Shown here: positions 1 to 64,000 of the stretch, one piece after another
Numbering within the stretch: the first letter of the stretch is position 1
Layout of the letters: every line of letters starts with the position of its first letter
The notes under the pieces: generated by a model
Seen by the model: only the letters and a program-made list of their open reading frames with translations
What the model was told of the DNA's origin: nothing
Databases searched by the model: none
Program-made: the position numbers and the translations under genes
Source of the DNA: a virus
Length of the DNA stretch: 64,000 nt
Strand: one strand, 5' to 3'
IMG/VR virus record: IMGVR_UViG_3300029951_000013
Location: 1 to 64,000 of that record

Positions 1-1
1 C

Positions 2-118
2 GCGCCGTCGGGATCTGAGGTCGAAGCCGTCGTCAAGGCAGCGCGAACGCTCGCCGACCAGCGACGCAAGGCGGAGATGACCACGCAGGGATCGAGGCTG
101 GCCGATGACCAGCGCTGA
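2..118 (+). CDS. 3' end of an upstream gene (partial)
   Basis: An open frame enters from the left edge and stops at TGA 116-118. The visible tail (38 residues) is charged and helical-looking, containing the stretch ARTLADQRRKAEM. It overlaps the ATG of the next gene by 14 bases, which suggests translational coupling in one rightward operon. Too little is visible to name it. Confidence 0.5.
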   Translation, partial: APSGSEVEAVVKAARTLADQRRKAEMTTQGSRLADDQR

Positions 119-2453
119 CGACTTCCTCGGCCTGGGCCAGCCGCACGATGCCACCGCGCCCGGTCCGTGGTTCCCCGCTCGCCACTCCGGCGAGTGCGGC
201 ACCTGCTTCATGGAGTTCGAGGAGGGCGACACAATCCGGGCCGACGGCGAGGGCGGCTGGGAGGCGCAGGACCACGGGCACGACGAGGAGATCCGACACA
301 CCGACGCACCGCGCGTCCAGGTGCTGGAGCCGGTCCCGACCGCGCCAGGAGAACAGAACGACCGCACACCCGACCACCGACCAGAGGACGAGACCGTGAA
401 CGAGGATGCGCAGAGCGAGCTGGACCAGGACGAGGAGCGGCTGGCCGTGGCGAAGTCGGACGGGAAGGTGCAGTGCTCGCTGTGCCCGCGCCGGTTCGTG
501 CCGACCAAGAGCGGCAAGGTGCGCAGTCACAAGGCGCTGGATGCTGTCACCGGCCGATCGCTGGAGGACGTCTGCGACGGCAGCGGCGAACCGCCGCGCG
601 AAGTGCTCGCAACCGCTGCCGCAGAGGGGGAGCCCAACGCCCTCGCACAGATGGAGGCGCGCATCGCCGCCGGCCCCCAGCCGGGCCCGAACCCGCACCG
701 CGCGCCGTTGCCGACCGCGCGGACGGAGGAGGGCTGGGGCGCGCCTGTCGCGCCGCTCCCGATCGCTGATCTGGAGACCGAGGTGGATCCGGACCTCGGC
801 GTGCCGCTCGCGGCTACTGCACCACCCAGCCTGTGGCCGGACTCCGCCCCCGGCGACGACACTCCGCCGTGGGACGAGGCGCAGCAGGTGGACCCCCGCG
901 ACCCCTGGTCCACCTGGAGGAACCGGGCTCAGGCGGTGAAGACCCACGCGGAGGCCGCAGTTCTCTACCGCGAGGCCGTCACTGCCGGAACCACGGAGGC
1001 GTTCCGCACGGAACTGGCCGCACTCATGAACGAGGCACTGGAGCGGCCGGGTCCGGCCGCCGTCGAGGCCGCGACCGGCACGCCGCTGCTCGGCTACGGC
1101 ACCGGCAAGGACCCGGAGGACGACGACCTGGTGGAGCAGCTGGGCCCGTGGATCCAGGCGCAGGAGGTGCGGACCCGCGCGGAGGCGGCGGCCCTGTACG
1201 CCGAGGCCAGGGCCAACGAGGCCTCGCCCGCACAGCTGGCCGCCCTGGCCGAGGTGATGGGCAGGGCACTGGAGCGTACGGTGCCCGCTCCCCGGGCTGC
1301 CACCGTGGAGGCCGCACCCGCCGCGCTGAAGGAGCAGTCCGTGTCCACTGTCGACACCGCCGCGCAGGACTTCCTGGCCACAGCTGCCGCCGAGCAGCCC
1401 GAGCCGGCCCGGGACCGGTGGGGCCGCTACCTGCTGCTGCACCCGTGCACCGGCCAGCCGCAGGCGTGGACCCGGGCCACGACGTTCGCCAAGAGCTGCG
1501 CCGACACGTACGCCCTGAGCCAGTGGGGCGCCCGGATGACGGTGGTCGGACTGACCAAGCGGGACGACCTGCTAGCCCTGGCCCACGGCAAGGACGTCTC
1601 CAAGGACAAGAAGGCCCTGGACAGGATCGTGGAGGACGCCAAGTCGGCGGCCGGCGACAAGGTGGCCGCCAACAAGGGCACCGCGCTCCACTCCTTCACC
1701 GAGCTGGTCGACACCGGCCGCGGCACCGTGGCGGACGTCCCCGAGGCGCAGCGCGCCGACGTCTCTGCCTACCGGGCGGCGATGGAGGACGCCGGGCTGG
1801 AGGTGGTCCTGGCCGAGCGCATCACGGCGGTCACCAATTTCGACGTGGCCGGGACCTTCGACCGGGTCCTGCGGCTGACCCGGGACCTGCCCGGGATCGG
1901 CCAGGCCGGGGACTACGTCATCGGCGACCTCAAGTCCGGCCGGGACCTGTCCTACGGCTGGGGCGAGATCGCCGTCCAGCTGGCGGTCTACGGCCACGGC
2001 GTCAACGAGGCCGGAGTTTGGGACGCCGTGGCTGGGCGCTGGGAGCGACTGCACCTGACGGTTCGTGAAGATGTCGGCATCGTCATGCACCTCCCGGTCG
2101 GAAAGGCCGAGTGCACGCTGTACCGGGTCGACCTGGCCGAGGGCTGGCGGGCCAGCCGGCTGTGCGCGGACGTCCGCGAGTGGCGCAAGGCGAAGGACCT
2201 GGCCGCGCCGATCAGTGTGGCGGAGGCTGCTCCGTCCATGGCCTCGGTGACCGCGATCGCTCCGGCCCAGTCGGTGGTGCGGCAGCCGTCCTGGGAGGAG
2301 CGCTTCAGCGCGGTGCAGTCGAAGCAGCAGGCCGCCGAGCTGTACGAATCCGCTCGGAGCGACCTAGAGGTTCGCCGGACGCCCGACCGGTTGAAGGGCC
2401 TGGTGGAGCTGGCCCGGCAGCAGCTGGAGAGGCTCAGCGAAAAGGCCGGATGA
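105..2453 (+). CDS. RecB/Cas4-like PD-(D/E)XK exonuclease with zinc motifs and helical repeats
   Basis: A 782-residue protein. The nuclease core lies at about residues 440-690: motif I GTALHSF near 525, the acidic residue in AGTFDR near 582, the D-x-K motif GDLKSG near 606 and the QLAVY motif near 624. This is the RecB-type order, and phage members act as recombination exonucleases. The N-terminus has a CGTC zinc-like motif (about 25-60) and a second Cys/His cluster CSLCPRRF (about 125-155). Three related helical modules of about 45 residues (pattern EAAxLYxEA...LER) occur near 275-325, 350-395 and at the C-terminus. An in-frame GTG at 396 directly follows a copy of the start-associated leader (371-386). 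The zinc N-terminus may therefore be a fused small gene, and a shorter product could start there. An SSB-like gene follows. The nuclease family is well supported; the role is inferred. Confidence 0.75.
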   Translation: MTSADDFLGLGQPHDATAPGPWFPARHSGECGTCFMEFEEGDTIRADGEGGWEAQDHGHDEEIRHTDAPRVQVLEPVPTAPGEQNDRTPDHRPEDETVNEDAQSELDQDEERLAVAKSDGKVQCSLCPRRFVPTKSGKVRSHKALDAVTGRSLEDVCDGSGEPPREVLATAAAEGEPNALAQMEARIAAGPQPGPNPHRAPLPTARTEEGWGAPVAPLPIADLETEVDPDLGVPLAATAPPSLWPDSAPGDDTPPWDEAQQVDPRDPWSTWRNRAQAVKTHAEAAVLYREAVTAGTTEAFRTELAALMNEALERPGPAAVEAATGTPLLGYGTGKDPEDDDLVEQLGPWIQAQEVRTRAEAAALYAEARANEASPAQLAALAEVMGRALERTVPAPRAATVEAAPAALKEQSVSTVDTAAQDFLATAAAEQPEPARDRWGRYLLLHPCTGQPQAWTRATTFAKSCADTYALSQWGARMTVVGLTKRDDLLALAHGKDVSKDKKALDRIVEDAKSAAGDKVAANKGTALHSFTELVDTGRGTVADVPEAQRADVSAYRAAMEDAGLEVVLAERITAVTNFDVAGTFDRVLRLTRDLPGIGQAGDYVIGDLKSGRDLSYGWGEIAVQLAVYGHGVNEAGVWDAVAGRWERLHLTVREDVGIVMHLPVGKAECTLYRVDLAEGWRASRLCADVREWRKAKDLAAPISVAEAAPSMASVTAIAPAQSVVRQPSWEERFSAVQSKQQAAELYESARSDLEVRRTPDRLKGLVELARQQLERLSEKAG
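371..386 (+). promoter_or_regulatory. start-associated leader motif inside the exonuclease gene
   Basis: CGACCACCGACCAGAG followed 9 bases later by an in-frame GTG (396). This is the leader that precedes many genes further right, but here it is itself translated, as if two genes had fused or as an internal start. Confidence 0.4.
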
Positions 2454-2455
2454 GG

Positions 2456-2473
2456 TTTAATTAAATCGCTAAA
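2456..2473 (+). promoter_or_regulatory. AT-rich operator/promoter-like site
   Basis: TTTAATTAAATCGCTAAA sits 3 bases after the exonuclease stop in otherwise GC-rich DNA. It shares TTTAAYTAAATCGCT with the palindromic site at 6331. TATGCT at 2480 could serve as a -10 box. A regulator-binding site or promoter for the SSB-like gene is inferred. Confidence 0.4.
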
Positions 2474-2578
2474 CAGGGTATGCTCAGACCAGATTGAAGC
2501 GGTACCGGGGACCAGCTTTCAACGCCGCTGGTCTTAAACGAACCGGCTCAATAGGACGCCCGGTACCACTGCACGACA

Positions 2579-2642
2579 GGCCGCCGCTCACGGCAGCGGG
2601 CCCGGGGAATCGGGTGCGGGGGTTCAACTCCCCTGACGGCCA
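2579..2642 (+). ncRNA. tRNA-like leader element (acceptor plus T-arm)
   Basis: A T-arm-like hairpin (stem 2618-2622/2630-2634, 7-base loop TTCAACT) directly abuts a 7-base 3' strand (2635-2641). That strand pairs 6/7 with GGCCGCC at 2579-2585. At 64 bases, with no canonical anticodon loop, it is not a normal tRNA. It lies in the 382-base non-coding stretch 2454-2835 upstream of the SSB-like gene. Nothing else obvious is present there besides the AT-rich site at 2456 and the leader motif at 2812. Confidence 0.4.
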
Positions 2643-2811
2643 CGCAGCACCGCACTGCCAGACGTGCGCAGGTCGAACGCGAAGCGGACGGCACTCACCT
2701 CCAGCAGTGCGATGCTCGAACCGGCAGCTGACCGGCAGACGGCCCGCCACGACGAGGGGCGTCCGGTCGATCGGCTGCCGGAGCCCGCCAACCGACAACG
2801 GAGCACCCCAG

Positions 2812-2826
2812 CCACCGATCAAAGGA
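2812..2826 (+). promoter_or_regulatory. start-associated leader motif
   Basis: CCACCGATCAAAGGA carries the ribosome binding site and points to ATG 2836 (9-base spacing) rather than ATG 2830 (3-base spacing). Confidence 0.5.
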
Positions 2827-2835
2827 CCAATGACC

Positions 2836-3405
2836 ATGACCGAGACGTACAGCCCCAGCGCCGCCGACGCGGTCGCCGCAGCGTTCCTCACGCGCGGCAA
2901 GACCGTCAGCGCGCAGTTCCCCCGGGTCGGCCACACGGTCGAGGGCACCATCACGGACTTCCGGATGAGCCTCCAGACCGACATGAAGACCGGCGACCAG
3001 ATGTACTGGGTCGGCAAGAGCCCCACCAAGGCGTCCGAGACCCCCGACAAGAAGGGCACCGGCCTGCGGCCGGTCGAGCAGCTCCTGATCGACATGCAGT
3101 GTGTGCCGACCGGAGTCAAGTGGGAGGGCCTGGAGTACGAGGAGGTCCACATCGAGGAGGACGACGGCATGCGCACTCTGTACGTGAAGGGTGCCGTCCA
3201 GGCCGCCGTCGCCAAGGCGATCAAGGACTCCGGCGGCGCTCTGGAACGCGGTGCCTACCTCAAGGTGACCCGGGGTCCGAACGGCAAGAACGAGCGCGGC
3301 GAGCGCAAGTTCTCCTACACCGCTGAGTACACCCCGGCGGCGAAGAACCCGAAGGCGGCCGAGCAGTTCCTGTCCGCCGCCGGCGACGACAACCCGTTCG
3401 CGTAG
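2836..3405 (+). CDS. single-stranded DNA-binding-like protein
   Basis: A 189-residue acidic protein. It ends in GDDNPFA, close to the acidic DDxxPF tip with which SSB proteins dock repair enzymes. The middle is beta-rich with an IxxxGxxLxRG/KVTRG pattern seen in actinophage SSB-like proteins. Its place straight after the RecB-like exonuclease fits a recombination or replication pair. The start at 2836 rests on spacing from AAAGGA; ATG 2830 is also in frame. A classical OB-fold signature cannot be confirmed by eye. Confidence 0.55.
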   Translation: MTETYSPSAADAVAAAFLTRGKTVSAQFPRVGHTVEGTITDFRMSLQTDMKTGDQMYWVGKSPTKASETPDKKGTGLRPVEQLLIDMQCVPTGVKWEGLEYEEVHIEEDDGMRTLYVKGAVQAAVAKAIKDSGGALERGAYLKVTRGPNGKNERGERKFSYTAEYTPAAKNPKAAEQFLSAAGDDNPFA

Positions 3406-3428
3406 CGGCCGGCCCTGCGGCAGCGTCC

Positions 3429-3465
3429 TCCTTTTCAAGGAGTCACTGTTTGCATAAATCGCCCC
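3429..3465 (+). promoter_or_regulatory. small hairpin and AT-rich site
   Basis: CTCCTT-TTC-AAGGAG is a perfect 6-bp inverted repeat. It is followed by TTTGCATAAATCGCC, which resembles the AT-rich sites at 2456 and 6328. It lies between the SSB-like gene and the terminator at 3548. Function unknown. Confidence 0.3.
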
Positions 3466-3547
3466 GACCCCTACCATGACAACAGGCGGGAGACCGCTGG
3501 AACCGTGGACGTGACCGACCGGACTCCATTGCCGGTGGGTCCGCAGA

Positions 3548-3597
3548 AGCCCCGTCACGGACTCCATCCCCCGGAGTCCCGTGGCGGGGCTGTCTTA
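3548..3597 (+). terminator. intrinsic terminator-like hairpin
   Basis: AGCCCCG-x-CACGGACTCC pairs with GGAGTCC-x-GTG-x-CGGGGCT across a 7-base loop, followed by GTCTTA. This strong hairpin after the SSB-like gene likely ends the exonuclease/SSB transcript. Confidence 0.65.
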
Positions 3598-3611
3598 TGA
3601 TGATCAGGAAA

Positions 3612-3633
3612 GACCACCGACCAAGTTAGGGAG
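3612..3633 (+). promoter_or_regulatory. start-associated leader motif
   Basis: GACCACCGACCAAG followed by TTAGGGAG. It supports ATG 3643 as the start rather than the in-frame TTG at 3634. Confidence 0.45.
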
Positions 3634-3642
3634 TTGAACGGC

Positions 3643-4101
3643 ATGGCGACTGTTGTATGGCCTACCGGGGACCAGGCCGGTGGGCGGGGTGACTGGATCT
3701 TTGTCGATCTCAGCGGTCGGCTCACCAAAGTGGCCGGCAGGTTCCTGGGGTTCGGCACCTCGTACAAGCCGGACCACATGTACCACAAGGGCCAGGAGTA
3801 CGCCGACAAGCGGCAGCGGTGCTCGCGCTGCCGCTGGATGGAGGTCAGGCTCTTCTCCGAGACCGGTTCCGGCCGCTACCTGCTGGTCACCCGGGGGGCC
3901 TCGGCGGTCCCCGGCGAGACCGAGCGGGTTACCTGCACTCTGGTGCACGGGCCGTTCCAGGCCGTGGAGGCGGCGACCACCCGGCGCGAGGAGCCCGGCG
4001 CCGAGCCGTTCCTGATCAAGCCCGCCGCCATGGCGCTCGCGCAGGCGGCGCAGTACGACGACGCTCTCAAAGAGGCCTATGTCAACCGCGCCGTAGCGTG
4101 A
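3643..4101 (+). CDS. hypothetical protein with a CxxC pair
   Basis: 152 residues, not recognised. It contains a single CSRC pair near residue 66 in a basic context and a predicted mixed fold. The ATG was chosen from the leader motif upstream. It is first in a run with the triple winged-helix gene (25-base gap). A small zinc- or nucleic-acid-binding role is possible but unsupported. Confidence 0.6.
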   Translation: MATVVWPTGDQAGGRGDWIFVDLSGRLTKVAGRFLGFGTSYKPDHMYHKGQEYADKRQRCSRCRWMEVRLFSETGSGRYLLVTRGASAVPGETERVTCTLVHGPFQAVEAATTRREEPGAEPFLIKPAAMALAQAAQYDDALKEAYVNRAVA

Positions 4102-4126
4102 GACCCAGCGGATACCGGAGCACACG

Positions 4127-4843
4127 ATGACGACCACAGACGAGAGGCGGTCCCACGGGAGGCCCCGCCCCGAGGAGACCATCCAGCGCGACCAGGCGAT
4201 CCTGGACCGGCTCCGGCAGGAGGGGCCGCAGACCACGGGCCAGCTCGCTGAAGCCCTGAGCGTCAGGGAGTCCCTGGTGGACGTGGCGCTGGGGCGGCTG
4301 CACAGCGCACGGGAGGCCCACCGGCGCCGGGAGATCCACGACGGCTCGTTCCAGACCTTCTGGCACGCGGGCTGGGACGAGGACGCCCAGCCGCGCAAGC
4401 GCCCGCGCCCGCAGAGGGTCGGCCGGGACCAGGTCGTCCTGGACCGCCTCCAGGAGCACGGACCGCGCCGGGTGGACCGGCTCGCCCGCGAGCTGTCCAT
4501 GGAGGAGTCCCTGGTGGAACTCAGCCTGAAGCGGCTCAAGGCCGCGGGAAGGGCCCACTGGGTGATGGACGCGGACGACGATCCTGTCTGGACCGCCGGC
4601 AGGGAGGTCAAGCCGCGCGGCCGGCCGCGGTCCCCGGAGACCATCCGGCGCGACCGGGACGTCCTGGGCCAACTGGTCCAGGGTGGGCCGCAGACCAGGA
4701 ACCAGATCGCCGAGGCCCTGCGCACCAAGCAGTCCCTGGTGTACCTCTCCCTGGGGCGCCTGCGCGGCGACGGCGCGATCCGCAAGTGCGCTGGTGAGGG
4801 TGCTTTCACCATCTGGTCCGCAGACGGGACGTGCGACGGATGA
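4127..4843 (+). CDS. protein of three tandem winged-helix domains
   Basis: 238 residues made of three homologous units of about 75. Each has the order RDxxxLDxLxxxGPxxxxxLAxxL, then ESLVxxxLxRL and a wing ending in a Trp or acidic turn. Unit starts are near residues 10, 95 and 165, and linkers between units are basic (RKRPRPQR, KPRGRPRS). This fits a DNA-binding protein contacting repeated sites, possibly a regulator. No effector domain is visible. It overlaps the next gene by ATGA. Confidence 0.65.
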   Translation: MTTTDERRSHGRPRPEETIQRDQAILDRLRQEGPQTTGQLAEALSVRESLVDVALGRLHSAREAHRRREIHDGSFQTFWHAGWDEDAQPRKRPRPQRVGRDQVVLDRLQEHGPRRVDRLARELSMEESLVELSLKRLKAAGRAHWVMDADDDPVWTAGREVKPRGRPRSPETIRRDRDVLGQLVQGGPQTRNQIAEALRTKQSLVYLSLGRLRGDGAIRKCAGEGAFTIWSADGTCDG

Positions 4844-5127
4844 CCGCGCCGACGCAGGCCGACTGCACGGCCCTCCTCCAGAACGGCGGCCGGAGACTGC
4901 ACACCGGCCTCTGGGAGATCGGCAGCTACGCCTATACCGAGGCGGACGCGCTGGCGCTGGCCGAGCTGTGCCTCCGGCTGGGCCAGCCGCTGTCGGCGGC
5001 GATCACCGCACGGATGTTCCTCGCCGTCGTGCGCCGCCTCGACGCGGTGGAGGCGGCGCTGCCGTCGCAGGTCCCACCGGATCACTGGGGGCCGGCACCG
5101 GACCCGTCGTGTGATCGGAGCCACTGA
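4840..5127 (+). CDS. small hypothetical protein
   Basis: 95 residues, helical, unrecognised. The ATG lies inside the previous stop (ATGA), so it is translationally coupled. An in-frame GTG at 4831 is less likely. It overlaps the glycosyltransferase gene by TGATG. Confidence 0.5.
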   Translation: MTAPTQADCTALLQNGGRRLHTGLWEIGSYAYTEADALALAELCLRLGQPLSAAITARMFLAVVRRLDAVEAALPSQVPPDHWGPAPDPSCDRSH

Positions 5128-5774
5128 TGGGCCAGCACCGGACCAACCGCACTCCCCCTCTGACCGTGAGCGTCGCGATACCCACGATCCCCGGGCGCGA
5201 GGCGCTGCTCCGCCGGGCGGTCGCCTCGGTCCACGCCCAGGAGCGCCAGGCCGACGCCATCCTGGTCGAGCGGGACGCCGGGCGCACCGGTGCCGCGCAG
5301 GCCCGGAACCGTCTGCTGGAGCGGTGCACCACCGATGTGGTCGCGTGGCTGGACGACGACGACCTCCTGCGGCCGAACCACCTCAAGGCCTGCCTGAGGG
5401 TCCTGACCAGCAGCCCTGGGACGGACCTCGTCTATCCGAGGCCCAGAATGTCCGGCGGCCAGGACCCCACCGCGACCACCTACCGCGGCCGGTTCCCGGT
5501 CGAGCCCTGGGGCATCCGCTGGCAGCCCGAGCTGGAGCGGCACCTGCGCACCCACGGCTCCTTCATCCCCATGACGCACCTGGTGCGCACCGACGCCGTC
5601 CGCAAGGCAGGCGGCTTCCCCGAGGGCCGCACCCTGCCGACCGGCCGCTACCAGGGAGAGGACGAGCGGTACCTGATCGCGCTGCTGGACACCGGTGCCC
5701 GGTTCGGACACCTGGATGCGGTGACATGGACCTGGACGGTCAACCCGGACAGCACCGCCGGGAGGCCCGCGTGA
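5127..5774 (+). CDS. GT2-like glycosyltransferase
   Basis: 215 residues. The N-terminus VSVAIPTIPGREALLRRAV is the nucleotide-sugar binding strand of GT-A family 2 enzymes. WLDDDDLL near residue 73 supplies the metal-binding DxD. The C-terminal TWTW motif also occurs in the enzyme at 12366, so the two are paralogues. Acceptor and sugar are unknown; modification of a virion protein, host glycan or DNA base are all possible. Confidence 0.7.
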   Translation: MGQHRTNRTPPLTVSVAIPTIPGREALLRRAVASVHAQERQADAILVERDAGRTGAAQARNRLLERCTTDVVAWLDDDDLLRPNHLKACLRVLTSSPGTDLVYPRPRMSGGQDPTATTYRGRFPVEPWGIRWQPELERHLRTHGSFIPMTHLVRTDAVRKAGGFPEGRTLPTGRYQGEDERYLIALLDTGARFGHLDAVTWTWTVNPDSTAGRPA

Positions 5775-6223
5775 ATGCCGCCGTCCGGTTCGCTGCCGCA
5801 TACGCCGCTCTCACCGCCTCGCACAAATTTGCGGATCACTGGATCCAGGTCGACGCGCAGGCCACCGCCAAGGGCGACCCCGGCACAGCAGGGCGTCTTG
5901 CGTGCGCGTCCCATATCGCCACGTACACCGTGACGCAGGGTCTCGCACTGCTGGCTGCCGACAGACTGCTCGGCCTACGTCTCAGCCCGGGACGTACTGC
6001 CGCCGCGCTGGCCGTCTCAGCCGGGACGCACTATGCGGCAGACCGTCAGGCGGGACACTGGCGGGACGAGGCACCACGCGGGGTTGCCCGCCTCGCCACA
6101 GCCACCGGGCACGCGAGCTGGCTCCAACGGGACCCGAATTCCCCCTACCTGCTCGACCAGGCATGGCACGAAGGATGGATCTTCATTGCCGCTCTGGTTG
6201 CAGCAGGACGCGGGACAGGCTGA
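5771..6223 (+). CDS. DUF3307-like small membrane protein
   Basis: 150 residues starting at a GTG inside the previous stop (GTGA). SHKFADHWIQ followed by a helix with SHIATYT and later THYAAD gives the H-x3-D-x3-Q ... H ... H-x3-D pattern of DUF3307-type membrane proteins. Two hydrophobic helices lie near 58-75 and 83-96. The 3' end lies within the GRGACG hexamer-rich stretch. Function unknown. Confidence 0.55.
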   Translation: MNAAVRFAAAYAALTASHKFADHWIQVDAQATAKGDPGTAGRLACASHIATYTVTQGLALLAADRLLGLRLSPGRTAAALAVSAGTHYAADRQAGHWRDEAPRGVARLATATGHASWLQRDPNSPYLLDQAWHEGWIFIAALVAAGRGTG

Positions 6224-6251
6224 GACGCTGGACTGAGACACCGTGGGACAG

Positions 6252-6280
6252 GGCCGGGACGCGCAACGCGTCCCGGCCTT
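6252..6280 (+). terminator. intrinsic terminator-like hairpin
   Basis: A perfect 12-bp stem, GGCCGGGACGCG with CGCGTCCCGGCC, and a 3-base loop, followed by TT. It closes the operon ending at 6223. Both arms carry the hexamer of the surrounding array. Confidence 0.6.
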
Positions 6281-6300
6281 CAATGCGTCCCGGGACTCGC

Positions 6301-6329
6301 TGGACACGGCGTCTCAGTTGGTCTAGGAT
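6301..6329 (+). promoter_or_regulatory. sigma-70-type promoter
   Basis: TGGACA (6301-6306), 17-base spacer, TAGGAT (6324-6329): 5/6 match to the -35 consensus and a typical Streptomyces -10. It follows a terminator and precedes the gene at 6373. Confidence 0.6.
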
Positions 6330-6330
6330 T

Positions 6331-6349
6331 TAACTAAATCGCTTAGTTA
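6331..6349 (+). promoter_or_regulatory. palindromic operator
   Basis: TAACTAA-ATCGC-TTAGTTA is a perfect 7-bp palindrome just downstream of the -10 box, where a bound repressor would block initiation. The left half matches the site at 2456. Confidence 0.5.
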
Positions 6350-6372
6350 CGATCACGGACCAGGAGGACCCC

Positions 6373-7134
6373 ATGGTCAGAGCTGCAGCACGGCTGGAGA
6401 CGCCGAGGTATCGCGCCCTGAGCCGGTCCGTCCGGCAGCGTCTCGCGCCCTACCCCGGCGGACCTGAACGGTGGATCTGGGTTCCAGTGGACCTGGACGG
6501 GCAGTGGGAGCCGCTGGCCCGGGACAGGGCCGCCGCCCCGTCCCTCTGGGAGATCGTCAGGAAGGGTGTCAGCCGGGTCACGGTAGAGATCGACGCCTGC
6601 AACCGGTACCCGGCGGAGCAGTGGGAGGTCGGGGTGATCGGCATCCGTCATCGCACTGAGACCGAGGTCTACACCGGTGCCCGCAACTACGTGCAGAGCC
6701 TCCTACTGTTCCTGGACGTCTCGCTGACACTGGGACAGCGTCCCGGCGACAGCCTGTCGGAGACGCGTCCCAGCGTCCCGTCTTCGGCCGTCCCGTTTCA
6801 GCGCGACGCTGGGACGCGTCCCGGAACGAGGTCGATCGGAGACGTCCCACGTGGGACGCACCCGCCGGTCGTCTACGTGCTGCGCAACGGGACGCGCGTC
6901 AAGATCGGGACGACCACCCACCTGCGCAACAGAGTGCACCGTCTCGCGTTGCGTCTCGATGACGTGGTGTTCGCCATGGACGGCGGCCGGGAACTGGAGC
7001 AGGCGTTGCACCAGCGTTTCGCCGCACAGCGTGTCGGGGACACCGAGTGGTTCACCGAGACGGGCGCTCTGGCAGCCTTCATCGCAACGCACAGCGGTGA
7101 GACGCACCGCGGCGAGACAGGAGTGTCCCAGTGA
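6373..7134 (+). CDS. protein with C-terminal GIY-YIG-like (T5orf172-type) domain
   Basis: 253 residues with AGGAGG 5 bases upstream. The first 115 residues are unrecognised. A Ser/Thr/Arg/Pro-rich linker (about 118-155) coincides with the densest hexamer cluster. The C-terminal part, VVYVLRNGTRVKIGTTTHLRNRV then ELEQALHQRF and EWF, follows the T5orf172/Mug113 form of the GIY-YIG nuclease fold, although the GIY and YIG tripeptides are diverged. It could nick or bind DNA at the repeat array. It overlaps the next gene. Confidence 0.6.
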   Translation: MVRAAARLETPRYRALSRSVRQRLAPYPGGPERWIWVPVDLDGQWEPLARDRAAAPSLWEIVRKGVSRVTVEIDACNRYPAEQWEVGVIGIRHRTETEVYTGARNYVQSLLLFLDVSLTLGQRPGDSLSETRPSVPSSAVPFQRDAGTRPGTRSIGDVPRGTHPPVVYVLRNGTRVKIGTTTHLRNRVHRLALRLDDVVFAMDGGRELEQALHQRFAAQRVGDTEWFTETGALAAFIATHSGETHRGETGVSQ

Positions 7135-8069
7135 TGTGGCGTCGCAAGAACCGTCCCAGCCAGTCGGCTACCGAAACGGAAGCGAAGTCCTACCGGAAGG
7201 ACCGGTTCGTTCGGTCCGCTTCCGAAACGGAGACCGGACTGGGCTGGGTCGATCTGCTGACCGACTGGGGCCGCCCGCTGGTTGCTGCCATCGTCCTGGT
7301 CATGTGCGCCCCCGGAGAGCATTTCCTGGCTCGGCTCGCGGGTTGGAACCAGTGGCTGGCCTGGGGCATGCCCGCTGTCCTGACTGCCTACGCGGGCATC
7401 GCCGCCGTCGTAGCAGCCAAACGGCCTCGGAAGACCGAAGGCAAGGCCACCGCCGTCGCCGGCGCGGTCGTTTCCGTCCTGCTGGCTATGGCTGCCCAGC
7501 CGGTGGCGCACCTGCTGATGCTGACCGGTCCTTGGGACACTCGGCACACCGTCACGCTGGTCGTCTCGTGCATTCCGTCCCTGGTGCTGGGACACCTGCT
7601 CCACCTCGCGGCGTCCCAGAAATCGAAGCGCGCCCCGTCCCAGCGTCGCACCGCAGTCGTCCCGTCCCAGAACGGCGTCGCAGCCGCAGCGTCTCCGGGA
7701 CGCGACGCCGTCTCAGCATCCGTGTCTCGCCGAGCTGTCTCTGAGACGCCTCGGGCCGATAAGCGTCTCAGCACTGAGACGCCGCTCGCGCAGATCGAAG
7801 GTGTCCCCGAGACGCCGAGTGTTGCGGAGACGCTGTCCCACTTTCCGGCTGGGACGGGGAGCGTCTCGGAGGACGACCTCCTCACCACGGCTGAGGCGGC
7901 GCAAGCTGCGTCCCAGGCGCGCGGTGAGACGGTCAAGCCGTCCACGGTCCGCACCTGGAAGAGCCGGGGTCACCTCACCCCGGCAGTCGATGAGGACATG
8001 ACGCTCTACCGTCGCGGCGACGTTCTGGCCTACGCGACACGCAACACCGTCCCGGTCACCGGCGACTGA
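7131..8069 (+). CDS. DUF2637/Spd-like membrane protein with C-terminal HTH
   Basis: 312 residues from GTG 7131 (ATG 7134 is the alternative). Hydrophobic helices at about 45-62, 70-87, 100-118 and 130-150 resemble DUF2637 membrane proteins found in Streptomyces conjugative plasmids. A long Ser/Thr/Glu linker (about 165-245) repeats ETP/SET because the hexamer GAGACG recurs in the DNA. The tail LLTTAEAAQ...VKPSTVRTWKSRG is a MerR/HTH_17-type helix-turn-helix. A membrane-anchored DNA-binding partner of the downstream translocase is inferred. Confidence 0.55.
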   Translation: MMWRRKNRPSQSATETEAKSYRKDRFVRSASETETGLGWVDLLTDWGRPLVAAIVLVMCAPGEHFLARLAGWNQWLAWGMPAVLTAYAGIAAVVAAKRPRKTEGKATAVAGAVVSVLLAMAAQPVAHLLMLTGPWDTRHTVTLVVSCIPSLVLGHLLHLAASQKSKRAPSQRRTAVVPSQNGVAAAASPGRDAVSASVSRRAVSETPRADKRLSTETPLAQIEGVPETPSVAETLSHFPAGTGSVSEDDLLTTAEAAQAASQARGETVKPSTVRTWKSRGHLTPAVDEDMTLYRRGDVLAYATRNTVPVTGD

Positions 8070-8107
8070 GACGCACTCGACCATCTGACCAGAGAGCAGG
8101 CCGACCA

Positions 8108-8539
8108 ATGACCACGCCGTCCATGACCAAGAACGCCGCTCCGCAACAGCAGGGCAACACCGGCTCCAGCCGTCTCAACGCGCTGATCCAGGCGCTGGAG
8201 ACGGTGCAGATCGAGAACCAGTACGACCTGCACGAGTTCTGCGAGGCGCTGCGGGGCCTGGGCCACAGGCTCGCGGTGGAGACCATGATGGGCTCCCACG
8301 AGCTGGAGGCCGGGCTCAAGGAGCAGGCCAAGGCGGACGCCACTCTCGGTATCCCGGGCTTCGACTCGCGCCGGGCCATCCGGGGCACGATCCGCCAGTT
8401 CAAGTCCTGTGCGGACCACTTCGCCTCGGCGGCCGGGTGCGCCGCCGCCGGCTGGACCTCCTTCGAGAAGAACTTCGACCAGGCCCTGTCCCGCAAGCCG
8501 AAGGCCGCCAAGCGCGGCGGCTTCAAGATCGAGGGGTGA
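8108..8539 (+). CDS. hypothetical protein of the transfer block
   Basis: 143 residues, mostly helical with a basic tail RKPKAAKRGGFKIEG. Not recognised. It lies between the Spd-like and translocase genes, 9 bases from the latter, so co-expression and an accessory role in DNA transfer are likely. The upstream leader GACCATCTGACCAGAGAG is a diverged form of the start-associated motif. Confidence 0.5.
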   Translation: MTTPSMTKNAAPQQQGNTGSSRLNALIQALETVQIENQYDLHEFCEALRGLGHRLAVETMMGSHELEAGLKEQAKADATLGIPGFDSRRAIRGTIRQFKSCADHFASAAGCAAAGWTSFEKNFDQALSRKPKAAKRGGFKIEG

Positions 8540-8548
8540 GGTGCGGAC

Positions 8549-10576
8549 ATGACTGCCAAGATCGTCAATCACGTCGAGGAGAAGGTCCGAGAGAACAGCG
8601 CGCCGTGGCTGACCTGCGCGGCAGCCATGCCCGTCGCCTTCGTCACGCACGCCGCCTGGGGTGGGGACCCGGCCATGCAGGACGTCATCGCCGCCAGCGT
8701 GCCGGTCATGGCGGGGTGGACCTACCACACCTGGAGCCGCCGCCACGAGCACACCCGGGCACTGGCCACGATCATCGCGGCCTCCGTCACCGGTTGGACG
8801 GCGCTGGCCACCTCCATCTCCCCGTGGACCCCCGGCATGGTGGATTCCTGGTTCATCGGGGGCACCCTGCTCAGCATCATGTGGAACACCCGGCACCTGG
8901 CCCACAAGCCCGCTGCCGAGAGCGACAGGACTTCGGCGCGCGAGGATGGCCTGACCGAGGCCGTAGGCGGCTCGTTGAAGGGCAGCAAGGTCCGCAACAT
9001 CAAGACCAAGCTGGGTCGCGTCGAAGCGGACATCCAGCTCAGCCCAGGTGAGACGGTCGACGGCGTCCAGATGGACAAGGGCCGGATCGCCTCCGTCGCC
9101 AAGGTGGGGACTGAGGAGGTCTCCGTCATCGGCGAGAGGGGCCGGGCCGACCGCCTCAAACTGGTCTTCCAGGCCAACAGCACTCTGGAGCGAGTGGTGC
9201 GCTGGAAAGGCCCGTCCGCTCCGGGGAAGTCCATCGCGGACGCCCCGCTACGGATCGGCGAGCGGGCCGACGGCAGTCCGCTGGAGCTGTGGATCGTCGG
9301 CAAGGACGACGACGAGGACCCCCGATCCCTCCCGCACACCCTGGTCACAGGCATGACAGGCTCCGGCAAGACTGAGACCGTCAAGACAGCGATCATCGAC
9401 ATGCGGTCCCGCACCGACGTGGTCCCGGTGGTCGGAGACCCGGCCAAGTTCGCCCAGTCCTTCGGCGAGATCGCCGACATGCTGGGTATCGCGGCCGTCA
9501 ACAAGCAGCAGTGCGCCCAGCTGATCCGGAACCTGCCCGGAACCATCGCCTACCGCGCCGAACTGCTGGGCAACCTGGTCCGCTCGGACGGCGGGATCGG
9601 CTATCCCCAGTGGGAGCCGGAGTGCTGGACCGAACACGGCATCCCGCTGGTGTTCATCGACATCGAGGAAGCCACCGACATGGTGGGCGAGGACATGGAC
9701 GAGCCGCTGCGGAAGGCGCGTTCGGTCGGACTCCCCCTATCGGTGTCCTTGCAGGTCGCGGTGTACCGCAACCTGGCCCGGGAGACCCGCGGCCAGTTCG
9801 CCAATGCCCTCGCGCACGGCTGCAAGGAAGACCTGGACGCCAAGTTCGCCCTGTCCTCGGCCACGCGTGAGGCGGGGGCCGACCCGACCAAGTGGGGCGC
9901 CGACAGCCCGGGCTCGCTGTACGCCGAGCTGATCGGCACGCCGGTCGAGAAGTGGCCGGTGGAGGCCCGGAACTACCGCTTGACCAGGGAGGAGAAGCAG
10001 GCGGAGAAGGAAGCCAGCCGGGCGACCTGGGCCACCCTCGACCCGGGAACCGCCATGGTCCTGGGTCGGGGCATCCCAATGCCGGACGCGAAGATCACCA
10101 CCATGCTGCCGCCGGTTCCGACCGACGTACCGGCCACGGCTTACCCGGCTGGAATGGCGATGCTGCACAGCCTGGCAGGGGGCACGGCTGAGGAGCCGGA
10201 AGAGCCCGCCACCGACCTGACCAGGGTCGACACCGAAGAAGGAGACATGGACATCACCCGGAAGCTGGCCCGGCCCACCGGGGAGCCGGTCGCCCTGTGC
10301 GGCCCCTCCGAGAAGGTGCGCATGACCACCGATGCCGCCCGCGCCCTGGTCGAGCAGCGGATCGACGTGCTGGAGGCCAGCAACCGGATGGAGGTCGGCT
10401 ACGACGACCTGGCCGACCTGGCCAGTCTGACCGGGCGCCGCCCTAACTGGGTCTACGACGAACTCCACCGGCTGGTCGAGTCGGGCCGCCTCAAGGAGGG
10501 CGCGAGCGCCAAGCCGCCGTACCTGATCTGCGGCAGCGGCAAGGTGCTCCAGTTCCAGGGCCACGGGTCACGGTGA
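8549..10576 (+). CDS. TraB/FtsK-SpoIIIE-type DNA translocase
   Basis: 675 residues. Up to four hydrophobic helices lie in residues 15-115, then the motor domain with Walker A GMTGSGKTE (about 267-275) and Walker B VFIDIEEATDM (about 367-377). A C-terminal winged-helix-like segment follows (about 610-665, DLADLASLTGRRPNWVYDEL). This is the architecture of the Streptomyces conjugation protein TraB (membrane anchor, hexameric dsDNA pump, DNA-recognising winged helix) and of AICE Tra proteins. Together with the Spd-like gene and the adjacent array it suggests double-stranded DNA transfer or segregation. Phage packaging is handled by the separate terminase at 59-62 kb. Confidence 0.75.
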   Translation: MTAKIVNHVEEKVRENSAPWLTCAAAMPVAFVTHAAWGGDPAMQDVIAASVPVMAGWTYHTWSRRHEHTRALATIIAASVTGWTALATSISPWTPGMVDSWFIGGTLLSIMWNTRHLAHKPAAESDRTSAREDGLTEAVGGSLKGSKVRNIKTKLGRVEADIQLSPGETVDGVQMDKGRIASVAKVGTEEVSVIGERGRADRLKLVFQANSTLERVVRWKGPSAPGKSIADAPLRIGERADGSPLELWIVGKDDDEDPRSLPHTLVTGMTGSGKTETVKTAIIDMRSRTDVVPVVGDPAKFAQSFGEIADMLGIAAVNKQQCAQLIRNLPGTIAYRAELLGNLVRSDGGIGYPQWEPECWTEHGIPLVFIDIEEATDMVGEDMDEPLRKARSVGLPLSVSLQVAVYRNLARETRGQFANALAHGCKEDLDAKFALSSATREAGADPTKWGADSPGSLYAELIGTPVEKWPVEARNYRLTREEKQAEKEASRATWATLDPGTAMVLGRGIPMPDAKITTMLPPVPTDVPATAYPAGMAMLHSLAGGTAEEPEEPATDLTRVDTEEGDMDITRKLARPTGEPVALCGPSEKVRMTTDAARALVEQRIDVLEASNRMEVGYDDLADLASLTGRRPNWVYDELHRLVESGRLKEGASAKPPYLICGSGKVLQFQGHGSR

Positions 10577-10583
10577 GTTGACG

Positions 10584-10619
10584 CCCTCTCGTACACGGCT
10601 CCGGTCGTGTTCGGGAGAG
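10584..10619 (+). terminator. possible weak terminator hairpin
   Basis: CTCTCG and ACACG pair with CGTGT and CGGGAG around GCTCCGGT just after the translocase stop. The stem is interrupted and has no T-run. The 238-base gap to 10815 otherwise shows only a CCGAAACGGA motif, also present at 7171 and 7222. Confidence 0.3.
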
Positions 10620-10814
10620 TGGCAATCCGCCACATATCCGGACATTACGGCACCGGAAACTGAACCAGTCTCGTTCAGGGACAAATGATCACAGACCAGG
10701 ATCTTACGGCGTGTCCGTTCGGTACGTCCGGAGCGCCGGAAACCGCCTCTGACCTTAGACAGTCATGTGTTTCCGTTCGATGCCGTGCGCCGAAACGGAG
10801 AGGACCGAACTTCC

Positions 10815-11027
10815 ATGATCCGCTTTCTTGCCGCAGCCGTCCACGGAGCCGCCGCTCTGGCGCTCCTGCTGATAGCCGCCGCAGCGCTGACCGCCATGAG
10901 CGCGGGCTGGGGCTTCCTCGCCCTGGCGCTGTGCGTCGTCTTCGCCGACCAGCTCCTGCTCTGGCCGCTGTGGGCCGCCACCGGCCGCGACCCGGGCTGG
11001 CACCCGGTACGCGGCTGGATCCGGTGA
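10815..11027 (+). CDS. small membrane protein
   Basis: 70 residues with two strongly hydrophobic helices (about 3-25 and 31-52) and a short polar tail. Unrecognised. Its stop overlaps the next GTG. Small hydrophobic proteins beside a Tra-type translocase resemble the Spd plasmid-spread proteins, which is an inference from context only. Confidence 0.5.
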   Translation: MIRFLAAAVHGAAALALLLIAAAALTAMSAGWGFLALALCVVFADQLLLWPLWAATGRDPGWHPVRGWIR

Positions 11028-11143
11028 CGCGCTGGCGGCCCGACTCCCACAAGGGCGGCCGTCGGGCCTCCAAGGCGGGGATCTTCCTCGGCCGCACGAT
11101 CCTCGTCCTGTGCTTCGTCCTGCTCCCCTTCGTCCACCACTGA
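11024..11143 (+). CDS. 39-residue membrane peptide
   Basis: GTG start inside the previous stop (GTGA). A basic N-terminus (RWRPDSHKGGRRASK) is followed by one hydrophobic helix ILVLCFVLLPF. The coupling and the clean signal-anchor pattern argue for a real gene. Function unknown; possibly part of the Spd-like set. Confidence 0.45.
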   Translation: MTRWRPDSHKGGRRASKAGIFLGRTILVLCFVLLPFVHH

Positions 11144-11155
11144 AAGGAACGACCC

Positions 11156-11662
11156 GTGACCACTGACCAGAACGCCGACCGCCTCCCGGTACGCACTGCC
11201 GACCCCGGCCCGCTGGCGCAGTTCGACCGGCGCGGCTTCCCGCTCCTGCCGCTGCCGGAGCCCGACGGGGTTATGAACGGCACCGGCCCGGAGCAGCACG
11301 TCCACATCCACCACCACTACGCCTCCGAGGCTCTGACACAGCAGCCGGTCCGATCGGACGACCAAGCGGGCTGGCTGCTGCTCAACCGGATGGCGCCGTA
11401 CTTCATCGCCGCCGCCCTGGTGGTCTTCCTCGTCGGCGGCGTCATCGCGGTTCTGGCCTACGTCTTCACCTTCGTCATGGCCGTGCTGGTCGTCCTGATT
11501 CACAGCCTGGTCGCTGTCACGGTCACCGCGGTCGTCGCCCTGGGCGGGGTCGCGCTGCTGGCCGGGGTCCTGCGGCCCCTGTTCACCGGCCCGAGCATTA
11601 CCGTGCAGGGGAGCAGGAACCGGGTCGACTCGGCCCCCCTGTCCCGGAACGGAGCGAAGTGA
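11156..11662 (+). CDS. two-helix membrane protein with a His cluster
   Basis: 168 residues from GTG with GAAAGGAACG upstream. A soluble N-terminus holds HVHIHHHY (about 40-47), then two long hydrophobic segments (about 83-110 and 112-140). His-rich membrane proteins of this kind occur in Streptomyces plasmids and ICEs. It closes the transfer-like block and overlaps the next gene by GTGA. Metal binding is possible but untested. Confidence 0.55.
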   Translation: MTTDQNADRLPVRTADPGPLAQFDRRGFPLLPLPEPDGVMNGTGPEQHVHIHHHYASEALTQQPVRSDDQAGWLLLNRMAPYFIAAALVVFLVGGVIAVLAYVFTFVMAVLVVLIHSLVAVTVTAVVALGGVALLAGVLRPLFTGPSITVQGSRNRVDSAPLSRNGAK

Positions 11663-12369
11663 CCGGAAGAATGATCGTGGTCGTCCCCACCCGGGGGCGG
11701 CCGGACAACGCGGCCCGCCAGCAGGAAGCCCTCCGGCTGGCGGGCACGTCCGTAGCGGACACCGTCTATGTCGTGGACCACGACGACCCGGCGGTCCTGG
11801 ACTACTGCCGTCTGGGACTGCCCAAGATCGACATTCTGGACAGCGGTCCGGGCGGGACAGGCATGGTCGCGGCCCTGAACGCCACGGCGGTGCGGTACGC
11901 CGACGCCTACGAAGCCGTCGGGTTCATGGGCGACGACCACCTCCCGCGCACCGCCGGCTGGGACGTGCGGATCCTGGAGGCGTTCGCGGCCGAGGTCCCC
12001 GGAGAGTGGAGTCCGGGGGTGGCCTACGGCAACGACCTGCTCCAGGGCGCGAACCTGCCGACGGCCGCATTCCTCCCGTCCATGGTGGTCAGCGCCCTCG
12101 GCTACATGGCGCCGCCTGTGCTGAAGCACCTCTATGTCGATAATTTCTGGATGGAGTTGGGCCGACGGCTCAGCGGCCTGACCTACCTGGACGACGTCGT
12201 GATCGAGCACATGCACCCGATCGCCAACAAGGGCGCCTGGGACGCGGGGTATACCCGGGTCAACGCCTCGGCCGTCGACACCGCCGACCGGCTGGCTTGG
12301 GAGCAGTTCCGCGACAACGGCGGGATGGACGCGGCCGTGGCCCGGATCCGGGGGGTGTACGGACTGTGA
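11659..12369 (+). CDS. glycosyltransferase-like protein (GT-A fold)
   Basis: 236 residues. The N-terminal strand MIVVVPTRGRPDN, an aspartate pair in VVDHDD and the metal site FMGDDHL near residue 91 fit a diverged GT-A enzyme. First gene of a three-enzyme sugar cassette with GTGA overlaps. Substrate unknown. Confidence 0.6.
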   Translation: MTGRMIVVVPTRGRPDNAARQQEALRLAGTSVADTVYVVDHDDPAVLDYCRLGLPKIDILDSGPGGTGMVAALNATAVRYADAYEAVGFMGDDHLPRTAGWDVRILEAFAAEVPGEWSPGVAYGNDLLQGANLPTAAFLPSMVVSALGYMAPPVLKHLYVDNFWMELGRRLSGLTYLDDVVIEHMHPIANKGAWDAGYTRVNASAVDTADRLAWEQFRDNGGMDAAVARIRGVYGL

Positions 12370-12962
12370 GCAGCGCGACTGTCTCCGTAGTGATCCCGAC
12401 CATCGCACCGCGCCGGGCCCTGCTGGACCGGGCGGTCGAGAGCGCGCAGCTCCAGACGCTCGGACGCGATGCCGTGGACATCATCGTGGTCGAGGACAAG
12501 CAGCACCTGGGTGCTGCGGCTACGCGGAACCGGGGGCTCAGCTTCGCTGAGACGCCGTGGACCGCCTTCCTGGACGACGACGACACCCTAGAGCCCGAGC
12601 ACCTGGAGAAGCTGCTGGCCTATGCGCAGCGCCTCGACGCCGACCTGGTGTACCCCTGGTTCCACCTGCCGAACGGCACGGACCCGTTCCCGGACCGGTT
12701 CGGGGTGCCGTTCGACGCCGCCGAGCTGGCCCGGCGGAACTACATCCCGGTCACCGTGCTGGCCAGGACCGTGGCGATCCAGGCTGTGGGCGGCTTCCGA
12801 GCGCTCAATACGTCTACGGAGCCCGGGGCCTCCCCCTGTGAGGATTGGGGCTGTTGGCAAGCCATGCTTGCGGCCGAGGCGCGGTTCGTCCACCTGCCGG
12901 AGCGCACCTGGACCTGGAACTGGCACGGCAGGAACACCAGTGGAAGGGGTGATCGGTGGTGA
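12366..12962 (+). CDS. GT2-family glycosyltransferase
   Basis: 198 residues from GTG 12366 overlapping the previous stop. VSVVIPTIAPRRALLDRAV is the family 2 nucleotide-binding strand and FLDDDDTL near 62 is the DxD motif. CEDWGCW near 157 and the TWTWNW end match the paralogue at 5127. Likely acts with the neighbouring glycosyltransferase and epimerase on one glycan. Confidence 0.7.
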   Translation: MSSATVSVVIPTIAPRRALLDRAVESAQLQTLGRDAVDIIVVEDKQHLGAAATRNRGLSFAETPWTAFLDDDDTLEPEHLEKLLAYAQRLDADLVYPWFHLPNGTDPFPDRFGVPFDAAELARRNYIPVTVLARTVAIQAVGGFRALNTSTEPGASPCEDWGCWQAMLAAEARFVHLPERTWTWNWHGRNTSGRGDRW

Positions 12963-13069
12963 GGACGCTTATCTTCCGCTGGTTCGTCTGCCCGCTGATC
13001 GGCCACGGCCCGGTGATCGACCCGTTCGCCTCGTCCACCTGCCGGGACTGCCTCAGGAGGTTCAGATGA
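12959..13069 (+). CDS. 36-residue Cys-containing peptide
   Basis: GTG start inside the previous stop (GTGA), and its own stop overlaps the epimerase ATG (ATGA). It contains CPLIGH and CRDC, a minimal zinc-knuckle pattern often seen in tiny actinophage proteins. Double overlap makes it a plausible coupled gene. Confidence 0.45.
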   Translation: MRTLIFRWFVCPLIGHGPVIDPFASSTCRDCLRRFR

Positions 13070-13992
13070 AGGCCCTGGTCTTGGGCGACAAGGGGTTCCT
13101 CGGCCGCCACTTCGCCGCCGAGCTGGAGCGGTGCGGCTACGACGTCGTCGGCCTGGACACCAAGCGCAGCCCGGCGCAGGACTGCCGGCCCTGGTTCAAC
13201 TCCAGTGCGGCGGCACGGGCCGGGTACTTCGACCTGGTCGTCCACGCGGCGGCGGTCGTCGGCGGCCGGGCGAAGATCGACGGTACTCCGCTGGCCACGG
13301 CGGTGAACCTGAGCATCGACGCCGAGATGTTCCGATGGGCAAGCCTCGCGCGGCCGGGCCGGGTGGTCTACTTCTCCTCTTCGGCCGCCTACCCGGTCGA
13401 CTATCAGACTGAGCACGGCCACAAGCTGCTGTACGAGCACGCGCTGAACACCAGGGACCATCCGGAGTACACCGTCGGGTACCCGGACCAGGTGTACGGC
13501 TGGACCAAGGTCGTCGGCGAAGTGCTGGCCGGGAAGCTGCGCGAGGCTGGTGTCCCGGTCACCGTGGTCCGGCCGTTCTCCGGCTACGGCACCGACCAGG
13601 ACGACGACTACCCGTTCCCGTCGTTCATCCGACGGGCGCGCGAACGGGGCCGGGCCGACGGCGGAGTGTTCCGGATCTGGGGCGACGGCGGGCAGGTGCG
13701 CGACTTCATCCACGTGGACGACATCGTGGCCCGGACGCTGGCGGTAGCCGAGGACGGCGCGGCGGAGCCGGTCAACCTGTGCACTGGGCGGGCGGTCAGC
13801 TTCAACCAGCTGGCCCTGGTCGTCTGCCAGGAGGCCGGCTGGGACGACCCGGAGTACACACACCTGCTGGACGCGCCGGTCGGAGTCCGGTACCGGGTGG
13901 GCGACCCGTCCCGGATGCGGCGGCTGACGGGCGACTCCCCGTTGATCAGTCTGGAGACTGGCATACGCCGGGCGCTGGACGCCAGCTCCTGA
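13066..13992 (+). CDS. NAD-dependent epimerase/dehydratase (extended SDR)
   Basis: 308 residues. The N-terminal Rossmann motif GDKGFLG, FSSSAAYP for the catalytic Ser region and YGWTK for the catalytic Tyr/Lys pair (about 143-147) are characteristic, followed by VRPFSGYG and RDFIHVDDI. This resembles nucleotide-sugar 4-epimerases and GDP-fucose-type synthases. It probably makes the activated sugar used by the two glycosyltransferases upstream. A terminator follows. Confidence 0.75.
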   Translation: MKALVLGDKGFLGRHFAAELERCGYDVVGLDTKRSPAQDCRPWFNSSAAARAGYFDLVVHAAAVVGGRAKIDGTPLATAVNLSIDAEMFRWASLARPGRVVYFSSSAAYPVDYQTEHGHKLLYEHALNTRDHPEYTVGYPDQVYGWTKVVGEVLAGKLREAGVPVTVVRPFSGYGTDQDDDYPFPSFIRRARERGRADGGVFRIWGDGGQVRDFIHVDDIVARTLAVAEDGAAEPVNLCTGRAVSFNQLALVVCQEAGWDDPEYTHLLDAPVGVRYRVGDPSRMRRLTGDSPLISLETGIRRALDASS

Positions 13993-14005
13993 ACGCCGCT
14001 CTATC

Positions 14006-14036
14006 GAACCCCCGACCCCTCCTGGGCCGGGGGTTC
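14006..14036 (+). terminator. intrinsic terminator-like hairpin
   Basis: GAACCCCCG pairs with CGGGGGTTC, with inner CCC/GGG pairing. It ends the sugar cassette just before the duplicated promoter region. Confidence 0.6.
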
Positions 14037-14144
14037 GCGCATGCCTTGACACCGCATCGAATTCCGAGCAGGCCCGGCGGAGAATCGTCCCGATAGAGTC
14101 TCTTCGCCCGGAAGCCTAAAGAATCTTGATATATCCCTATCGTT

Positions 14145-14217
14145 GCAGCTCAGAGCGTTGCAGTTGGGTTGACGGCTTCATTGGGTCATGAGATAGTTAA
14201 ATCAAGCAAGAGAGAAC
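14145..14217 (+). repeat. 73-bp duplicated promoter segment, copy 1
   Basis: Identical to 17299-17371 except for one base. It contains a promoter (TTGACG 14169-14174, 17-base spacer, GATAGT 14192-14197). CGTTGCAG occurs twice at its 5' edge. Confidence 0.8.
14169..14197 (+). promoter_or_regulatory. sigma-70-type promoter
   Basis: TTGACG, 17 bases, GATAGT. Conserved in the second copy at 17323-17351, each after a terminator and before a run of small genes. Confidence 0.65.
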
Positions 14218-14223
14218 AAAACG

Positions 14224-14240
14224 AACACCGACCAAAGGAG
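14224..14240 (+). promoter_or_regulatory. start-associated leader motif
   Basis: AACACCGACCAAAGGAG, 6 bases before ATG 14247. It decides this start over in-frame upstream codons. Confidence 0.55.
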
Positions 14241-14246
14241 AGCCCG

Positions 14247-14768
14247 ATGAGCACTTACGAGATCACTGTCAACTACACGTTCGACAGCGCTTCCAAGACC
14301 GTCGTGTACGCGACCAACGCCGAGAGCATCAACGAGGCCGAGCAGAAGATCTCCGCAGACTTCACCCGCACGCACATCGCCGGAATCGAGTTCACGACCT
14401 CCTCCCGCTTCATGCCCGAGTTCGCCGCAGTCCCCAGTACTGCCCGTCAGATCGAGTCCGGGATGCGCATCGACCTGACCGGGACCGACTCCGCCTCCCC
14501 CGCGCGTGACTCCGGGATCGACCGTCGCATCGTCCGCAGTGTGCGACAGGGACGCAAGTACACCTATCTGACTCTCGCGAACTACTCGATCGTGCGTCTG
14601 CTGCTCGACGCCCCCGTGAACACTCTGATCGAGACCCAGTTCTGCTCCGAGTGCACCGCAGAGCTTCCCGTCACCGAGATGACCCACGACGACGAGAACG
14701 ACCTGTACTTCTGCGCCGCTCCCGACAACGACCGCCCGTTCTGCGCTGACCTTCCTGCGAGCGTCTGA
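14247..14768 (+). CDS. hypothetical protein with C-terminal Cys cluster
   Basis: 173 residues. The middle (GMRIDLTG ... TYLTLANYSIVRL) is shared with the 69-residue protein at 15349, so the two are related. The C-terminus has CSEC and two further Cys, a possible zinc site. First gene after promoter copy 1. Function unknown. Confidence 0.6.
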   Translation: MSTYEITVNYTFDSASKTVVYATNAESINEAEQKISADFTRTHIAGIEFTTSSRFMPEFAAVPSTARQIESGMRIDLTGTDSASPARDSGIDRRIVRSVRQGRKYTYLTLANYSIVRLLLDAPVNTLIETQFCSECTAELPVTEMTHDDENDLYFCAAPDNDRPFCADLPASV

Positions 14769-14779
14769 CCCGCACACAG

Positions 14780-14824
14780 CCCCGCGTCGTGAACCCGACG
14801 TAGCCGCGAAAGCAGCGCGAGGCA
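14780..14824 (+). ncRNA. folded leader element, type 2
   Basis: CCCCGCG (14780) pairs 6/7 with CGCGAGG (14816-14822) and encloses small hairpins. Similar in sequence to 16411-16455. It begins the 400-base non-coding stretch 14769-15170, which otherwise holds GC-rich inverted repeats, an unconvincing frame at 14945 and the element at 15090. Confidence 0.35.
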
Positions 14825-15089
14825 CTTGATCAACAGCCAGAAAGAAAGTCGCCGGCGACAGAGAGCCGGACATCGCAGAGATAAGGCCCCCGAAAAGGCT
14901 AAGGCTGCGAGGGACGGGAGAGCCGGCGAACCCGGTAGGCGTCCATGAAGAACAGCGCGACCGGCCGACGACGTAGCGAGCGTCCGCCGAGGGAGACCAG
15001 CAACCTCCTGAACCACCGTTGCACGACCTGCGACAGACTCCCGCCCGAGGCGTATCGAGCCCGGCGGTTCCGAGTGTCGCCCGCACCAA

Positions 15090-15137
15090 GCCCCTGGACA
15101 CGCCGCGAGGGTGCCCGATCGAATCGAGCCCGGGGCA
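15090..15137 (+). ncRNA. degenerate tRNA-like minihelix in a leader
   Basis: GCCCCTG (15090-15096) pairs 6/7 with CCGGGGC (15130-15136), directly abutting a T-arm-like hairpin (GCCCG, loop ATCGAAT, CGAGC; 4/5 pairs). It lies 10 bases before a start-associated motif and is followed by ACGCA like the related elements. Confidence 0.3.
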
Positions 15138-15146
15138 CGCACCGAC

Positions 15147-15164
15147 CGACCACTGACCAAGGAG
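15147..15164 (+). promoter_or_regulatory. start-associated leader motif
   Basis: CGACCACTGACCAAGGAG, 6 bases before ATG 15171. Confidence 0.6.
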
Positions 15165-15170
15165 CAGACC

Positions 15171-15344
15171 ATGAAGGCACGCAAGGGGTGGAAGGCGATC
15201 GACAGCACCGGGACCAGCGGGTTCGGCGACTGCCCGAAGTGGGCTGAGGTGTGCCGCAGGGGCGGCATGACCGTGGTCCCGGTCCGGATCTACGGCAAGG
15301 GCGCGTGGCCCTGCGGATCCTGCCTCTACGGCCTCGTCCACTGA
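15171..15344 (+). CDS. small Cys-containing hypothetical protein
   Basis: 57 residues with three Cys (FGDCPKWAEVC ... PCGSC makes a possible zinc knuckle). Preceded by a full leader motif, which makes it credible despite its size. Unrecognised. Confidence 0.55.
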   Translation: MKARKGWKAIDSTGTSGFGDCPKWAEVCRRGGMTVVPVRIYGKGAWPCGSCLYGLVH

Positions 15345-15348
15345 ACCG

Positions 15349-15558
15349 GTGAGCTACCCCGGCATGTTCGACGCCTCGTCCCGGACCGTGCGCGAGGTCC
15401 GGCCCGGGATGCACGTCGACCTTCCCCGCCTCGGCCGCGTCCGCATCGCTGACGTGGACCACCGGCGCAGCCGCAGTGCCTCCTACCTCACGCTGGCGAA
15501 CGGCGAGACTGTCCGTCTCGCGTCCAGCCGCCGCGTTACCGTTCTGTCCGACCACTGA
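15349..15558 (+). CDS. small protein paralogous to the middle of the 14247 protein
   Basis: 69 residues from GTG. VRPGMHVDLPRLGRVRI ... SYLTLANGETVRL lines up with residues of the 14247 product, suggesting a shared small beta-barrel module. Four-base gap from the previous gene, so co-translated. Function unknown. Confidence 0.55.
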   Translation: MSYPGMFDASSRTVREVRPGMHVDLPRLGRVRIADVDHRRSRSASYLTLANGETVRLASSRRVTVLSDH

Positions 15559-15580
15559 CCCGCCCCGCCTTTGCACGTCC

Positions 15581-15592
15581 TCGACCAAGGAG
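15581..15592 (+). promoter_or_regulatory. start-associated leader motif (short form)
   Basis: TCGACCAAGGAG, 6 bases before ATG 15599. Confidence 0.45.
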
Positions 15593-15598
15593 CAGTCC

Positions 15599-15946
15599 AT
15601 GCGTATCACCCAGAGCCTCGTCCGAGAGATCGCCGACCACGCCGAGAAGTTCACCGGTGGCCGGTTCCGGATGCAGGCCATCGGCGGCGACATCGGGTAC
15701 GGCACCCGCTACATCGACGGTGTCGAACAGCTGGTCTGGCTCGGCAAGCACGGCAGTCGCGAAGCCGCCGCCTACTACATCGGCGCGATGCTCGGCTGGG
15801 CCCGGGAGACCGGGACGATGATTCCCGACGACGTCCGCCGCCTGTGCCAGTCCGTCCAGGATGAGTACCGTCGTACGCCCTCCGCTGAGCGCGAGGAGGA
15901 GCGCGGACGCGAGACCGCCGGGTACAGGGCTCAGTCCCGCCGCTGA
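15599..15946 (+). CDS. hypothetical protein
   Basis: 115 residues, unrecognised. An N-terminal helical segment is followed by GGDIGYGTRYIDG and a charged C-terminus rich in Glu/Arg. Start set by the leader motif. Confidence 0.6.
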   Translation: MRITQSLVREIADHAEKFTGGRFRMQAIGGDIGYGTRYIDGVEQLVWLGKHGSREAAAYYIGAMLGWARETGTMIPDDVRRLCQSVQDEYRRTPSAEREEERGRETAGYRAQSRR

Positions 15947-15989
15947 CCGATCCAGCCGCCGCTCATCGACTGACCCAGGAGAACTGACC

Positions 15990-16037
15990 ATGGCACAGAG
16001 CGCGCTAACCCGTTGTCAGTGCCCTCTGGCACCGTGA
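15990..16037 (+). CDS. possible 15-residue leader peptide
   Basis: ATG 15990 to TGA 16035 with CCCAGGAG 9 bases upstream encodes a 15-residue peptide containing RCQCPLAP. It lies alone in the 122-base gap before the gene at 16069 and could be a regulatory leader peptide or chance. Confidence 0.25.
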   Translation: MAQSALTRCQCPLAP

Positions 16038-16068
16038 GACCGACGACCATCCGACCGAGGAGCACAGA

Positions 16069-16401
16069 ATGATCACTACCAGTTACGGCAGCTGGAACAA
16101 CCACACCCGCTACAACACGAGCCCGGGTGCGGACATCCTCGACGTCGTCAACGGCGGCGGCAGCGAGTGGGTGGAGCGCATGCAGGCCAGCGGTGCCCTC
16201 GACGCGGTCGAGACCGAGTGGCGCGCAGCCATCCAGGCCGCGCTGCCCGAGGGCGTCACGCTGATCGGGGACGAGTTCATCGGCCCGCACTCCTCCGACC
16301 CGGCGTACACCGAGGCGATCCGGGAGAGCGACTTCAAGGAGATCATCGACGGCATCGACCTGAACGCGATCATCGAGCGCCACGACGTCGACAACGCCTG
16401 A
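16069..16401 (+). CDS. hypothetical protein
   Basis: 110 acidic residues, unrecognised. CCATCCGACCGAGGAG, a variant leader motif, precedes the ATG by 7 bases. It includes GGGSEWVERM and an acidic C-terminal helix. Confidence 0.6.
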   Translation: MITTSYGSWNNHTRYNTSPGADILDVVNGGGSEWVERMQASGALDAVETEWRAAIQAALPEGVTLIGDEFIGPHSSDPAYTEAIRESDFKEIIDGIDLNAIIERHDVDNA

Positions 16402-16410
16402 CCGGCCAGT

Positions 16411-16455
16411 CCCGCGCCGTGCACTACGGCGTACGCAGCGAAGCAGCGCGGGGCA
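16411..16455 (+). ncRNA. folded leader element, type 2
   Basis: CCCGCGC (16411-16417) pairs perfectly with GCGCGGG (16446-16452) and encloses CGT/ACG and GC/GC hairpins. Followed by GCACGCA and, 9 bases later, the start-associated motif. Homologous to 14780-14824. Confidence 0.4.
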
Positions 16456-16463
16456 CGCAAGAT

Positions 16464-16482
16464 CCGACCACCGACCGGGGAG
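16464..16482 (+). promoter_or_regulatory. start-associated leader motif
   Basis: CCGACCACCGACCGGGGAG, 8 bases before ATG 16491. Confidence 0.55.
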
Positions 16483-16490
16483 TACCGACC

Positions 16491-16718
16491 ATGCTGAATG
16501 TCGTCCAGGACACCCACTCGTACGACCCGTCCTCGAAGCACGCTTATTTCGAGGAAGCTGGCGTCACGTTCGAAGTCCGGTTCACCGTGGGCATTGGGTA
16601 CCCCGGCTCCGTTAAGGCGCTGCACCCCTACGAGCACCTCGGGATGATCGACTGGGGCGACGAAAGCCGTGCCCGAGAACTCGCACGCACCTACCTGGCT
16701 GCTCGCTCCACGCACTGA
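16491..16718 (+). CDS. hypothetical protein
   Basis: 75 residues, unrecognised, with an aromatic- and His-containing core (ALHPYEHLGMIDWGDESRA). Start fixed by the leader motif. Confidence 0.55.
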   Translation: MLNVVQDTHSYDPSSKHAYFEEAGVTFEVRFTVGIGYPGSVKALHPYEHLGMIDWGDESRARELARTYLAARSTH

Positions 16719-16730
16719 CCTGTTCGACCC

Positions 16731-16747
16731 GACCACCGACCAAGGAG
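16731..16747 (+). promoter_or_regulatory. start-associated leader motif
   Basis: GACCACCGACCAAGGAG, 8 bases before ATG 16756. The best match to the consensus. Confidence 0.6.
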
Positions 16748-16755
16748 TATCGACC

Positions 16756-17211
16756 ATGCAGACCCAGATCACCGACGACCTGCTGACCAAGTCCGTCCGG
16801 GCCATCACCCTGCGCGCGCCGTGGTCCGACTTGACCGCGCTGCGCGTCAAGGGGATTGAGAACCGAAGCTGGAGCACCAACTACCGCGGCCTGGTCCTAC
16901 TGCACTCCGGGCTCGCGGTCGACCGCCTGGCGTTCCGTGAAGCGCACGTGACCGCAGCGCTGCCCGCCGGCTACGACCCCGCGGCCAACGCCGGACGCGT
17001 CCTCTCCCTGAACCAGCTGGTCGACGTACACAAGGACACGGGCTGCTGCCGCCCGTGGGGCGAGGCCGGCGCCTACCACTTCGTCTGGGGGGAGGTCGTC
17101 CCGCTGCCCCGGCCGGTGCGCACCCGGGGCTTCCAGCAGCTGTGGATCCCCAAGGCGGACCTGCTGCTGGGCATCGTCGCCGAGACCGAGCGCGCCCGGC
17201 GCACCGCCTGA
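16756..17211 (+). CDS. ASCH-domain protein
   Basis: 151 residues. AITLRAPWSDLTALRVKGIENRSW ... YRGLVLLHSG is the ASCH signature (a PUA-like RNA-binding barrel) near residues 15-55. ASCH proteins bind RNA or modified nucleosides, and some phage and bacterial members are ribonucleases or N4-acetylcytidine amidohydrolases. The fold is clear; the activity here is not. Last gene before a terminator. Confidence 0.7.
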   Translation: MQTQITDDLLTKSVRAITLRAPWSDLTALRVKGIENRSWSTNYRGLVLLHSGLAVDRLAFREAHVTAALPAGYDPAANAGRVLSLNQLVDVHKDTGCCRPWGEAGAYHFVWGEVVPLPRPVRTRGFQQLWIPKADLLLGIVAETERARRTA

Positions 17212-17231
17212 CGCCGCATCGACGGTGCAGT

Positions 17232-17267
17232 GCCCCGAGACCGCTCCGGTGGTTTCGGGGCTTTCTT
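17232..17267 (+). terminator. Rho-independent terminator
   Basis: GCCCCGA pairs with TCGGGGC, with inner ACC/GGT pairs, followed by TTTCTT. It ends the first small-gene operon and lies just before promoter copy 2. Confidence 0.75.
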
Positions 17268-17298
17268 GCTTAAAGAATCATGGACTTTCTGTAAAGTA

Positions 17299-17371
17299 GC
17301 AGCTCAGAGCGTTGCAGTTGGATTGACGGCTTCATTGGGTCATGAGATAGTTAAATCAAGCAAGAGAGAAC
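17299..17371 (+). repeat. 73-bp duplicated promoter segment, copy 2
   Basis: One mismatch to 14145-14217. It carries the promoter TTGACG 17323-17328, 17 bases, GATAGT 17346-17351. Weaker similarity (TAAAGAATC) extends upstream of both copies. Confidence 0.8.
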
Positions 17372-17433
17372 GAACGCAAGACCCAGAGCGAACGGGAGGC
17401 ATCCGTGAATCGGGTGCTGAACGAAGCGCCACT

Positions 17434-17454
17434 CCTTGAGAACTGAACAGCGCG
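17434..17454 (+). promoter_or_regulatory. rRNA-leader-like sequence
   Basis: CTTGAGAACTGAACAGCGCG resembles the conserved TTGAGAACTCAACAGCGTG of actinobacterial rRNA leaders, linked to antitermination and processing. It lies in the 190-base leader after promoter copy 2, together with a GACCGG/CCGGTC hairpin at 17479-17500. Confidence 0.4.
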
Positions 17455-17540
17455 TCCTTCCTCACCGAAGCGACAAAGACCGGACGTAGCGAGCCGGTCA
17501 GTCCGAAGTAGGTCCCCGGGGCGCGTGAGCCTGCACAACC

Positions 17541-17557
17541 GACCACCGACCAAGGAG
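17541..17557 (+). promoter_or_regulatory. start-associated leader motif
   Basis: GACCACCGACCAAGGAG, 6 bases before ATG 17564. Confidence 0.6.
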
Positions 17558-17563
17558 AACCGC

Positions 17564-17773
17564 ATGCCGAAGTTCCAGTACCAGCCGGAGACCACCGCGT
17601 ACTACGCCGACCGCGTCGCCAAGGAGCTGGCCGCCGGCCGGTTCGTGGAGACCACCTTCGACCCGGAGGACGGGAAGATCACCGGTCTGGTCGGAGTCGA
17701 TCCGCACACCCCGTTCGCCGACCAGATCACCGCGAAGGCCGAGCGCCGCGCCGACACGCGCGACGCCCGCTGA
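17564..17773 (+). CDS. hypothetical protein
   Basis: 69 residues, unrecognised. YYADRVAKELAAGRFVETTF suggests a helix then strand. The C-terminus is basic. First gene of the second small-gene operon. Confidence 0.55.
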   Translation: MPKFQYQPETTAYYADRVAKELAAGRFVETTFDPEDGKITGLVGVDPHTPFADQITAKAERRADTRDAR

Positions 17774-17787
17774 ACCACCCGCACAAC

Positions 17788-17859
17788 GCCCCCGCCAGAG
17801 TGATGACTCCTCAGGAGAACAGCGTCGGACTCCAGCCCGTTCGAGTCGGGCCGGGGGCA
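17788..17859 (+). ncRNA. tRNA-like leader element, full tRNA length
   Basis: GCCCCCG (17788-17794) pairs perfectly with CGGGGGC (17852-17858), which abuts a perfect 5-bp T-arm (17835-17851, loop TTCGAGT). Position 17859 is the A discriminator. Total 72 bases, normal tRNA size, but the central 40 bases show only a GAGT/ACTC hairpin and no clear anticodon loop. It ends 24 bases before a start-associated motif. A decayed tRNA or a tRNA mimic in an mRNA leader. Confidence 0.5.
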
Positions 17860-17882
17860 CGCAGTACCGCACGACCGATCAA

Positions 17883-17900
17883 CGACCACTGACCAGAAGG
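17883..17900 (+). promoter_or_regulatory. start-associated leader motif
   Basis: CGACCACTGACCAGAAGG, 7 bases before ATG 17908. Confidence 0.55.
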
Positions 17901-17907
17901 ACCCGCC

Positions 17908-18255
17908 ATGCAGATGACCCCGCGCACCGCGCGCGTCCACCGCGCCGCCGCCCTGCTGCGCGCCCGCCGCTTCACCGCGAGCCTGCGCAAGGGCCGCTCG
18001 CTCGCCACCCACGTGATCGCCGCCGGGGTGACCGACCCCAAGGCCGTCTCCGCCGTCGCGGGCGGACTGCGCTCCGCTGCCCAGCGCCTGGGCGTCGCCC
18101 CGGTCCGGACCGCGCGCACCCGCCGCACTGTCAGGGGCCGCAGCCGCCTGCGCCGCGTCCAGCACTTCACCGCCGCTCAGGTCGCCCGCCTCGCCGCCTC
18201 GTACAAGCCACGCAAGCCGGAGTACGTTGCGGCTGTCATCCTGCTCACCGCCTAG
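17908..18255 (+). CDS. very basic small protein
   Basis: 115 residues with about 25 Arg and several Lys, few acids, and two helix-rich halves joined by RTARTRRTVRGRSRLRRV. Composition suggests a nucleic-acid-binding protein. No family recognised. Confidence 0.55.
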   Translation: MQMTPRTARVHRAAALLRARRFTASLRKGRSLATHVIAAGVTDPKAVSAVAGGLRSAAQRLGVAPVRTARTRRTVRGRSRLRRVQHFTAAQVARLAASYKPRKPEYVAAVILLTA

Positions 18256-18264
18256 GAGCCGACC

Positions 18265-18504
18265 GTGACCACCACCGACCTCACCACTCTGCCCGTTTCC
18301 AGCGGCCCGACCGCCCGCCCGCGCACCGCTCACCGCCAGGAGCCCCCGATGCCCACCACCGTGACCGTAACGATCTCGCTCGCAGACCTCGAAGCTCTCC
18401 TGCTCGATCTGGAAACGGCTGGCCTGCCCAGCCTGACCACCGCCGACGGAACCGACCGCACCATCAAGGCCCTCACGAACGCCTGGAAGGAAGCGGTCCG
18501 ATGA
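18265..18504 (+). CDS. small hypothetical protein
   Basis: 79 residues from GTG 18265 (AGGAG 7 bases upstream), or 51 from ATG 18349, which has its own CAGGAG. The conserved-looking part VTVTISLADLEALLLDLE lies after the second start. Overlaps the next gene by ATGA. Confidence 0.5.
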   Translation: MTTTDLTTLPVSSGPTARPRTAHRQEPPMPTTVTVTISLADLEALLLDLETAGLPSLTTADGTDRTIKALTNAWKEAVR

Positions 18505-19133
18505 CGAAGCTCACCGCGCCTCAGCAGGCTGCGATGAAGAGGCTGAGCGAGAAGGGCGTCCTGCACGCGTACAACGGCGTCAGCCGCACCACGATCAAGC
18601 GGCTGGAGACCCTCGGCCTCGTCACCGTGACGTGGTCCGTGAACACCTGGACCAACTACCGCAGCCACCGATCACACTCACAATGCGACTGGACTGCCCG
18701 CCCCACCACCGACCCACCGCCTTTGTGGAATCGCCTGGAACCCGGTCACTACGTCCGTTACGCCAGCGATGGCGTCACCGTCCAGGCCCGCATCGTCCGC
18801 GAGCCCGAGCTGCGCGCCGGCGGCCTCCTCGGCCCGGACCGCTGGACCGCCTGGATCCTCCCGAGCCACGGCGGATGGAACGCCTCCCGGCCAGGCCTGC
18901 GCACCATCAAGGACGCGCAGGCCTGGATCGAGCAGTCACTCCCCGAGGCTGAGGCTGAGATCGCAGCCAAGCGCGCTGCTGGGCAACTGATCGAGCAGAT
19001 CGTCTGCGGTGACGGCGGCGACGAGATGGGCTGCGCCGACTGCGCCGTTGCCCCCAACGACTCCTGGCCCTACGGCTCGGATGTGTGCGGCGAGTGCTGG
19101 GACCGCGCCCTGGCCGAGCTGAAGGACACCTGA
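18501..19133 (+). CDS. hypothetical protein, possible HTH and Cys cluster
   Basis: 210 residues. The N-terminal 50 (TAPQQAAMKRLSEKG ... SRTTIKRLETLGLV) looks like a winged-helix segment, and the C-terminus has CADC and CGEC. Residues near 67-72 (RPTTDPP) are a translated leader-like ACCACCGACC stretch, so the gene may combine two former units. Overlaps the next gene by TGATG. Confidence 0.55.
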   Translation: MTKLTAPQQAAMKRLSEKGVLHAYNGVSRTTIKRLETLGLVTVTWSVNTWTNYRSHRSHSQCDWTARPTTDPPPLWNRLEPGHYVRYASDGVTVQARIVREPELRAGGLLGPDRWTAWILPSHGGWNASRPGLRTIKDAQAWIEQSLPEAEAEIAAKRAAGQLIEQIVCGDGGDEMGCADCAVAPNDSWPYGSDVCGECWDRALAELKDT

Positions 19134-19381
19134 TGCCCGCCAAGCGCCGCACCCCGTACCAGATGACCCACGCACCCGTCCGGGTCTCCATGAACTTCTG
19201 CACCGGCACGGAGCTGGACAGCAGCAAGCGCTTCTGTGCCACCTGCGAGCGCCCTCTCAAGCGACGCGTCCCCCACCACCCCCGCATCAACGGCGCGTTC
19301 GGGTGGACCGCGCACTACAGGGACGGCAGCACACGAGAACTCGCACCCGGGGGCGTCCCCGACCTCGCGCGCCCCGCCTGA
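19133..19381 (+). CDS. small protein with CxxC
   Basis: 82 residues, start inside the previous stop. FCATCERPLKRRVPHHPRI is a short zinc-ribbon-like stretch in a basic protein. Unrecognised. Confidence 0.55.
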   Translation: MPAKRRTPYQMTHAPVRVSMNFCTGTELDSSKRFCATCERPLKRRVPHHPRINGAFGWTAHYRDGSTRELAPGGVPDLARPA

Positions 19382-19435
19382 CCGCCGCCTAGCACACCCG
19401 CCCGCCCACCCGCCGCTCACCGATCGGACTCCGCC

Positions 19436-19699
19436 GTGAACACACCTCCGACCAACCAGCAGGCCGCCGAGGTCGAGCGCGCCCGCGTCTACACCCCTGC
19501 GGGTCGCATGGCGCACCTGCTGCGGCCGCTCGACTCCCCCAACTCCACCGTCCCGTCCCTGTGCGGGCGCTGGCCGGGCGCCGGGGACTTCTGGCTCGGC
19601 ACTGGCAGCCAGCGGGAGCGCGAAGAGGCCGCCAAGCGCCCCCTGTGCACGCAGTGCGAGCAGCGCGCCATGACCCCGACCCTCATCCGAGAGATCTGA
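19436..19699 (+). CDS. small protein with CxxC
   Basis: 87 residues from GTG. SLCGRWPG and LCTQCEQRAMTP form a possible Cys cluster, and ARVYTPAGRMAHLLRP precedes it. This pattern is frequent in small actinophage proteins; function unknown. Confidence 0.55.
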   Translation: MNTPPTNQQAAEVERARVYTPAGRMAHLLRPLDSPNSTVPSLCGRWPGAGDFWLGTGSQREREEAAKRPLCTQCEQRAMTPTLIREI

Positions 19700-19755
19700 C
19701 ACCGACCGCCTAGTCCGCCCGCCCGCGCACCACCCCGACCCAGGAGACCACCACT

Positions 19756-20124
19756 ATGACCAGCCTGACCGAACTCGCCCTTGCCGCCTACGAAGAGAAC
19801 ACCCGCGTCCTCGACGAGCAGGCGGCCGTCTTCGACGCGGAAGCCGACGAGGCCACGATCAAGGACGCCACCGCCTACGCCCGGCGCATCCTCTGCGCCG
19901 ACATCGCCCTGGTCTTTGACGTCATCGACCCGCTCGACCCCGACGGCGTCGCAGCCGAGGCCAACTTCCCCGGGCGTCCGGGCTTCAGTATCCGCTTCAC
20001 CGCCGCCGACGAGACGGCCCTGTACCTGATCCGGCCCTGCGCGCACTGCGGCCACGTTCGCGAAGACCGGATCCGAAGCCTTCCTGGTCTCGGCGAACTG
20101 CTCGCTGAGGGCCCGACCCGCTGA
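19756..20124 (+). CDS. hypothetical protein with HCGH motif
   Basis: 122 acidic residues with CCAGGAGACCACCACT upstream of the ATG. A helical N-terminal half is followed by a C-terminal IRPCAHCGHVREDRI ... LPGLGELL module. Unrecognised beyond its phage-like small-protein character. Confidence 0.6.
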   Translation: MTSLTELALAAYEENTRVLDEQAAVFDAEADEATIKDATAYARRILCADIALVFDVIDPLDPDGVAAEANFPGRPGFSIRFTAADETALYLIRPCAHCGHVREDRIRSLPGLGELLAEGPTR

Positions 20125-20135
20125 CCCCAGCCCGG

Positions 20136-20156
20136 CTGCCCGTCCCGCACGGGCAG
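20136..20156 (+). terminator. hairpin in intergenic gap
   Basis: CTGCCCGT / ACGGGCAG, 8 bp with a 5-base loop, between genes at 20124 and 20206, followed by TCTCCCC. Could attenuate or simply be structure. Confidence 0.35.
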
Positions 20157-20205
20157 TCTCCCCCGCTGTCTAGCCCCCGCCGCGCCACACCCACCGGAGA
20201 CCAGC

Positions 20206-20658
20206 ATGCCGATCCACCTCCCCGCCCCAGCCCACCAGGTTGGCGGCCCCGATGGCCAGGGCTGGAACCGGATCAATCTCGGCTCCTTCGCCAGTGACGA
20301 ATGCGCGCTCAGACCGCTCGACTACAGCCACTACCGCGAGTCCCAGGACACGCGACGATCCCACTACGGCGGCTACGACTCCTGCATCAGCGGCGGCAAA
20401 TGCGAGGGCTGCCCGGTCTTTGAGCGCCACGAAACCATGCGCGCCTTCACCGACCGCGTCCTCGTCCGGATCGACCGCAACGGCACCCCATGGCTCATGG
20501 ACCACCCGGAGAAGGGCTGGTCGTCCCTCGGCCTGCGATGGACATGGGGACGCCTCGCCGTCCTGACCGGCTGGTACCCGGCCGAGAAGTACTCCGATGA
20601 GCACGGCGACGGCTTCTGGCTCGACCGCGCCGACGACAATCCCGCTCCCTCGATCTGA
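20206..20658 (+). CDS. hypothetical protein
   Basis: 150 residues, rich in Trp, Tyr and His, with CISGGKCEGCPVF near 65 as a possible metal site and FWLDRADDNPAPSI at the end. ACCGGAGACCAGC precedes the ATG. Unrecognised. Confidence 0.55.
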   Translation: MPIHLPAPAHQVGGPDGQGWNRINLGSFASDECALRPLDYSHYRESQDTRRSHYGGYDSCISGGKCEGCPVFERHETMRAFTDRVLVRIDRNGTPWLMDHPEKGWSSLGLRWTWGRLAVLTGWYPAEKYSDEHGDGFWLDRADDNPAPSI

Positions 20659-20673
20659 CCGGGTCCGGCCTCT

Positions 20674-20856
20674 GTGACCGCACCGATAGCCGGCCTGCCG
20701 ACGGACCCGCACCGGGCGCACCTGCTCGACATGCGGCTCCGCTGGCAGGCCGACCACCACCAGCAGAACGGCCAGCGCTGCCTGGCCCAGTCCCTGCGCT
20801 TCCGGGCCGACACCGCCTGGAAGCGCTACCTCAAGACCGGGAGGTACCCCGCATGA
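20674..20856 (+). CDS. small hypothetical protein
   Basis: 60 residues from GTG, helical and basic (LRWQADHHQQNGQRCLAQSLRF). Overlaps the next gene by ATGA. Unrecognised. Confidence 0.5.
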   Translation: MTAPIAGLPTDPHRAHLLDMRLRWQADHHQQNGQRCLAQSLRFRADTAWKRYLKTGRYPA

Positions 20857-21050
20857 ACAAGCTGGAGACCGAAGCCACCGAGACCGGATACTCCCACGGT
20901 CACGCTCACGCCAACTACGTGACCGCGTACGGCGGCGACCCGCACACTGAGCCCGACGTCCCGTCCCGGTTCGCGTCTGTGGCGACGTACTTCACCGCTG
21001 CCTACGAGGACGGCGTCCAGGCGTACCTGGACGAGGCTTACGACGACTGA
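20853..21050 (+). CDS. small acidic hypothetical protein
   Basis: 65 residues coupled to the gene before by ATGA. Contains SHGHAHANYV and an acidic tail DEAYDD. Unrecognised. Confidence 0.5.
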   Translation: MNKLETEATETGYSHGHAHANYVTAYGGDPHTEPDVPSRFASVATYFTAAYEDGVQAYLDEAYDD

Positions 21051-21063
21051 GGAGAGGTTTTTC

Positions 21064-21306
21064 ATGATCGAGACATTGACCCCGATCGACCGGTCCGACA
21101 TCCGTCCCGGTGACGTGATCCAAGGTGTCGTCAAGAGCAGCATTCGCAACCGGACTGTTCGGTTGCGCGTGGACCGCGAACCCTGGGCGGTCGGACCCAA
21201 CAACACCTGTGTCACCGACGGCCGCTCCATCGAAGCTCTGATCACATCCACGCTGCACCTGGTGGACGGCGACTTCGAGACTACAAAGCTTCACGTACTG
21301 GACTGA
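21064..21306 (+). CDS. small beta-rich hypothetical protein
   Basis: 80 residues. RSDIRPGDVIQGVVKSSIRNRTVRLRV has the PGDxI ... VRL layout loosely shared with the proteins at 14247 and 15349. GAGGAGAGG precedes the ATG. Function unknown. Confidence 0.5.
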   Translation: MIETLTPIDRSDIRPGDVIQGVVKSSIRNRTVRLRVDREPWAVGPNNTCVTDGRSIEALITSTLHLVDGDFETTKLHVLD

Positions 21307-21325
21307 CCGCACGACCTGATCCACA

Positions 21326-21420
21326 GGACCGGCCCCGACGCGTGGCGGAGGGGCACCCGGAGAGACGGCACCGTACTGCACGCCGCGAGCCGGGTTCGAA
21401 TCCCGGCCGGTCCCCTCCGC
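21326..21420 (+). ncRNA. tRNA-like leader element with alternative stems
   Basis: GGACCGG (21326-21332) pairs perfectly with CCGGTCC (21407-21413), directly abutting a perfect T-arm (CCGGG 21390-21394, loop TTCGAAT, CCCGG 21402-21406). This gives an 88-base class-II-sized shape. A competing perfect 9-bp stem, GCGGAGGGG (21345-21353) with CCCCTCCGC (21412-21420), encloses 76 bases. No convincing anticodon arm was found. The start-associated motif begins 8 bases later. The two exclusive stems suggest a switchable leader or a degenerate tRNA. Confidence 0.45.
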
Positions 21421-21427
21421 ACGACCC

Positions 21428-21445
21428 GACCACCGACCAGAAGGA
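21428..21445 (+). promoter_or_regulatory. start-associated leader motif
   Basis: GACCACCGACCAGAAGGA, 7 bases before ATG 21453. Confidence 0.55.
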
Positions 21446-21452
21446 ACACCTC

Positions 21453-21704
21453 ATGCTCGAACTCTCACCGGAGCAGATCGCCGTTGCCGAGCTGAACGGC
21501 TGGGACCTGGAGGAAGTCGCCCGCAACCAGGAGCGCAACCTCCGGATGTACGGACTGATGCGCAAGCACAGCAAGATGGCACTGCTGGGCATGGCCTACC
21601 GTGGCGGCCTCGCCGACTTCAACAGCCCCGCGAAGTGGACCAAGCAGGAACTGGCCGCCGTGGTGGCGGACCAGGAGTTCCGGAAGAGGGAGGTGCAGTC
21701 GTGA
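21453..21704 (+). CDS. small helical hypothetical protein
   Basis: 83 residues, predicted helical, with conserved-looking NGWDLEEVARNQERNLRMYGLMR. Overlaps the next gene by GTGA. Unrecognised. Confidence 0.55.
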   Translation: MLELSPEQIAVAELNGWDLEEVARNQERNLRMYGLMRKHSKMALLGMAYRGGLADFNSPAKWTKQELAAVVADQEFRKREVQS

Positions 21705-22021
21705 GCGACACCGTGCGCGAGACGACCGCAGAGGTCCGCATCAACTTGGACCGCAGCGGTCCGGCCCGCAAGCTCAAGGGGCCGTCCGACGGCCAGCGCA
21801 CCGTCTACGGGCTGCGCATCCGGTACGCCCGGGGCAACCGGTCATCTGACTGGCGCAACTCAGCCGGAGAGCAGGTGGACAGGGCCGACGTCATTGCGGA
21901 GTGCCAGTACGACGCCTTCGCGGTCGTGGGCGACTTTCCGCAGTGGCTCACCGACCTGGTGGAACAGCACCGCCCCGTCGCCCTGCTCGACTCCGTGCCG
22001 AAGCTGGAAGGCCGGGGATGA
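21701..22021 (+). CDS. hypothetical protein
   Basis: 106 residues from GTG inside the previous stop. Beta-rich first half (RTVYGLRIRYARG) and a helical second half. ATGA overlap with the next gene. Unrecognised. Confidence 0.55.
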   Translation: MSDTVRETTAEVRINLDRSGPARKLKGPSDGQRTVYGLRIRYARGNRSSDWRNSAGEQVDRADVIAECQYDAFAVVGDFPQWLTDLVEQHRPVALLDSVPKLEGRG

Positions 22022-23061
22022 ACGGACGGACCGTCAACCGGAACTGCGGGGACGGGGATAACCCCGCTGACACTGTCAAGGGGATGACGGACGCCGAACT
22101 GGCTGCCGGGATCGTTGACCCCTGGATCACCACTGTGACGCACCTGGCTCTGATCCGGGAGCGGACCGCGCGAGCCGAAGGAGTGAAGATGGACCAGCCG
22201 ATCACCGACGAGGAACGCGCCTGGGCGCAGGGAGTGCTGGACGCGGGCGATGACACCAACGTCCACCTGCTGTCGTACTGCCGGTTCCTGACCAACCCGG
22301 CCCCGGGCACGACGCCGGTGCGCAACGACCGGGGCGGCATCACGGGCTACGCCGACCAGGCGGTCACTGACGAGATCGCCCGGCTGCGCGCCAAGGAGGC
22401 CGAGCACCTGGCCGCCGCTGAGGCGGTGGCCGAGCCCGAGTTGAAGGGCGGACACAACGCGGTCGCCCAGAACTACCGGCTTGCCCGCATGACCCGGGAG
22501 ACCGACGCCGCGTACGCCGCGCAGACCTTCGAGCTGGACGCGGTCGACTGGTACCGGTTGTGCCCGGAGGAACTGCGCCAGGCCTACACGGGCAAGTCCC
22601 AGGGCATGTGGCCGCACCAGCGCGCTGGGAAGGACGCCCAGGAGATCTACACCTACGAAAAGCAGCTGATGGCGCTGGTCCACAAGGATCTGTCCAAGCG
22701 GAAGCTGAAAGAGGACACCGCCGCGCGGGCCAAGACCCTGACGGACGGGGAACTGGCCGCCGAGATCACCCGGAGCGAGGAACTCGACACGATCGTGTTC
22801 CTCGCCCTGGTGAAGGAACGCGACGCCCGGACCAAGCGTGCACGTGCCGCGCGTACCCGGAGCCAGAACAAGCCCGCGTCCCCGGCCCCGTTCACCGAGG
22901 ACGAGGAGCTGTTGCTCGCCAGCACCGCCGCCCAGACCGCGAAGATGACGCTGGCCGAGCTGCGCAAGCACCGCACCGCCTTCGCGGACGGGAGCACGCG
23001 CGGCGACCAGCTCAAGTACGTGGCCGTGGTCCGTGAGCTGACCCGGAGAGGCGGGAGCTGA
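22018..23061 (+). CDS. hypothetical protein with repeated helical module
   Basis: 347 residues. The module LTDxELAxxI ... LALxxERxAR occurs near residues 22-55 and 240-275, and a third related form (MTLAELRKHR ... VAVVRELTRRG) ends the protein. The middle (about 115-230) is helical and charged. No catalytic motif seen. It sits in a chain of four coupled genes. Confidence 0.6.
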   Translation: MNGRTVNRNCGDGDNPADTVKGMTDAELAAGIVDPWITTVTHLALIRERTARAEGVKMDQPITDEERAWAQGVLDAGDDTNVHLLSYCRFLTNPAPGTTPVRNDRGGITGYADQAVTDEIARLRAKEAEHLAAAEAVAEPELKGGHNAVAQNYRLARMTRETDAAYAAQTFELDAVDWYRLCPEELRQAYTGKSQGMWPHQRAGKDAQEIYTYEKQLMALVHKDLSKRKLKEDTAARAKTLTDGELAAEITRSEELDTIVFLALVKERDARTKRARAARTRSQNKPASPAPFTEDEELLLASTAAQTAKMTLAELRKHRTAFADGSTRGDQLKYVAVVRELTRRGGS

Positions 23062-23120
23062 TGCTGTCGAACACCGGCCGGATTGAGCGACGCGAGGCTG
23101 AGGCGGCACAGCATGGCTGA
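23061..23120 (+). CDS. possible 19-residue coupling peptide
   Basis: ATG 23061 overlaps the previous stop (TGATG). The frame ends at 23120, 8 bases inside the next gene, so ribosomes could be passed along. Highly charged peptide. Existence as a gene is uncertain. Confidence 0.25.
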   Translation: MLSNTGRIERREAEAAQHG

Positions 23121-23343
23121 CACCGTGCACCCGCTGCCGCCGGGCACCCGGATCCGGCACGTCGGCCAGGAATGGGCCCGGACTGCCACCGCGACGGTCC
23201 TGGACTGGACGGGCCCCTACGCTGACGGCAGCTACGAGTACCGCGTCCGGGCCGGCGTGGATATCTCCTGCCGCACCGGCCCGCACAACCCGGAGACGCG
23301 GGAGACCCGATGGTCCTCGCTCTCCGTCCGTACCGCCACCTGA
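23113..23343 (+). CDS. small hypothetical protein
   Basis: 76 residues, beta-rich with PPGTRIRHVGQEW and a short C-terminal tail. ATG 23113 was chosen over an upstream TTG. Followed by two strong hairpins. Unrecognised. Confidence 0.5.
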   Translation: MADTVHPLPPGTRIRHVGQEWARTATATVLDWTGPYADGSYEYRVRAGVDISCRTGPHNPETRETRWSSLSVRTAT

Positions 23344-23364
23344 GCGCCCGCAGATACGGACGCA

Positions 23365-23394
23365 GCCCGGCCGGGGGCCGAACCCCGGCCGGGC
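23365..23394 (+). terminator. strong hairpin, first of a pair
   Basis: A perfect 12-bp GC stem, GCCCGGCCGGGG with CCCCGGCCGGGC, 6-base loop. Likely ends the preceding gene run; no T-run, as is usual in Streptomyces. Confidence 0.6.
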
Positions 23395-23399
23395 GCTCC

Positions 23400-23440
23400 G
23401 GCCCCGCAGCGATGACTTTCTCACCCCTCGCTGCGGGGCC
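23400..23440 (+). terminator. strong hairpin, second of a pair
   Basis: A perfect 13-bp stem, GGCCCCGCAGCGA with TCGCTGCGGGGCC, 15-base loop, starting 5 bases after the first hairpin. A tandem terminator or processing site before the leader motif at 23451. Confidence 0.6.
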
Positions 23441-23450
23441 GTACCAATGA

Positions 23451-23473
23451 GACCACTGACCACCGACGAGGGA
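23451..23473 (+). promoter_or_regulatory. start-associated leader motif
   Basis: GACCACTGACCACCGACGAG then GGAG, ending 7 bases before ATG 23481; the ACYGACC part is doubled. Confidence 0.5.
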
Positions 23474-23480
23474 GTACAGC

Positions 23481-23687
23481 ATGACCGTCCTGGAGGAGTT
23501 CAACACCCATCTGCGACAGTGCCCCGGCTGCGTCGCCGTCCTCGACGGGGACGGCGAGATCGTCCCCGCCCGGCTGTGCCGGCACGCGGAGCGCATGCAG
23601 CAGACGCTGGAGTGGAGTTCGGCGCGCATCAGCGCCGCCGCTGACCGGCTGCTGACCCGGCTGACCGGGACGGAGCCGGCCCGGTGA
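23481..23687 (+). CDS. small protein with CPGC motif
   Basis: 68 residues: CPGCVAV and CRHAERMQQTLEW form a possible zinc site followed by a helix. Overlaps the next gene by GTGA. Unrecognised. Confidence 0.55.
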   Translation: MTVLEEFNTHLRQCPGCVAVLDGDGEIVPARLCRHAERMQQTLEWSSARISAAADRLLTRLTGTEPAR

Positions 23688-24382
23688 CCGCGACCGTGCC
23701 GCGCGAGACCCTCAGCCTGGGAGCCAGAACCTTCCTGCGCACTCTGCTGGGGGCCGGGTGCGGCACGGTGGAGGGCTACTACCGCCACCGGATGCGCCTG
23801 CACGAACTGGCCTGCTCGCGCTGTGCGGCGGCTTTTGCGGAGCATCCAGGGCTGCCGCCGGTCCACCGGGACACCTGCGGCACTGAGAAGGGCTGGAGAG
23901 CGCACAGGTACCGGTCCGAACTCCCCTGCGGGCCCTGTGCACAGGCGCGGAAGGGGCACACCGTCCGGTACTGCGGCACCGAGAAGGGCTGGATGCTCCA
24001 CCGCCGGACCGGTGAGAAGCCCTGTCCGGACTGCCGTCAGGCCTTCAACGCCCGCAGGGGGACGCGCCGTGCCGGTGCACGCGCGGGACAAGAGACAAGA
24101 CGCCCGACCACTGACCAGAAAGGTTCTGCCATGAGCCAGAACACCATTCCCGTCCAGGCTGCCGGTCTGCGCAAGGGGGACGTCCTGTTCCAGCCGATCC
24201 CGACCGGGGTCCGGCCGGTGACCGTCGTGGACGTCGTGCGCACCGAGGTCTACCGCAAGGGCCTCCGGCTGCTCGGCGTGGAGATCCTCGGGGAGGAACT
24301 CGTCTCCGACGAGGGAAACCTCCGCAGCCGGGCGGTTCGGATCCTCTCCGGGGAGCGGGTGCTGTGGGACGTCCGGCGCTGA
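23684..24382 (+). CDS. in-frame fusion of a Cys-repeat protein and a downstream protein
   Basis: 232 residues in one frame. The first half has repeated CGTEKGW-x2-HR-x4-PC-x2-C units (about 65-90 and 97-120), a phage zinc motif. The second half, from ATG 24131 (MSQNTIPVQAAGL), is a small beta-rich protein with its own start-associated leader at 24105-24123. That leader is translated here as RRPTTDQKGSA. Either a stop codon was lost and a fusion is made, or the second protein is made separately from ATG 24131. Confidence 0.55.
   Translation: MTATVPRETLSLGARTFLRTLLGAGCGTVEGYYRHRMRLHELACSRCAAAFAEHPGLPPVHRDTCGTEKGWRAHRYRSELPCGPCAQARKGHTVRYCGTEKGWMLHRRTGEKPCPDCRQAFNARRGTRRAGARAGQETRRPTTDQKGSAMSQNTIPVQAAGLRKGDVLFQPIPTGVRPVTVVDVVRTEVYRKGLRLLGVEILGEELVSDEGNLRSRAVRILSGERVLWDVRR
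24105..24123 (+). promoter_or_regulatory. start-associated leader motif inside a longer frame
   Basis: CGACCACTGACCAGAAAGG, 7 bases before ATG 24131, but within the open frame from 23684. Confidence 0.5.
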
Positions 24383-24690
24383 CCGCCCGGGAGCGCGAGG
24401 TGATCCAGCGCGCGGCCCTGGGAGAGACCTACCCCCAGATCGGTCGCGCGTTGGGCATCAGCGCAGGCACAGTAGGCGCGCACGCGTCCCACGCCATGGC
24501 CAAACTGGGCGCGCGCAGTATCGCGCACGCCGTCCACCTGGCTGACCTTCAAGGACTGATCAGTCCGCACGGCTGCGGGCACCCGGACACCTACTGGTGG
24601 CACCTGCGGCACGGAGAGACCACTGACGATGCCTGCAAAGCGGCACATGCCGCTCTGCGCAAGCAACAGAGGAATCACTCCGCCGCCTGA
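24364..24690 (+). CDS. LuxR/GerE-type helix-turn-helix protein
   Basis: 108 residues from GTG, overlapping the previous gene by 19 bases. LTAREREVIQRAALGETYPQIGRALGISAGTVGAHASHAMAKLGA is a complete GerE HTH (about 6-60). No receiver or sensor domain is present. The C-terminus has HGCGHPDTYWWHLRHG. A phage transcription regulator is likely. Confidence 0.7.
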   Translation: MGRPALTAREREVIQRAALGETYPQIGRALGISAGTVGAHASHAMAKLGARSIAHAVHLADLQGLISPHGCGHPDTYWWHLRHGETTDDACKAAHAALRKQQRNHSAA

Positions 24691-24732
24691 CATCCTGGCG
24701 GAATCGTTCCGACGAACAGAGACGAGGAACAC

Positions 24733-25215
24733 ATGACCGAAACCACCGACCGTGCCGAACTGCGGACACAGACCTGTCCGGCGGATCGGCACGAGCCGTG
24801 GACGACCTCCTGCACCGGGATCCAGGACTGCCCCTGGTGCCAGGTGGATGAGATGGCCGCCGCTCAGGCCCGGCTCGTCAAGCTCCTGCGCGAGCGGCAG
24901 CGCTGGCAGAACGGCCGCCTGGTCGCTGAGAGCAGCCCGGAGCCCCGGGAGGTCCGCAAGGCGTTCGGCTGGCCCGCCCCGCAGCCGGCGCACATCAGCC
25001 GGGAGACGGCCAACCACGTGCTCTACCACTTCGGTTCCGGCGGATACCCGGCAGGCAGTTTCACCACCAACCTGATCCACCTCCTGGCCACGGCCCAGGG
25101 ACCGAACGCTGTGCGGCTCGCGGAGACCTTCCCGGAGCACGCCGCGGCCATGCGGCTCGCCTCGGACGTGGAAGACGGGGCCGACCAACTGCGTGCCATC
25201 GCCACCGGGGCGTGA
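24733..25215 (+). CDS. hypothetical protein with Cys motif
   Basis: 160 residues. CPWC near 35 with earlier Cys/His, then a helical domain NHVLYHFGSGGYPAGSFTTNLI of a type seen in other actinophage small proteins. GACGAGGAACAC precedes the ATG. Function unknown. Confidence 0.55.
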   Translation: MTETTDRAELRTQTCPADRHEPWTTSCTGIQDCPWCQVDEMAAAQARLVKLLRERQRWQNGRLVAESSPEPREVRKAFGWPAPQPAHISRETANHVLYHFGSGGYPAGSFTTNLIHLLATAQGPNAVRLAETFPEHAAAMRLASDVEDGADQLRAIATGA

Positions 25216-25251
25216 CAGGGCGTCAACTCGGAGGGGAAGGACCACTGACCA

Positions 25252-25455
25252 ATGACCATGACCTGCTGCCCCTACGGCAGCGCCACCGTGTACCGCAGTC
25301 CAGGCGGTGACAACGATGCCCTGCGCCTGGCCGACCGGAAGGCGGCCGAAGAGGGCGGCGGGGCGCACGTCCACATGGATGCCGCTTCGGCCATCTTCGT
25401 CGTTGTCCGGGCTCTGCCCCGGCAGGCCGTCTATCTCGCCGCTCTTCGGTGCTGA
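25252..25455 (+). CDS. small hypothetical protein
   Basis: 67 residues with CCPYGSATVYRSPGG at the start and a hydrophobic end. AAGGACCACTGACC precedes ATG 25252; ATG 25258 is also possible. Unrecognised. Confidence 0.45.
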   Translation: MTMTCCPYGSATVYRSPGGDNDALRLADRKAAEEGGGAHVHMDAASAIFVVVRALPRQAVYLAALRC

Positions 25456-25673
25456 CCGTGAGGTACCGTCTGCGCGACTGGCTGCGCCTGCGCCTGCGGA
25501 GGCAGCGCACCTACCGCTGTGCCGATCCGGGCTGCCATGTGGTCGCCCGGATCGGCACCCGGGCCGACCCCGCTATCTCCCGCAGGATCATGGAGGTGGT
25601 GGCGGCCCACCGCCTGCACCCGCCGCTGACTGAAGCTATGCGGAGGATCCGGGACAACAGGGGGTCTTCGTGA
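25449..25673 (+). CDS. small basic protein with Cys pair
   Basis: 74 residues from GTG 25449 (or GTG 25458), overlapping the previous stop. Arg-rich N-terminus (RYRLRDWLRLRLRRQR), then CADPGCHVVAR. Unrecognised. The next 250 bases carry no gene; they hold the inverted repeat below. Confidence 0.45.
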   Translation: MLTVRYRLRDWLRLRLRRQRTYRCADPGCHVVARIGTRADPAISRRIMEVVAAHRLHPPLTEAMRRIRDNRGSS

Positions 25674-25748
25674 CCTTCCCTGGACTTCTCGGCCGCAAGT
25701 CCCCGGCGTGAATCCGTCGGCCCACTACCAGTCCTGCACCGTTTCCAA

Positions 25749-25781
25749 TTCCTCGAACATTGTTTCCACTCGTTCGAGGAA
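25749..25781. promoter_or_regulatory. inverted repeat, operator or terminator
   Basis: TTCCTCGAAC (25749-25758) and GTTCGAGGAA (25772-25781) form a perfect 10-bp inverted repeat with a 13-base gap. It lies in the gene-free stretch 25674-25923, before the run that ends with the WhiB-like gene. Confidence 0.4.
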
Positions 25782-25923
25782 TCCACCGGATGTGTCCGAC
25801 TCTGCCCGTATCCCGACTGACGAATTCATGCCAACCACTACATCTGGTGTCCGCTGACCCCATGACAACTCGCGTCGCAGGGAGCACAGTTTGTTCACAG
25901 CACCTTAAGAGAGGCCCTACCTC

Positions 25924-26175
25924 ATGGAGATCAGCAGAGAACCGTACCGCTTCAGTCCGGACCAGACCGGGGTCCTCCTCCCACCTGCGCACGACGTCCT
26001 CGGACTTCCGTACCGGGGGGCCTACCTCGCCTGGGAGGACCATCTCGCCAGCTGTCCGCCGTGCGCCCACCGATCCCTGTGGGCCGAGAACGCCTGGTGC
26101 GAACGGGGCACCGCCTTGCAGTTGCAGGCCTCCACCGCACTGGCCCGCCAGCGCACTCTTGCGCACGCGAACTGA
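25924..26175 (+). CDS. small Cys-containing protein
   Basis: 83 residues: HLASCPPCAHRSLWAENAWC resembles a short zinc-binding module. It precedes the WhiB-like gene by 5 bases and is probably co-transcribed. AGAGAGG lies upstream of the ATG. Confidence 0.55.
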   Translation: MEISREPYRFSPDQTGVLLPPAHDVLGLPYRGAYLAWEDHLASCPPCAHRSLWAENAWCERGTALQLQASTALARQRTLAHAN

Positions 26176-26180
26176 CCGCC

Positions 26181-26657
26181 GTGGCCCGATCACTGACGAC
26201 ACGACACGCACCCTCCGACTGGGTGCACCGGTCCCGCTGCCGGGAGCTGGACCCGAACGAGGCAGACCTCCTGTTCTTCCCTCCCCGGGAGAACGAGGCA
26301 GCGGCCCAGGACGCCCGGGAGACCGTGTGCAGCCTGTGCCCAGTCTTCGATGAGTGCCTCGCCTACGCCCTCGTCCACCGGACCACCGGGGTCTGGGCGG
26401 GTACGACGACTGACGCCAGGACACGCATGCTCAAGACCCGCACACGGGTCAAGTGCGCGGTGTGCCGGGCCCCGGACCCGGTGCCGCTGACCGACACCCG
26501 CAGGGGACGCCAAGTCGCCTGGCAGGTATGCCTGTGCTGCGGGGCGTCCTGGCAGGCCGACCGGCGCACGCTGCCTCCGATGCAGCGGACGCAGGGCAGC
26601 GGGCGGTCCCCCGCTGCTGCCCCGGCTTCTGAGCCGTCTTGGGCGGAGGCCGGGTGA
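26181..26657 (+). CDS. WhiB-like Fe-S transcription factor with extra zinc ribbon
   Basis: 158 residues from GTG. The core (about 10-75) has Cys in HRSRCRELDP, then CSLCPVFDEC, giving the four-Cys [4Fe-4S] set, and the G-V-W-A-G turn of WhiB/Wbl proteins. A C-terminal extension adds KCAVCRAPDP ... VCLCCGASW, a second zinc-type cluster, and a Pro/Ala tail. Phage Wbl proteins can rewire host development or superinfection, which is family knowledge. Targets here are unknown. Confidence 0.75.
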   Translation: MARSLTTRHAPSDWVHRSRCRELDPNEADLLFFPPRENEAAAQDARETVCSLCPVFDECLAYALVHRTTGVWAGTTTDARTRMLKTRTRVKCAVCRAPDPVPLTDTRRGRQVAWQVCLCCGASWQADRRTLPPMQRTQGSGRSPAAAPASEPSWAEAG

Positions 26658-26836
26658 CGGCCGCCCGCAGTGCGGCAGAACTGGTGGCCGAGGCCGCCGA
26701 GTTACACGAACTGCTCGACCGCAAGCGCACCGAACCCGGCCGCTGCCGCTGGAGCGTCCGCCAGTTGGACGCCCTGGCCGGCCGGATCACCGAGGTGGAG
26801 CTTCAGGCACTGGTCCTGGCAGCGACTCCGGCCTGA
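26654..26836 (+). CDS. small helical protein
   Basis: 60 residues from GTG inside the WhiB-like stop. Helical and acidic/basic mixed. Its end overlaps the convergent glycosyltransferase gene by 34 bases. Last rightward gene of this block. Unrecognised. Confidence 0.5.
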   Translation: MTAARSAAELVAEAAELHELLDRKRTEPGRCRWSVRQLDALAGRITEVELQALVLAATPA

Positions 26837-27897
26837 GCCCGCTCCAGCCGCAGTGCCTCGTCCCACACCTCCGCCCACCGCCACGCCTGCTGTTCGATCC
26901 TGAGCCCGTCTACAGCTTGCCGACCCTGGTCGGACAGCTCTAGGCGGGCTCTTTCGTCTGTCCGCAGCAGGTTCAGCTTCTGGTACCAGGTCCGGGGGCG
27001 CTCGGCGAGCAGGCCCGCCCCCAGTGCGTGGATGCGCGAGTACTCGATCCGGGGCGATGCCACCCACGGCACGCCCAGCGCGGACATCTCCAGCGGCTTG
27101 AGCCAGGACTTCGCCCGGTTGAACTTCGTGTCGGCCAGCGGCGCGATGCCGATGCCGATCCGGTTGACCGCCGCCGCCCATTCGTTGATGGACGGCGGAG
27201 CCTCGCCGGTGGGGTCGGCTCCGATGCCGAAGGCCGTGCCGCAGCCGTCCGGGATGCCGGTGACGTGGAACCGGCCGCCGTCGGCCCGGACCCGGGCCAT
27301 CGCCCCTCCCATGACCTGCGGGTCGTCCGGGTGGCTGGGTAGGTACGCGGGCCAGCCGACCAGGTCCGAGTCGGTGTGGGGCTGGCCGAAGTAGTGCTCC
27401 GGCAGGTAGTTGTAGAGGACCCGGCCGCGGCCGTGCCGGGCGTAGACGTCCAGCAGCGCCGGCGTGGAGACGGTCACCAGCGTGGCGTCCCGGCAGGCGT
27501 CCGCCAGGTACGCCCAGGAGTGCCGCCTGCTGTTCCTCGACTGCGGCAGTTTGGCGTACTTCGGGTGCATCGACTCGTAGGCCGGGTTCGCCGGGTTGAT
27601 CGAGGACAGGTCGTCGTCTATGTCCACGACCACGGCGATGCCCTTGGCCCGCAGGATCGGCACCGCCTGGGCCAGCCACGGGTGGGTGACCCGCTGGAGC
27701 ACGACCACGTCCATCTCGCCGGGGTCGACCAGGACGTCCTCGACCCCGTCCCGGTCGTTGACGACCAGCCTGATGTCCCGCTCGTCGGGGGCCAGCACCC
27801 GCACGTCATGGCCCTGCCGGGCCAGCACTCCGGCGGGCCAGATGATCCGGAAGTGGCCGCAGCCGAAAGTGTCCGCGGGGTAGCAGGTGACGCGCAA
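26803..27897 (-). CDS. glycosyltransferase (GT-B, family 4-like)
   Basis: 364 residues from a TTG start supported by AAGGAG 6 bases upstream. GCGHFRIIWPAGVLARQGHDV at the N-terminus, VDIDDD near 97, VSTPAL near 150 and a C-terminal GIAPL ... KSWLKPLEMSALGVPWVAS with the family 4 E-x7-E-like pattern indicate a GT-B enzyme. It is the last gene of the leftward late block, next to tail genes, so virion glycosylation is a reasonable guess. Confidence 0.7.
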   Translation of the reverse strand: MRVTCYPADTFGCGHFRIIWPAGVLARQGHDVRVLAPDERDIRLVVNDRDGVEDVLVDPGEMDVVVLQRVTHPWLAQAVPILRAKGIAVVVDIDDDLSSINPANPAYESMHPKYAKLPQSRNSRRHSWAYLADACRDATLVTVSTPALLDVYARHGRGRVLYNYLPEHYFGQPHTDSDLVGWPAYLPSHPDDPQVMGGAMARVRADGGRFHVTGIPDGCGTAFGIGADPTGEAPPSINEWAAAVNRIGIGIAPLADTKFNRAKSWLKPLEMSALGVPWVASPRIEYSRIHALGAGLLAERPRTWYQKLNLLRTDERARLELSDQGRQAVDGLRIEQQAWRWAEVWDEALRLERAQAGVAARTSA

Positions 27898-27903
27898 AGC
27901 CGG

Positions 27904-27922
27904 CTCCTTGGTCAGTGGTCGG
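27904..27922 (-). promoter_or_regulatory. start-associated leader motif on the minus strand
   Basis: Read on the minus strand it is CCGACCACTGACCAAGGAG, 6 bases before TTG 27897. It shows that the motif also marks a late-strand gene and supports the rare TTG start. Confidence 0.55.
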
Positions 27923-27946
27923 TGAGGGGGCGTGCAGTGCCCCGGA

Positions 27947-28270
27947 TCAGTCCGGCGCGGGAGTGTACGGCGCCGGTGCCGGGGGCACGTCCGGGTACGA
28001 CGACGGGTCGTCCAGGAACGCCGTGTAGGCGGCGCTGATCTGCGCGGTGGTGATCGCCCCGCCGTCCACCAGCATCTTCACCAGGACGCAGACCATCCCC
28101 ATGATCAAATTGAGGACGATCCGGTCCTCGGTGCTCTCGACAGCGATGTCCTCGCCCAGGGCCCGCCCGACCGCGACGGCCACCGGCCGCAGGGCGTCCA
28201 CGTACTGGCGTACCGTCAGCGATCCCGTGGCGCCGGAGCTGGCCGCCGACAGGTCCACCGTCCGGCTCAC
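27947..28270 (-). CDS. small phage structural or assembly protein
   Basis: 107 residues from GTG overlapping the previous stop (GTGA). A helical protein with a Pro-rich tail (DVPPAPAPYTPAPD). It follows a fibre-like gene and is probably a virion or assembly component. Not recognised. Confidence 0.5.
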   Translation of the reverse strand: MSRTVDLSAASSGATGSLTVRQYVDALRPVAVAVGRALGEDIAVESTEDRIVLNLIMGMVCVLVKMLVDGGAITTAQISAAYTAFLDDPSSYPDVPPAPAPYTPAPD

Positions 28271-28773
28271 AGGGGTATCACCGTGATCCCCCGATTGGAG
28301 AAGGTGCCGGTGCCGGTGCCGGTGCGGTACACCGCTGTGAAGGTGTTGGAGCCAGGAGTCAGGGCGTTGATCAGGAAGAGGCCGCCGGCCTGCTGCTGGG
28401 AGCTGCCGACCGCCCGGGAGTCGGCACTGCTGATAGAGCTGCTGCCGGTGACCGTGAAACTCATCAGCGCCGCGTTGGCCGAACTGGAGCATGTGCAGTT
28501 GGCCAGGATGTGCACCAGGGCGTTGGCCCCGGTCACCGCGGTGACCGAGGGCCCCGAGGTAGAGCCCAGGTTCGTGTAGGAGCTGGACGTGGTGGTATCG
28601 GACGTCGTCACGATGGCGGATGTCGGGGTCCGGGCAGCCAGGGTGTTCGGCCCGGTGGCGACCAGGATCTGCCCGGTCGCGGTGACCAGCGCCGGACCGG
28701 TCTGGTTCAGGTTGTCTCTGATGTTCGCATTGAACTGGGCGGCGGTGAACACACTGCCCGCCACCGCAGTCAT
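28267..28773 (-). CDS. minor tail/fibre-like protein
   Basis: 168 residues. The start MTAVAGSVFTAAQFNANIRDNL is a typical N-terminal module of actinophage tail-associated proteins, followed by a Thr/Ser/Gly-rich beta region. The usual preceding WTSP residues are present upstream in frame but without any ATG/GTG/TTG, so the true start may be unusual or truncated. Confidence 0.6.
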   Translation of the reverse strand: MTAVAGSVFTAAQFNANIRDNLNQTGPALVTATGQILVATGPNTLAARTPTSAIVTTSDTTTSSSYTNLGSTSGPSVTAVTGANALVHILANCTCSSSANAALMSFTVTGSSSISSADSRAVGSSQQQAGGLFLINALTPGSNTFTAVYRTGTGTGTFSNRGITVIPL

Positions 28774-28824
28774 TGGCGAGGTCCAGGCGATGAGGACCGC
28801 CCCCTCTCTCTGGCTGTAGGAGGG

Positions 28825-29058
28825 CTACTTGGCCGAGCCGGTCGCCTGCGCCGGGCCCGCGTTCGCCGCAGTGCCGCGCGCCGGCTTCGCGGCGGGTGCC
28901 TTGGCGGCGTCGGGCCGATCGGCGTTGACATCGGCCTCCAGACCGACTATCCGGGCGTCCAAAGCCTCCAGCTTCGCGTCGATCCCGGCAGCGTGCTCCC
29001 CGATCAGCTTGCGGACCCGGTCGTCCACCCACTCTTCGAGCTTCCCCTGTGCGGACAT
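28825..29058 (-). CDS. coiled-coil protein
   Basis: 77 residues from ATG 29058 with GGAGGAG 3 bases upstream (an upstream in-frame ATG at 29094 is less likely). A coiled-coil helix LIGEHAAGIDAKLEALDARIVGLE is followed by an Ala/Pro/Lys tail. Possibly a fibre-associated or assembly protein. Confidence 0.5.
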   Translation of the reverse strand: MSAQGKLEEWVDDRVRKLIGEHAAGIDAKLEALDARIVGLEADVNADRPDAAKAPAAKPARGTAANAGPAQATGSAK

Positions 29059-29116
29059 GCGCTCCTCCTGCGGTCGTTCCCGCCAGGATGCCACGCGGTG
29101 GGAGGCGGGCTGTCCG

Positions 29117-29482
29117 CTAGGCGACGCCGTGCTCCCGGCTCTCCGCGCGCAACTGCTCCAGAGTCTGGCCGTGCTCGATCCGGAAGCCGACCGCTCCCGC
29201 GTGGTCGGCCGGGTACCAGTTCCGGGTGGACGGGATCGGCCGCCGGCCCAGCAGTTCGACCACGGCGTCCATGAAAGGCTGCGGCGGCCATTCGATCCGG
29301 GCCGCCTGTCCGCAGTAGGAGCACAGGAACGCGGGCTTGCGCACGTCGCGGGGGTTGCCGGGCCCCGCCGGGCAGCCGGGGCGTCGCAGGCCGAACAGGT
29401 ATTCGGCGTTGGCGCAGCCCTCGCGCGGGCAGTCTGCCGTCCACTCGCCGCTGTAGAGGTAGGCGCGCGCGGTCTCCGCCAT
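29117..29482 (-). CDS. zinc-ribbon-like tail-region protein
   Basis: 121 residues. Paired Cys (CPREGC near 18 and CSYCG near 54) suggest a zinc-bound fold, and the rest is mixed. Its ATG overlaps the stop of the large tail protein (TGATG). Function unknown. Confidence 0.55.
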   Translation of the reverse strand: MAETARAYLYSGEWTADCPREGCANAEYLFGLRRPGCPAGPGNPRDVRKPAFLCSYCGQAARIEWPPQPFMDAVVELLGRRPIPSTRNWYPADHAGAVGFRIEHGQTLEQLRAESREHGVA

Positions 29483-32373
29483 CAGGTCCCCAGGAGGTTG
29501 ACGTCGAACTGGCCGTTGGTCGGCGAGTCGAACACGAACACGGTAGCGGCACTGTCACTGGACGGGGGGTCGAAGACACCCGCGTCGAAGCCCGCACCGC
29601 GCTGGTCGAAAGTGAACGGGTTGGTGCTTGCGTACGGTGCGGCCTCGCAGCCGAGGACCACGGCGTGGACCGGGGGCAGTCCGGGCTCGTTCATGCGCTG
29701 AACGGTGTGAGTGATCGTTTCTACAAAGAAGTCGCTGTTCAGGCCCAATTCGTCGTTCTCGATAGAGACCATGTCCGAGATCTGGCGGCCGACCACCTGC
29801 ATGTAGTGGACCGGGTCGCCTGAGACGACGCGCAGTTGGACGGTAGGGCGGCGCTGGGCGTAGTGCAGGAGGATGATCTCGCCGATGGCGTTGGCGTCCT
29901 CGACCCCGGCCCAGGGACACGACCCGGTGTAGTCCTGCTCGCCGTGCTCGGCCATGCTCCCGGTGTCCTGCTGGAGGACGGCCACCGTGGTCACCACGGG
30001 CACCGTGTACGCCTGGAGCTGCATCCCGGTGACGACGATGTCCCCGCCGACGGCCTGGACCATCACCGTCACTGCCGCGCCGGAGGTCTGGCTCAGTGTG
30101 ACACTCGCAGTCCCGGCACCGGTAGAGGTGACCTGGTAGTCGGTCCCGGCTACGGGGATCTGCGCCATCAGGAACGGATCGCTGGTCTGGACGGCCAGCA
30201 GCAGGGAGGTCCCGTTGCTGATGGCGTAGGTCGACGTGGTGGACCAGACCGGGGACAGGGCCTGGGCGACCGCCCGTTGGCCCACGGAGAACGGCACACT
30301 GTTGACGATCTCCAGCCAGCCGTCGTCATAGGTGAACGGCGGTGTGAACGACAGCCCGGTGGGCGCCGGGGAGGCGCAGTCGAAGGCCTCGCCCGCCTGG
30401 AAGTACCCCTGCGGGGTCTGGCACCGGGGGTTGAGCAGCCGGTGGTCGCGGTCCTGGAAGGTGAAGGTCCCGTCGGGGGCGATGAAGGCGATCGACGGCG
30501 GTCCCTCCGATGCCACCAGGTCGTTGATGGCGCTGCCCGCAGCGGACGAGGCCGTGCCGTCCAGCCACCACCAGGGCATCACGGTCGCCCCCGGGTCGAC
30601 GTTCCGGGGCCCGGTCCAGCCGACCGCGTCCAGGATGTGGTTGACCGCGTCCCCGGTCCGGATGCCGGAGTACAGCGGAGTTATGATCTTGGTGGCCTGG
30701 AACAGGCCCTCGTCGTCCAGCAGGGTGAAGGCCACTGTGCGGTTGCTCTTGTCGGCGGTGACCGTGTAACCGTTGATCTGTCCGTGGAACAGCGGGTAGG
30801 CGGTGCCGGCGAACGTGACGAACCCCGCGGTGGGCCTGGCCGAGTCCAGTGTCCCCGCCAGCGGGGAGGACGACCAGCTCGGGGAGTAGGTGCGGTGGCT
30901 GTTGTTCAGCGTGTAGCTGGCGCTGCCGAGCTGCGCCGGGGTGGTCTGCCGCTGCTGGTCCCTGCCGTAGGTGAACGTGATGCCCGGATCGAGCAGGTCA
31001 GGCAGGATGTCGTTGCCCGGCTCGATCCGCAGGCCCGTCGCGGGCAGGGTCGGGTCCAGCAGCATCAGGCCCCACACGTAGTAGGCAGCCGAGGAAGCGG
31101 GTGTGCCGCTGTGCCGGGCCCTGGCGACCCCGGAGGAGGCCCCGGCCGGAGCCGTGAAGGCCTGGACCGACCGGGTCCAGGCCCCGGTTCCGACAGGGTT
31201 GGCAGACCCGGTGCTGGTGCTGATGAATGCCCCGGTGCTGGTGTACCAGTCGATGCAGGCCTGGATGTCGGTCCAGCCCGGAGGCGAGTAGACCCAGCAG
31301 TCCGCGGCGTAGCTGTTCCCGGGGACGACGGAGCCGGCGGGCGTGGGGGCCAGGTTGACCCCTCCGGTTGCCGAGGTTCCGTTGGGGGTTACCAGAGCGC
31401 AGGGCACCGCGGGTGAGAACGGCACGGTGTGCGCGGCCGAGGTGCGCCGCATCCACTGGAGGGTGCAGTTCGAGGGGTTCCAGCCGGACAGCCCGTAGAC
31501 CGGGTACGGGTTGGTGCTCAGGACAGCGCCGATGAAGTCGAAGCCGTTCAGGGACCAGTCGGTGGCCCAGGAGTACTGCGGATAGCCCTGGGTGGTGCAG
31601 ACGGTCGACCAGGGCTGCGCGACTGCGATCACAGCGGCAGCCGGGACAGTGCCGGAGGCGGAGGCGGTCTGCGCGAAGGCGGTGGTCTCTCCGGCGGAGG
31701 ATCCGGGCACGATGCTGACGGCCAGCATGACGTCGCCCATAGACGTCCCGTTGTGGACTGCCGTGGTCTGCCGCTGGGTCTGCACTCCAGCAGAGAGGGA
31801 GCCGCTGTCCGCCAGGAAGTAGGACAGCTCGTTCGCCTGGCTGGAGTTGATGCGGACCGTGTCCGCCGGGGAGACCGAGCAGGTGGTCCCGGGCCCGTTG
31901 CGGAACCGCAGGGTGAGCACCCACTCACCGGCCTGGGAGGTGGTCAGCTGCGGATGCGCCTGCGCATCGGCCCCGCCGGCCGTGACGGTGTAGGCCCGGT
32001 AGTTGTCGATGGGGCCGCTGGCGCTGACCCCTGAGTACGCCCAGATGAACGCCGCTACCGTGGGGTCTCCCTTCGGCCAGGAGTCCTCGGCGTCCAGGTA
32101 GATGAACTGCTCTACGCCTTCGGTGCCGTCGGCGATCCGGTAGTAGACCGCCGCCATGGCGGGGGCCAGGGAGCCGCCGGAGGTGCCGGAGCGCCAGCGG
32201 CCCAGGAACGTCCAGCCGAAGGGCGGGCGCTCGTTGGCGTTGCAGTCGAACTGCAACGCCATCAGGAGCAGGTTGCCCGCGACGAAAGTCGGCGGAGTGG
32301 GTACGGACAGCGCTCCGGAGACCGGGGCGTACGCGGTGGCCACCGCGCCGATGGACTGGAAGGCGACGGCCAC
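29482..32373 (-). CDS. large minor tail protein
   Basis: 963 residues from GTG. The N-terminal about 220 residues (VPTPPTFVAGNLLLMALQF ... FYRIADG form) share their design with the start of the fibre at 40752, probably a virion-attachment or lectin-like domain. A jelly-roll-like region follows and then a tail-tip-type C-terminal half. Position immediately after the tape measure is classic for the distal tail or hub proteins of siphophages. Confidence 0.65.
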   Translation of the reverse strand: MAVAFQSIGAVATAYAPVSGALSVPTPPTFVAGNLLLMALQFDCNANERPPFGWTFLGRWRSGTSGGSLAPAMAAVYYRIADGTEGVEQFIYLDAEDSWPKGDPTVAAFIWAYSGVSASGPIDNYRAYTVTAGGADAQAHPQLTTSQAGEWVLTLRFRNGPGTTCSVSPADTVRINSSQANELSYFLADSGSLSAGVQTQRQTTAVHNGTSMGDVMLAVSIVPGSSAGETTAFAQTASASGTVPAAAVIAVAQPWSTVCTTQGYPQYSWATDWSLNGFDFIGAVLSTNPYPVYGLSGWNPSNCTLQWMRRTSAAHTVPFSPAVPCALVTPNGTSATGGVNLAPTPAGSVVPGNSYAADCWVYSPPGWTDIQACIDWYTSTGAFISTSTGSANPVGTGAWTRSVQAFTAPAGASSGVARARHSGTPASSAAYYVWGLMLLDPTLPATGLRIEPGNDILPDLLDPGITFTYGRDQQRQTTPAQLGSASYTLNNSHRTYSPSWSSSPLAGTLDSARPTAGFVTFAGTAYPLFHGQINGYTVTADKSNRTVAFTLLDDEGLFQATKIITPLYSGIRTGDAVNHILDAVGWTGPRNVDPGATVMPWWWLDGTASSAAGSAINDLVASEGPPSIAFIAPDGTFTFQDRDHRLLNPRCQTPQGYFQAGEAFDCASPAPTGLSFTPPFTYDDGWLEIVNSVPFSVGQRAVAQALSPVWSTTSTYAISNGTSLLLAVQTSDPFLMAQIPVAGTDYQVTSTGAGTASVTLSQTSGAAVTVMVQAVGGDIVVTGMQLQAYTVPVVTTVAVLQQDTGSMAEHGEQDYTGSCPWAGVEDANAIGEIILLHYAQRRPTVQLRVVSGDPVHYMQVVGRQISDMVSIENDELGLNSDFFVETITHTVQRMNEPGLPPVHAVVLGCEAAPYASTNPFTFDQRGAGFDAGVFDPPSSDSAATVFVFDSPTNGQFDVNLLGT

Positions 32374-32376
32374 GGG

Positions 32377-35300
32377 TCACGGCCCCGTCAGGGACCGCAG
32401 GCGGCCCTTTTGCTTGGCGGCCTGGAGTGCGCTGATCATCCAGTTCTCCAGCTCCTGCTGGCTGCCGATGGGCCCGTGGAAGTGGAAGTTGTAGGTGTCT
32501 CCGCCGCCCGCCGACTCGCCGGGGCCGACGACCCGCTCCGGCTTGCCGGTGCCGTTGTGGGCCACCGTCGTGCCGGGCATGAGCCAGCCGCCCTTGTCGT
32601 ACCAGTTGTCGGCGACCTCGTGGGACCAGGCCGCCGCCGGACTGCCGTACCGCTGGGCGATGTAGTCCTCGCCCCAGGCGACCTGGGCCTTGTAGTCTCC
32701 GAGTGCGTACGGGTGGCCGTGGCCGAGCGCCTGGGGGATTCCGTAGGCTCCTGAGCTGGCGTTCACCGCATTGGGGTTCCACCCGCTCTCCTGGTTCCAG
32801 AGCTTGATCAGCGGGCCCATCTGGTTGGACCCCCAGCCGTGGCCGGCCAGCAGGCTCTGTGCGAACTGCTGGATGGGGCCCACGGCGGTCCCGGAGAAGC
32901 CTCCGGAGTTGGTCGTCATCGCCGCGTACAGCGAGGACGCACTGGTCTGCGCGAGCTGGGAGACGGCCGACAGGACGGCTGCGCTGATCTGGGTGGCCGT
33001 GGGGCGTGCCACACGGACGTCGAAGCCGCCGACCGGGCCGCCGGCGGCGAAGGCGGGCAGTGTCCCGGCCACGGCCGCGCCGCGCATGTTCGCCACGGCT
33101 CCGTGGCCGCCCGCCGACTGCACCTCGGCAGCCGTCCACATGTGCTCTCCGTTGGAGCCCAGCATCACCACGCTGTCCGAGGTGGCCGTACCGGGGCCGC
33201 GCACGGGGCCGCCGCCGGCCAGCCCGGGCAGGCCCTTCTTGCCGGTGTTCGCCGCGGCGGCGAAGTCCACCGACGCGGTGAAGGTCTTGTTCCGGATCCC
33301 GCCCATGGAGGCGTTCACATCGTTCTTGAACGAGTTGATCGCCGCCGCCGCCGTCTTCAGCTTCCCGCCCAGGCCGGGCACCCAGCCGAAGGCGTCTGCG
33401 GCCCCCTTGACGATGACCTCGGCCACCTCCAGCCACAGGTCGATGATGAAGTTGAAGTACGGCTCCAGGACTTTCGACCACATGAACTTGGCGGCGGTCT
33501 CAATTCCTGAGAAGGTATCCTCGACTATCGAGCGGAAGGTCTGGCTGTGCTCCCAGGCCTCGTAGAAGCCGACCCCCAGGGCGACCAGTGCGATGACCAC
33601 AAGTCCGATGGGGTTGGCGTCCAGGACTACGTCCAGTGCGCCCTGCGCGATCGACAGCGCCCCGGTAGCGATAGTGGCGACTCCCTGGGCCCCTGCGAGG
33701 ACAAGCGTCTTTGCAGCAGCCAGAGCCGTTCCGTCAGCCAGGGCGGTCATCGCTCCGGCGAGGCCCTCCCAGATAGCGATCCCGATAAGGCGGACCCGGA
33801 GCACCAGCAGGCTGTCGTTGAACAGGTACGTCTTAACCGCGGCCAGGGCAGTCCCGTCGGCCACGGCGGTCACGGCCCCGGCGATGCCGTCCCACACGGC
33901 CATCGTGATCAGCCGGCCGCGCAGGACGAGCAGGCTGTCATCGAAGAGGTACGTCTTCACGGCGGCCAGAGCGGTGCCGTCGGCCAGGTTGGTGACCGCG
34001 GTGGTGATCCCGTCCCACACGGATACCGCGATCAGCCTGCCGCGCAGAACGACCATGGAGTTGCCCAGGTTGAACACCGCGGTGGAGATGCCGTCCCAGA
34101 CGGCCATGCCGATCAGCCGGCCGCGCAGGACGAGCATCGTGTTGCCCAGATTGGTGACCGCAGTGGTGATCCCGTCCCACACTGCGATGGCGATGAGCTT
34201 GCCGCGCAGCACGAACATGCTGTCGCCTACGCCGCCGACCACACCGGCGAGGTACGTCCATGCGGCAGAGACGGTCCCGCGCAGTTTCGTCGCTCCGGAG
34301 GACAGGCTGTCACTGATGATCAGCCATCGGAGGTACATCGTGTCCATCACGCCCTGGACCGCGGCTACCCCGCCCTGGATCCCGGACCAGATGAGGGCGG
34401 ACTGCTGGAACGGGAACTTGACGATGCTGACAGCCAGACTGGTGATCGCCATGATTGGCTTGATCACCGCGAGAGCGGTCAGCCGGACTTCCAGCGGGAT
34501 GAGGGCCAGTTCGACAAAGTTGTCGATTGCACCCTTGTTGGTGTCGATGAACTGCGACAGGTGCACCAGGGCCGGTCCGAGTGTGTTCGCCAGGATCCCG
34601 GCGATGCTCTCGATGGCCTGGAACCCGGTGCCTCCCAGGTAGAGCAGCACGGGGGTGGCGGCGACCGACAGGTTGGTGAATGCGGTGCCTACGTCCTGGG
34701 CTGCGGTCGCGAAGTCCAGGAGGATCTTCTGGGTCTGGGAGCCGAAGGACTTCCCCAGCTGATCCGCTATGGACGTACTGGTCAGCGGCATCCCGGACAG
34801 GCCCCCGGCCAGCGGCAGTCCGACCGGGGCCTTGGCCGAGGACAGGTCCGTGTTGGTGGGGGCCTTCGGTGCCAGGTTCGAGCTGAAGGTCCCGAACAGG
34901 GTGTTGGGGTCGACCAGGGCGGCTGCCTTCGCCTTGGTCTGCGTCAGGCTGCCGATGAAGCCGTTCAGGAACCCCTCAGCGACGTGCGTGTCCTGCTCCA
35001 GCTGACTGACCGGGATCAGGTTGCTCAGGTCCGAGGTGAAACGGGCCAGCAGGGGGAGGCCGGACTCGTTGACGAACGAGAAGAACTGGGTGGTGACCGG
35101 GATCAGCTTCTCGCCGATCGAGATGGCCGCCGACTGGACGTTGCTCTCGAAGATCTTGATCTGCGCCGACATGGTCGCCTGCTGCGCGGCCTCGGCGGCA
35201 GCCAGGTTGCCCGACGTTGACTGGATCTGCACCAGTTTCTTCTGGAGGGTCGAGTAGTTGTTGACCATCGTCAGGATGGCCGAACTCGACCGACCGCCGC

Positions 35301-36156
35301 CGAACGCCTTGCTCAGCAGGATGGCCTGCTGGGACAGCGACAGGCCCGACTTGTCCAGGGCCGTCTTCAGCAGGCCGATGGTGCCGACCAGGCCCGCCGG
35401 GGAGCGCATCTCGTTGGCCAGCTGGAGGCCCGTCAGGCCGATCGTGGCCAGCTGCTTGGACGCGACGGAGGACGGGGCCGCCAGCAGGGACAGGCTCATC
35501 TTGAGCCTGGTGGCCGCGTCGGTGGCCGGGACGCCCTCGTCCGTCATCAGCGCGAGGGACGCGCCGATCTGGGACAGGCTCACGCCGAACGTCTTGGCGG
35601 CGGGCAGGATCCCGGTGCCGATGGCGGAGACGAAATCCGTCATCTTCATGTTGCCCGCGCCGATGATGGCGTTGACAGTCCCGGCAGCCATGGCGAAGGT
35701 CTGCGCCCCGGCGATGCCCGAACGCCAGGCCCCGGCCAGTGCGTTGGTCGTGGCCTCCAGGTTGCTGCCGCCGACCGCCGCCAGGTCGGACGCCTGCTTC
35801 AGGTCGACCATCGCCTGGGTGTTGTCCAGGCCCACGGACTTGAGGTGGTACAGCGCCTCGGCGAGCTGGTCGGGCCCCTGCTGGACGTCCTTCATGCCGA
35901 GCACAGCGGTGGTCAGCGTCTTGACGTCCTTGGCGGACCCGCCTGCCTGGGTCTGGATCGTCTTCATGACGTTGTTGAAGGTGTTCGCCATCACCACGGT
36001 GGTGGCCGCCGCGGCGCCGAGCGCCAGGACACCGACGGCCGCCCCGGCGGCGACTTTGCCGAACCCGCCCAGGGACTCCTCCGCGGCGGCGGTGTCGGCC
36101 GTCATGGTGATGTACCCCATGCCGAGCAGCGTGCCGCGCCCGATGCTAAGCGCCAC
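32377..36156 (-). CDS. tail tape measure protein with lytic transglycosylase-like domain
   Basis: 1259 residues. Long helical and hydrophobic stretches follow the N-terminal phage tail tape measure domain (about 60-270). A mid-protein tandem repeat lies near 645-810 (see 33700-34225). The C-terminal KLWNQESGWNPNAVNASSGAYGIPQ (about 1130-1155) is the SLT/lysozyme-like E-S-x-W ... S-x-G-x-x-G signature used to breach peptidoglycan during DNA entry. At about 1.5 A per residue the tail would be near 190 nm. Overlaps the chaperone frame by 11 bases. Confidence 0.85.
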   Translation of the reverse strand: MALSIGRGTLLGMGYITMTADTAAAEESLGGFGKVAAGAAVGVLALGAAAATTVVMANTFNNVMKTIQTQAGGSAKDVKTLTTAVLGMKDVQQGPDQLAEALYHLKSVGLDNTQAMVDLKQASDLAAVGGSNLEATTNALAGAWRSGIAGAQTFAMAAGTVNAIIGAGNMKMTDFVSAIGTGILPAAKTFGVSLSQIGASLALMTDEGVPATDAATRLKMSLSLLAAPSSVASKQLATIGLTGLQLANEMRSPAGLVGTIGLLKTALDKSGLSLSQQAILLSKAFGGGRSSSAILTMVNNYSTLQKKLVQIQSTSGNLAAAEAAQQATMSAQIKIFESNVQSAAISIGEKLIPVTTQFFSFVNESGLPLLARFTSDLSNLIPVSQLEQDTHVAEGFLNGFIGSLTQTKAKAAALVDPNTLFGTFSSNLAPKAPTNTDLSSAKAPVGLPLAGGLSGMPLTSTSIADQLGKSFGSQTQKILLDFATAAQDVGTAFTNLSVAATPVLLYLGGTGFQAIESIAGILANTLGPALVHLSQFIDTNKGAIDNFVELALIPLEVRLTALAVIKPIMAITSLAVSIVKFPFQQSALIWSGIQGGVAAVQGVMDTMYLRWLIISDSLSSGATKLRGTVSAAWTYLAGVVGGVGDSMFVLRGKLIAIAVWDGITTAVTNLGNTMLVLRGRLIGMAVWDGISTAVFNLGNSMVVLRGRLIAVSVWDGITTAVTNLADGTALAAVKTYLFDDSLLVLRGRLITMAVWDGIAGAVTAVADGTALAAVKTYLFNDSLLVLRVRLIGIAIWEGLAGAMTALADGTALAAAKTLVLAGAQGVATIATGALSIAQGALDVVLDANPIGLVVIALVALGVGFYEAWEHSQTFRSIVEDTFSGIETAAKFMWSKVLEPYFNFIIDLWLEVAEVIVKGAADAFGWVPGLGGKLKTAAAAINSFKNDVNASMGGIRNKTFTASVDFAAAANTGKKGLPGLAGGGPVRGPGTATSDSVVMLGSNGEHMWTAAEVQSAGGHGAVANMRGAAVAGTLPAFAAGGPVGGFDVRVARPTATQISAAVLSAVSQLAQTSASSLYAAMTTNSGGFSGTAVGPIQQFAQSLLAGHGWGSNQMGPLIKLWNQESGWNPNAVNASSGAYGIPQALGHGHPYALGDYKAQVAWGEDYIAQRYGSPAAAWSHEVADNWYDKGGWLMPGTTVAHNGTGKPERVVGPGESAGGGDTYNFHFHGPIGSQQELENWMISALQAAKQKGRLRSLTGP
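33700..34225 (-). repeat. tandem repeats in the tape measure gene
   Basis: Five copies of a module with VLRGRLI-x3-VWDGI-x2-AV. The first three are about 26 residues long; the last units gain a 15-residue insert with DGTALAAVKTYLF. Recent unequal duplication changing tail length is the simple explanation. Confidence 0.7.
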
Positions 36157-36529
36157 CCGGGGTCACCCCCATCGCGCTCAGGAAGCTGGACGAGGCCTCT
36201 TCCTCATCGGTCCACCAGCCGGGGGCCCGTGGATCGCGGGTACTCTCGCGCTGGTCCTGTACGCGGTCCACGCGCCAGACGTCCACCAGGAGGTCGTTGT
36301 CGAGGGCCCGCTGAGCGTCCTGCACGGTCCCTCCCTCCGCCGCCGACTGCCCTTCGTAGAGCGTGTAGTAGACGAGGTTCAGGAACTGGTCGAGGGGGAG
36401 TTCGCGGAGATCGATACCCCTCCCTGCGTACTTTCCGTCGAGAAGGTGCCAGACTCCAGGCCTGACTGCCCATCCGGCGAGTTGTCGGATGGCTGCGTAG
36501 GGCGCAGCCCGTACTCTCCAAACAGCCAC
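36146..36529 (-). CDS. tail assembly chaperone, -1 frame extension (gpT-like)
   Basis: An open frame lying -1 relative to the 36379 gene, overlapping its last 50 codons and running to just inside the tape measure start. This is the gpG/gpGT arrangement of siphophages, so it is expected to be translated only as a fusion after frameshifting. Candidate slip sites are a run of five C (minus strand of 36394-36398) and a GGAGGGG stretch near 36415-36421. Only the part after the slip is translated. Confidence 0.6.
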   Translation of the reverse strand: MAVWRVRAAPYAAIRQLAGWAVRPGVWHLLDGKYAGRGIDLRELPLDQFLNLVYYTLYEGQSAAEGGTVQDAQRALDNDLLVDVWRVDRVQDQRESTRDPRAPGWWTDEEEASSSFLSAMGVTPGGA

Positions 36530-36819
36530 ATGGCTATGTCGTTGAGCTGGCCCAGGTCGACCGGCCGGTCGTTGTCGCCCAGCCGCTCATCAAACCGGAC
36601 GTACGACTCCTTCTGGAGGCAAAGCTGCATGACCTCGCGGCACGCCTCGTATTGGGCCTCGACACCGCCCGCGCTCTGGGCGGACAGGATCGCCGTGTTG
36701 ACCTTGGTCACATAGCCGATCAGGGTCTTGGCGGCCATGCCCGGATAGGCGTGGAAGGTCTCACCCTCCAGCGTGAAGGAGATGTCATCGCGGGTCCTGC
36801 TGAAATCCTTGGTCGGCAT
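36379..36819 (-). CDS. tail assembly chaperone (gpG-like)
   Basis: 146 residues, acidic, with a DDISFTLEGETFHAYPGMAAKTLI start typical of actinophage tail chaperones. It lies directly upstream of the tape measure gene and overlaps a -1 frame that extends to it. The Ser-rich end (SISANSPSTSS) is the part replaced on frameshifting. Confidence 0.7.
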   Translation of the reverse strand: MPTKDFSRTRDDISFTLEGETFHAYPGMAAKTLIGYVTKVNTAILSAQSAGGVEAQYEACREVMQLCLQKESYVRFDERLGDNDRPVDLGQLNDIAMWLFGEYGLRPTQPSDNSPDGQSGLESGTFSTESTQGGVSISANSPSTSS

Positions 36820-36856
36820 GCGTTCACGGTAGAGCTGCGAATTCCATGATCGTTCC

Positions 36857-37240
36857 CTAGAGGTCGACTTCCTCCATCGCCCTGGTCAGGAACGGGTTGG
36901 CCTTGGTCCCCGGGTGGTGTACGACGGGTCCGAAGACCTGGCCGCTCGACACGTTCCTCAGCGGCCAGGAGCCCTTGCTGCGGATGATGTGCGGCCGGGT
37001 CCCCTCGTTGACGAACACCGTGGCCGGGTGGGTGCTGCGGATCACCACGGTGGTGCCGAGGATGTTGCCGGTGTAGTCCGAGCTGATGCCCTTGCGCATG
37101 CCCTCTGGGGCCAGTTCCTTGGCCCGCTTGGCGACGGCCTGGCCGCGCAGGATCATCCGGCGGCCGACGGCCCCGGTGGGGCTGCGGAGCATCCGGCGGA
37201 TGGCGATCTGGTCCATCTCGATGCGGATGTGCTCAGCCAC
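36857..37240 (-). CDS. HK97 gp10-like head-tail/tail completion protein
   Basis: 127 residues. Basic helical N-terminus, VFVNEGTRPHIIRSKGSWPL and the ending HHPGTKANPFLTRAMEE match the HK97 gp10/minor tail family. It joins the connector to the tail tube. Overlaps the gene upstream by 8 bases. Confidence 0.7.
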   Translation of the reverse strand: MAEHIRIEMDQIAIRRMLRSPTGAVGRRMILRGQAVAKRAKELAPEGMRKGISSDYTGNILGTTVVIRSTHPATVFVNEGTRPHIIRSKGSWPLRNVSSGQVFGPVVHHPGTKANPFLTRAMEEVDL

Positions 37241-37748
37241 GGGGCATCCCCACCAGGAAGCGCAGTTCCGTGCCGACGCAGCCGCCCTCGGGCCCCATGG
37301 TGGCCTGCTGGTCGATCACGTAGTCGATGAGGTCGTTGTCGCCCTTCTCCTGGCACAGGAACGCTGCCGAGGTGGTCAGCACAGTCCAGGCGTCCCCGAG
37401 GAGAGTCTGAGCAGCCGTCGTCATGGCCTGCTCAGTGGGGTAGATCGTGGTGTTGTTCTGCGGTACCGGGGCGCAGCGGATGATCTGCACCACGTATTCC
37501 GCCACCTCCCAGGCTGGCTGGCAGCTGCCGACGACCTCGGTCTGCTGCTCGGGGAAGCGGTCGGAGAGGTAGATCCGGTCGACACTGATGGCCAGCATGC
37601 CGCAGTCGCAGGCGTCCCACGGGATCGACCCGGGCACCATGCAGGCCCTCTGGACCGCGACCGGCAGCGCCGCCTGAATCAGGGTCAGCAACGCGGTACC
37701 CAGGTCGAAGAACTTGATGGCGCCGGTCTCCGGCGCGGTGGTGGTCAC
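37233..37748 (-). CDS. probable tail terminator or head-tail protein
   Basis: 171 residues from GTG (GTGA overlap). Cys-rich for its class. By position between the adaptor and the gp10-like protein it is probably the tail terminator or a related connector. The sequence itself is not diagnostic. Confidence 0.5.
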   Translation of the reverse strand: MTTTAPETGAIKFFDLGTALLTLIQAALPVAVQRACMVPGSIPWDACDCGMLAISVDRIYLSDRFPEQQTEVVGSCQPAWEVAEYVVQIIRCAPVPQNNTTIYPTEQAMTTAAQTLLGDAWTVLTTSAAFLCQEKGDNDLIDYVIDQQATMGPEGGCVGTELRFLVGMPRG

Positions 37749-37975
37749 GGTGTTCCCGTGGATCCGCTGAGTACCTCGGCGGCCAGCTTGTCGATCACCG
37801 CGTTGCTCAGGCCCTTGCAGGCGGCGGGCTCGGTTCCGGTGACGCCCTGCTCCCCGGCCTTGAGTTCCTGGACCAGTGCCGCCTTGCAGGCGGACTGGCT
37901 GGGTGCCGGGCTGCTGCCGCAGGCAGCCAGCAGCGGTAGAACGGCGATGACGAGGAGCAGAGCAGCGCGCTTCAT
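37745..37975 (-). CDS. small lipoprotein within the connector genes
   Basis: 76 residues from ATG 37975 with GGAGG 5 bases upstream. The signal MKRAALLLVIAVLPLLAACGSS has a textbook lipobox (LAAC). The mature part is about 57 residues with two more Cys. A lipoprotein coded among late structural genes suggests a superinfection-exclusion role like other phage lipoproteins; this is an inference. Confidence 0.65.
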   Translation of the reverse strand: MKRAALLLVIAVLPLLAACGSSPAPSQSACKAALVQELKAGEQGVTGTEPAACKGLSNAVIDKLAAEVLSGSTGTP

Positions 37976-38033
37976 CCGTGCCTCCGGGAGTGGGTGACGG
38001 TCCGGGAGGGCCAGTGTCGCAGCCGGGTCCATT

Positions 38034-38843
38034 TCACGTCCCGGTCCTCCGCACGCGTGGCCGGTCCACGCTGTAGACCCGGGCCCGGCTCTGGAGCATG
38101 TTCGGGTTCTCGGAGGCCAGGAACAGGTCGCACAGGTACAGCCCGGTCCGGCCTTCGTTGATGATCGAGTTGATGTCCGGGAAGGTCATCGTCACACCCT
38201 GGCGAGCGAGGTTGGTCACCGTGGTCGGCAGGTGGCAGTCCCCGTCGCCGGTGATGGCGGCGATGATCTCGCAGGCGAGCTGGCCGACCGCCAGTTGACC
38301 GCTGACCGGGACGGCCAGGCCGTAGTCGGCGGTGACCGACCAGGTGCCCGGCTGGCTGTCGGCCAGCGCCAAGTTGTTGCACCGGGGCCAGTGCCCGCCG
38401 TCGGTGCGGACCACGATCCGGTTGTTATCGAGCCGGTAGGCGGAGGAGTCCAGGACCGCCCCGTCCACCAGGATCTGGGTGATGTCGGCGACCTCGGCCG
38501 GAAGGTAGAACTCCGGGACGAAGGCACAGGAGCAGCTGTCCCCGCAGGACCCGCAGCCCATGGGGAACCAGTAGGAGAAGTCCCAGGCGGCGGTGGCCAA
38601 TGGTGCCCCGTAGGAGGCCCAGGGCACCGCGTACGCCCCGCCGTCGCCGGGGCCGCCGTCGTAGTCCTCGCGGCGGCACGGCCGCAGCGTCACCGAGCAG
38701 GTGCCGAACCGGCGCCCCGACAGCGACCACAGGATTCGTGTCGCGCTCTGCACGGCGTAGCCGGTCACAGTCGGGGAGGCCGTGGAGACGTCGCACGACC
38801 AGTACACGGGCCACGGTGAGCAGGGCCCTGCGTCCAAGGTCAT
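38034..38843 (-). CDS. head-to-tail adaptor-like protein
   Basis: 269 residues. PEFYLPAEVADITQILVDGAVLDSSAYRLD and the preceding Cys-rich loop resemble actinophage head-to-tail adaptors. The position before the gp10-like and terminator proteins agrees. The unusually Cys-rich segment GCGSCGDSCSCAF is notable. Confidence 0.6.
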   Translation of the reverse strand: MTLDAGPCSPWPVYWSCDVSTASPTVTGYAVQSATRILWSLSGRRFGTCSVTLRPCRREDYDGGPGDGGAYAVPWASYGAPLATAAWDFSYWFPMGCGSCGDSCSCAFVPEFYLPAEVADITQILVDGAVLDSSAYRLDNNRIVVRTDGGHWPRCNNLALADSQPGTWSVTADYGLAVPVSGQLAVGQLACEIIAAITGDGDCHLPTTVTNLARQGVTMTFPDINSIINEGRTGLYLCDLFLASENPNMLQSRARVYSVDRPRVRRTGT

Positions 38844-38859
38844 GGCCTGGCTCCTCTCA

Positions 38860-40755
38860 TCACGCCGCCATCAGGGCGAACAGGCTCTGGGTGATCCGAC
38901 GGGCCAGGTAGGCGTGCCCGGCGTCGTTCGGGTGGACGTTGTCGGTCGCGTTCACGTAGGTCGAGGCGTTCGCGGCGGTGATCCAGGGCCCGCTGGTGAA
39001 CACCTGGGCCCCGGCGGCGTTGTAGACGTTCCCGGTGATCGGGCTGACGAACGGCAGCCCGGCCGCCAGCGCCGCAGCCTGGAGGGTGCTGTCCGTGGCG
39101 GTGACCGAGGGCGCCGCGGTGCCGCTGGGCGACCAGCAGCCGAACACGGTGACCGCCGCGTTCGGGGCCGCCGCCTTCAGGTCGGTGTAGACCTGCGCGG
39201 CGGCTGCGGAGATGGCCGGCTGGCTGCCGGTGTTGTCGTTGTAGCCGCCCCAGACGATCAGCCGGTCGAAGGCGTAAGGTGCGATGTCCTGGGCTATGCG
39301 CACGTCGAAGACCGCGTACGCGCCCGGCGTGATGTAGCCGGTTCCGCCGCGCGCCTGGTCCCAGACGTCGGTGCAGCCGAGCAGCCGGGCCGCCCGCAGC
39401 AGCCAGGTGCCGCTGCCCGCACCGGTGTTGTAGGCGGAGCCGTCGGTGATGGAGTCGCCCAGGACGCCGAGACGGCCGCCGAGCGAGGCGACCTGCCAGG
39501 CGGTGCCGGTAGCGCCCAGGAACAGACCGCCGAACGGCATCGACAGGAAATCGAACCGGATCCGGCGCGGCGCGGCCGACCCGAGGTCGAACTTGAGGGT
39601 GTACCGGCTGCCCGCGGTCACCGCGCCGGTGGCCTGCATGAGGTCGGTGACCTTGCGCCCGTCGATGGACAGCCGGTACATGGTGGCGCTGCTGATGTAC
39701 TTGAACAGGATCTCGACCAGCTGCGCGTCGGTGGCGAACTCGACCGACCAGACAGCCTGGCCGGAAGCGTACGTGTTCGGGTACTTGCTCAGCGGCAGGT
39801 ACATCGTGGTGTCGGGGAACGCCGCCCCGAAGGCGAAGTCGCCGGCACCCAGGTAGGTGAAGGGCCCGGTGTTCGGCGCCATCAAGGCCTGGGCGCCGCT
39901 GATCGTACTGGTGGACCCGAGGGTGGTCGTGATGACCGGAGCGGTCCCGGCGTACAGCGAGTCAGCCGTCACCTGGTCGGGCAGGTCACGGCGGCGCCAG
40001 GCCGTCGTGCCCACGTACCGGGCGTCCGAGGTGGCCGGATAGTCCACCAGGGAGGTGAGCGACGGGCGCACCTCGCGCAGGAAGGACGTGCCGTTGCCGA
40101 CCAGCTCCATGCTGCCGTACTGGTGGGTGAGCGAAGGGTTCACCGTGCCGTCGACCGTGCCGACCACGCTGACCGCGTTGGCGGTGCTGTCCATCTTCTT
40201 GACGGTCAGCCGGATGCCCGCCGCGGGCGCGGGGAGGACGACGGCCACCGGCTGGGATGCGGCGCTGACCTCCAGCACCTGCCATGCGGACCCGGTGACG
40301 GTCGGCGTGCTGGCCGACACCACGGTGGAGACGGGGGTGCCGTCCAGGTTGGCCAGCGCCGCAGCGGGGTTGCCGACGTCGGACAGGTCGTTGGCGGCTG
40401 CGAGGTACACCGTGGGGGCAGGCACGTTGAAGGGGTCCTCCGTGTACTGGACCTGGAAGTTGATCGGCACGCTGGTGATCCGGTTGGTGCCGTTGTCGGC
40501 CCAGAAGTACGCGGTGTACCGGCCTTGGGTGGAGAACTCCCCGCCGGCCCAGGTGTATGTCACCTGGCCCTCGGGACCGCTGGTGACCTCTGCCGTGCCA
40601 CTGAAGGGCGGCCCGTCGTGCTCCTGGCAGGTGAACGCGGCGGAGTAGCCCTCGGACAGGTCGATCGGGACCCCGGTGCTGTCCAGGAAGGAATAGACCA
40701 GCGGAGGCGGCACGTCGCCCAGTGCGTAGGTGCCCAGAGCAACCGATGCTGTCAT
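38860..40755 (-). CDS. tail fibre/spike with SGNH esterase domain
   Basis: 631 residues from ATG inside the previous stop. The N-terminal about 90 residues form a beta-sandwich-like attachment domain, followed by a beta-rich region. A C-terminal SGNH/GDSL hydrolase starts at VLGDSITDG (about 418, catalytic Ser), with GGYNDN (Asn block) and DNVHPNDAGH (Asp-His pair) in family order. SGNH enzymes de-acetylate glycans, so this fibre may trim the host surface polymer. Confidence 0.75.
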   Translation of the reverse strand: MTASVALGTYALGDVPPPLVYSFLDSTGVPIDLSEGYSAAFTCQEHDGPPFSGTAEVTSGPEGQVTYTWAGGEFSTQGRYTAYFWADNGTNRITSVPINFQVQYTEDPFNVPAPTVYLAAANDLSDVGNPAAALANLDGTPVSTVVSASTPTVTGSAWQVLEVSAASQPVAVVLPAPAAGIRLTVKKMDSTANAVSVVGTVDGTVNPSLTHQYGSMELVGNGTSFLREVRPSLTSLVDYPATSDARYVGTTAWRRRDLPDQVTADSLYAGTAPVITTTLGSTSTISGAQALMAPNTGPFTYLGAGDFAFGAAFPDTTMYLPLSKYPNTYASGQAVWSVEFATDAQLVEILFKYISSATMYRLSIDGRKVTDLMQATGAVTAGSRYTLKFDLGSAAPRRIRFDFLSMPFGGLFLGATGTAWQVASLGGRLGVLGDSITDGSAYNTGAGSGTWLLRAARLLGCTDVWDQARGGTGYITPGAYAVFDVRIAQDIAPYAFDRLIVWGGYNDNTGSQPAISAAAAQVYTDLKAAAPNAAVTVFGCWSPSGTAAPSVTATDSTLQAAALAAGLPFVSPITGNVYNAAGAQVFTSGPWITAANASTYVNATDNVHPNDAGHAYLARRITQSLFALMAA

Positions 40756-42674
40756 GGCTCGTTCCCCGCGATCGTCGTGGACGGCTCCCTGCCCGAGACG
40801 GCCGTGACGGGCTCCCGGCCCTGGACTCTGGTCCGTGCCGCTGTGACGGGCCATCTCGACAGGACGCCGAAGGCTGTGCCGGAAACCGCCGCTGCCAGGG
40901 CCGTTCCCACGATAGCCGTGCTCGAAGGCGCGCTCGTCCCGACCGCTGAACTGGTGCTCGGGAGCACGGTCACGCCGGACAGCCCCGTGAGAGCGGTGCC
41001 CTGCGCCTGCGCCGTCCCGGCCACCGCCACCGAGGCCGACCCCGCGGTGGGCAGGTACGCCGTGCCAGTGGCCGTAGCCGTGGAAGCCGTGGCGCCGGTG
41101 GACATCCCAGGGGCGTACGCCGTGCCGGTTGCTGCGGCGGGACCCGGCTGGACAGAAGTCCCCGGCGCGGGCTGCCCGGCAGCCCCGGTCACTGCCGCTG
41201 ATCCGGCCAAGGCACCCAGCGCGACCGCAGCCGGGTAGGCGGCGCCCAAGACTCCGGCTGTGCCGGCAAGGACACTCGGAGCAGCGGCACCCGGACAGGC
41301 CGTGCCGGTCACCGCTGCCGCCGTGGCGAGGGCACCCAGGGCGACCGTGCTCGAGTAGGCCGCACCGGCCGCAGTGGCGGTTCCCGCAGTTCCCGTGGCC
41401 GAGACGGAAGCTGCGGCCACCGCCGCGTAGGCCGTGCCGGTGGCCGCAGCCGTCTCCGCCGTGGCCGTGCCGGGGACGGAGGCGCTGCCGGTCGCGGGAT
41501 AGGCCGTGCCGGTGGCCGCGGCCGATCCAGCGGAGACGGCCAGGGCTGCGGCCACCGGCACGCCGGTCCCGGTTGCACCCGCGGATCCGGCAGGGACGGC
41601 CAGGGCAGGGCTCGGCTGCAAGGCGGTACCGGTGGCCGCACCGGTCCCGGCGGAGACGGTCACCGCGGTTCCCGGCGGCCAACCGGTACCGGTGCCGGCC
41701 GCCGACCCGGCGGAGACCGCCAGCCCGGCGGCCGGTGCGGAGCCTGTCCCTGTCGCAGCAGCGGACCCCGCGGAGGCCGTCAGTGCCGCAGTGGTGGCCA
41801 GGCTCACTCCGACGGCCTGGGCTACCCCCGCGAGCCCGGTGACGGGCGTCGAGGTTCCGGCGGAGACGGTGTAGGCCGTGCCTGTGGCAGGGGCAGATCC
41901 GGCGGAGACCTGCACGCCACTGTTCGGCGCCAGGCCCGTGCCGGTGGCCGCCGCAGACACGGCAGAGGCGGCCAGTCCGGTGCTCGGCGCGAGGCCGGTC
42001 CCCGTGGCAGCTGCGGATCCGGCGGAGACCGCCAGACCCAGGGGCGAGATCACGATCGCGGCCATGACGGCGTCCGCCAAGGACTGGGACGCGGTGGACG
42101 TCCAGGTGGCGCTGCCCACCGGCGCCGCGCCGCTGGTGTCGAAGACGGCGATGCTCGCGTCCGCCGAGCCGGTGTTGCCGGTGGCGGCGCGCGAGGCGGT
42201 GCCGACCGGCACGGTCCAGGTGGAGGTGATGGTGGACGCGCGGTCGGCGAAGATCTGGACGACCCAGTCACCCGTCCCGATACTGGTGACCGAGGGAGTG
42301 GTGTGCGTGGTCGAGGCCCCGGACTGCGCAACGGCCGCTGAGGCCTCGACCGGCGCGGAGGTCGAGGTCCCCGAGTAGGCGAGGCAGGCCAGGAGCAGTT
42401 TGGAGACGGGCGAGATCGTCCAGGTGTAGGAGGACGGCTCGGAGGCGGCGATCCGGTAGAACGCATCGACGGTGCAGTTCACGGCCGTGACCGGGAAGTT
42501 GGGGATGCGTGTCCAGCCGGAGGCGACGGTGACCGCCGAACCGGCGGTGTTGAGGACGGCCACCGTCAGCAGCAGGTTCCCGTTGGCGGTGCCCGACGGC
42601 ACGGCGACAGCCAGGGAGGAGGTGGTGTTGGCAACGGCGACGTCGGCGTTTACCGGGGCGATCGTCACGGCCAC
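40752..42674 (-). CDS. Ser/Thr/Ala-rich repeat fibre
   Basis: 640 residues from GTG. Residues 1-205 form a structural domain related to the N-terminus of the 29482 protein. The next about 390 residues are roughly 19 imperfect repeats of 20 residues (consensus AVSAGSAAATGTA-x-aromatic-P). A short unique tail follows. Composition suggests an extended fibrous stalk and a possible O-glycosylation target for the phage glycosyltransferases. Coupled to the SGNH fibre by ATGA. Confidence 0.65.
   Translation of the reverse strand: MAVTIAPVNADVAVANTTSSLAVAVPSGTANGNLLLTVAVLNTAGSAVTVASGWTRIPNFPVTAVNCTVDAFYRIAASEPSSYTWTISPVSKLLLACLAYSGTSTSAPVEASAAVAQSGASTTHTTPSVTSIGTGDWVVQIFADRASTITSTWTVPVGTASRAATGNTGSADASIAVFDTSGAAPVGSATWTSTASQSLADAVMAAIVISPLGLAVSAGSAAATGTGLAPSTGLAASAVSAAATGTGLAPNSGVQVSAGSAPATGTAYTVSAGTSTPVTGLAGVAQAVGVSLATTAALTASAGSAAATGTGSAPAAGLAVSAGSAAGTGTGWPPGTAVTVSAGTGAATGTALQPSPALAVPAGSAGATGTGVPVAAALAVSAGSAAATGTAYPATGSASVPGTATAETAAATGTAYAAVAAASVSATGTAGTATAAGAAYSSTVALGALATAAAVTGTACPGAAAPSVLAGTAGVLGAAYPAAVALGALAGSAAVTGAAGQPAPGTSVQPGPAAATGTAYAPGMSTGATASTATATGTAYLPTAGSASVAVAGTAQAQGTALTGLSGVTVLPSTSSAVGTSAPSSTAIVGTALAAAVSGTAFGVLSRWPVTAARTRVQGREPVTAVSGREPSTTIAGNEP
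40840..42060 (-). repeat. about 19 tandem 60-base repeats in the fibre gene
   Basis: Imperfect repeats coding the GSAAATGTA-type 20-residue unit. Similar units suggest growth by duplication; boundaries are approximate. Confidence 0.65.
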
Positions 42675-42692
42675 CTCCGATCAGGGAACGGA

Positions 42693-43184
42693 TCAGACCG
42701 TGAAGGTGAAGATCCCGGATCCGCTGAAGTTCAGGGAGAAGGTCCCTGAGGTGACGGACTGCGCCCCGCCGAAGTAGTTGAAGCAGACGCCCTGCTTGGC
42801 CACGGTGCCGCCGGTGATGGCGGAGTCGTAGACCAGGGTCCCGTAGATGTTGGCCATGGTGCAGGTGGCCGAACCAGCGATGTTCGAAGCCGAGTAGGTG
42901 ACCGTGCCCGCGCTGCCCGCCACAGCGCCGCCGCTCAGGGCGACGCCTCCGGCGACCCACTGGGTACCGTTGGCCACCTCGTTGGCGGTGACCCATTGGC
43001 CGGTGTTGTAGCCGCTCAACGCTGCGGCCACGGTCCGGTCCGGCGTGCCGGTGTTGTTGAACAGGGCGGCCTTGACCGTGTCGGCGACCAGGCCGGCGTA
43101 GCTGGTCGGCATGCTGGCGGTGTTAGCCAGCATGGGGTTGACCACCCAGGCCTGGAAGATGTTGCTGGAGGACCATCCGGACAT
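42693..43184 (-). CDS. phage structural protein
   Basis: 163 residues. WSSSNIFQAWVVNPMLAN ... AALFNNTGTPD at the start and a Gly/Ser/Thr-rich beta end are typical of actinophage virion proteins encoded near capsid genes. Exact role not certain. Confidence 0.55.
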   Translation of the reverse strand: MSGWSSSNIFQAWVVNPMLANTASMPTSYAGLVADTVKAALFNNTGTPDRTVAAALSGYNTGQWVTANEVANGTQWVAGGVALSGGAVAGSAGTVTYSASNIAGSATCTMANIYGTLVYDSAITGGTVAKQGVCFNYFGGAQSVTSGTFSLNFSGSGIFTFTV

Positions 43185-43185
43185 C

Positions 43186-43494
43186 TCAGGCCACCGTCCC
43201 TTGTGCCGTCGGCACGTTCACCATCACGTCGTTGCTGCCGTCCGGCCGCTCAGTGACGACGGCCATGACCGGACGCCCCTCGCCGTCGAAATGGACCAGC
43301 TCACTGCCCACGTAGTCCTCGCGCTCCACCGCGATGACGCGGCCCAGGAAGCCGTCCAGGACCATCGGCGCGAGCAGCCCTCGCAGGCCGCCGCAGTTGT
43401 GGTAGCGGTTCGGCTTCCCGGCCGTCACCGCGGTCGTGGTGCAGTTCGGGCAGGTCCAGTGCTGCTCCGGAGGCTGGAGGATCACGGCACTCAC
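43186..43494 (-). CDS. zinc-ribbon-like protein
   Basis: 102 residues. WTCPNCTTTAV and HNCGGLRGLLAPM give a Cys4/His zinc site, common in small proteins of actinophage late operons. Function unknown. Confidence 0.55.
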   Translation of the reverse strand: MSAVILQPPEQHWTCPNCTTTAVTAGKPNRYHNCGGLRGLLAPMVLDGFLGRVIAVEREDYVGSELVHFDGEGRPVMAVVTERPDGSNDVMVNVPTAQGTVA

Positions 43495-43503
43495 TGCGGC
43501 CCC

Positions 43504-44196
43504 CTACAGGTAGAGCGGGTTGCAGGCGGGCGCGGGCGGCGCGACCGAGGTGATGCTCCAGTACCAGTGGTCGGCGGCCTGGGCGGCGAAGCCCGGCGGC
43601 AGGTAACTGGTACTGCTCTGGTTCGAGGGCTTGCCCCAGCCCACCGTGGGTGCCAGGGACACCGCCCGGGTCTCCGCCGTGATCGTCAGCGTCGACTTGT
43701 CGTTCAAGATCGTGTAGGCCCCGAGCTGGGCGGCGCCGACGTTGGGCCACGCGTTGTAGATGTACTGCTGGGCGCCGTTGATGTCGCAGGAGTACTGGCC
43801 GGCGATCCTCTGCCAGACCTCCAGGGACCAGCGGTTGGTCATCTGGCCCTCCTGCCCGGCGAAGCCGTAGCCGGTGGCACCGTTGCTGGAGGTCAGCTCG
43901 CGCATGGAGGCCATCCAGGAGGCACCGGTCTGGTTCGTCTCGCAGAAGTCCATGACCAGCTCGTAGCGCTTGAGGACCGCGTCGTCTATCTGGTTGACGC
44001 AGGGCGTGCCGTCGGCGGTGACCTCGAAGAACTCGACCCCGGCCTGGTACTGCGGGGTCATCGCCACCTGGACGAAGCCCTTGGAGGTGATCACGTTCCC
44101 GCCGGTGCCCGTGATCGGGTTGCCGCAGGTATCGAGCGCGATCATTCGGTAGACGGTGCCCTTGATCGGGACTACACAGCTAGCTGTGGCTGACAT
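43504..44196 (-). CDS. structural protein, major tail protein candidate
   Basis: 230 residues from ATG 44196 (GAGGGG 6 bases upstream). A beta-rich fold with IKGTVYRMIALDTCGNPI and a hydrophobic aromatic C-terminus is compatible with a tail-tube or capsid-associated protein. No other obvious tail-tube gene exists near the chaperones, so this is a candidate. Confidence 0.5.
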   Translation of the reverse strand: MSATASCVVPIKGTVYRMIALDTCGNPITGTGGNVITSKGFVQVAMTPQYQAGVEFFEVTADGTPCVNQIDDAVLKRYELVMDFCETNQTGASWMASMRELTSSNGATGYGFAGQEGQMTNRWSLEVWQRIAGQYSCDINGAQQYIYNAWPNVGAAQLGAYTILNDKSTLTITAETRAVSLAPTVGWGKPSNQSSTSYLPPGFAAQAADHWYWSITSVAPPAPACNPLYL

Positions 44197-44205
44197 CTTC
44201 ACCCC

Positions 44206-45111
44206 TCACGTGGGCACGCCGAGTTCTATCTGAGCCGCCAGGTGGCAGCACTCGAAACCGATTGCATACGTACGAAAAGCCTGGGCCTTGACGGTGTTCT
44301 TGGCCCGGTCGAAGGTCTCCGGCATGTGGCGGACGGTCACATCCGACCGGTAGCCGAAGACTGCGCCGGTGGCGTAGAGCCACGCGTACCCGGCGGCCGG
44401 GGCGGCTCCGGCCGGGGAGGTCCCCGGGTAGCCGCCGCCGACGACGACCTTGTTCCCGGCGGCGGTGTACAGCATCCCGTCGTCCTTGCTGATCATCACT
44501 AGCTGCCAGGCCCTCAGCGTGGACAGGGCCAGGCGCGGGACATGGATGACGCCTTGGCCGCCGTAGCAGGAAGCAAGAGCGGTCTCCAGCTGGCCCATCG
44601 CTGTGGCCGCGTCCACCCCGGTCCCGGTGACGACCGGGCTGGCGGCGGTCTGGATCAGGATCCCGTTGGCGTCGTCCAGCACGGTGTTGGAGGACAGGTG
44701 CGGCCACACGGTCGCCTGTCCCCCGGACACGCCGGTCCAGAACGCCTGCTCGACCGTGAACGGCTCCATGCGGGCCAGGTTGGTCTCCGCCAGCGCCCGG
44801 GCCCCGAGCGAGTCCAGGCCGACCGGCGAGGCGTCGAACTCCGCGTAGATCGTGAACGGCGTCGCACCTCGGACAGTCTGGGTGACGTCGCTGGCGACCA
44901 GCGGCGGAGCAGAGGGCGCCCCGCCGGTGCCGGTGACCGCTATGCAGTCGTCATAGGTGGTCGACCCGATGGGGGACGGGCAGATGTCCACCCAGGTGAT
45001 GCCGTTCTGCCAGTGCGGGTCGGTCGCGGTCCGCTGCTGGATGGTGTCCCACAGCCCGAACGGAAGCGTGGTGAAGTCCGGGCCGTCGACTATCTGCCTT
45101 GCTCCGGCCAT
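44206..45111 (-). CDS. capsid-associated structural protein
   Basis: 301 residues. It has DLTARALAETNLAR-like and VEQAFWTGVSGG-type segments, and the VIHVPRLAL ... LVMISKDDGMLYT region resembles HK97-fold capsid-like proteins of actinophages. It directly follows the main capsid gene and may be a second shell or decoration component. Confidence 0.55.
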   Translation of the reverse strand: MAGARQIVDGPDFTTLPFGLWDTIQQRTATDPHWQNGITWVDICPSPIGSTTYDDCIAVTGTGGAPSAPPLVASDVTQTVRGATPFTIYAEFDASPVGLDSLGARALAETNLARMEPFTVEQAFWTGVSGGQATVWPHLSSNTVLDDANGILIQTAASPVVTGTGVDAATAMGQLETALASCYGGQGVIHVPRLALSTLRAWQLVMISKDDGMLYTAAGNKVVVGGGYPGTSPAGAAPAAGYAWLYATGAVFGYRSDVTVRHMPETFDRAKNTVKAQAFRTYAIGFECCHLAAQIELGVPT

Positions 45112-45150
45112 GGCTCACTCCTCCCGCTCGGACTGTGGACTGACAGCGGA

Positions 45151-46953
45151 TCAGAGGTTGGGCTGGCCGCCGGTAGCGAGGCTGGCGACGCCCTGGCCGC
45201 TGACCATGAAGGTCAGCGTGTAGAGGCGGGACTCGTGGCCGACCTTGGCCACCAGGTGCGCCTCTTCTGCCCAGGCCGCGGTGAAGTCGTTCTCCGCGTT
45301 GAGGATGGAGTCCCGGATCACGCCGAGGTCCAGGCTCAGACCCGTGCCGTGCAGGAACGTCCCGGCGGCGTACATCATGAACTGCACCGTGGTCGGCCAC
45401 GCGGTCATCTGGGCTGCGGCCTGCCCGAACTGGCTGGCACCGCGCACCTGCCAGTCGCTGACGAACTGGACGGCCACGCCGCGGGTGGCGAACATGGCGA
45501 TGATCGCCGAGTCCGGGACCGACAGGGTGGAGTCGTCGCCGTAGGTGCGCCAGGTCAGGTCGGCCCGGATCGCAGCCAGCACCCACGTGGGGAGCACAAC
45601 CTCCAGGACGGCAGTGTCGCTCATGCCGAACCGGTTGCGGTAGTCGACCGCAGCCAGCTCGATGCCGTTCATGACGCCCTGGAAGGCGGGGACGGTAGCG
45701 CTGGCCGGAAGGGCTGCGGTGACGGTGGACGCGGCGGACATCAGCGAGATGAGCCTGGCGTTGATGACGTGAGCGTAGGCGTTGCGCAGCAGCCGCAGGA
45801 AGTTCTGCGCGGCCTCGGGGTACGCGCTGTCGGTCAGGTTGCCCGCGGTGAGCGTGATGCCGTAGACCTCAAGGCGCGAGTTGCTGAAGCTGGCGCAGGG
45901 TACCCGCAGGGTCGGCTTGTTGATCGAGCCGGTGACGGTGTTGATGTCGTCGGTCTCGCTCCACAGCCACGGGTCGCTCGTGTTGGCGAAGGTGGCCGCG
46001 AAACCGCCCATGCCGGTCGCCGGGTTGCTCCCGCCTGCGGTGAAGAACACGTCCTTGATGGACGGGCTGGTCGGGAATTGGATGCCGCCACGGCTGATCC
46101 CGACGGTCGGCAGGTCGATGATCCCGCTCGGCACGTCGGAGATGTTGAACAGGTCGTAGTAGATCTCGCTGGGCGCGCACCATCCGCCGCCGGCAAGGAG
46201 TGCCTGCTGCTTGTCGCCGCCGGTCAGCTCCCGGACCAGGCGGTCGATCTGCGCCGGGCCCGTGCGCTCGTCCACCGTGTGGGTGAACTGGTTCTGGATC
46301 GAGGCGACGGGGTAGCGCGCGGCGCCCTGGCCCTGGGCCGTGGTCGGGATGTTGCTGGCCCGCTGGATGAACGCGTCAGCCATCGCCTCCATCGAGACGA
46401 CCACGCCGCCGGAGGCCACGCCGCGCTTCGGAATATCCACCGAGGCAGTGATCACCTTGAGGTTCGCCTTGGCCGGGGCGACGCCCGGGTCCGGCGCGAA
46501 CTGCCTCGAGGCGCTGAGGCTGGCGGCCTGGCGGACCACGTCCGCCGGGCTGTTGCCGCCGCGTCCGCTGCCCATCGCGGCGACCAGGCCCTGGGTGACA
46601 CCGCGGGCTGCCGCAGCAGCGACGGCCTCCAGGTCGCCGGTGGTCTGCGATGCGGCTGCCGGATCGGCCGGCCCGTGGACCCGCTCGCTCAGCTTGGCCA
46701 TCGCCTGCGCGGCGGTGTCCTTGGCCGCGGTGGCCTTCAGTTCGGCACGCACGTCGCGGACGCGCAGCTCCTCGTTGATCCGGTCCAGGTCGTCGGCCAC
46801 CGAAGTGGCCTGCTGGAGGATCTCCGGGGTCAGGTCGTCCTGGCCGTGGACCCGCTCGAACGCGGCGACAGCCTGGTCCCGCAGGGCGGCCAGTTCGGCG
46901 TCACCCATGAGGGTGAGTTCGAGAGGGCAGGAAAAGACTTCGTCTCCCGACAC
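45151..46953 (-). CDS. major capsid protein (HK97 fold)
   Basis: 600 residues from GTG 46953 (GGAGG 5 bases upstream). The N-terminal about 120 residues are a coiled-coil delta/scaffold domain removed by protease in this family. LLAGGGWCAPSEIYYDLF (about 265-285) is the hallmark of actinophage HK97-type capsids. Later segments show the expected PVPTVG/beta-strand pattern and an FWxE-like end. It follows the MuF-protease gene, as is usual. Confidence 0.85.
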   Translation of the reverse strand: MSGDEVFSCPLELTLMGDAELAALRDQAVAAFERVHGQDDLTPEILQQATSVADDLDRINEELRVRDVRAELKATAAKDTAAQAMAKLSERVHGPADPAAASQTTGDLEAVAAAAARGVTQGLVAAMGSGRGGNSPADVVRQAASLSASRQFAPDPGVAPAKANLKVITASVDIPKRGVASGGVVVSMEAMADAFIQRASNIPTTAQGQGAARYPVASIQNQFTHTVDERTGPAQIDRLVRELTGGDKQQALLAGGGWCAPSEIYYDLFNISDVPSGIIDLPTVGISRGGIQFPTSPSIKDVFFTAGGSNPATGMGGFAATFANTSDPWLWSETDDINTVTGSINKPTLRVPCASFSNSRLEVYGITLTAGNLTDSAYPEAAQNFLRLLRNAYAHVINARLISLMSAASTVTAALPASATVPAFQGVMNGIELAAVDYRNRFGMSDTAVLEVVLPTWVLAAIRADLTWRTYGDDSTLSVPDSAIIAMFATRGVAVQFVSDWQVRGASQFGQAAAQMTAWPTTVQFMMYAAGTFLHGTGLSLDLGVIRDSILNAENDFTAAWAEEAHLVAKVGHESRLYTLTFMVSGQGVASLATGGQPNL

Positions 46954-47033
46954 AACAGCCTCCAAGGCGGGCGGGGTGGCATCTGCCCGAACCGTACGCC
47001 CGACCTTGGAAATAGCAAGGAGAAGCTTTTCAC

Positions 47034-47050
47034 TTCACCGAATCGGTGAA
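47034..47050. promoter_or_regulatory. palindrome upstream of the capsid gene
   Basis: TTCACCGA-A-TCGGTGAA, a perfect 8-bp inverted repeat between the 47-residue gene and the capsid gene on the minus strand. Could be an operator, mRNA processing hairpin or weak terminator raising capsid output. Confidence 0.4.
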
Positions 47051-47051
47051 A

Positions 47052-47195
47052 TTAAAGCGCTGCGACCTCAGAATTGTCGGATGTCTCTTGGGGGTCCCCC
47101 GCTGCCTCCGGGCCTGCCGCCTGCTGGATCGGCGCTGGTGCCTGGACGGGCGGTGTCTGGTACGGCGGGGGCAGCTGGTTGCCGCAGTTGCACAT
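47052..47195 (-). CDS. 47-residue Pro/Gln-rich peptide with CxC
   Basis: ATG 47195 with AGGAGG 5 bases upstream. Starts MCNCGNQLPPPYQTPP. A short Cys-Pro-Gln protein of this type commonly accompanies actinophage capsid genes. Too short for most gene finders. Function unknown. Confidence 0.6.
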   Translation of the reverse strand: MCNCGNQLPPPYQTPPVQAPAPIQQAAGPEAAGDPQETSDNSEVAAL

Positions 47196-47204
47196 CGTGT
47201 CCTC

Positions 47205-47318
47205 CTAGACCGTGCGCTCGGTGAAGCGGAAGATCCGGGTGCCGAACTGCCACCAGGACGCCTTCCGCCGGGTGTTGCTGGCCACATCGAAGTACTCGGT
47301 GCGGTAGTAACCGATCAT
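47205..47318 (-). CDS. 37-residue basic aromatic peptide
   Basis: ATG 47318 overlaps the stop of the protease fusion (ATGA). It encodes MIGYYRTEYFDVASNTRRKA then WWQFGTRIFRFTERTV. Its coupling and unusual aromatic/basic content make it credible. Function unknown. Confidence 0.5.
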   Translation of the reverse strand: MIGYYRTEYFDVASNTRRKASWWQFGTRIFRFTERTV

Positions 47319-50300
47319 GCGTCCGCCTTCACTCGTTTGGCCAGCATCTCCAGGACCCGGCGCATCGCCATCTGGTCCAGGTCGTGCTCGCTGGGTCCAG
47401 CCACGCCCGGCGCCACGGTGGGCTGACCTGCGGCGACCAGCGCCACCTGGGCCCCGGCGGAGACCCGGGCGCGCATACGCGGCACCGGGAACCCCGGCAC
47501 GTTGACGGCCAGCAGGCCGACCAGGCGCAGCTTGCCGCCGATGCGCCGCCAGTCGCCGGACACCTGGCCCGCCGCACGCAGTGCCGCCACCTTCCCCGCG
47601 TCCGCGTCAGCCCGGATCGAGCCGGCGACCCAGATGCCGTGGACGTCGTTGCCCACGACCACGTCGGCCACTGCCCATCCGGTGTGGTCGTAGTGCTCCT
47701 TGGCCGCCTGGGCCCCGACGTTGAGGCTGGCGTGGCCGGTGCCGACGGTGATCTGGCCGACGGAGGCGGTAGTGCCGTCGTCCAGGCCGACCTCCCCGGT
47801 CATGTAGTAGGCGTGGTAGTCCTCGCGCGGCGGCTGGACGCACTGCCCGGTCTGGCCGATGTGGCAGGTCCCCCACTGCGCGGCGTGGCCGTAGATCCGG
47901 CCGGAGTCGGACACGGTGATCGGGGTGGGCACCGACAACCCCGGGTCGGCGAACCACTCGGCGGGCGGAGTGTAGACGCCGAGGGAGGCGGTGACCGCCC
48001 CGGTCTCGTCAGGCTCCTCGACCTGGGCGGCCTCCCACTCGGCCGGGTCCATCGCGCCGCCGGCCACCACAGCGCCGGTGTCGGCGTCGGTGAGCTGGAT
48101 GTACGCGTCCTTGAACGCGGGTATGTCGCACAGGGTCGCCGCGCGGATCTGGCCGCCGTGGAAGATGACCTTCTCCGGCTGGGCGAAGAGCATGGCGAAG
48201 ATGTCCTCTTCGTCGTCGCCCTCGTTGTTCCGCTCGGGCCAGACCATCTCGATATCGGCATCGCCGATCGAGTCGGCGTCGATGCTGACTCCGCGGACGA
48301 AACGGCCCGCGATCTTGTCGCGCGCGGCCACGCCGTTCGGGTCGGAGAGGTCGAGGACGCCGGTGGCCTGGATCTGGTTGCCGACCCGCTGGATCGTGTC
48401 GATCCGGCCGACGTTGACCGCTACCGTCCTCGGCTCCCCGCCGTGGGAGTCCTGGATGTTCCAGCGCAACGGGATCGGCGGGTCCTGCCAGGTCAGCGCG
48501 TCCGGCGCGAACTCGCGGCCGTCGCCGGTGGTCACGCCCTCCACCGCGAGGACACCCGACCACGGCGCGGTCGGACCGCCGGGCGCGATGACCGGAGCAG
48601 GCTGGATCGCCGGGGCTCCGGTGGCTGCTGCGGCCTTGAGGTTGTCCGGCACCGGCTCCTTGATGGCGTTGTAGTGCGCCACCAGGTGGGACTTCGCCGC
48701 CGCGACGGCCGCCGGGCTGTGCCCGGTCAGGCTGCTAAACCGGCCTGCTGCCGCGGCCAGTCCGGCGCGGTTCAGCTCGCCGTCCGGGTCGTGGTGCGGC
48801 AGGAAGCACTCCTCCTCGGGAGTCCCGTTGCCGGGGTCGCAGGCGGCCGACGCCGTCTTGTACTGCACGGGGGTGAAGTTCGAGGGACTGCCGTCCCAGG
48901 GTGCGTCGCTGACGGTGTTGCTGGAGCCGAAGTGCGCAGCGTCGTCCGGGCACTCGGCGCAGGGCGCACCGCCGCTGTCGGACATGCCGCTGGGGGCGGT
49001 GCTCCCGTCCGGCTTGTTCTTGCTCAGCCGCTTGTCCTTGGCGGTCCCCTTGTTCGGCTTGCCGCCGAGCTCTTCCTCAACAACGGTGGTCACGGGCGTA
49101 CCCTCCTCGGCGGATGCCAGCATCCCCTGGTCCCAGACAGCGTAGATCGTGCCCCGGCAGTTACCGCCCCCTAGGCAGTCGGCATAGCCGCCGCCCGGGT
49201 AGGCGTCCTCGGCGTCGTCCAGCGAATTGAACGCCTTTCCGTCGACTGATTGACAGGGCTGACATGTCCGGTCGTCCAGAATCTCGGTGGCGTAGTAAGT
49301 GGCTGGAGGCGCGGCTTCCAGCACGGCGATGCGTCCGGCGTTCTGGGCAGCCGACATGGCCTCGCCCAGCCACTGCTTGTCGAAAGCGTCGGACAGGCCC
49401 TGTAGTGCCAACTCCACCTCGGACGCGAGCCTGATCCCGGAGAGGACGCTGAACAGGCCCATCGCGCGGTGCTTCGCGGCCTGCACCAGCCGGTTGCCCA
49501 TGGTGTCGGCGGCGATGGACGCCACCTGGCGCAGCAGGTCGAGACCGGCCAGCGCAGCGACCCGGCCCGGTTCCAGACTCCAAGGCGGGACGTGGACGCC
49601 CTGCTGCTCGGCCTCCTGCTGCTGCGCCACCCCGGCGGCCTGCGCAGTAGTGCGCATCCGGCCGTACAGGGTGTCGGCGGCCGTGTCCGTGGTGATGGAC
49701 AGCGTGGACAGGGCATCAGTGCCGCCGGCCAGGATCTGGTCCTTGATCTGGGTGCGCCAGTCGGCGGTGACCGCCTGCCAGTCCGTCAGGGCCCCGTTCA
49801 CGGCCTGCTGCCAGCTGCGCTGGTGTGCCGCGAAGTCGACGCGTGCGGCCAGCTCGGTGGCGTTCGGCAGGCGGCGGAACTCGTCCGGGCGCTTCGCCCG
49901 CTTCGGCTTAGCGGCGGCGGTGATCGCGGTGCCGGTCGCGGCCAGGCTCGCGGTCAGCGGGATGTCCGTGTCCTCGTTTCCGAAGCTGACGCGGATCCGG
50001 TCGAACGTCACCGGGCCGAGTTTCGCCTCCAGCGTGGAAGCCAGGCTCAGGTCGTCGGTGTAGGCAGCGCAGATGTGCGCCACCCACGGACTGTGCTGGT
50101 CCGGCAGCGGAACCGGATCGCCGCCGCGCTGCTGGTGGAGCATCAGCGCGTCCTGGACCGCCATGGCCGCCAGCTGGTGGAAGTCGTCCAACGGGCAGTC
50201 CGCAGCGTCGGCGTCCGGGTTGTCGCCGACGTTCCAGACCCAGGACGCGCCCGGGCTGTCGCCGTTCCAGTGTCCGATGCCGAAGACCTTGGTGGTGACT

Positions 50301-50632
50301 TGGTCCTGGTCGCCGGGGTACTGGTGCAGGGCGGCGATGATGTTCTGCTGCACTTCGGGCGGGAACGCCGAGGCGTCACCGCCGAGGAACATCAGCGTGC
50401 AGTGCAGCTCAGCCGCCACCTCGCCGCCCTTGACCGCGAGCCGCTTGGCATCGGCTGGAGTCGGCATCAGTGCGATCATGGCCCCGGAATGGGCGTCCGC
50501 GCCGGCGTCGGACGCCAGCATCCGGCGGCCGTGGGCGGACTGTACGTGGTGGCCGCGCTGATGGAGCTGCTCGACCACCGGCTGGCCGTCCCGGGTGCCG
50601 ATACGCAATCGGGACGGTGTTCCCTCAGACAT
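47315..50632 (-). CDS. 2H phosphoesterase - MuF - capsid maturation protease fusion
   Basis: 1105 residues with three parts. Residues about 50-210 look like a 2H phosphoesterase (LigT type): first HxT motif HCTL at 77-80, second at HIC 186-188 where Thr is replaced by Cys. Residues about 240-520 are the MuF-type minor head domain, with DDRTCQPCQSVDGKAF and GNCRGTI. After a linker, about 680-1080 is an HK97-type prohead protease (GREFAPDAL ... GRFVRGVSIDAD). MuF-protease fusions are known in actinophages. The added 2H domain could process RNA ends or cyclic-nucleotide signals after ejection. Confidence 0.75.
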   Translation of the reverse strand: MSEGTPSRLRIGTRDGQPVVEQLHQRGHHVQSAHGRRMLASDAGADAHSGAMIALMPTPADAKRLAVKGGEVAAELHCTLMFLGGDASAFPPEVQQNIIAALHQYPGDQDQVTTKVFGIGHWNGDSPGASWVWNVGDNPDADAADCPLDDFHQLAAMAVQDALMLHQQRGGDPVPLPDQHSPWVAHICAAYTDDLSLASTLEAKLGPVTFDRIRVSFGNEDTDIPLTASLAATGTAITAAAKPKRAKRPDEFRRLPNATELAARVDFAAHQRSWQQAVNGALTDWQAVTADWRTQIKDQILAGGTDALSTLSITTDTAADTLYGRMRTTAQAAGVAQQQEAEQQGVHVPPWSLEPGRVAALAGLDLLRQVASIAADTMGNRLVQAAKHRAMGLFSVLSGIRLASEVELALQGLSDAFDKQWLGEAMSAAQNAGRIAVLEAAPPATYYATEILDDRTCQPCQSVDGKAFNSLDDAEDAYPGGGYADCLGGGNCRGTIYAVWDQGMLASAEEGTPVTTVVEEELGGKPNKGTAKDKRLSKNKPDGSTAPSGMSDSGGAPCAECPDDAAHFGSSNTVSDAPWDGSPSNFTPVQYKTASAACDPGNGTPEEECFLPHHDPDGELNRAGLAAAAGRFSSLTGHSPAAVAAAKSHLVAHYNAIKEPVPDNLKAAAATGAPAIQPAPVIAPGGPTAPWSGVLAVEGVTTGDGREFAPDALTWQDPPIPLRWNIQDSHGGEPRTVAVNVGRIDTIQRVGNQIQATGVLDLSDPNGVAARDKIAGRFVRGVSIDADSIGDADIEMVWPERNNEGDDEEDIFAMLFAQPEKVIFHGGQIRAATLCDIPAFKDAYIQLTDADTGAVVAGGAMDPAEWEAAQVEEPDETGAVTASLGVYTPPAEWFADPGLSVPTPITVSDSGRIYGHAAQWGTCHIGQTGQCVQPPREDYHAYYMTGEVGLDDGTTASVGQITVGTGHASLNVGAQAAKEHYDHTGWAVADVVVGNDVHGIWVAGSIRADADAGKVAALRAAGQVSGDWRRIGGKLRLVGLLAVNVPGFPVPRMRARVSAGAQVALVAAGQPTVAPGVAGPSEHDLDQMAMRRVLEMLAKRVKADA

Positions 50633-52490
50633 GAGCGCGGCCGTTCACCCGGCTGTGCGGAGTGACCAGGGTGGACTCCATGGCCGTCGTGTCCAGATAC
50701 GGCGACAGGCCGTCCAGGCGCACGCGGCCGAAGGCGTCCAGGTGGCACAGGTAGGTGCCGGGCGTTCCGGGGATCGCCGCCGGGGCGTCCTGCATCACCG
50801 CCTCGGTGAAGGGGCACGAATAGGAGTGGTCCCGGCAGACATCGGGGTGCCGCAGGTCCCAGCGTCCGTCCAGCCGGAACAGCACCGCGTGCTGGACCTT
50901 CCCCTGCCGCACCCGCCGCGCCAACTCCGGGTTGACCGCCGCCGCTTGGGTCGGCGGCCCTGCGGCGGGAGCCGGGGCAGCGGGCACCGTCGGTCCGGCG
51001 GGCGGCGTGTGCTCGTCCGGCTCGCCGGTCTGGCCGGGGGCCGGGATGACGCCCTGGATCTCCTGCGCCGCGCCCGGGCCGGAGGTGGCCGGGGTGACCA
51101 GCTCGGTGCCGGTCAGGACGTCCAGCGCACCGGGGGCCGCGCCGTGCGCGAGCCGGATCAGGGATTTGAGGCCCTGGTCCCGCAGATCCTGCGGAGTCGG
51201 TGCGTCGTCCTCGCTCATACCGATCTCGCGCCGGTACGCCTGCCCGCTCAATTCCAGCCGGTCGTAGGCGTTCTGAGCGTTGATGCTCTTGTCCGGACGG
51301 AGTGTCAGCTCGGACAGGTCGTACCAGACGACGATGCTGGGGTCGGTCACGCCAGCGGCTGCCAGCAGGGGCTGGAGGTAGCCTGTGGTCAGTGCGGCGC
51401 AGATGATCTCAGCCAGCGGAGCTATGTGGACCTTGAGTCCGGACTCCTCGACGGCCCACGCCGACCAGTGGTTACTGTCGCCCAGGCCGAGCATGACGTC
51501 CGAGGGGATGTCGAGCTGGGTGGCCACGCGGCGTATCGCCTGATCCCGCTTGTTGATCACCTGGTCGTCTATCTTGAGGGTGAAATCCAAGTGCTGGACG
51601 TCCTTGACCCACTCCGCCGGTACCCGCAGCGGGATCGGGATCACAGCGGATGCGGTTCCCGGCGTCTTGATCGCCTCGGCGGCGACCGTGATCCACTCCT
51701 CCATGAAGGGGTCTTCGGCGTCGGCGAACTCCTCGCGCGCCGGGAAGGACACCTCCTCCGGCAGGATCAGTACTCCCGCTGAGGCGAGGCGGCTCAGGTA
51801 CTGTGCCGTGATGTGCCGGTTGACCAGCTCCAGCTCCCGCATGGCGGTCAGCGCGGACCGGGCTGGGCTGGTGGCTAGGTGGTAGAAGCGGTCGTGTGGA
51901 CGCCACACCCGGATCGGGACCATGGAGTCCTCGGCCAGGGGCCGCCAGACCGTCCCCAGGTTCGGGTTGTTCTCGTCGGTGACCTCGTAGCCAGTCCGCC
52001 CGGTCACCGCGCCCACCGCGCGGACCTCGTCCACCGCGCGCACCTGCCAACGGTAGAGGCCGTTGACCTTCTCGCCGATCAGGTACCCCTCGCCGGGGAC
52101 CGAGAGCTGGACCGTGAGCCGCTTCATGATCTCGGACCGGCCGCCGATGCCGTTGCCGAGCTGCTGGATCAGGTCGGCGGCCGGTCCGGTGTCCAGGACG
52201 GTGGGCTCGTCGTTGCCGGGCTCCATCTGGCCCGCCCGGAGCCGTACCCGGGACAGCATGTTGGCCAGCCAGCTCACCCCGTAGTTGAACTCCCCCAGGG
52301 TGTCGAAGTACCCCCACACCTCGTTCTGCCAGCGGTCGGTGTGGCGCATGAACTGGGCGGAAGGCCCGGCGGCCGGGACGGCGGCGGCGGTGACCGCGGA
52401 CGGTTCGGCTGCGGCGGTCAGAGACGCGGGCTCAAGCCCGGCCTCGTCGGGCAGCATCCGCCGGTACCCGACGTTGTGGTACCAGGCCAT
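50625..52490 (-). CDS. portal protein
   Basis: 621 residues from ATG 52490 (GGGAGG 8 bases upstream). Gene order (portal, MuF/protease, capsid) and sequences such as GEGYLIGE, RVWRPHDRFYHLATSPARSAL and LDIPSDVMLGLGDSNHWSAWAVEE are typical of actinophage portals. The C-terminus has a Pro/Ala linker and a CRDHSYSC segment. The dodecameric portal seats the terminase and the connector. Confidence 0.85.
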   Translation of the reverse strand: MAWYHNVGYRRMLPDEAGLEPASLTAAAEPSAVTAAAVPAAGPSAQFMRHTDRWQNEVWGYFDTLGEFNYGVSWLANMLSRVRLRAGQMEPGNDEPTVLDTGPAADLIQQLGNGIGGRSEIMKRLTVQLSVPGEGYLIGEKVNGLYRWQVRAVDEVRAVGAVTGRTGYEVTDENNPNLGTVWRPLAEDSMVPIRVWRPHDRFYHLATSPARSALTAMRELELVNRHITAQYLSRLASAGVLILPEEVSFPAREEFADAEDPFMEEWITVAAEAIKTPGTASAVIPIPLRVPAEWVKDVQHLDFTLKIDDQVINKRDQAIRRVATQLDIPSDVMLGLGDSNHWSAWAVEESGLKVHIAPLAEIICAALTTGYLQPLLAAAGVTDPSIVVWYDLSELTLRPDKSINAQNAYDRLELSGQAYRREIGMSEDDAPTPQDLRDQGLKSLIRLAHGAAPGALDVLTGTELVTPATSGPGAAQEIQGVIPAPGQTGEPDEHTPPAGPTVPAAPAPAAGPPTQAAAVNPELARRVRQGKVQHAVLFRLDGRWDLRHPDVCRDHSYSCPFTEAVMQDAPAAIPGTPGTYLCHLDAFGRVRLDGLSPYLDTTAMESTLVTPHSRVNGRAHV

Positions 52491-52704
52491 AGCACTGTCC
52501 TCCCGCCGGTCCGGTTGGGCCCAAGGTACCGCCGGTTCCGGGGGCGATCGTCCCGGGCGCGATAGCGGCACCGCAGTCCCGGTCCGGCGCTGCGCTTGCC
52601 CGGGTACTGGGCGATCCACCAGACTCAGGGCAGTGCCCTTCCTGCACTGGCTCGGAATCGGGATGACAGGGCGGGACCACCGTGTTGGCGCACGGCCCGC
52701 CGGG

Positions 52705-52738
52705 AGCCGGCACCCCTGCAAGGGTGCCGGCTCTTTCC
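52705..52738 (+). terminator. intrinsic terminator upstream of integrase
   Basis: AGCCGGCACCC pairs perfectly with GGGTGCCGGCT (loop CTGCAA), followed by CTTTCC. Reading rightward it would insulate the integrase gene. It lies in the 338-base gene-free stretch 52491-52828 between divergent genes, which otherwise holds the palindrome below. Confidence 0.6.
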
Positions 52739-52747
52739 GTAGGCGTC

Positions 52748-52775
52748 GCTCTCGATAATCTGCCTTATCGAGAGC
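52748..52775. promoter_or_regulatory. 11-bp palindrome before the integrase
   Basis: GCTCTCGATAA (52748-52758) and TTATCGAGAGC (52765-52775) with a 6-base centre. A perfect dyad of this size next to a tyrosine integrase could be the attP core region, integrase arm sites or an operator. Confidence 0.5.
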
Positions 52776-52828
52776 CAGAATCAGCGTGTTTCTGCGATTC
52801 GATCAATCAGACCTGAGACAATCAGGTC

Positions 52829-53833
52829 ATGACACCAGGCGAACTGACCCTCTTCGGATCATCAGATCACGCGCAGGCCCTGGCAGACCGGGCTCTGTCC
52901 GACCGGACGCGCGACCGCCTGGAGCGGTCGGTGCCGGAGAACACCCGGCGAGCCTACGCCCGGCAGTGGACCCAGTTCGCGAACTGGTGCGCGGCGCAGG
53001 GCCGTACCGACCTCCCGGCCACCGGGCACACCCTGGCCGAGTACACCGGCCACCTCGCCGACCTCGACCGGGCGCCCGCGACGATCGAGCAGGCGATCGC
53101 CGCCGTCCGCACCGCGCACCGCACCGCCGGGTACCGCCAGCAGCCGGACACCTGTGACGCCCTGGCCGTCCTCAAGGTCCACAAACAGGACCGGGCGGAA
53201 GCCGGCAAGCGGAAGCGGAAGGCGCCCCCGGTCACCCTGGAGCCGCTGCGCGCCATGGTCGAAACTACCGACCCGGGCACCCTCGCCGGGAAGCGGGACC
53301 GCGCGCTGCTCGTCCTCGGCTTCGCCATGATGGCCCGCCGCTCCGAGCTGGCCGTTCTGCGCATCGCCGACATCAGGTTCACCGATGACGGGCTCACCGT
53401 CACCGTGCGGGCCAGCAAGACCGACCAGGACGCCGAAGGCGTCGAGGTCAACATCCCGGCCGGCGTTCACCCCGACACCGACCCCGTCCGGGTGGTCCGG
53501 GCGTGGCTGGCCGCCCTGGCCGGACTCGGGGTGACCGGGGGATCGCTGCTGCGCAGCGTCGACCGCTGGGGACGGCTCGGTGCGAGCATGACCGGCGAGG
53601 CCGTCAACGAGGCAGTACAGCGGCGGGCCGCTACGGCGGGTCTGGAGGACGCCGGGGCCTACAGCGCCCACGGCCTGCGGGCGGGCGGGCCCACCGAGGC
53701 CGCCCGGGCCGGGCACCCGGTCAGCTTTATCGCCGAGCACGGCCGCTGGTCCAAATCGTCGCCGGTGGTGTACGAGTACGTCCGCGCGGTAGACAAGTGG
53801 CGGGACAACCCGATGCGCGGGATCGGTCTCTGA
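52829..53833 (+). CDS. int: tyrosine recombinase (integrase)
   Basis: 334 residues. The N-terminal SAM-like DNA-binding domain (about 30-115) has NTRRAYARQWTQFANWC. Catalytic residues in order: Arg in ARRSELAVLRI (about 170), Lys in SKTDQ (about 195), HGLR (about 281-284), GRW (about 306) and the nucleophile in VVYEYVR (about 314). This is the complete R-K-H-R-W-Y set, so the element should integrate site-specifically. It is set between late genes instead of beside the early genes. Confidence 0.85.
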   Translation: MTPGELTLFGSSDHAQALADRALSDRTRDRLERSVPENTRRAYARQWTQFANWCAAQGRTDLPATGHTLAEYTGHLADLDRAPATIEQAIAAVRTAHRTAGYRQQPDTCDALAVLKVHKQDRAEAGKRKRKAPPVTLEPLRAMVETTDPGTLAGKRDRALLVLGFAMMARRSELAVLRIADIRFTDDGLTVTVRASKTDQDAEGVEVNIPAGVHPDTDPVRVVRAWLAALAGLGVTGGSLLRSVDRWGRLGASMTGEAVNEAVQRRAATAGLEDAGAYSAHGLRAGGPTEAARAGHPVSFIAEHGRWSKSSPVVYEYVRAVDKWRDNPMRGIGL

Positions 53834-53896
53834 CTGTCAGCTCCTCCTGACATCCTGAACCCGTTCTTCGAACCGCATGAAGTGGAGACAGACCTG

Positions 53897-54439
53897 ATGG
53901 ACGACGAACCGCGCGGTGCCCGTACCCACGCCATCCCATTGCCGCAGGCCCGGCAGGTCAAACGGGCGATCAACTCCCTGGACCTCGGCCTGGAGGTGCG
54001 CAGGCCGCCCGGCACGGTCCACCCGATGGGTGATCGCGGCGAAGCGGCGCAGTACCTCGGGATGCTGAAAGCCGTCGTGGCCCAGATGGAGTACGGCCTG
54101 CGGGGCGGCCCGCTCCAGAACGACGTGCAGAAGGGCTGGTTCCAGGGTTTCGACCGGGAGACGCCGCCCATCCTGGCGAACATCGCCTCGCAGGTACGGG
54201 AGTTGTCCGCGTTCGCCCGACAGGGCATCCTCCAGGTCCCGCACGCCTCGCAGCAGATGGGCGTCGCCGCTGCGGCTCTTCTGGCTGCGGCTCACGCGTT
54301 CGCCGCTGCCGCCGAGATCGCGGTGGGCCTCGACTCACCGAACTTCGATGAGAACAAGGTGGTCAGGCAATCCGAGCAGATGTACGAGGCGTTCAGTGTG
54401 CTCGCCGAGTACGTGGCCCAGAAGATGGACGGCCTCTGA
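53897..54439 (+). CDS. hypothetical protein downstream of integrase
   Basis: 180 residues from ATG 53897 (an in-frame GTG at 53882 also exists). Helical, Ala-rich in the C-terminal half; not recognised. It shares the rightward strand with the integrase and is probably part of the lysogeny cassette. It ends convergently 6 bases from the next minus-strand gene. Confidence 0.55.
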   Translation: MDDEPRGARTHAIPLPQARQVKRAINSLDLGLEVRRPPGTVHPMGDRGEAAQYLGMLKAVVAQMEYGLRGGPLQNDVQKGWFQGFDRETPPILANIASQVRELSAFARQGILQVPHASQQMGVAAAALLAAAHAFAAAAEIAVGLDSPNFDENKVVRQSEQMYEAFSVLAEYVAQKMDGL

Positions 54440-54445
54440 CCGGGG

Positions 54446-54733
54446 CTATTCCCGGGTGCCGACAGACTGCAACGCCGCGCGGTGCGCGTCCTGGACGTCC
54501 CGCGCGGTGAGCCTGTCGTCCGGGTGGTGCTTGCGGCAGACCGTATGGCCGCCGGCTGTGGTGTGGCGGCCGAGCCGCCAGCAGCCGTGGACCTCGCAGT
54601 TGTGCTTGCGCAGGACCATCAGCAGACCGCCGATGATGGTGATCTCGCCGAGGTCCGAGCCGATACCGGACCAGAACGAGTAGGCGTGCCCGGCGGCATT
54701 GGTGATGCCGAACCAGATCAGGAGTCCGTGCAC
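54446..54733 (-). CDS. small membrane protein with C-terminal Cys/His cluster
   Basis: 95 residues. A hydrophobic N-terminal half (WFGITNAAGHAYSFW ... ITIIGGLLMVL) is followed by CEVHGCWRLGRH and VCRKHHP, a compact zinc motif. This domain pairing is common in actinophage late regions. Function unknown. Confidence 0.55.
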   Translation of the reverse strand: MHGLLIWFGITNAAGHAYSFWSGIGSDLGEITIIGGLLMVLRKHNCEVHGCWRLGRHTTAGGHTVCRKHHPDDRLTARDVQDAHRAALQSVGTRE

Positions 54734-54734
54734 G

Positions 54735-54992
54735 TCAGCCTCCCGGGAGGATCAGGCCGTTCATCTTGGCCACCTCGGCGCGGATCTGGTCGGCCCAGCG
54801 CAGGGCGTCGTCCTTGGCCAGCAGCACCGAGACGGTGGTGTTGGGGACGCGCACCGCCAGGGCCAGCCGCTGGCCGCCGAGGGTCGGCACCACCTCGGTC
54901 ACCAAGAAGGCGGGCACCTCGCCGACGAAGGGGTGGTCCAGGTCGCGCCAGGATCCCGGCTGGGCCCCGGTCACGAGCGGAGGAGTTGTCAT
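54735..54992 (-). CDS. hypothetical protein
   Basis: 85 residues from ATG 54992 (ATGA overlap). A compact alpha/beta protein, LAVRVPNTTVSVLLAKDDALRWADQIRAEV; unrecognised. Confidence 0.55.
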   Translation of the reverse strand: MTTPPLVTGAQPGSWRDLDHPFVGEVPAFLVTEVVPTLGGQRLALAVRVPNTTVSVLLAKDDALRWADQIRAEVAKMNGLILPGG

Positions 54993-55393
54993 CGGCCACC
55001 GTCCACGTAGAGACCGACCGGGTATCGGACATGCGTCGAGTCGTACCGCTTGTTGGCGTCGGACATCCGCTGGATCTGGAAGTCGACCGGCAGTCCGGTT
55101 CGCTGCCTGCCCAGTTCGGACAGGGCCGCGCACATCAGCGACCACATCGGATTCGTTCGAGACGGCTTGACCAGCTTCGGGAACAGCGCGTCGAACTGGG
55201 CGTCCGGCAGAATCAGCCGAAGGTCGACGTCTCGCCACGTCGTGCTAGTGGCTGACGAGCCAACGAGCATCGGGAACGAGTCGAAGGCGTCGTTGACCTC
55301 GCGACCGAACGCGTCCAGATGAAGTGACGCGGGCATTCCGACGCCGATGGGGCCGACACCTCGGCTCGGGCTGCGGCGTTCGGTACCTGTCAC
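54989..55393 (-). CDS. nucleotidyltransferase-like protein
   Basis: 134 residues from GTG inside the methyltransferase stop (or ATG 55336). PMLVGSSATSTTWRDVDLRLIL is the nucleotidyltransferase motif hGS-x8-DxD with both acidic residues. The rest is helical and no partner HEPN domain is seen. Phage minimal NTases may modify tRNA, proteins or a small molecule. Its strict coupling to a methyltransferase hints at a shared substrate. Confidence 0.6.
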   Translation of the reverse strand: MTGTERRSPSRGVGPIGVGMPASLHLDAFGREVNDAFDSFPMLVGSSATSTTWRDVDLRLILPDAQFDALFPKLVKPSRTNPMWSLMCAALSELGRQRTGLPVDFQIQRMSDANKRYDSTHVRYPVGLYVDGGR

Positions 55394-56013
55394 TTCGCCA
55401 GCACCGCCTGGAAGAGGCCGACCTGCTCGTGCCGTTCGATCTGCCAGCCCGCCCGGCGCAGCAGCGCAGCGTAGCCGTCCATGTCCCAGGCCCAGGCGTG
55501 CTCGGGGCAGTGGTTGCCGGGCCCCTCGTTCCACGGGCTGGAGCACACCAAGCGCTTCGACCCGGCACGCACCCAGCGCAGGACGTCCTCCGGGTCGGCA
55601 ACGTGCTCCAGCACCTCGGTCATGACCGAGACCTCCCCTAGAGCCGCCTCGGACCGGCCTGCACCGAAGACGTCCAGGAGTTCGGCGTCCACCCCGCGCT
55701 CCCGCCAGCCGGCTTCGTTGGACGGCTGGAAGTCGTAGCCCCAGTGCAGTTGATCCGGCATCCCTTTGAGCAGGGAGAGAAGTCCGCCGTCTCCGCATCC
55801 CAGATCGGAGACGGTGACCCAGCCGTCCTGGCCCTCAGGGCGCGAGATGTCAGCGTGCAACTCGTAGACCGCCTGCCGGACGAACCCGGCGGCCGTCTCC
55901 AGCCGTGGCCGGTGGTGGTCCTGCTCCAGGTGCGGGGCCCGCTCGCGGTCGGCGTGGAACTGGGCGGTGGAGACGTGCGGCACCTCTTCGGTGAACAGCC
56001 GGTGCTCGGTCAC
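55390..56013 (-). CDS. class I SAM-dependent methyltransferase
   Basis: 207 residues from GTG inside the previous stop. Motif I VSDLGCGDGGLLSLL (about 70-84), an acidic residue ending strand 2 in YDFQPS, and MTEVLEHVADPEDVLRWV (about 132-150) match UbiE/Methyltransf_11-type enzymes. Substrate unknown; a sugar, small molecule or protein is likelier than DNA because no target-recognition motif is visible. Confidence 0.75.
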   Translation of the reverse strand: MTEHRLFTEEVPHVSTAQFHADRERAPHLEQDHHRPRLETAAGFVRQAVYELHADISRPEGQDGWVTVSDLGCGDGGLLSLLKGMPDQLHWGYDFQPSNEAGWRERGVDAELLDVFGAGRSEAALGEVSVMTEVLEHVADPEDVLRWVRAGSKRLVCSSPWNEGPGNHCPEHAWAWDMDGYAALLRRAGWQIERHEQVGLFQAVLAK

Positions 56014-56189
56014 GCGACCCACTTCCCGATGATGGCGAGGATCTCGGCAGGGTCCACCAGATCAGCAGTCGTCCAGTTCCCGTCATCATCCGGCACCTGG
56101 TGCTCCCGGCACAGTCCGATCACCTGATTCAATGCCCCGGCCAGACCAGACTGTCCTGCTACCGCCGTGGGCCCTGCTCGCTCCGTCAT
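56010..56189 (-). CDS. small hypothetical protein
   Basis: 59 residues from ATG 56189 overlapping the previous stop (ATGA). Helical, with one Cys. Unrecognised; probably a coupled accessory protein. Confidence 0.45.
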   Translation of the reverse strand: MTERAGPTAVAGQSGLAGALNQVIGLCREHQVPDDDGNWTTADLVDPAEILAIIGKWVA

Positions 56190-56371
56190 GGCGCGGCGTC
56201 CTTCGTCTTGTCGGGCCTGCCACCAGGACAAGTCGTACCGCCTTCGGCGGTCTGGCGGTTGTGCGCCGTGATCCGGGCCTCGCGCGGCCCGAGGGTCCGC
56301 ACATCACCGCAGACTGGGCAGTAGAACCGGCGCAGGATCCCGCGCGGTCGGCGCGCGTAGGTCTGGGTCAC
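56186..56371 (-). CDS. small basic zinc-finger-like protein
   Basis: 61 residues from GTG (GTGA overlap). RRFYCPVCGDVRTLG with a later TTCPGG gives a probable zinc ribbon. Unrecognised. Confidence 0.5.
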   Translation of the reverse strand: MTQTYARRPRGILRRFYCPVCGDVRTLGPREARITAHNRQTAEGGTTCPGGRPDKTKDAAP

Positions 56372-56901
56372 AGCGACCGCCCGGTCTTCAGGTCGACCGG
56401 GTCCAGAACGGTCCTCAGTCGGTAGAGGTCGCCCGGCGTGGCGTAGCCCGGCCAGCGGCCGTCGGCGAAGAGGTGCCAGCCGCCGTCGGCCGCCGCGCGG
56501 TCGGCCAGCTGGGAGCAGATCATGTGGCCTGTATCGCCGATGTACTCCCGTAGCCCCGGTGCCGGGAGGTGCAGCCGGTGTGCGGCGATCGCGGCGTAGT
56601 CGAGGAACGAGTACGGCACGCCGAGGTACGCCTCTGCTGCTGCGGCCACGGCCGACCCGTACTGGACCGGGCAGTGCAGCCAGGCCACCGTGTTCGAGGC
56701 GTACTCGGCCAGGGCCGCCTTGCGCGCGCCGCTGGGTTCGGCTTCCACGATCCAGCCGTTCCCGGTGTAGACGAACGCGTGTTCGTAGTTCACAAAACCG
56801 TCACCGTCGAGCCACTGAGCAGCCCTGATGCCCAGGCCCACGCCACTCTGGATCTGAGTCAGCCCGATGTCCCCCGGACTCGGCGTGTAGAGGTCGACCA
56901 C
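56368..56901 (-). CDS. permuted papain-like (YiiX/NlpC-P60) hydrolase
   Basis: 177 residues. YEHAFVYTGNGWIVEAEPSG supplies the catalytic His (about 40-58), and MICSQLADRAA near 130 the Cys, in the permuted His-before-Cys order of YiiX/YaeF proteins. YSFLDYAAIA lies between. Such enzymes cleave peptide or acyl bonds in cell-wall or lipid contexts. Next to the spike gene it may be tail-borne. Confidence 0.65.
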   Translation of the reverse strand: MVDLYTPSPGDIGLTQIQSGVGLGIRAAQWLDGDGFVNYEHAFVYTGNGWIVEAEPSGARKAALAEYASNTVAWLHCPVQYGSAVAAAAEAYLGVPYSFLDYAAIAAHRLHLPAPGLREYIGDTGHMICSQLADRAAADGGWHLFADGRWPGYATPGDLYRLRTVLDPVDLKTGRSL

Positions 56902-56916
56902 GGTGCGCTCCCAGTC

Positions 56917-58095
56917 TCAGATGTTGTCGCCGTCGGCGACGTAGACGAACCGCAGGGACGAGGCATCGGCCCCGTCAGTCACCAGGAAGGTGGCGGCCGT
57001 CCTGTTGTTCTTCCTGGTGCAGCCCTCGTACAGAGCGAGCTGCCGGACCAGCGGTGCCGTGGCGTGGTAGGCGTGCTTTCCGGTCAGGTCGCAGTTCCGG
57101 TAGGCCACCATGCCCGGGTTGGTGTAGTCCGAGGTGACCAGGGCACTGCTGAACGGCTCGAAGCCGAGCGCGGTGTCCGAGCAGCCGTCGAAGACGACCT
57201 GGCCGTTCCACAGGGAGGTGATGACCCGGTGGGTGGCGTTGCGCAGCTCGAACCGGACGTCCCGGACGGCCAGCTTCTGGACGGAGTCGGCATGGCCCGC
57301 TACCGGGAAGTCGAAGAACTGGCTGATTCCGCCGTCGGCCCGGGTGCCCTCCAGGATGTAGCTGCCGCCCTGGCACTTCACGAAGCCGCCGCGGTCCATC
57401 CGGATGAAAGTGCCCGAATTGAACTCGATCTTGCAGTCGTTGAACCAGTAGTTGAGGAACTGGTCCTGCTGGCTGATCGCAGGCTGCATGCCGCCGTAGA
57501 GGAAGGCGATGCCGTAGTCCCCGCCGACCTGGCAGTTGTTCCAGCCGAACTCCGAGTTGAGGTTGTTGCCGTCCAGGCCGATGCCGTAGTTCCAGGTGCC
57601 GCGCCACTCGACGTTGTCGAAGCCCCAGTCCTGGGCCCCGGTGCTGGCGTAGCTGTAGAGGAACTCCGCACCGGAGGCCGCGCCCCGGAAGGAGCAGTCC
57701 CTGATCCGGACACCCATCCAGCGGTCCTGGTTGACGAACAGTGGACCGGGGCCGGTCTTGACGATCTCGCTGGTCCGCTTGCCGAGGCCGGTGATGGTCA
57801 GGCCCTCGGCCCGGCCCGGCTTGGCGACCATGATGGTGCCGGACACCGGGTAGGACGCACCGGACAGCAGGACCACGGCCGTGCACACCGGTACGCTGCC
57901 GCCCTCGTCGGAGGCGAGGGACCCCTCCAGGTCGTCCATCAGAGCGGTGAAGGCGGCGGTCCAGTCGACCGGATCCTGCCCGCCCGCCACGTAGTCCTCA
58001 GGGCGAAGCACCAGGGCCTGGCGGCCCAGCAGGGTCTGGACGGTCGACGTCAGTGCGGCGAAGTCGGCTTCGGTCGGTACGGATACGGCGCTCAT
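56917..58095 (-). CDS. right-handed beta-helix tail spike-like protein
   Basis: 392 residues from ATG 58095. After a helical N-terminal region, repeated short strands with recurring NCQVGG, NDCKIEFNSG, ECQGGSYIL and CDLTGKHAY rungs indicate a pectate-lyase-type beta-helix. Phage proteins of this fold bind or degrade host surface polysaccharide. Catalytic residues cannot be assigned by eye. Confidence 0.7.
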   Translation of the reverse strand: MSAVSVPTEADFAALTSTVQTLLGRQALVLRPEDYVAGGQDPVDWTAAFTALMDDLEGSLASDEGGSVPVCTAVVLLSGASYPVSGTIMVAKPGRAEGLTITGLGKRTSEIVKTGPGPLFVNQDRWMGVRIRDCSFRGAASGAEFLYSYASTGAQDWGFDNVEWRGTWNYGIGLDGNNLNSEFGWNNCQVGGDYGIAFLYGGMQPAISQQDQFLNYWFNDCKIEFNSGTFIRMDRGGFVKCQGGSYILEGTRADGGISQFFDFPVAGHADSVQKLAVRDVRFELRNATHRVITSLWNGQVVFDGCSDTALGFEPFSSALVTSDYTNPGMVAYRNCDLTGKHAYHATAPLVRQLALYEGCTRKNNRTAATFLVTDGADASSLRFVYVADGDNI

Positions 58096-58499
58096 GACCA
58101 AGTCCTGGAGGCGAGTAGGGCGGCGGCGGCCCACACAGCGGGGGCGACCAGCCAGGGATCGGGGATGCCGGTGGTCAGCGCGACCGCGGCGGTGAGTGCC
58201 CCGGCCAGCCACCCCGAGCAGCACCAGGGGCAGCTGACCAGTTCGGCCAGCCAGTGGGGAGACCAGTCCGCCCGGTTGACGTAGCGGTTCTCTACGCCGT
58301 CGACCGCCTGGTGGACGAACGGCTCCCCGTCTCCGGCCGTTCTCCGGAGCAGCGCCCACTCTGGTTCAGTCAGTGGCCGCCAGCCGCCTGCAAGGCGGTC
58401 GCGCACCCACAGCACCGGCGGGAAATCGTCCTTCGTGACGATCCGCGCGGCCCGGTAGGTGGTAAGCGCCATCAGGACCAGGAGGAGTGGCAGGCTCAT
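58092..58499 (-). CDS. DUF1360-like membrane protein
   Basis: 135 residues. TYRAARIVTKDDFPPVLWVRDRL then CPWCCSGWLAGAL with flanking hydrophobic helices is the DUF1360 pattern, found in phage and Bacillus membrane proteins near lysis or tail genes. Function unknown. Overlaps both neighbours by ATGA. Confidence 0.65.
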   Translation of the reverse strand: MSLPLLLVLMALTTYRAARIVTKDDFPPVLWVRDRLAGGWRPLTEPEWALLRRTAGDGEPFVHQAVDGVENRYVNRADWSPHWLAELVSCPWCCSGWLAGALTAAVALTTGIPDPWLVAPAVWAAAALLASRTWS

Positions 58500-58807
58500 A
58501 CGGCTTCCCTCAGACCGGGGCACTGAGCGGCCAGTTCGCCGTCCGCCCAGGAGTGCTGCGCGTGGACCTCTTCGGCGTACCAGCGGGGACAGGGCAGCGC
58601 CAGCATGTCGCTGCTCCGGCGCTGGGAACGCATGTGCTGGTTCAGAGGCCATCCCTCGGAGTCCAGGTGCGCGCCGCGGTTCCGGTTGAAGTCGGCCAGG
58701 GCCTGCTCCGGATCGACCGCACTTCCGGCAGCGCAGGCAGGAGGCTCGGCACTACGCCCTGCGTACTTCTCCTGGATGTGGCGGAGCCCCCGCTGGAGGG
58801 CGCTCAC
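58496..58807 (-). CDS. hypothetical protein
   Basis: 103 residues from GTG (GTGA overlap). Charged and helical with several Trp and His; unrecognised. Sits between the holin-like and DUF1360 genes. Confidence 0.5.
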   Translation of the reverse strand: MSALQRGLRHIQEKYAGRSAEPPACAAGSAVDPEQALADFNRNRGAHLDSEGWPLNQHMRSQRRSSDMLALPCPRWYAEEVHAQHSWADGELAAQCPGLREAV

Positions 58808-59169
58808 GCCTGGACGGCTGGTGCCGGTGCAGGCGTGCGCTTCACCAGGGTCACCGGGGTGACGTGGCCTCGGGAGATCAGCATCAGGAGCGCGAGGACG
58901 AGGCCGTTGACGGCCCCGACGACCCCTGGGCTGATGGAGAAGTGGAAGGTGGCCAGCAGGTCGACGGCGGCCACGACCAGGCCGGTGAAGGCGGTAGGTG
59001 CCAGCGGCCGGGTGAGGACGGCGGCCACGACGGCGAAGACAGCGGTGATGATCGCGGTGATGGCCCCGGCCTGGTCGGTCGTCAGACCGACGTTCAGGGT
59101 CACCACCACGGAGAGCACGGCGGATATGAAGGTGGTGATCAGGACAGGCTCGTTGCCCAGCGGCTTCAT
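58804..59169 (-). CDS. holin-like membrane protein
   Basis: 121 residues. Three hydrophobic helices (about 10-29, 34-52, 60-78, with a further hydrophobic stretch to 98) and a basic Pro/Ala tail fit phage holins that time lysis. The endolysin is 3.5 kb away on the other strand. AGAAGGATCCCG precedes the ATG. Confidence 0.55.
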   Translation of the reverse strand: MKPLGNEPVLITTFISAVLSVVVTLNVGLTTDQAGAITAIITAVFAVVAAVLTRPLAPTAFTGLVVAAVDLLATFHFSISPGVVGAVNGLVLALLMLISRGHVTPVTLVKRTPAPAPAVQA

Positions 59170-59226
59170 CGGGATCCTTCTCTCGGTTGGCAGCAGTATG
59201 ACCCGAGTGTTTTCAAGATCTGTCCG

Positions 59227-61599
59227 CTAGCCGATGGCCCGGGAGGCAGCCTTGCTGCCGAGGCCGGACCGGCCGGTACCCCTGGAAGTGGTGTGCACCA
59301 GTTTCTGCCCCCAGGCGTTCCAGACGCTGTTGTGCACCAGGATCCCGTTGGCGAAGAACTCCGGAACTTCCTCCACCGTCAGGTCATAGACCGGCCGCCT
59401 TCCTACGGGCTCGGAGATGCGCTCCACAGGAGTTGGAGCAAGTCGCGGGCACGGGCCGGTACTTGCTCTGCATGAACCCGGCGCCGCAGACGGGGCATTC
59501 AGCAGGCACCCTGTACCGGTCAGCCCGGTCGGACATACGCCGGTTGCAGGCTCGGGAGCAGTGCCGCGACTCTCCGGCATGCCGGGTCGAGTAGGTCTTT
59601 CCGCAAGCCTCGCAGGCCGAAGTGCGGGCCTCCCGGTTCGCGTAGCTGGCAGTAGCCTGCTGGGAATGCCAGGTCCGGCCTTCGTCACTCCGGTGCCAGT
59701 CCACGGCGAGGCCCCGGATAGCGTCCAGGTGGGCCAGCCACTCGGCGCTTCCCCGGTCGAAGTCTCCGGGATGTATCCGGGAATGCTCAAGGCGGGTGAC
59801 GCACTGGAGGTTGGACGGGTCGTTGTTGAGAGGATCGAAGTCGACGTGATGGATGACGCAGCCGCGAGGTACACCGCTCGCTCCGTGAGCCGCCTTCCAC
59901 ACCTCGGTATGGAGTTGACCGACGCCCCGAAGCCGTTTCCCGTCGGCGTAAGCGGTGTAGTAGACCCGGGCCGACCTGTGTCCAGATGCCGGATTCCGGC
60001 TGTAGGTGATGCCGTTGAAGACCACGGACTCCTTCTCGGATGCCATGCCCCCAGTCTATCGCCCCAGACTATGGCGTCCAGTCTTACGAACCCTTTGCCG
60101 AGCACCCAGACCCGATGGTTGGCCGTCCCGGTAAGGGGGCCCGCAGGGGTGTCCACGCGGATGACCTCCTCGCTGGAGGACGTCATCCAGGAGCGCAGAA
60201 CGCGCCGCCAGCCCTGTCGCGTCATTACCTGGTCGTCCGTAGTCACCGCTTCGATCGGGACCGGCCCCCGGCGGGTGGTGACCAGGGTCCCCGCTACAAG
60301 GCAGGCGTCCAAGTGGTCCGGAGACCAGTCGAGTTCGGGGTACCAGGTGGTCATCTGATCTTCCAAAACTTCGAAGACGCCGGCATGCCTCCAATACCCC
60401 TGTGAGGTCAGAGCGCTGACAGGCTGCGCCCGGATCGCCTTGCCCCGGGTGGCCGTCACGATCCGGATGGGGATGTTCACCCCCATGGCCTCGGCGGCCG
60501 TCCGGAGAGTCGAGACGCACATGGCCCCGCCGTAGTTGGTCTCCACGAAGATCTCGTCCGCGTTCCAGTCCACGGCCGCACTGACCGCCTTCCGGCCCCA
60601 CCCGTCCGGAGACAGGTGGCAGCTCCGGTCGTCCAGGACGAAGCCCTGGTGGCGGGCCCTGGACGGAGGGAGCGTCAGACCTTCCTCAACGGGCATCACC
60701 GGAGGCAGTAGCAACCTCTTCGACTTGCCTACCACGATGATCCCCTGCTCCCCGGCTCCACCTGACGGGTCTACTCCGATCGAGATGCGGCCGAGATCCG
60801 GGACCGACCCTGCGTCGATGCGGGCGGCATCAATCGTGGACCGCTTCCACAGGGCGTTCTCGTCCTCGTCAATCACCAGGCCCAGGAGTTCCTGCCGACC
60901 GAGTTGCGTCCCGCCGTACGCGTCCTCCAGTGCTTCCCTGATCGACAGCGGCAAGTGCGGGTTGTCGTACATGGACGCCCGCGTAACGACGGTGTCCCGG
61001 ATGCCGTTCGCTGCCAGTTTCCGGATCAGGTCCCGGGGCTTGGGTGTGGTGGACCCGACCCAGTGCGGGTGCGGCCCGGCGCGCAAGCCGAACCTCATGT
61101 GGTCCCAGGCGTCCGCCAGGTACCGCCAGGCAGCTAGCTCCTCAGCCCAAACAGAGCACCGGTTCCCGCCAGAGCGGAGGCGCTCCACGTCATCGGCACT
61201 GTTGGCGCCGAACAGCTTGGCCTCGGAACCGTTCGGCCAGATCACGGTGAGCCCGCCGGGCCGCTGCACCATCCGGGCCGTCGGGTCGTGGGCGCGTATT
61301 CCGGACGGCCCTGCGAAGCAGGATGTGGCGGCATCGCCCAAGGTCGGCGCGATGATGCCGACCCAGTGCGGGACGGGGCCGGGCAGGCATGCGGGGCCCT
61401 TGACGTGCTCCACGATGTGGTTGGCGCAGACGTCCGTCTTCCCGGCACCGCGTCCGGCGAGCAGCAGCCAGCCGTACCAGTCCCCCGGCGGGGTCACCTG
61501 GTGCGGCAGCGGGGTCCAACGCGGCGAGCGCAGCTCGGCGACCCGCTGGGCCAGCAGGTCGGCCGCCTTGCGGGCGACTATCTCAGCGTCACCGGGCAT
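59227..61599 (-). CDS. terL: terminase large subunit interrupted by an intein
   Basis: 790 residues: N-extein 432, intein 325, C-extein 33, so mature TerL would be 465. ATPase: Walker A AGRGAGKT near 47-54 and Walker B VWAEE. Nuclease: GVDPSGG, FVETNYGG and SPDHLDA carry the three acidic sites. The intein begins at the Cys right after HLDA (codon 60301-60303) and ends at HN before Ser (codon 59326-59328), inside the last catalytic motif. Splicing is needed for a working terminase. Confidence 0.85.
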   Translation of the reverse strand: MPGDAEIVARKAADLLAQRVAELRSPRWTPLPHQVTPPGDWYGWLLLAGRGAGKTDVCANHIVEHVKGPACLPGPVPHWVGIIAPTLGDAATSCFAGPSGIRAHDPTARMVQRPGGLTVIWPNGSEAKLFGANSADDVERLRSGGNRCSVWAEELAAWRYLADAWDHMRFGLRAGPHPHWVGSTTPKPRDLIRKLAANGIRDTVVTRASMYDNPHLPLSIREALEDAYGGTQLGRQELLGLVIDEDENALWKRSTIDAARIDAGSVPDLGRISIGVDPSGGAGEQGIIVVGKSKRLLLPPVMPVEEGLTLPPSRARHQGFVLDDRSCHLSPDGWGRKAVSAAVDWNADEIFVETNYGGAMCVSTLRTAAEAMGVNIPIRIVTATRGKAIRAQPVSALTSQGYWRHAGVFEVLEDQMTTWYPELDWSPDHLDACLVAGTLVTTRRGPVPIEAVTTDDQVMTRQGWRRVLRSWMTSSSEEVIRVDTPAGPLTGTANHRVWVLGKGFVRLDAIVWGDRLGAWHPRRSPWSSTASPTAGIRHLDTGRPGSTTPLTPTGNGFGASVNSIPRCGRRLTERAVYLAAASSITSTSILSTTTRPTSSASPALSIPGYIPETSTGEAPSGWPTWTLSGASPWTGTGVTKAGPGIPSRLLPATRTGRPALRPARLAERPTRPGMPESRGTAPEPATGVCPTGLTGTGCLLNAPSAAPGSCRASTGPCPRLAPTPVERISEPVGRRPVYDLTVEEVPEFFANGILVHNSVWNAWGQKLVHTTSRGTGRSGLGSKAASRAIG
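59329..60303 (-). mobile_element. intein in TerL with out-of-frame HNH gene
   Basis: 325 residues. Block A is CLVAGTLVTTRRGPVPIEAV, block B GTANHRVWV, block F VYDLTVEEVPEFFANGI and block G VHN followed by Ser. The middle about 215 residues in this frame are Ser/Thr/Pro-rich and unlike a folded domain. The same DNA codes a full HNH endonuclease in another frame (59384-60046). The element is therefore a mini-intein carrying a nested homing endonuclease gene. Confidence 0.8.
59384..60046 (-). CDS. HNH homing endonuclease nested in the TerL intein
   Basis: 220 residues with its own ATG and GGGGG upstream. GCVIHHVDFDPLNNDPSNLQ (about 62-81) is a complete HNH motif, followed by helix VTRLEHSRIH. 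The C-terminal half has three zinc-type Cys clusters (CEACGKTY, HCSRACN, CPVCGAGF). The gene ends inside intein block F, so both frames are coding there. It would spread the intein into empty terL alleles. Confidence 0.75.
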   Translation of the reverse strand: MASEKESVVFNGITYSRNPASGHRSARVYYTAYADGKRLRGVGQLHTEVWKAAHGASGVPRGCVIHHVDFDPLNNDPSNLQCVTRLEHSRIHPGDFDRGSAEWLAHLDAIRGLAVDWHRSDEGRTWHSQQATASYANREARTSACEACGKTYSTRHAGESRHCSRACNRRMSDRADRYRVPAECPVCGAGFMQSKYRPVPATCSNSCGAHLRARRKAAGL

Positions 61600-61619
61600 G
61601 GGCCCATGATGCCCGTGGA

Positions 61620-62087
61620 TCAGGCCTCGGCCTTCCGGCGGCGCTTCCGCTCGTGCCGGTGCCTGCCCTTCTCGGCCGCACTGATCTTCCGACGGGTGGC
61701 CGCTGACAGGTGGTGGTGGCTCTTGCTGCGCCGGGACTCCCGGGCCCGGCGCTTGCCCTTCTCTGCCAGACTGATCTTCCGGCGGGTGGCCGCAGACTCC
61801 CGGTGACCCCTGTGCGGGTGCCGCTTGCCTAGGCGCTCCGCCCGCTCCTTCGCCCGGGTCGCCAAGGACTGCTTGTGCCCCTTGTGCGGGTGCTTTCTGC
61901 CGAGGCGCTCGGCCCGCTCCTTGGCCCGGGTGGCCGCCGAGGCCTTGTGGCCGCGGTGCGGGTGGTGCCTGCCGCGCTCGGCCGCACTGATCTTCCGGCG
62001 GGTGGCCGCAGACTCCGGCCGCCTGGCACGCCGGGCGCGGTGCGGGCCATCAGGCAGGGTCCCCGGTATCGGATATGACCTCGCCAT
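61620..62087 (-). CDS. stand-alone NUMOD3-like repeat protein
   Basis: 155 residues from ATG 62087, overlapping TerS by 38 bases. Five repeats of about 24 residues, ESAATRRKISAAERGRHHPH type, match the NUMOD3 DNA-binding module found in GIY-YIG and HNH homing endonucleases. No nuclease domain is present. Strongly basic. It lies between terS and the intein-bearing terL, so it may be a relic or a partner of a homing system. Confidence 0.65.
   Translation of the reverse strand: MARSYPIPGTLPDGPHRARRARRPESAATRRKISAAERGRHHPHRGHKASAATRAKERAERLGRKHPHKGHKQSLATRAKERAERLGKRHPHRGHRESAATRRKISLAEKGKRRARESRRSKSHHHLSAATRRKISAAEKGRHRHERKRRRKAEA
61640..62020 (-). repeat. tandem 72-base repeats
   Basis: DNA basis of the NUMOD3-like repeats: recurring ATCTTCCGGCGGGTGGCCG and GCTCGGCCCGCTCC-type segments on the plus strand. 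Confidence 0.6.
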
Positions 62088-62643
62088 CGATCGCTGACAG
62101 CTTCGCCTGGGCAGCCTCCAGGGCGACCATCCGCTGCCTGGGGTCCAGGTTGATGGCACCGAGCCCGGCCAGGATCGCCTCCACCACGACGGTGGCCTCC
62201 AGGTCGGTGCGCTGCTCGAAAGCTATGGTCAGCGACGGAGAGGCGTCCAGGCCGTGGCGTTTGGAGTACCGCTCGCTGATCCGGCCGAGCCGGTCGATCG
62301 CCGCCATGTTGGGGCCGAAGTCACGGACCGGGTTTCCGTCGCGGTCCGTGACGACCTTTCCGCCCTGGATGAGCGGATGGCGGCCGGCGAGGATGGCGTA
62401 CAGGGTGCGCCGCATACCGTCGTCGCGCTCGTCCTCGATCTGGCGCAGCATCTCGACACTCTCGGCGAGTTCGGCGCGGTGCTGCGCCAGGGCCCGGGAT
62501 ATGTCCATGTACGCGGCGGCTTTGTCACCGTGGTAGTGCTCCGCCATCTGGTCGGCGATCTGCTGGTAGGTGAAGCCGCTGCGCTTCAGCTCGATGGCCT
62601 TGGTCCGCCGTGCCGCCAGGTGCGCCTGGTCTCCGGTGCCCAT
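62050..62643 (-). CDS. terS: terminase small subunit-like protein
   Basis: 197 residues from ATG 62643 (AGGAGG 6 bases upstream). An N-terminal HTH (KAIELKRSGFTYQQIADQMAEHY) for pac/cos recognition is followed by coiled-coil oligomerisation helices. First gene of the leftward late operon, one gene before TerL. The family call rests on the HTH and position. Confidence 0.65.
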   Translation of the reverse strand: MGTGDQAHLAARRTKAIELKRSGFTYQQIADQMAEHYHGDKAAAYMDISRALAQHRAELAESVEMLRQIEDERDDGMRRTLYAILAGRHPLIQGGKVVTDRDGNPVRDFGPNMAAIDRLGRISERYSKRHGLDASPSLTIAFEQRTDLEATVVVEAILAGLGAINLDPRQRMVALEAAQAKLSAIDGEVISDTGDPA

Positions 62644-62706
62644 GGGGAACCTCCTGGTCGGGGTCGCCCTTAGTGTAGGAGCGACCGCGCGGACGGAAGG
62701 ACGCTG

Positions 62707-63675
62707 ATGGGGATCTACGGTGCCGACTGGGCCGACTACCAGTCCGCCAGGCCCTCGACCGCCGGACTGGCCTACGGCTTCACGAAGGTCAGTGAGGGCC
62801 TGGGCTACGTCAACCCGGAATGGGCCTCGCAGTACCGCACCGCCGTAGCGGCGGGACTCGTGCCGGGGAAGTACCACTATCCCCACATGGCCAACGCGGC
62901 CTCGGCCGAAGTCGACTACTTCCTGGCGCACGCCGACGTGCGGCCCGGTGACCTACTGGCTCTGGACTGGGAGGGCAACGGCCCCGGCGAGGCCAACGCC
63001 GGGCTGCCGGACTCACAGCTGGCCGCCTTCAAGGACGACTGGCTGGCCGAAGCCAAGGCCCGCTGCCCGGAGAACCCGGTGGGCCTGTACTGCGACAAGT
63101 CCTTCTGGCTGGACATCGATACGACGTCCTACTGCCAGGACTTCCTGTGGATCGCCACCGCCGGCGTGGCCGCCGGCGAGCCCGGCATCCAGTACCCCTG
63201 GCTGTTCCACCAGTACGGCACCGCCGCCGGAGCGGACGCCGACTACTGCCACCTGCCGTCCGCCGCGGCCCTGCGCGCCTGGGCCGCCACCTTCCAAGGA
63301 GTACCCCCCGTGGCCCAGACCCTGACCCCTGAAGACCTGACCGCCCTCCAGAACCTGATCATGTCCGGGCCCGTCCGGGACAACCAGGCGTTCGCCGACC
63401 TCTACTGGCTCAACAGGGCCCTGGACCCGTCCATCACTTTGTCGGCCGCTGCCGAGGCGACCGGCGTGGGCCAGCAGGTCGTGGCGATCCGCAAGGTGCT
63501 GGCCGGCCAGCAGGCCGCGCAGACTGCCGCGCTGGCCAGGGTCGAGACGGCGCTGGCCGCCCTCCAGGCTGCCGTGGGCGCGGGGGGCACCCTGACCGAG
63601 GCCCAGGCCACCGCTGCGGCGCAGGCCGGGGCCACCGCTGCTCTCGGCATCCTGGGAAAGGACCTGAGCGCCTGA
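62707..63675 (+). CDS. endolysin, GH25 muramidase
   Basis: 322 residues with GGAAGG 7 bases upstream. MGIYGADWADYQ, ALDWEGNG (catalytic acidic pair, about 88-95) and FHQYG give the lysozyme TIM barrel of family 25 (about 1-200). The C-terminal Ala-rich helical region (about 210-322) may bind the wall or form oligomers. No signal peptide, so it needs the holin. Transcribed divergently from TerS. Confidence 0.85.
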   Translation: MGIYGADWADYQSARPSTAGLAYGFTKVSEGLGYVNPEWASQYRTAVAAGLVPGKYHYPHMANAASAEVDYFLAHADVRPGDLLALDWEGNGPGEANAGLPDSQLAAFKDDWLAEAKARCPENPVGLYCDKSFWLDIDTTSYCQDFLWIATAGVAAGEPGIQYPWLFHQYGTAAGADADYCHLPSAAALRAWAATFQGVPPVAQTLTPEDLTALQNLIMSGPVRDNQAFADLYWLNRALDPSITLSAAAEATGVGQQVVAIRKVLAGQQAAQTAALARVETALAALQAAVGAGGTLTEAQATAAAQAGATAALGILGKDLSA

Positions 63676-63682
63676 GTCCGGA

Positions 63683-63728
63683 CAGCAAGGAGCCCTGCCT
63701 CATCCCAACCAGGCAGGGCTCCTTGCTG
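63683..63728. terminator. bidirectional terminator
   Basis: A perfect 18-bp stem (63683-63700 with 63711-63728), 10-base loop, between convergent genes for the endolysin and the Acb2-like protein. Confidence 0.75.
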
Positions 63729-63754
63729 ACTGTGTTCCTCGACCAGGGCCGAGC

Positions 63755-63979
63755 CTACTCCTGGAGGAAGCCCGCATGCACGACAAACGAGTTCTTCGCC
63801 TCCCACAGGCTGCGCAGCCCGGCGGTCAGCTCGGGGCCGTCCGGCAGCAGGTCGACCATCTGCTGCGCCAGGTCGTGGCACGGCTTGCTGACCGCCTGGA
63901 GGTGCGGCGGAAGGTGGTCGTAGGCGAACATGCGGCTGAAGTGCTTCGTTCCGGCGTGCCGGTCGGGTGCGATGTCCAT
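63755..63979 (-). CDS. Acb2/Tad1-like cyclic-nucleotide sponge candidate
   Basis: 74 residues. FAYDHLPPHLQAVSKPCHDL then LLPDGPELTAGLRSLWEAKNSFV follows the two-helix pattern of the Acb2-type family (Y-x2-LP start, P-x4-E-x5-L-x3-EA), small proteins that sequester CBASS cyclic oligonucleotides. It lies alone on the minus strand next to the endolysin. Family likeness is by eye; the binding activity is inferred. Confidence 0.55.
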   Translation of the reverse strand: MDIAPDRHAGTKHFSRMFAYDHLPPHLQAVSKPCHDLAQQMVDLLPDGPELTAGLRSLWEAKNSFVVHAGFLQE

Positions 63980-64000
63980 CAGGACAGACCCGCCTTGGAT

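Follow-up and report, generated by a model that had tools for sequence, protein, structure and literature searches.

The closest described systems are Streptomyces plasmids that carry traA, traB and spd genes. In pWTY27, the clt locus was footprinted as four TGACACC repeats at the end of the tra gene (PMC3583192). According to PMC4170104, which says little on the spd genes, the molecular function of most proteins from these plasmids is unknown; the same paper reports non-specific DNA binding for SpdB2 of pSVH1. Transfer genes in a phage have precedents, since pCQ4 and four IMG/VR records form a traA-traB phage lineage of their own, and pZL12, a Streptomyces plasmid-phage that combines phage genes with a transfer module, provides an experimental case that is known here by citation alone (transfer as cited in PMC3583192). 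In this study, we analyzed a 64,000-nt stretch (the window), which is the first 64 kb of the 88,895-bp (88.9 kb) IMG/VR record IMGVR_UViG_3300029951_000013, and in particular a rightward gene block at 6373-11662.

Gene content of the phage and its transfer block

The record is a temperate phage of Streptomyces from soil. The initial annotation had placed the block among phage genes, and the virion, integrase and terminase genes were confirmed. On the minus strand lie the genes for the tail tape measure protein (32377-36156; phrog_991, E=2e-27), the major capsid protein, which served as the phage-lineage marker (45151-46953; phrog_777, E=2.2e-110), a large protein with matches to head-maturation-protease and portal families (47315-50521), the portal protein (50625-52490; phrog_776, E=3.2e-120) and an intein-interrupted terminase large subunit (59227-61599; PF03237, E=1.1e-13, with Hint_2 and Intein_splicing matches). 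The plus strand encodes a tyrosine-type integrase (52931-53833; phrog_1, E=1.1e-11) and a GH25-type endolysin (62707-63675; PF01183, E=5.2e-21). An HNH_3 endonuclease ORF (59384-60046, minus strand, E=6.2e-13) lies within the intein-coding stretch of the terminase gene, on the same strand and in another frame. No tRNA gene was found in the window.

Beyond the window, the record encodes a family A DNA polymerase, a D5-type primase and a helicase. By match to the Streptomyces replicon pS1D4-14.2, a ParB-like relative was located at record positions 70828-71421; ParA had no match in the record. Record positions 75001-76000 (L002 11001-12000), overlapping the D5-type primase gene, hold nine CCACAC/GTGTGG in 1 kb, possibly the iterons of an origin. 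The two record ends have 724 nt in common at 83% identity (window 1-716 and record 88001-88698), a diverged repeat at which assembly may have stopped. Because of this diverged repeat, and because the gene order of pS1D4-14.2 runs on across both ends, the contig is probably near-complete.

The central gene of the block (8549-10576, plus strand) encodes TraB, an FtsK-type double-stranded DNA translocase of 675 aa. The comparison of this product with TraB profiles gave a full-length match, residues 10-651 aligning to positions 3-624 of the 639 of NCBIfam NF041214 (E=1.9e-108); the Walker A motif GMTGSGKTE and the C-terminal winged helix (residues 594-660) described earlier were borne out. The score was 364 bits, below the curated cut-off of 800, so that this TraB is taken as a divergent branch. 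It also matched phrog_24831 (E=2.6e-70). The best structural matches of its AF2 model (mean pLDDT 81) were FtsK motors (2iut, E=8e-16), followed by the conjugation ATPase TcpA. The membrane anchor that had been proposed is visible in the model as four helices in residues 2-118, but these fall below a simple hydropathy threshold. Among 52 plasmid records matching this TraB, 46 were from Streptomyces; none of 50,697 phage genome records matched, and a sequence search of the PDB returned no relatives. The full-length profile match thus supports a plasmid-type TraB, and the earlier proposal of a TraA/TraB/Spd-type module in a phage genome is supported as well. In pS1D4-14.2 (6723-7172; L005) and several related loci, among them G012, G017, G020 and G027, there are small stand-alone proteins whose similarity to TraB is confined to its C-terminal winged helix; they are encoded directly downstream of traB and in some loci also 2-5 kb upstream. 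No such protein was found in the window.

Directly upstream of traB, a position kept in relatives, lies traA (8108-8539, plus strand; NF041213, E=1.1e-12, below the curated cut-off), which the initial annotation had overlooked. The gene at 6373-7134 (plus strand) had been read as encoding a membrane protein; its product is instead a T5orf172/MUG113-type (GIY-YIG-like) protein (PF13455, E=3.8e-7; PF10544, E=7e-5), with a start at 6373 or, according to the gene caller, at 6487. Downstream of traB, a 168-aa protein with three transmembrane helices (11156-11662, plus strand; cluster c3) is kept throughout the lineage, in agreement with the earlier call of small membrane proteins. A 152-aa ORF at 10685-11143 was probably miscalled: two plus-strand genes in this interval, encoding proteins of 70 aa with two transmembrane helices (10815-11027) and of 39 aa with one (11024-11143), are supported by coding score and by relatives in L009.

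A candidate clt region was sought next to traB. In many relatives, direct TGTCAG repeats with helical spacing, about 10-12 bp apart, begin at the traB stop codon (in L013 at +6, 18, 28, 41, 53, 63, 74 and 87), and pWTY27 has TGTCAG/TGACA-type repeats at the same place. Several relatives that lack TGTCA have other downstream repeats (CGTGATCA in L030; CTGATCA in L021 and L031), and these also differ in the residues around the TraB recognition helix. In the window, the candidate region at 10577-10814 contains GTTC[GA]G, which occurs five times in 330 bp versus 0.54 expected, weak evidence as the motif was picked after inspection; the weak candidate GTTCGG is common to the window and L009.

The module is an old, vertically inherited part of the phage lineage. 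When only the capsid protein was used as query, six records of at least 75 kb were found, and all six encode TraB. When records from either search route were combined, TraB was present in 22 of 22 that belong to the capsid clade and reach at least 75 kb; since most of the 22 were found through TraB, a fair test comes only from the six capsid-found records. Across 23 phages, capsid distances agreed with those of TraB (Mantel r=0.80, p=2e-4). Given TraB in all six records and this co-divergence, the module is no odd hybrid, and the phage-AICE hybrid suggested by the initial annotation is neither needed nor supported, in a comparison that covered plasmid and phage proteins.

Isolate relatives are pS1D4-14.2, S. 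africanus NRRL B-24243 and Streptomyces sp. NRRL S-455, each of which is a replicon of its own or an entire contig of 93-99 kb; the genome-contig search yielded only two loci. pS1D4-14.2 carries genes for ParA, ParB and a P4-type primase. As stand-alone Streptomyces contigs, these relatives are probable phage-plasmids, and the lineage probably lives in this form, the extrachromosomal state being seen in relatives only.

A motif array in the gene for an SpdB-like membrane protein

The gene at 7131-8069 (plus strand), upstream of traA, encodes a membrane protein with four transmembrane helices, a disordered linker (residues 167-242) and a confidently modeled winged helix (residues 245-305) as a DNA-binding-type tail. 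The four helices and the winged helix agree with the earlier description of a DUF2637/Spd-like protein with an HTH tail. The family name fared less well: the product has no Pfam DUF2637 match, and it is filed as SpdB-like only, by position and architecture. Genes in the same position in L037 and L038 do match DUF2637 (1.7e-5 and 6e-13, respectively). In pWTY27, an annotated DUF2637 gene precedes traA, from which a single gene separates it; this DUF2637 gene is homologous to pJV1 666-1781 and pSN22 5361-6116, which are taken to be the spdB genes of those plasmids. The best fold match of the winged helix, which is BldC/MerR-like, was BldC on DNA (6ama; probability 0.97, although the whole-chain E is 0.48). 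A sequence search of the PDB gave no relatives of the winged helix and only a chance-level match for the protein.

The most unusual feature of the locus, likewise overlooked at first, is an array at 6010-8200. It comprises about 51 GRGACG sites (consensus CYGRGACGC), distributed over both strands, and runs through the T5orf172/MUG113-type and SpdB-like genes and beyond. Site density is 26 and 21 per kb in 6487-7134 and 7134-8069, versus a record mean of 2.7. Expected counts were obtained by keeping the proteins and resampling synonymous codons from the record's own usage. The observed 18 and 20 sites compare with 4.3 and 6.3 expected and exceed all 2000 draws in each case; the array is selected at the DNA level, beyond codon expectation. 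Site spacing shows no sharp period. The array-rich stretch of the membrane-protein gene encodes the disordered linker, whose amino acid sequence can vary freely. The array gene is repeatedly accompanied by a T5orf172/MUG113 (GIY-YIG-type) domain: this is separate in the window, fused to the array gene in L017 (8180-9478) and encoded upstream of it in L035.

In an unbiased 6-mer scan, nearly all traB loci proved to have a dense array on the upstream side of traB, with motifs that vary by element (GGGACA, CGGACA, AGGACA, GRGACG, CGARAG, GCTGAGC, TCCGGA, CGGAAC, CGGACC, TGAGCG and TGAGAC). In most loci, the bulk of the array falls within a single gene, which encodes the membrane protein and immediately precedes traA. 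A stricter test permuted codons within each gene, and a gene passed when at most 1 of 200 permutations reached the observed value. Phage array genes passed in 31 of 33 cases (L022 and L025 failed), as did 8 of 14 plasmid DUF2637/spdB genes; control genes had a mean z of 1.1 with a single outlier, the traB gene of L012. There, the array extends into traB itself, with 26 GGGACA sites (z=11.4). Similar arrays were thus found in the DUF2637/spdB genes of most plasmids tested. The spdB gene of pIJ101 has no array, nor does the DUF2637 gene of CP107821, which lacks an adjacent annotated traB. Arrays in spdB genes were not described in the literature searched, from which subscription papers were mostly absent.

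The motif follows the tail of the protein whose gene carries it. With motif classes assigned by hand, the nearest neighbor of the C-terminal 70 residues of the array gene product had the same motif in 25 of 25 phages, versus 20 for the membrane part, 19 each for TraB, TraA and the c3 protein, and 18 for the TraB winged helix. When plasmids were added, the tail predicted 32 of 35, versus 28 each for TraB and the membrane part (partial Mantel p=0.0005). The window, L030, L032 and L035 have GRGACG and one BldC-like domain in common, although the TraB proteins of the latter three are only 37-39% identical to that of the window and, in L030 and L032, the membrane part shows no relationship to that of the window protein. 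L035 was a true prediction: its motif was known before its gene, which then showed the window's tail domain. G032-G034, retrieved afterwards, fit the same pairing. In plasmids, a change from GTGAAC to GTGAGC accompanies, by eye, a change from GWVS to GWVA in the tail helix. As the same gene holds both array and tail, linkage may inflate the tracking; the persistence of motifs among unalignable linkers makes linkage as the sole cause less likely. The array sites are probably bound by the product of 7131-8069 itself.

Proposed role of the block and its alternatives

We propose that the block is a Streptomyces-type double-stranded DNA transfer module, conserved in a temperate phage lineage, with an SpdB-like tether on its own array. 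By homology of TraB, TraB and TraA would assemble on clt-like repeats downstream of traB, and TraB would pump double-stranded element DNA across septa or into neighboring hyphae. The SpdB-like product would hold element DNA at the membrane. Because the motif tracks the tail and the tail resembles BldC, a cooperative-row repeat binder, the winged-helix tail may bind about 50 CYGRGACGC sites in and beside its own gene and so coat about 2 kb next to traB. The element could then colonize the mycelium without lysis and still make virions. Gene identities, lineage conservation, DNA-level selection of the array and motif-tail tracking speak for this reading. On the other side stand the scores of TraA and TraB below their NCBIfam cut-offs, the lack of a clear clt in the window, the possible contribution of linkage to the tracking, the failure of L022 and L025 in the strict codon test, the missing array in pIJ101 spdB, the non-specific DNA binding reported for SpdB2 of pSVH1 and the E value of the BldC match. 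We put its probability at roughly 0.6. A wider proposal is more tentative, a little short of even odds: the SpdB-type proteins of TraB elements, in phages and classical conjugative plasmids alike, would be self-targeted tethers whose swappable tails recognize an element-specific array within their own gene, each giving its element a private membrane address, and the phage lineage would have used this together with TraB as a second, non-lytic route of spread.

The block may instead serve segregation. Membrane protein and array would then form a centromere-like anchor, and TraB would act at septa like FtsK/SpoIIIE, delivering phage-plasmid DNA to compartments and prespores with no movement between individuals. 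The FtsK-type motor fold of TraB is in line with this, as are two precedents: SpdA2 of pIJ101, which binds sites within the gene that encodes it, influences stability but not transfer (PMC4170104), and RacA, a MerR-like protein of similar fold, binds DNA in an architectural role (PMC5859096). The present data fit both transfer and pure segregation. Transfer between hyphae is preferred because TraA, the clt-like repeats and the spdB homology are transfer features, and the related pS1D4-14.2 already has a ParA-ParB pair; we therefore consider segregation unlikely.

The array could also be the clt of TraB itself, an enlarged pump-loading zone where the membrane protein is merely located. Its position next to traB would suit such a role, and clt loci are clusters of short repeats (PMC3583192). 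In L036-L039, however, the TraB recognition helices are nearly identical and the downstream TGACA repeats are shared, yet there are four different upstream motifs, and the TraB winged helix was the worst predictor of the motif. With the upstream motifs changing while TraB helix and downstream repeats stay constant, we ruled this reading out as highly improbable. A last possibility is that the arrays merely result from repetition in the linker peptides and have no DNA function. This reading draws on the disorder of the linker and on CP108973, where all nine sites share one frame, but is scarcely credible given that sites occupy both strands and several frames and also lie beyond the gene; codon resampling largely refutes it for phages, 31 of 33 genes exceeding permutation at the 199/200 level or better, and it is still possible for some plasmids.

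Comparison with known systems

The Streptomyces plasmid-phage pCQ4 (NC_019307) resembles the window in carrying traA-traB, with terminase and portal a few genes downstream. It differs in that its TraB is only 28% identical and its IMG/VR relatives lack the window's capsid. pS1D4-14.2 (NZ_CP041606, from Streptomyces sp. S1D4-14) belongs to the same lineage as the window (capsid 57%, portal 56% and TraB 41% identical) and has TraA and the array gene in the same order, whereas its motif is CGARAG and its array protein ends in another C-terminal domain; its traB is annotated only as a hypothetical protein. pWTY27, pJV1 and pSN22 share with the window TraA-TraB and a DUF2637/spdB gene bearing a motif array, the signal in pSN22 being weaker or absent by the strict codon test. 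Unlike the window, they have other motifs and no virion set, pWTY27 having one annotated capsid-like gene.

BldC of Streptomyces is the protein most like the winged helix of the window protein, by a weak fold match (6ama, E 0.48). It oligomerizes on direct repeats of variable number in cooperative rows (PMC5859096). In contrast to the window protein, BldC is a 68-aa regulator with no membrane part and reads AATTxxxx(C). For the SpdB type, a self-encoded array that changes in step with the DNA-binding tail offers a concrete, testable role. A phage with traA-traB was already known; what is new is the dense array in the membrane-protein gene before traA.
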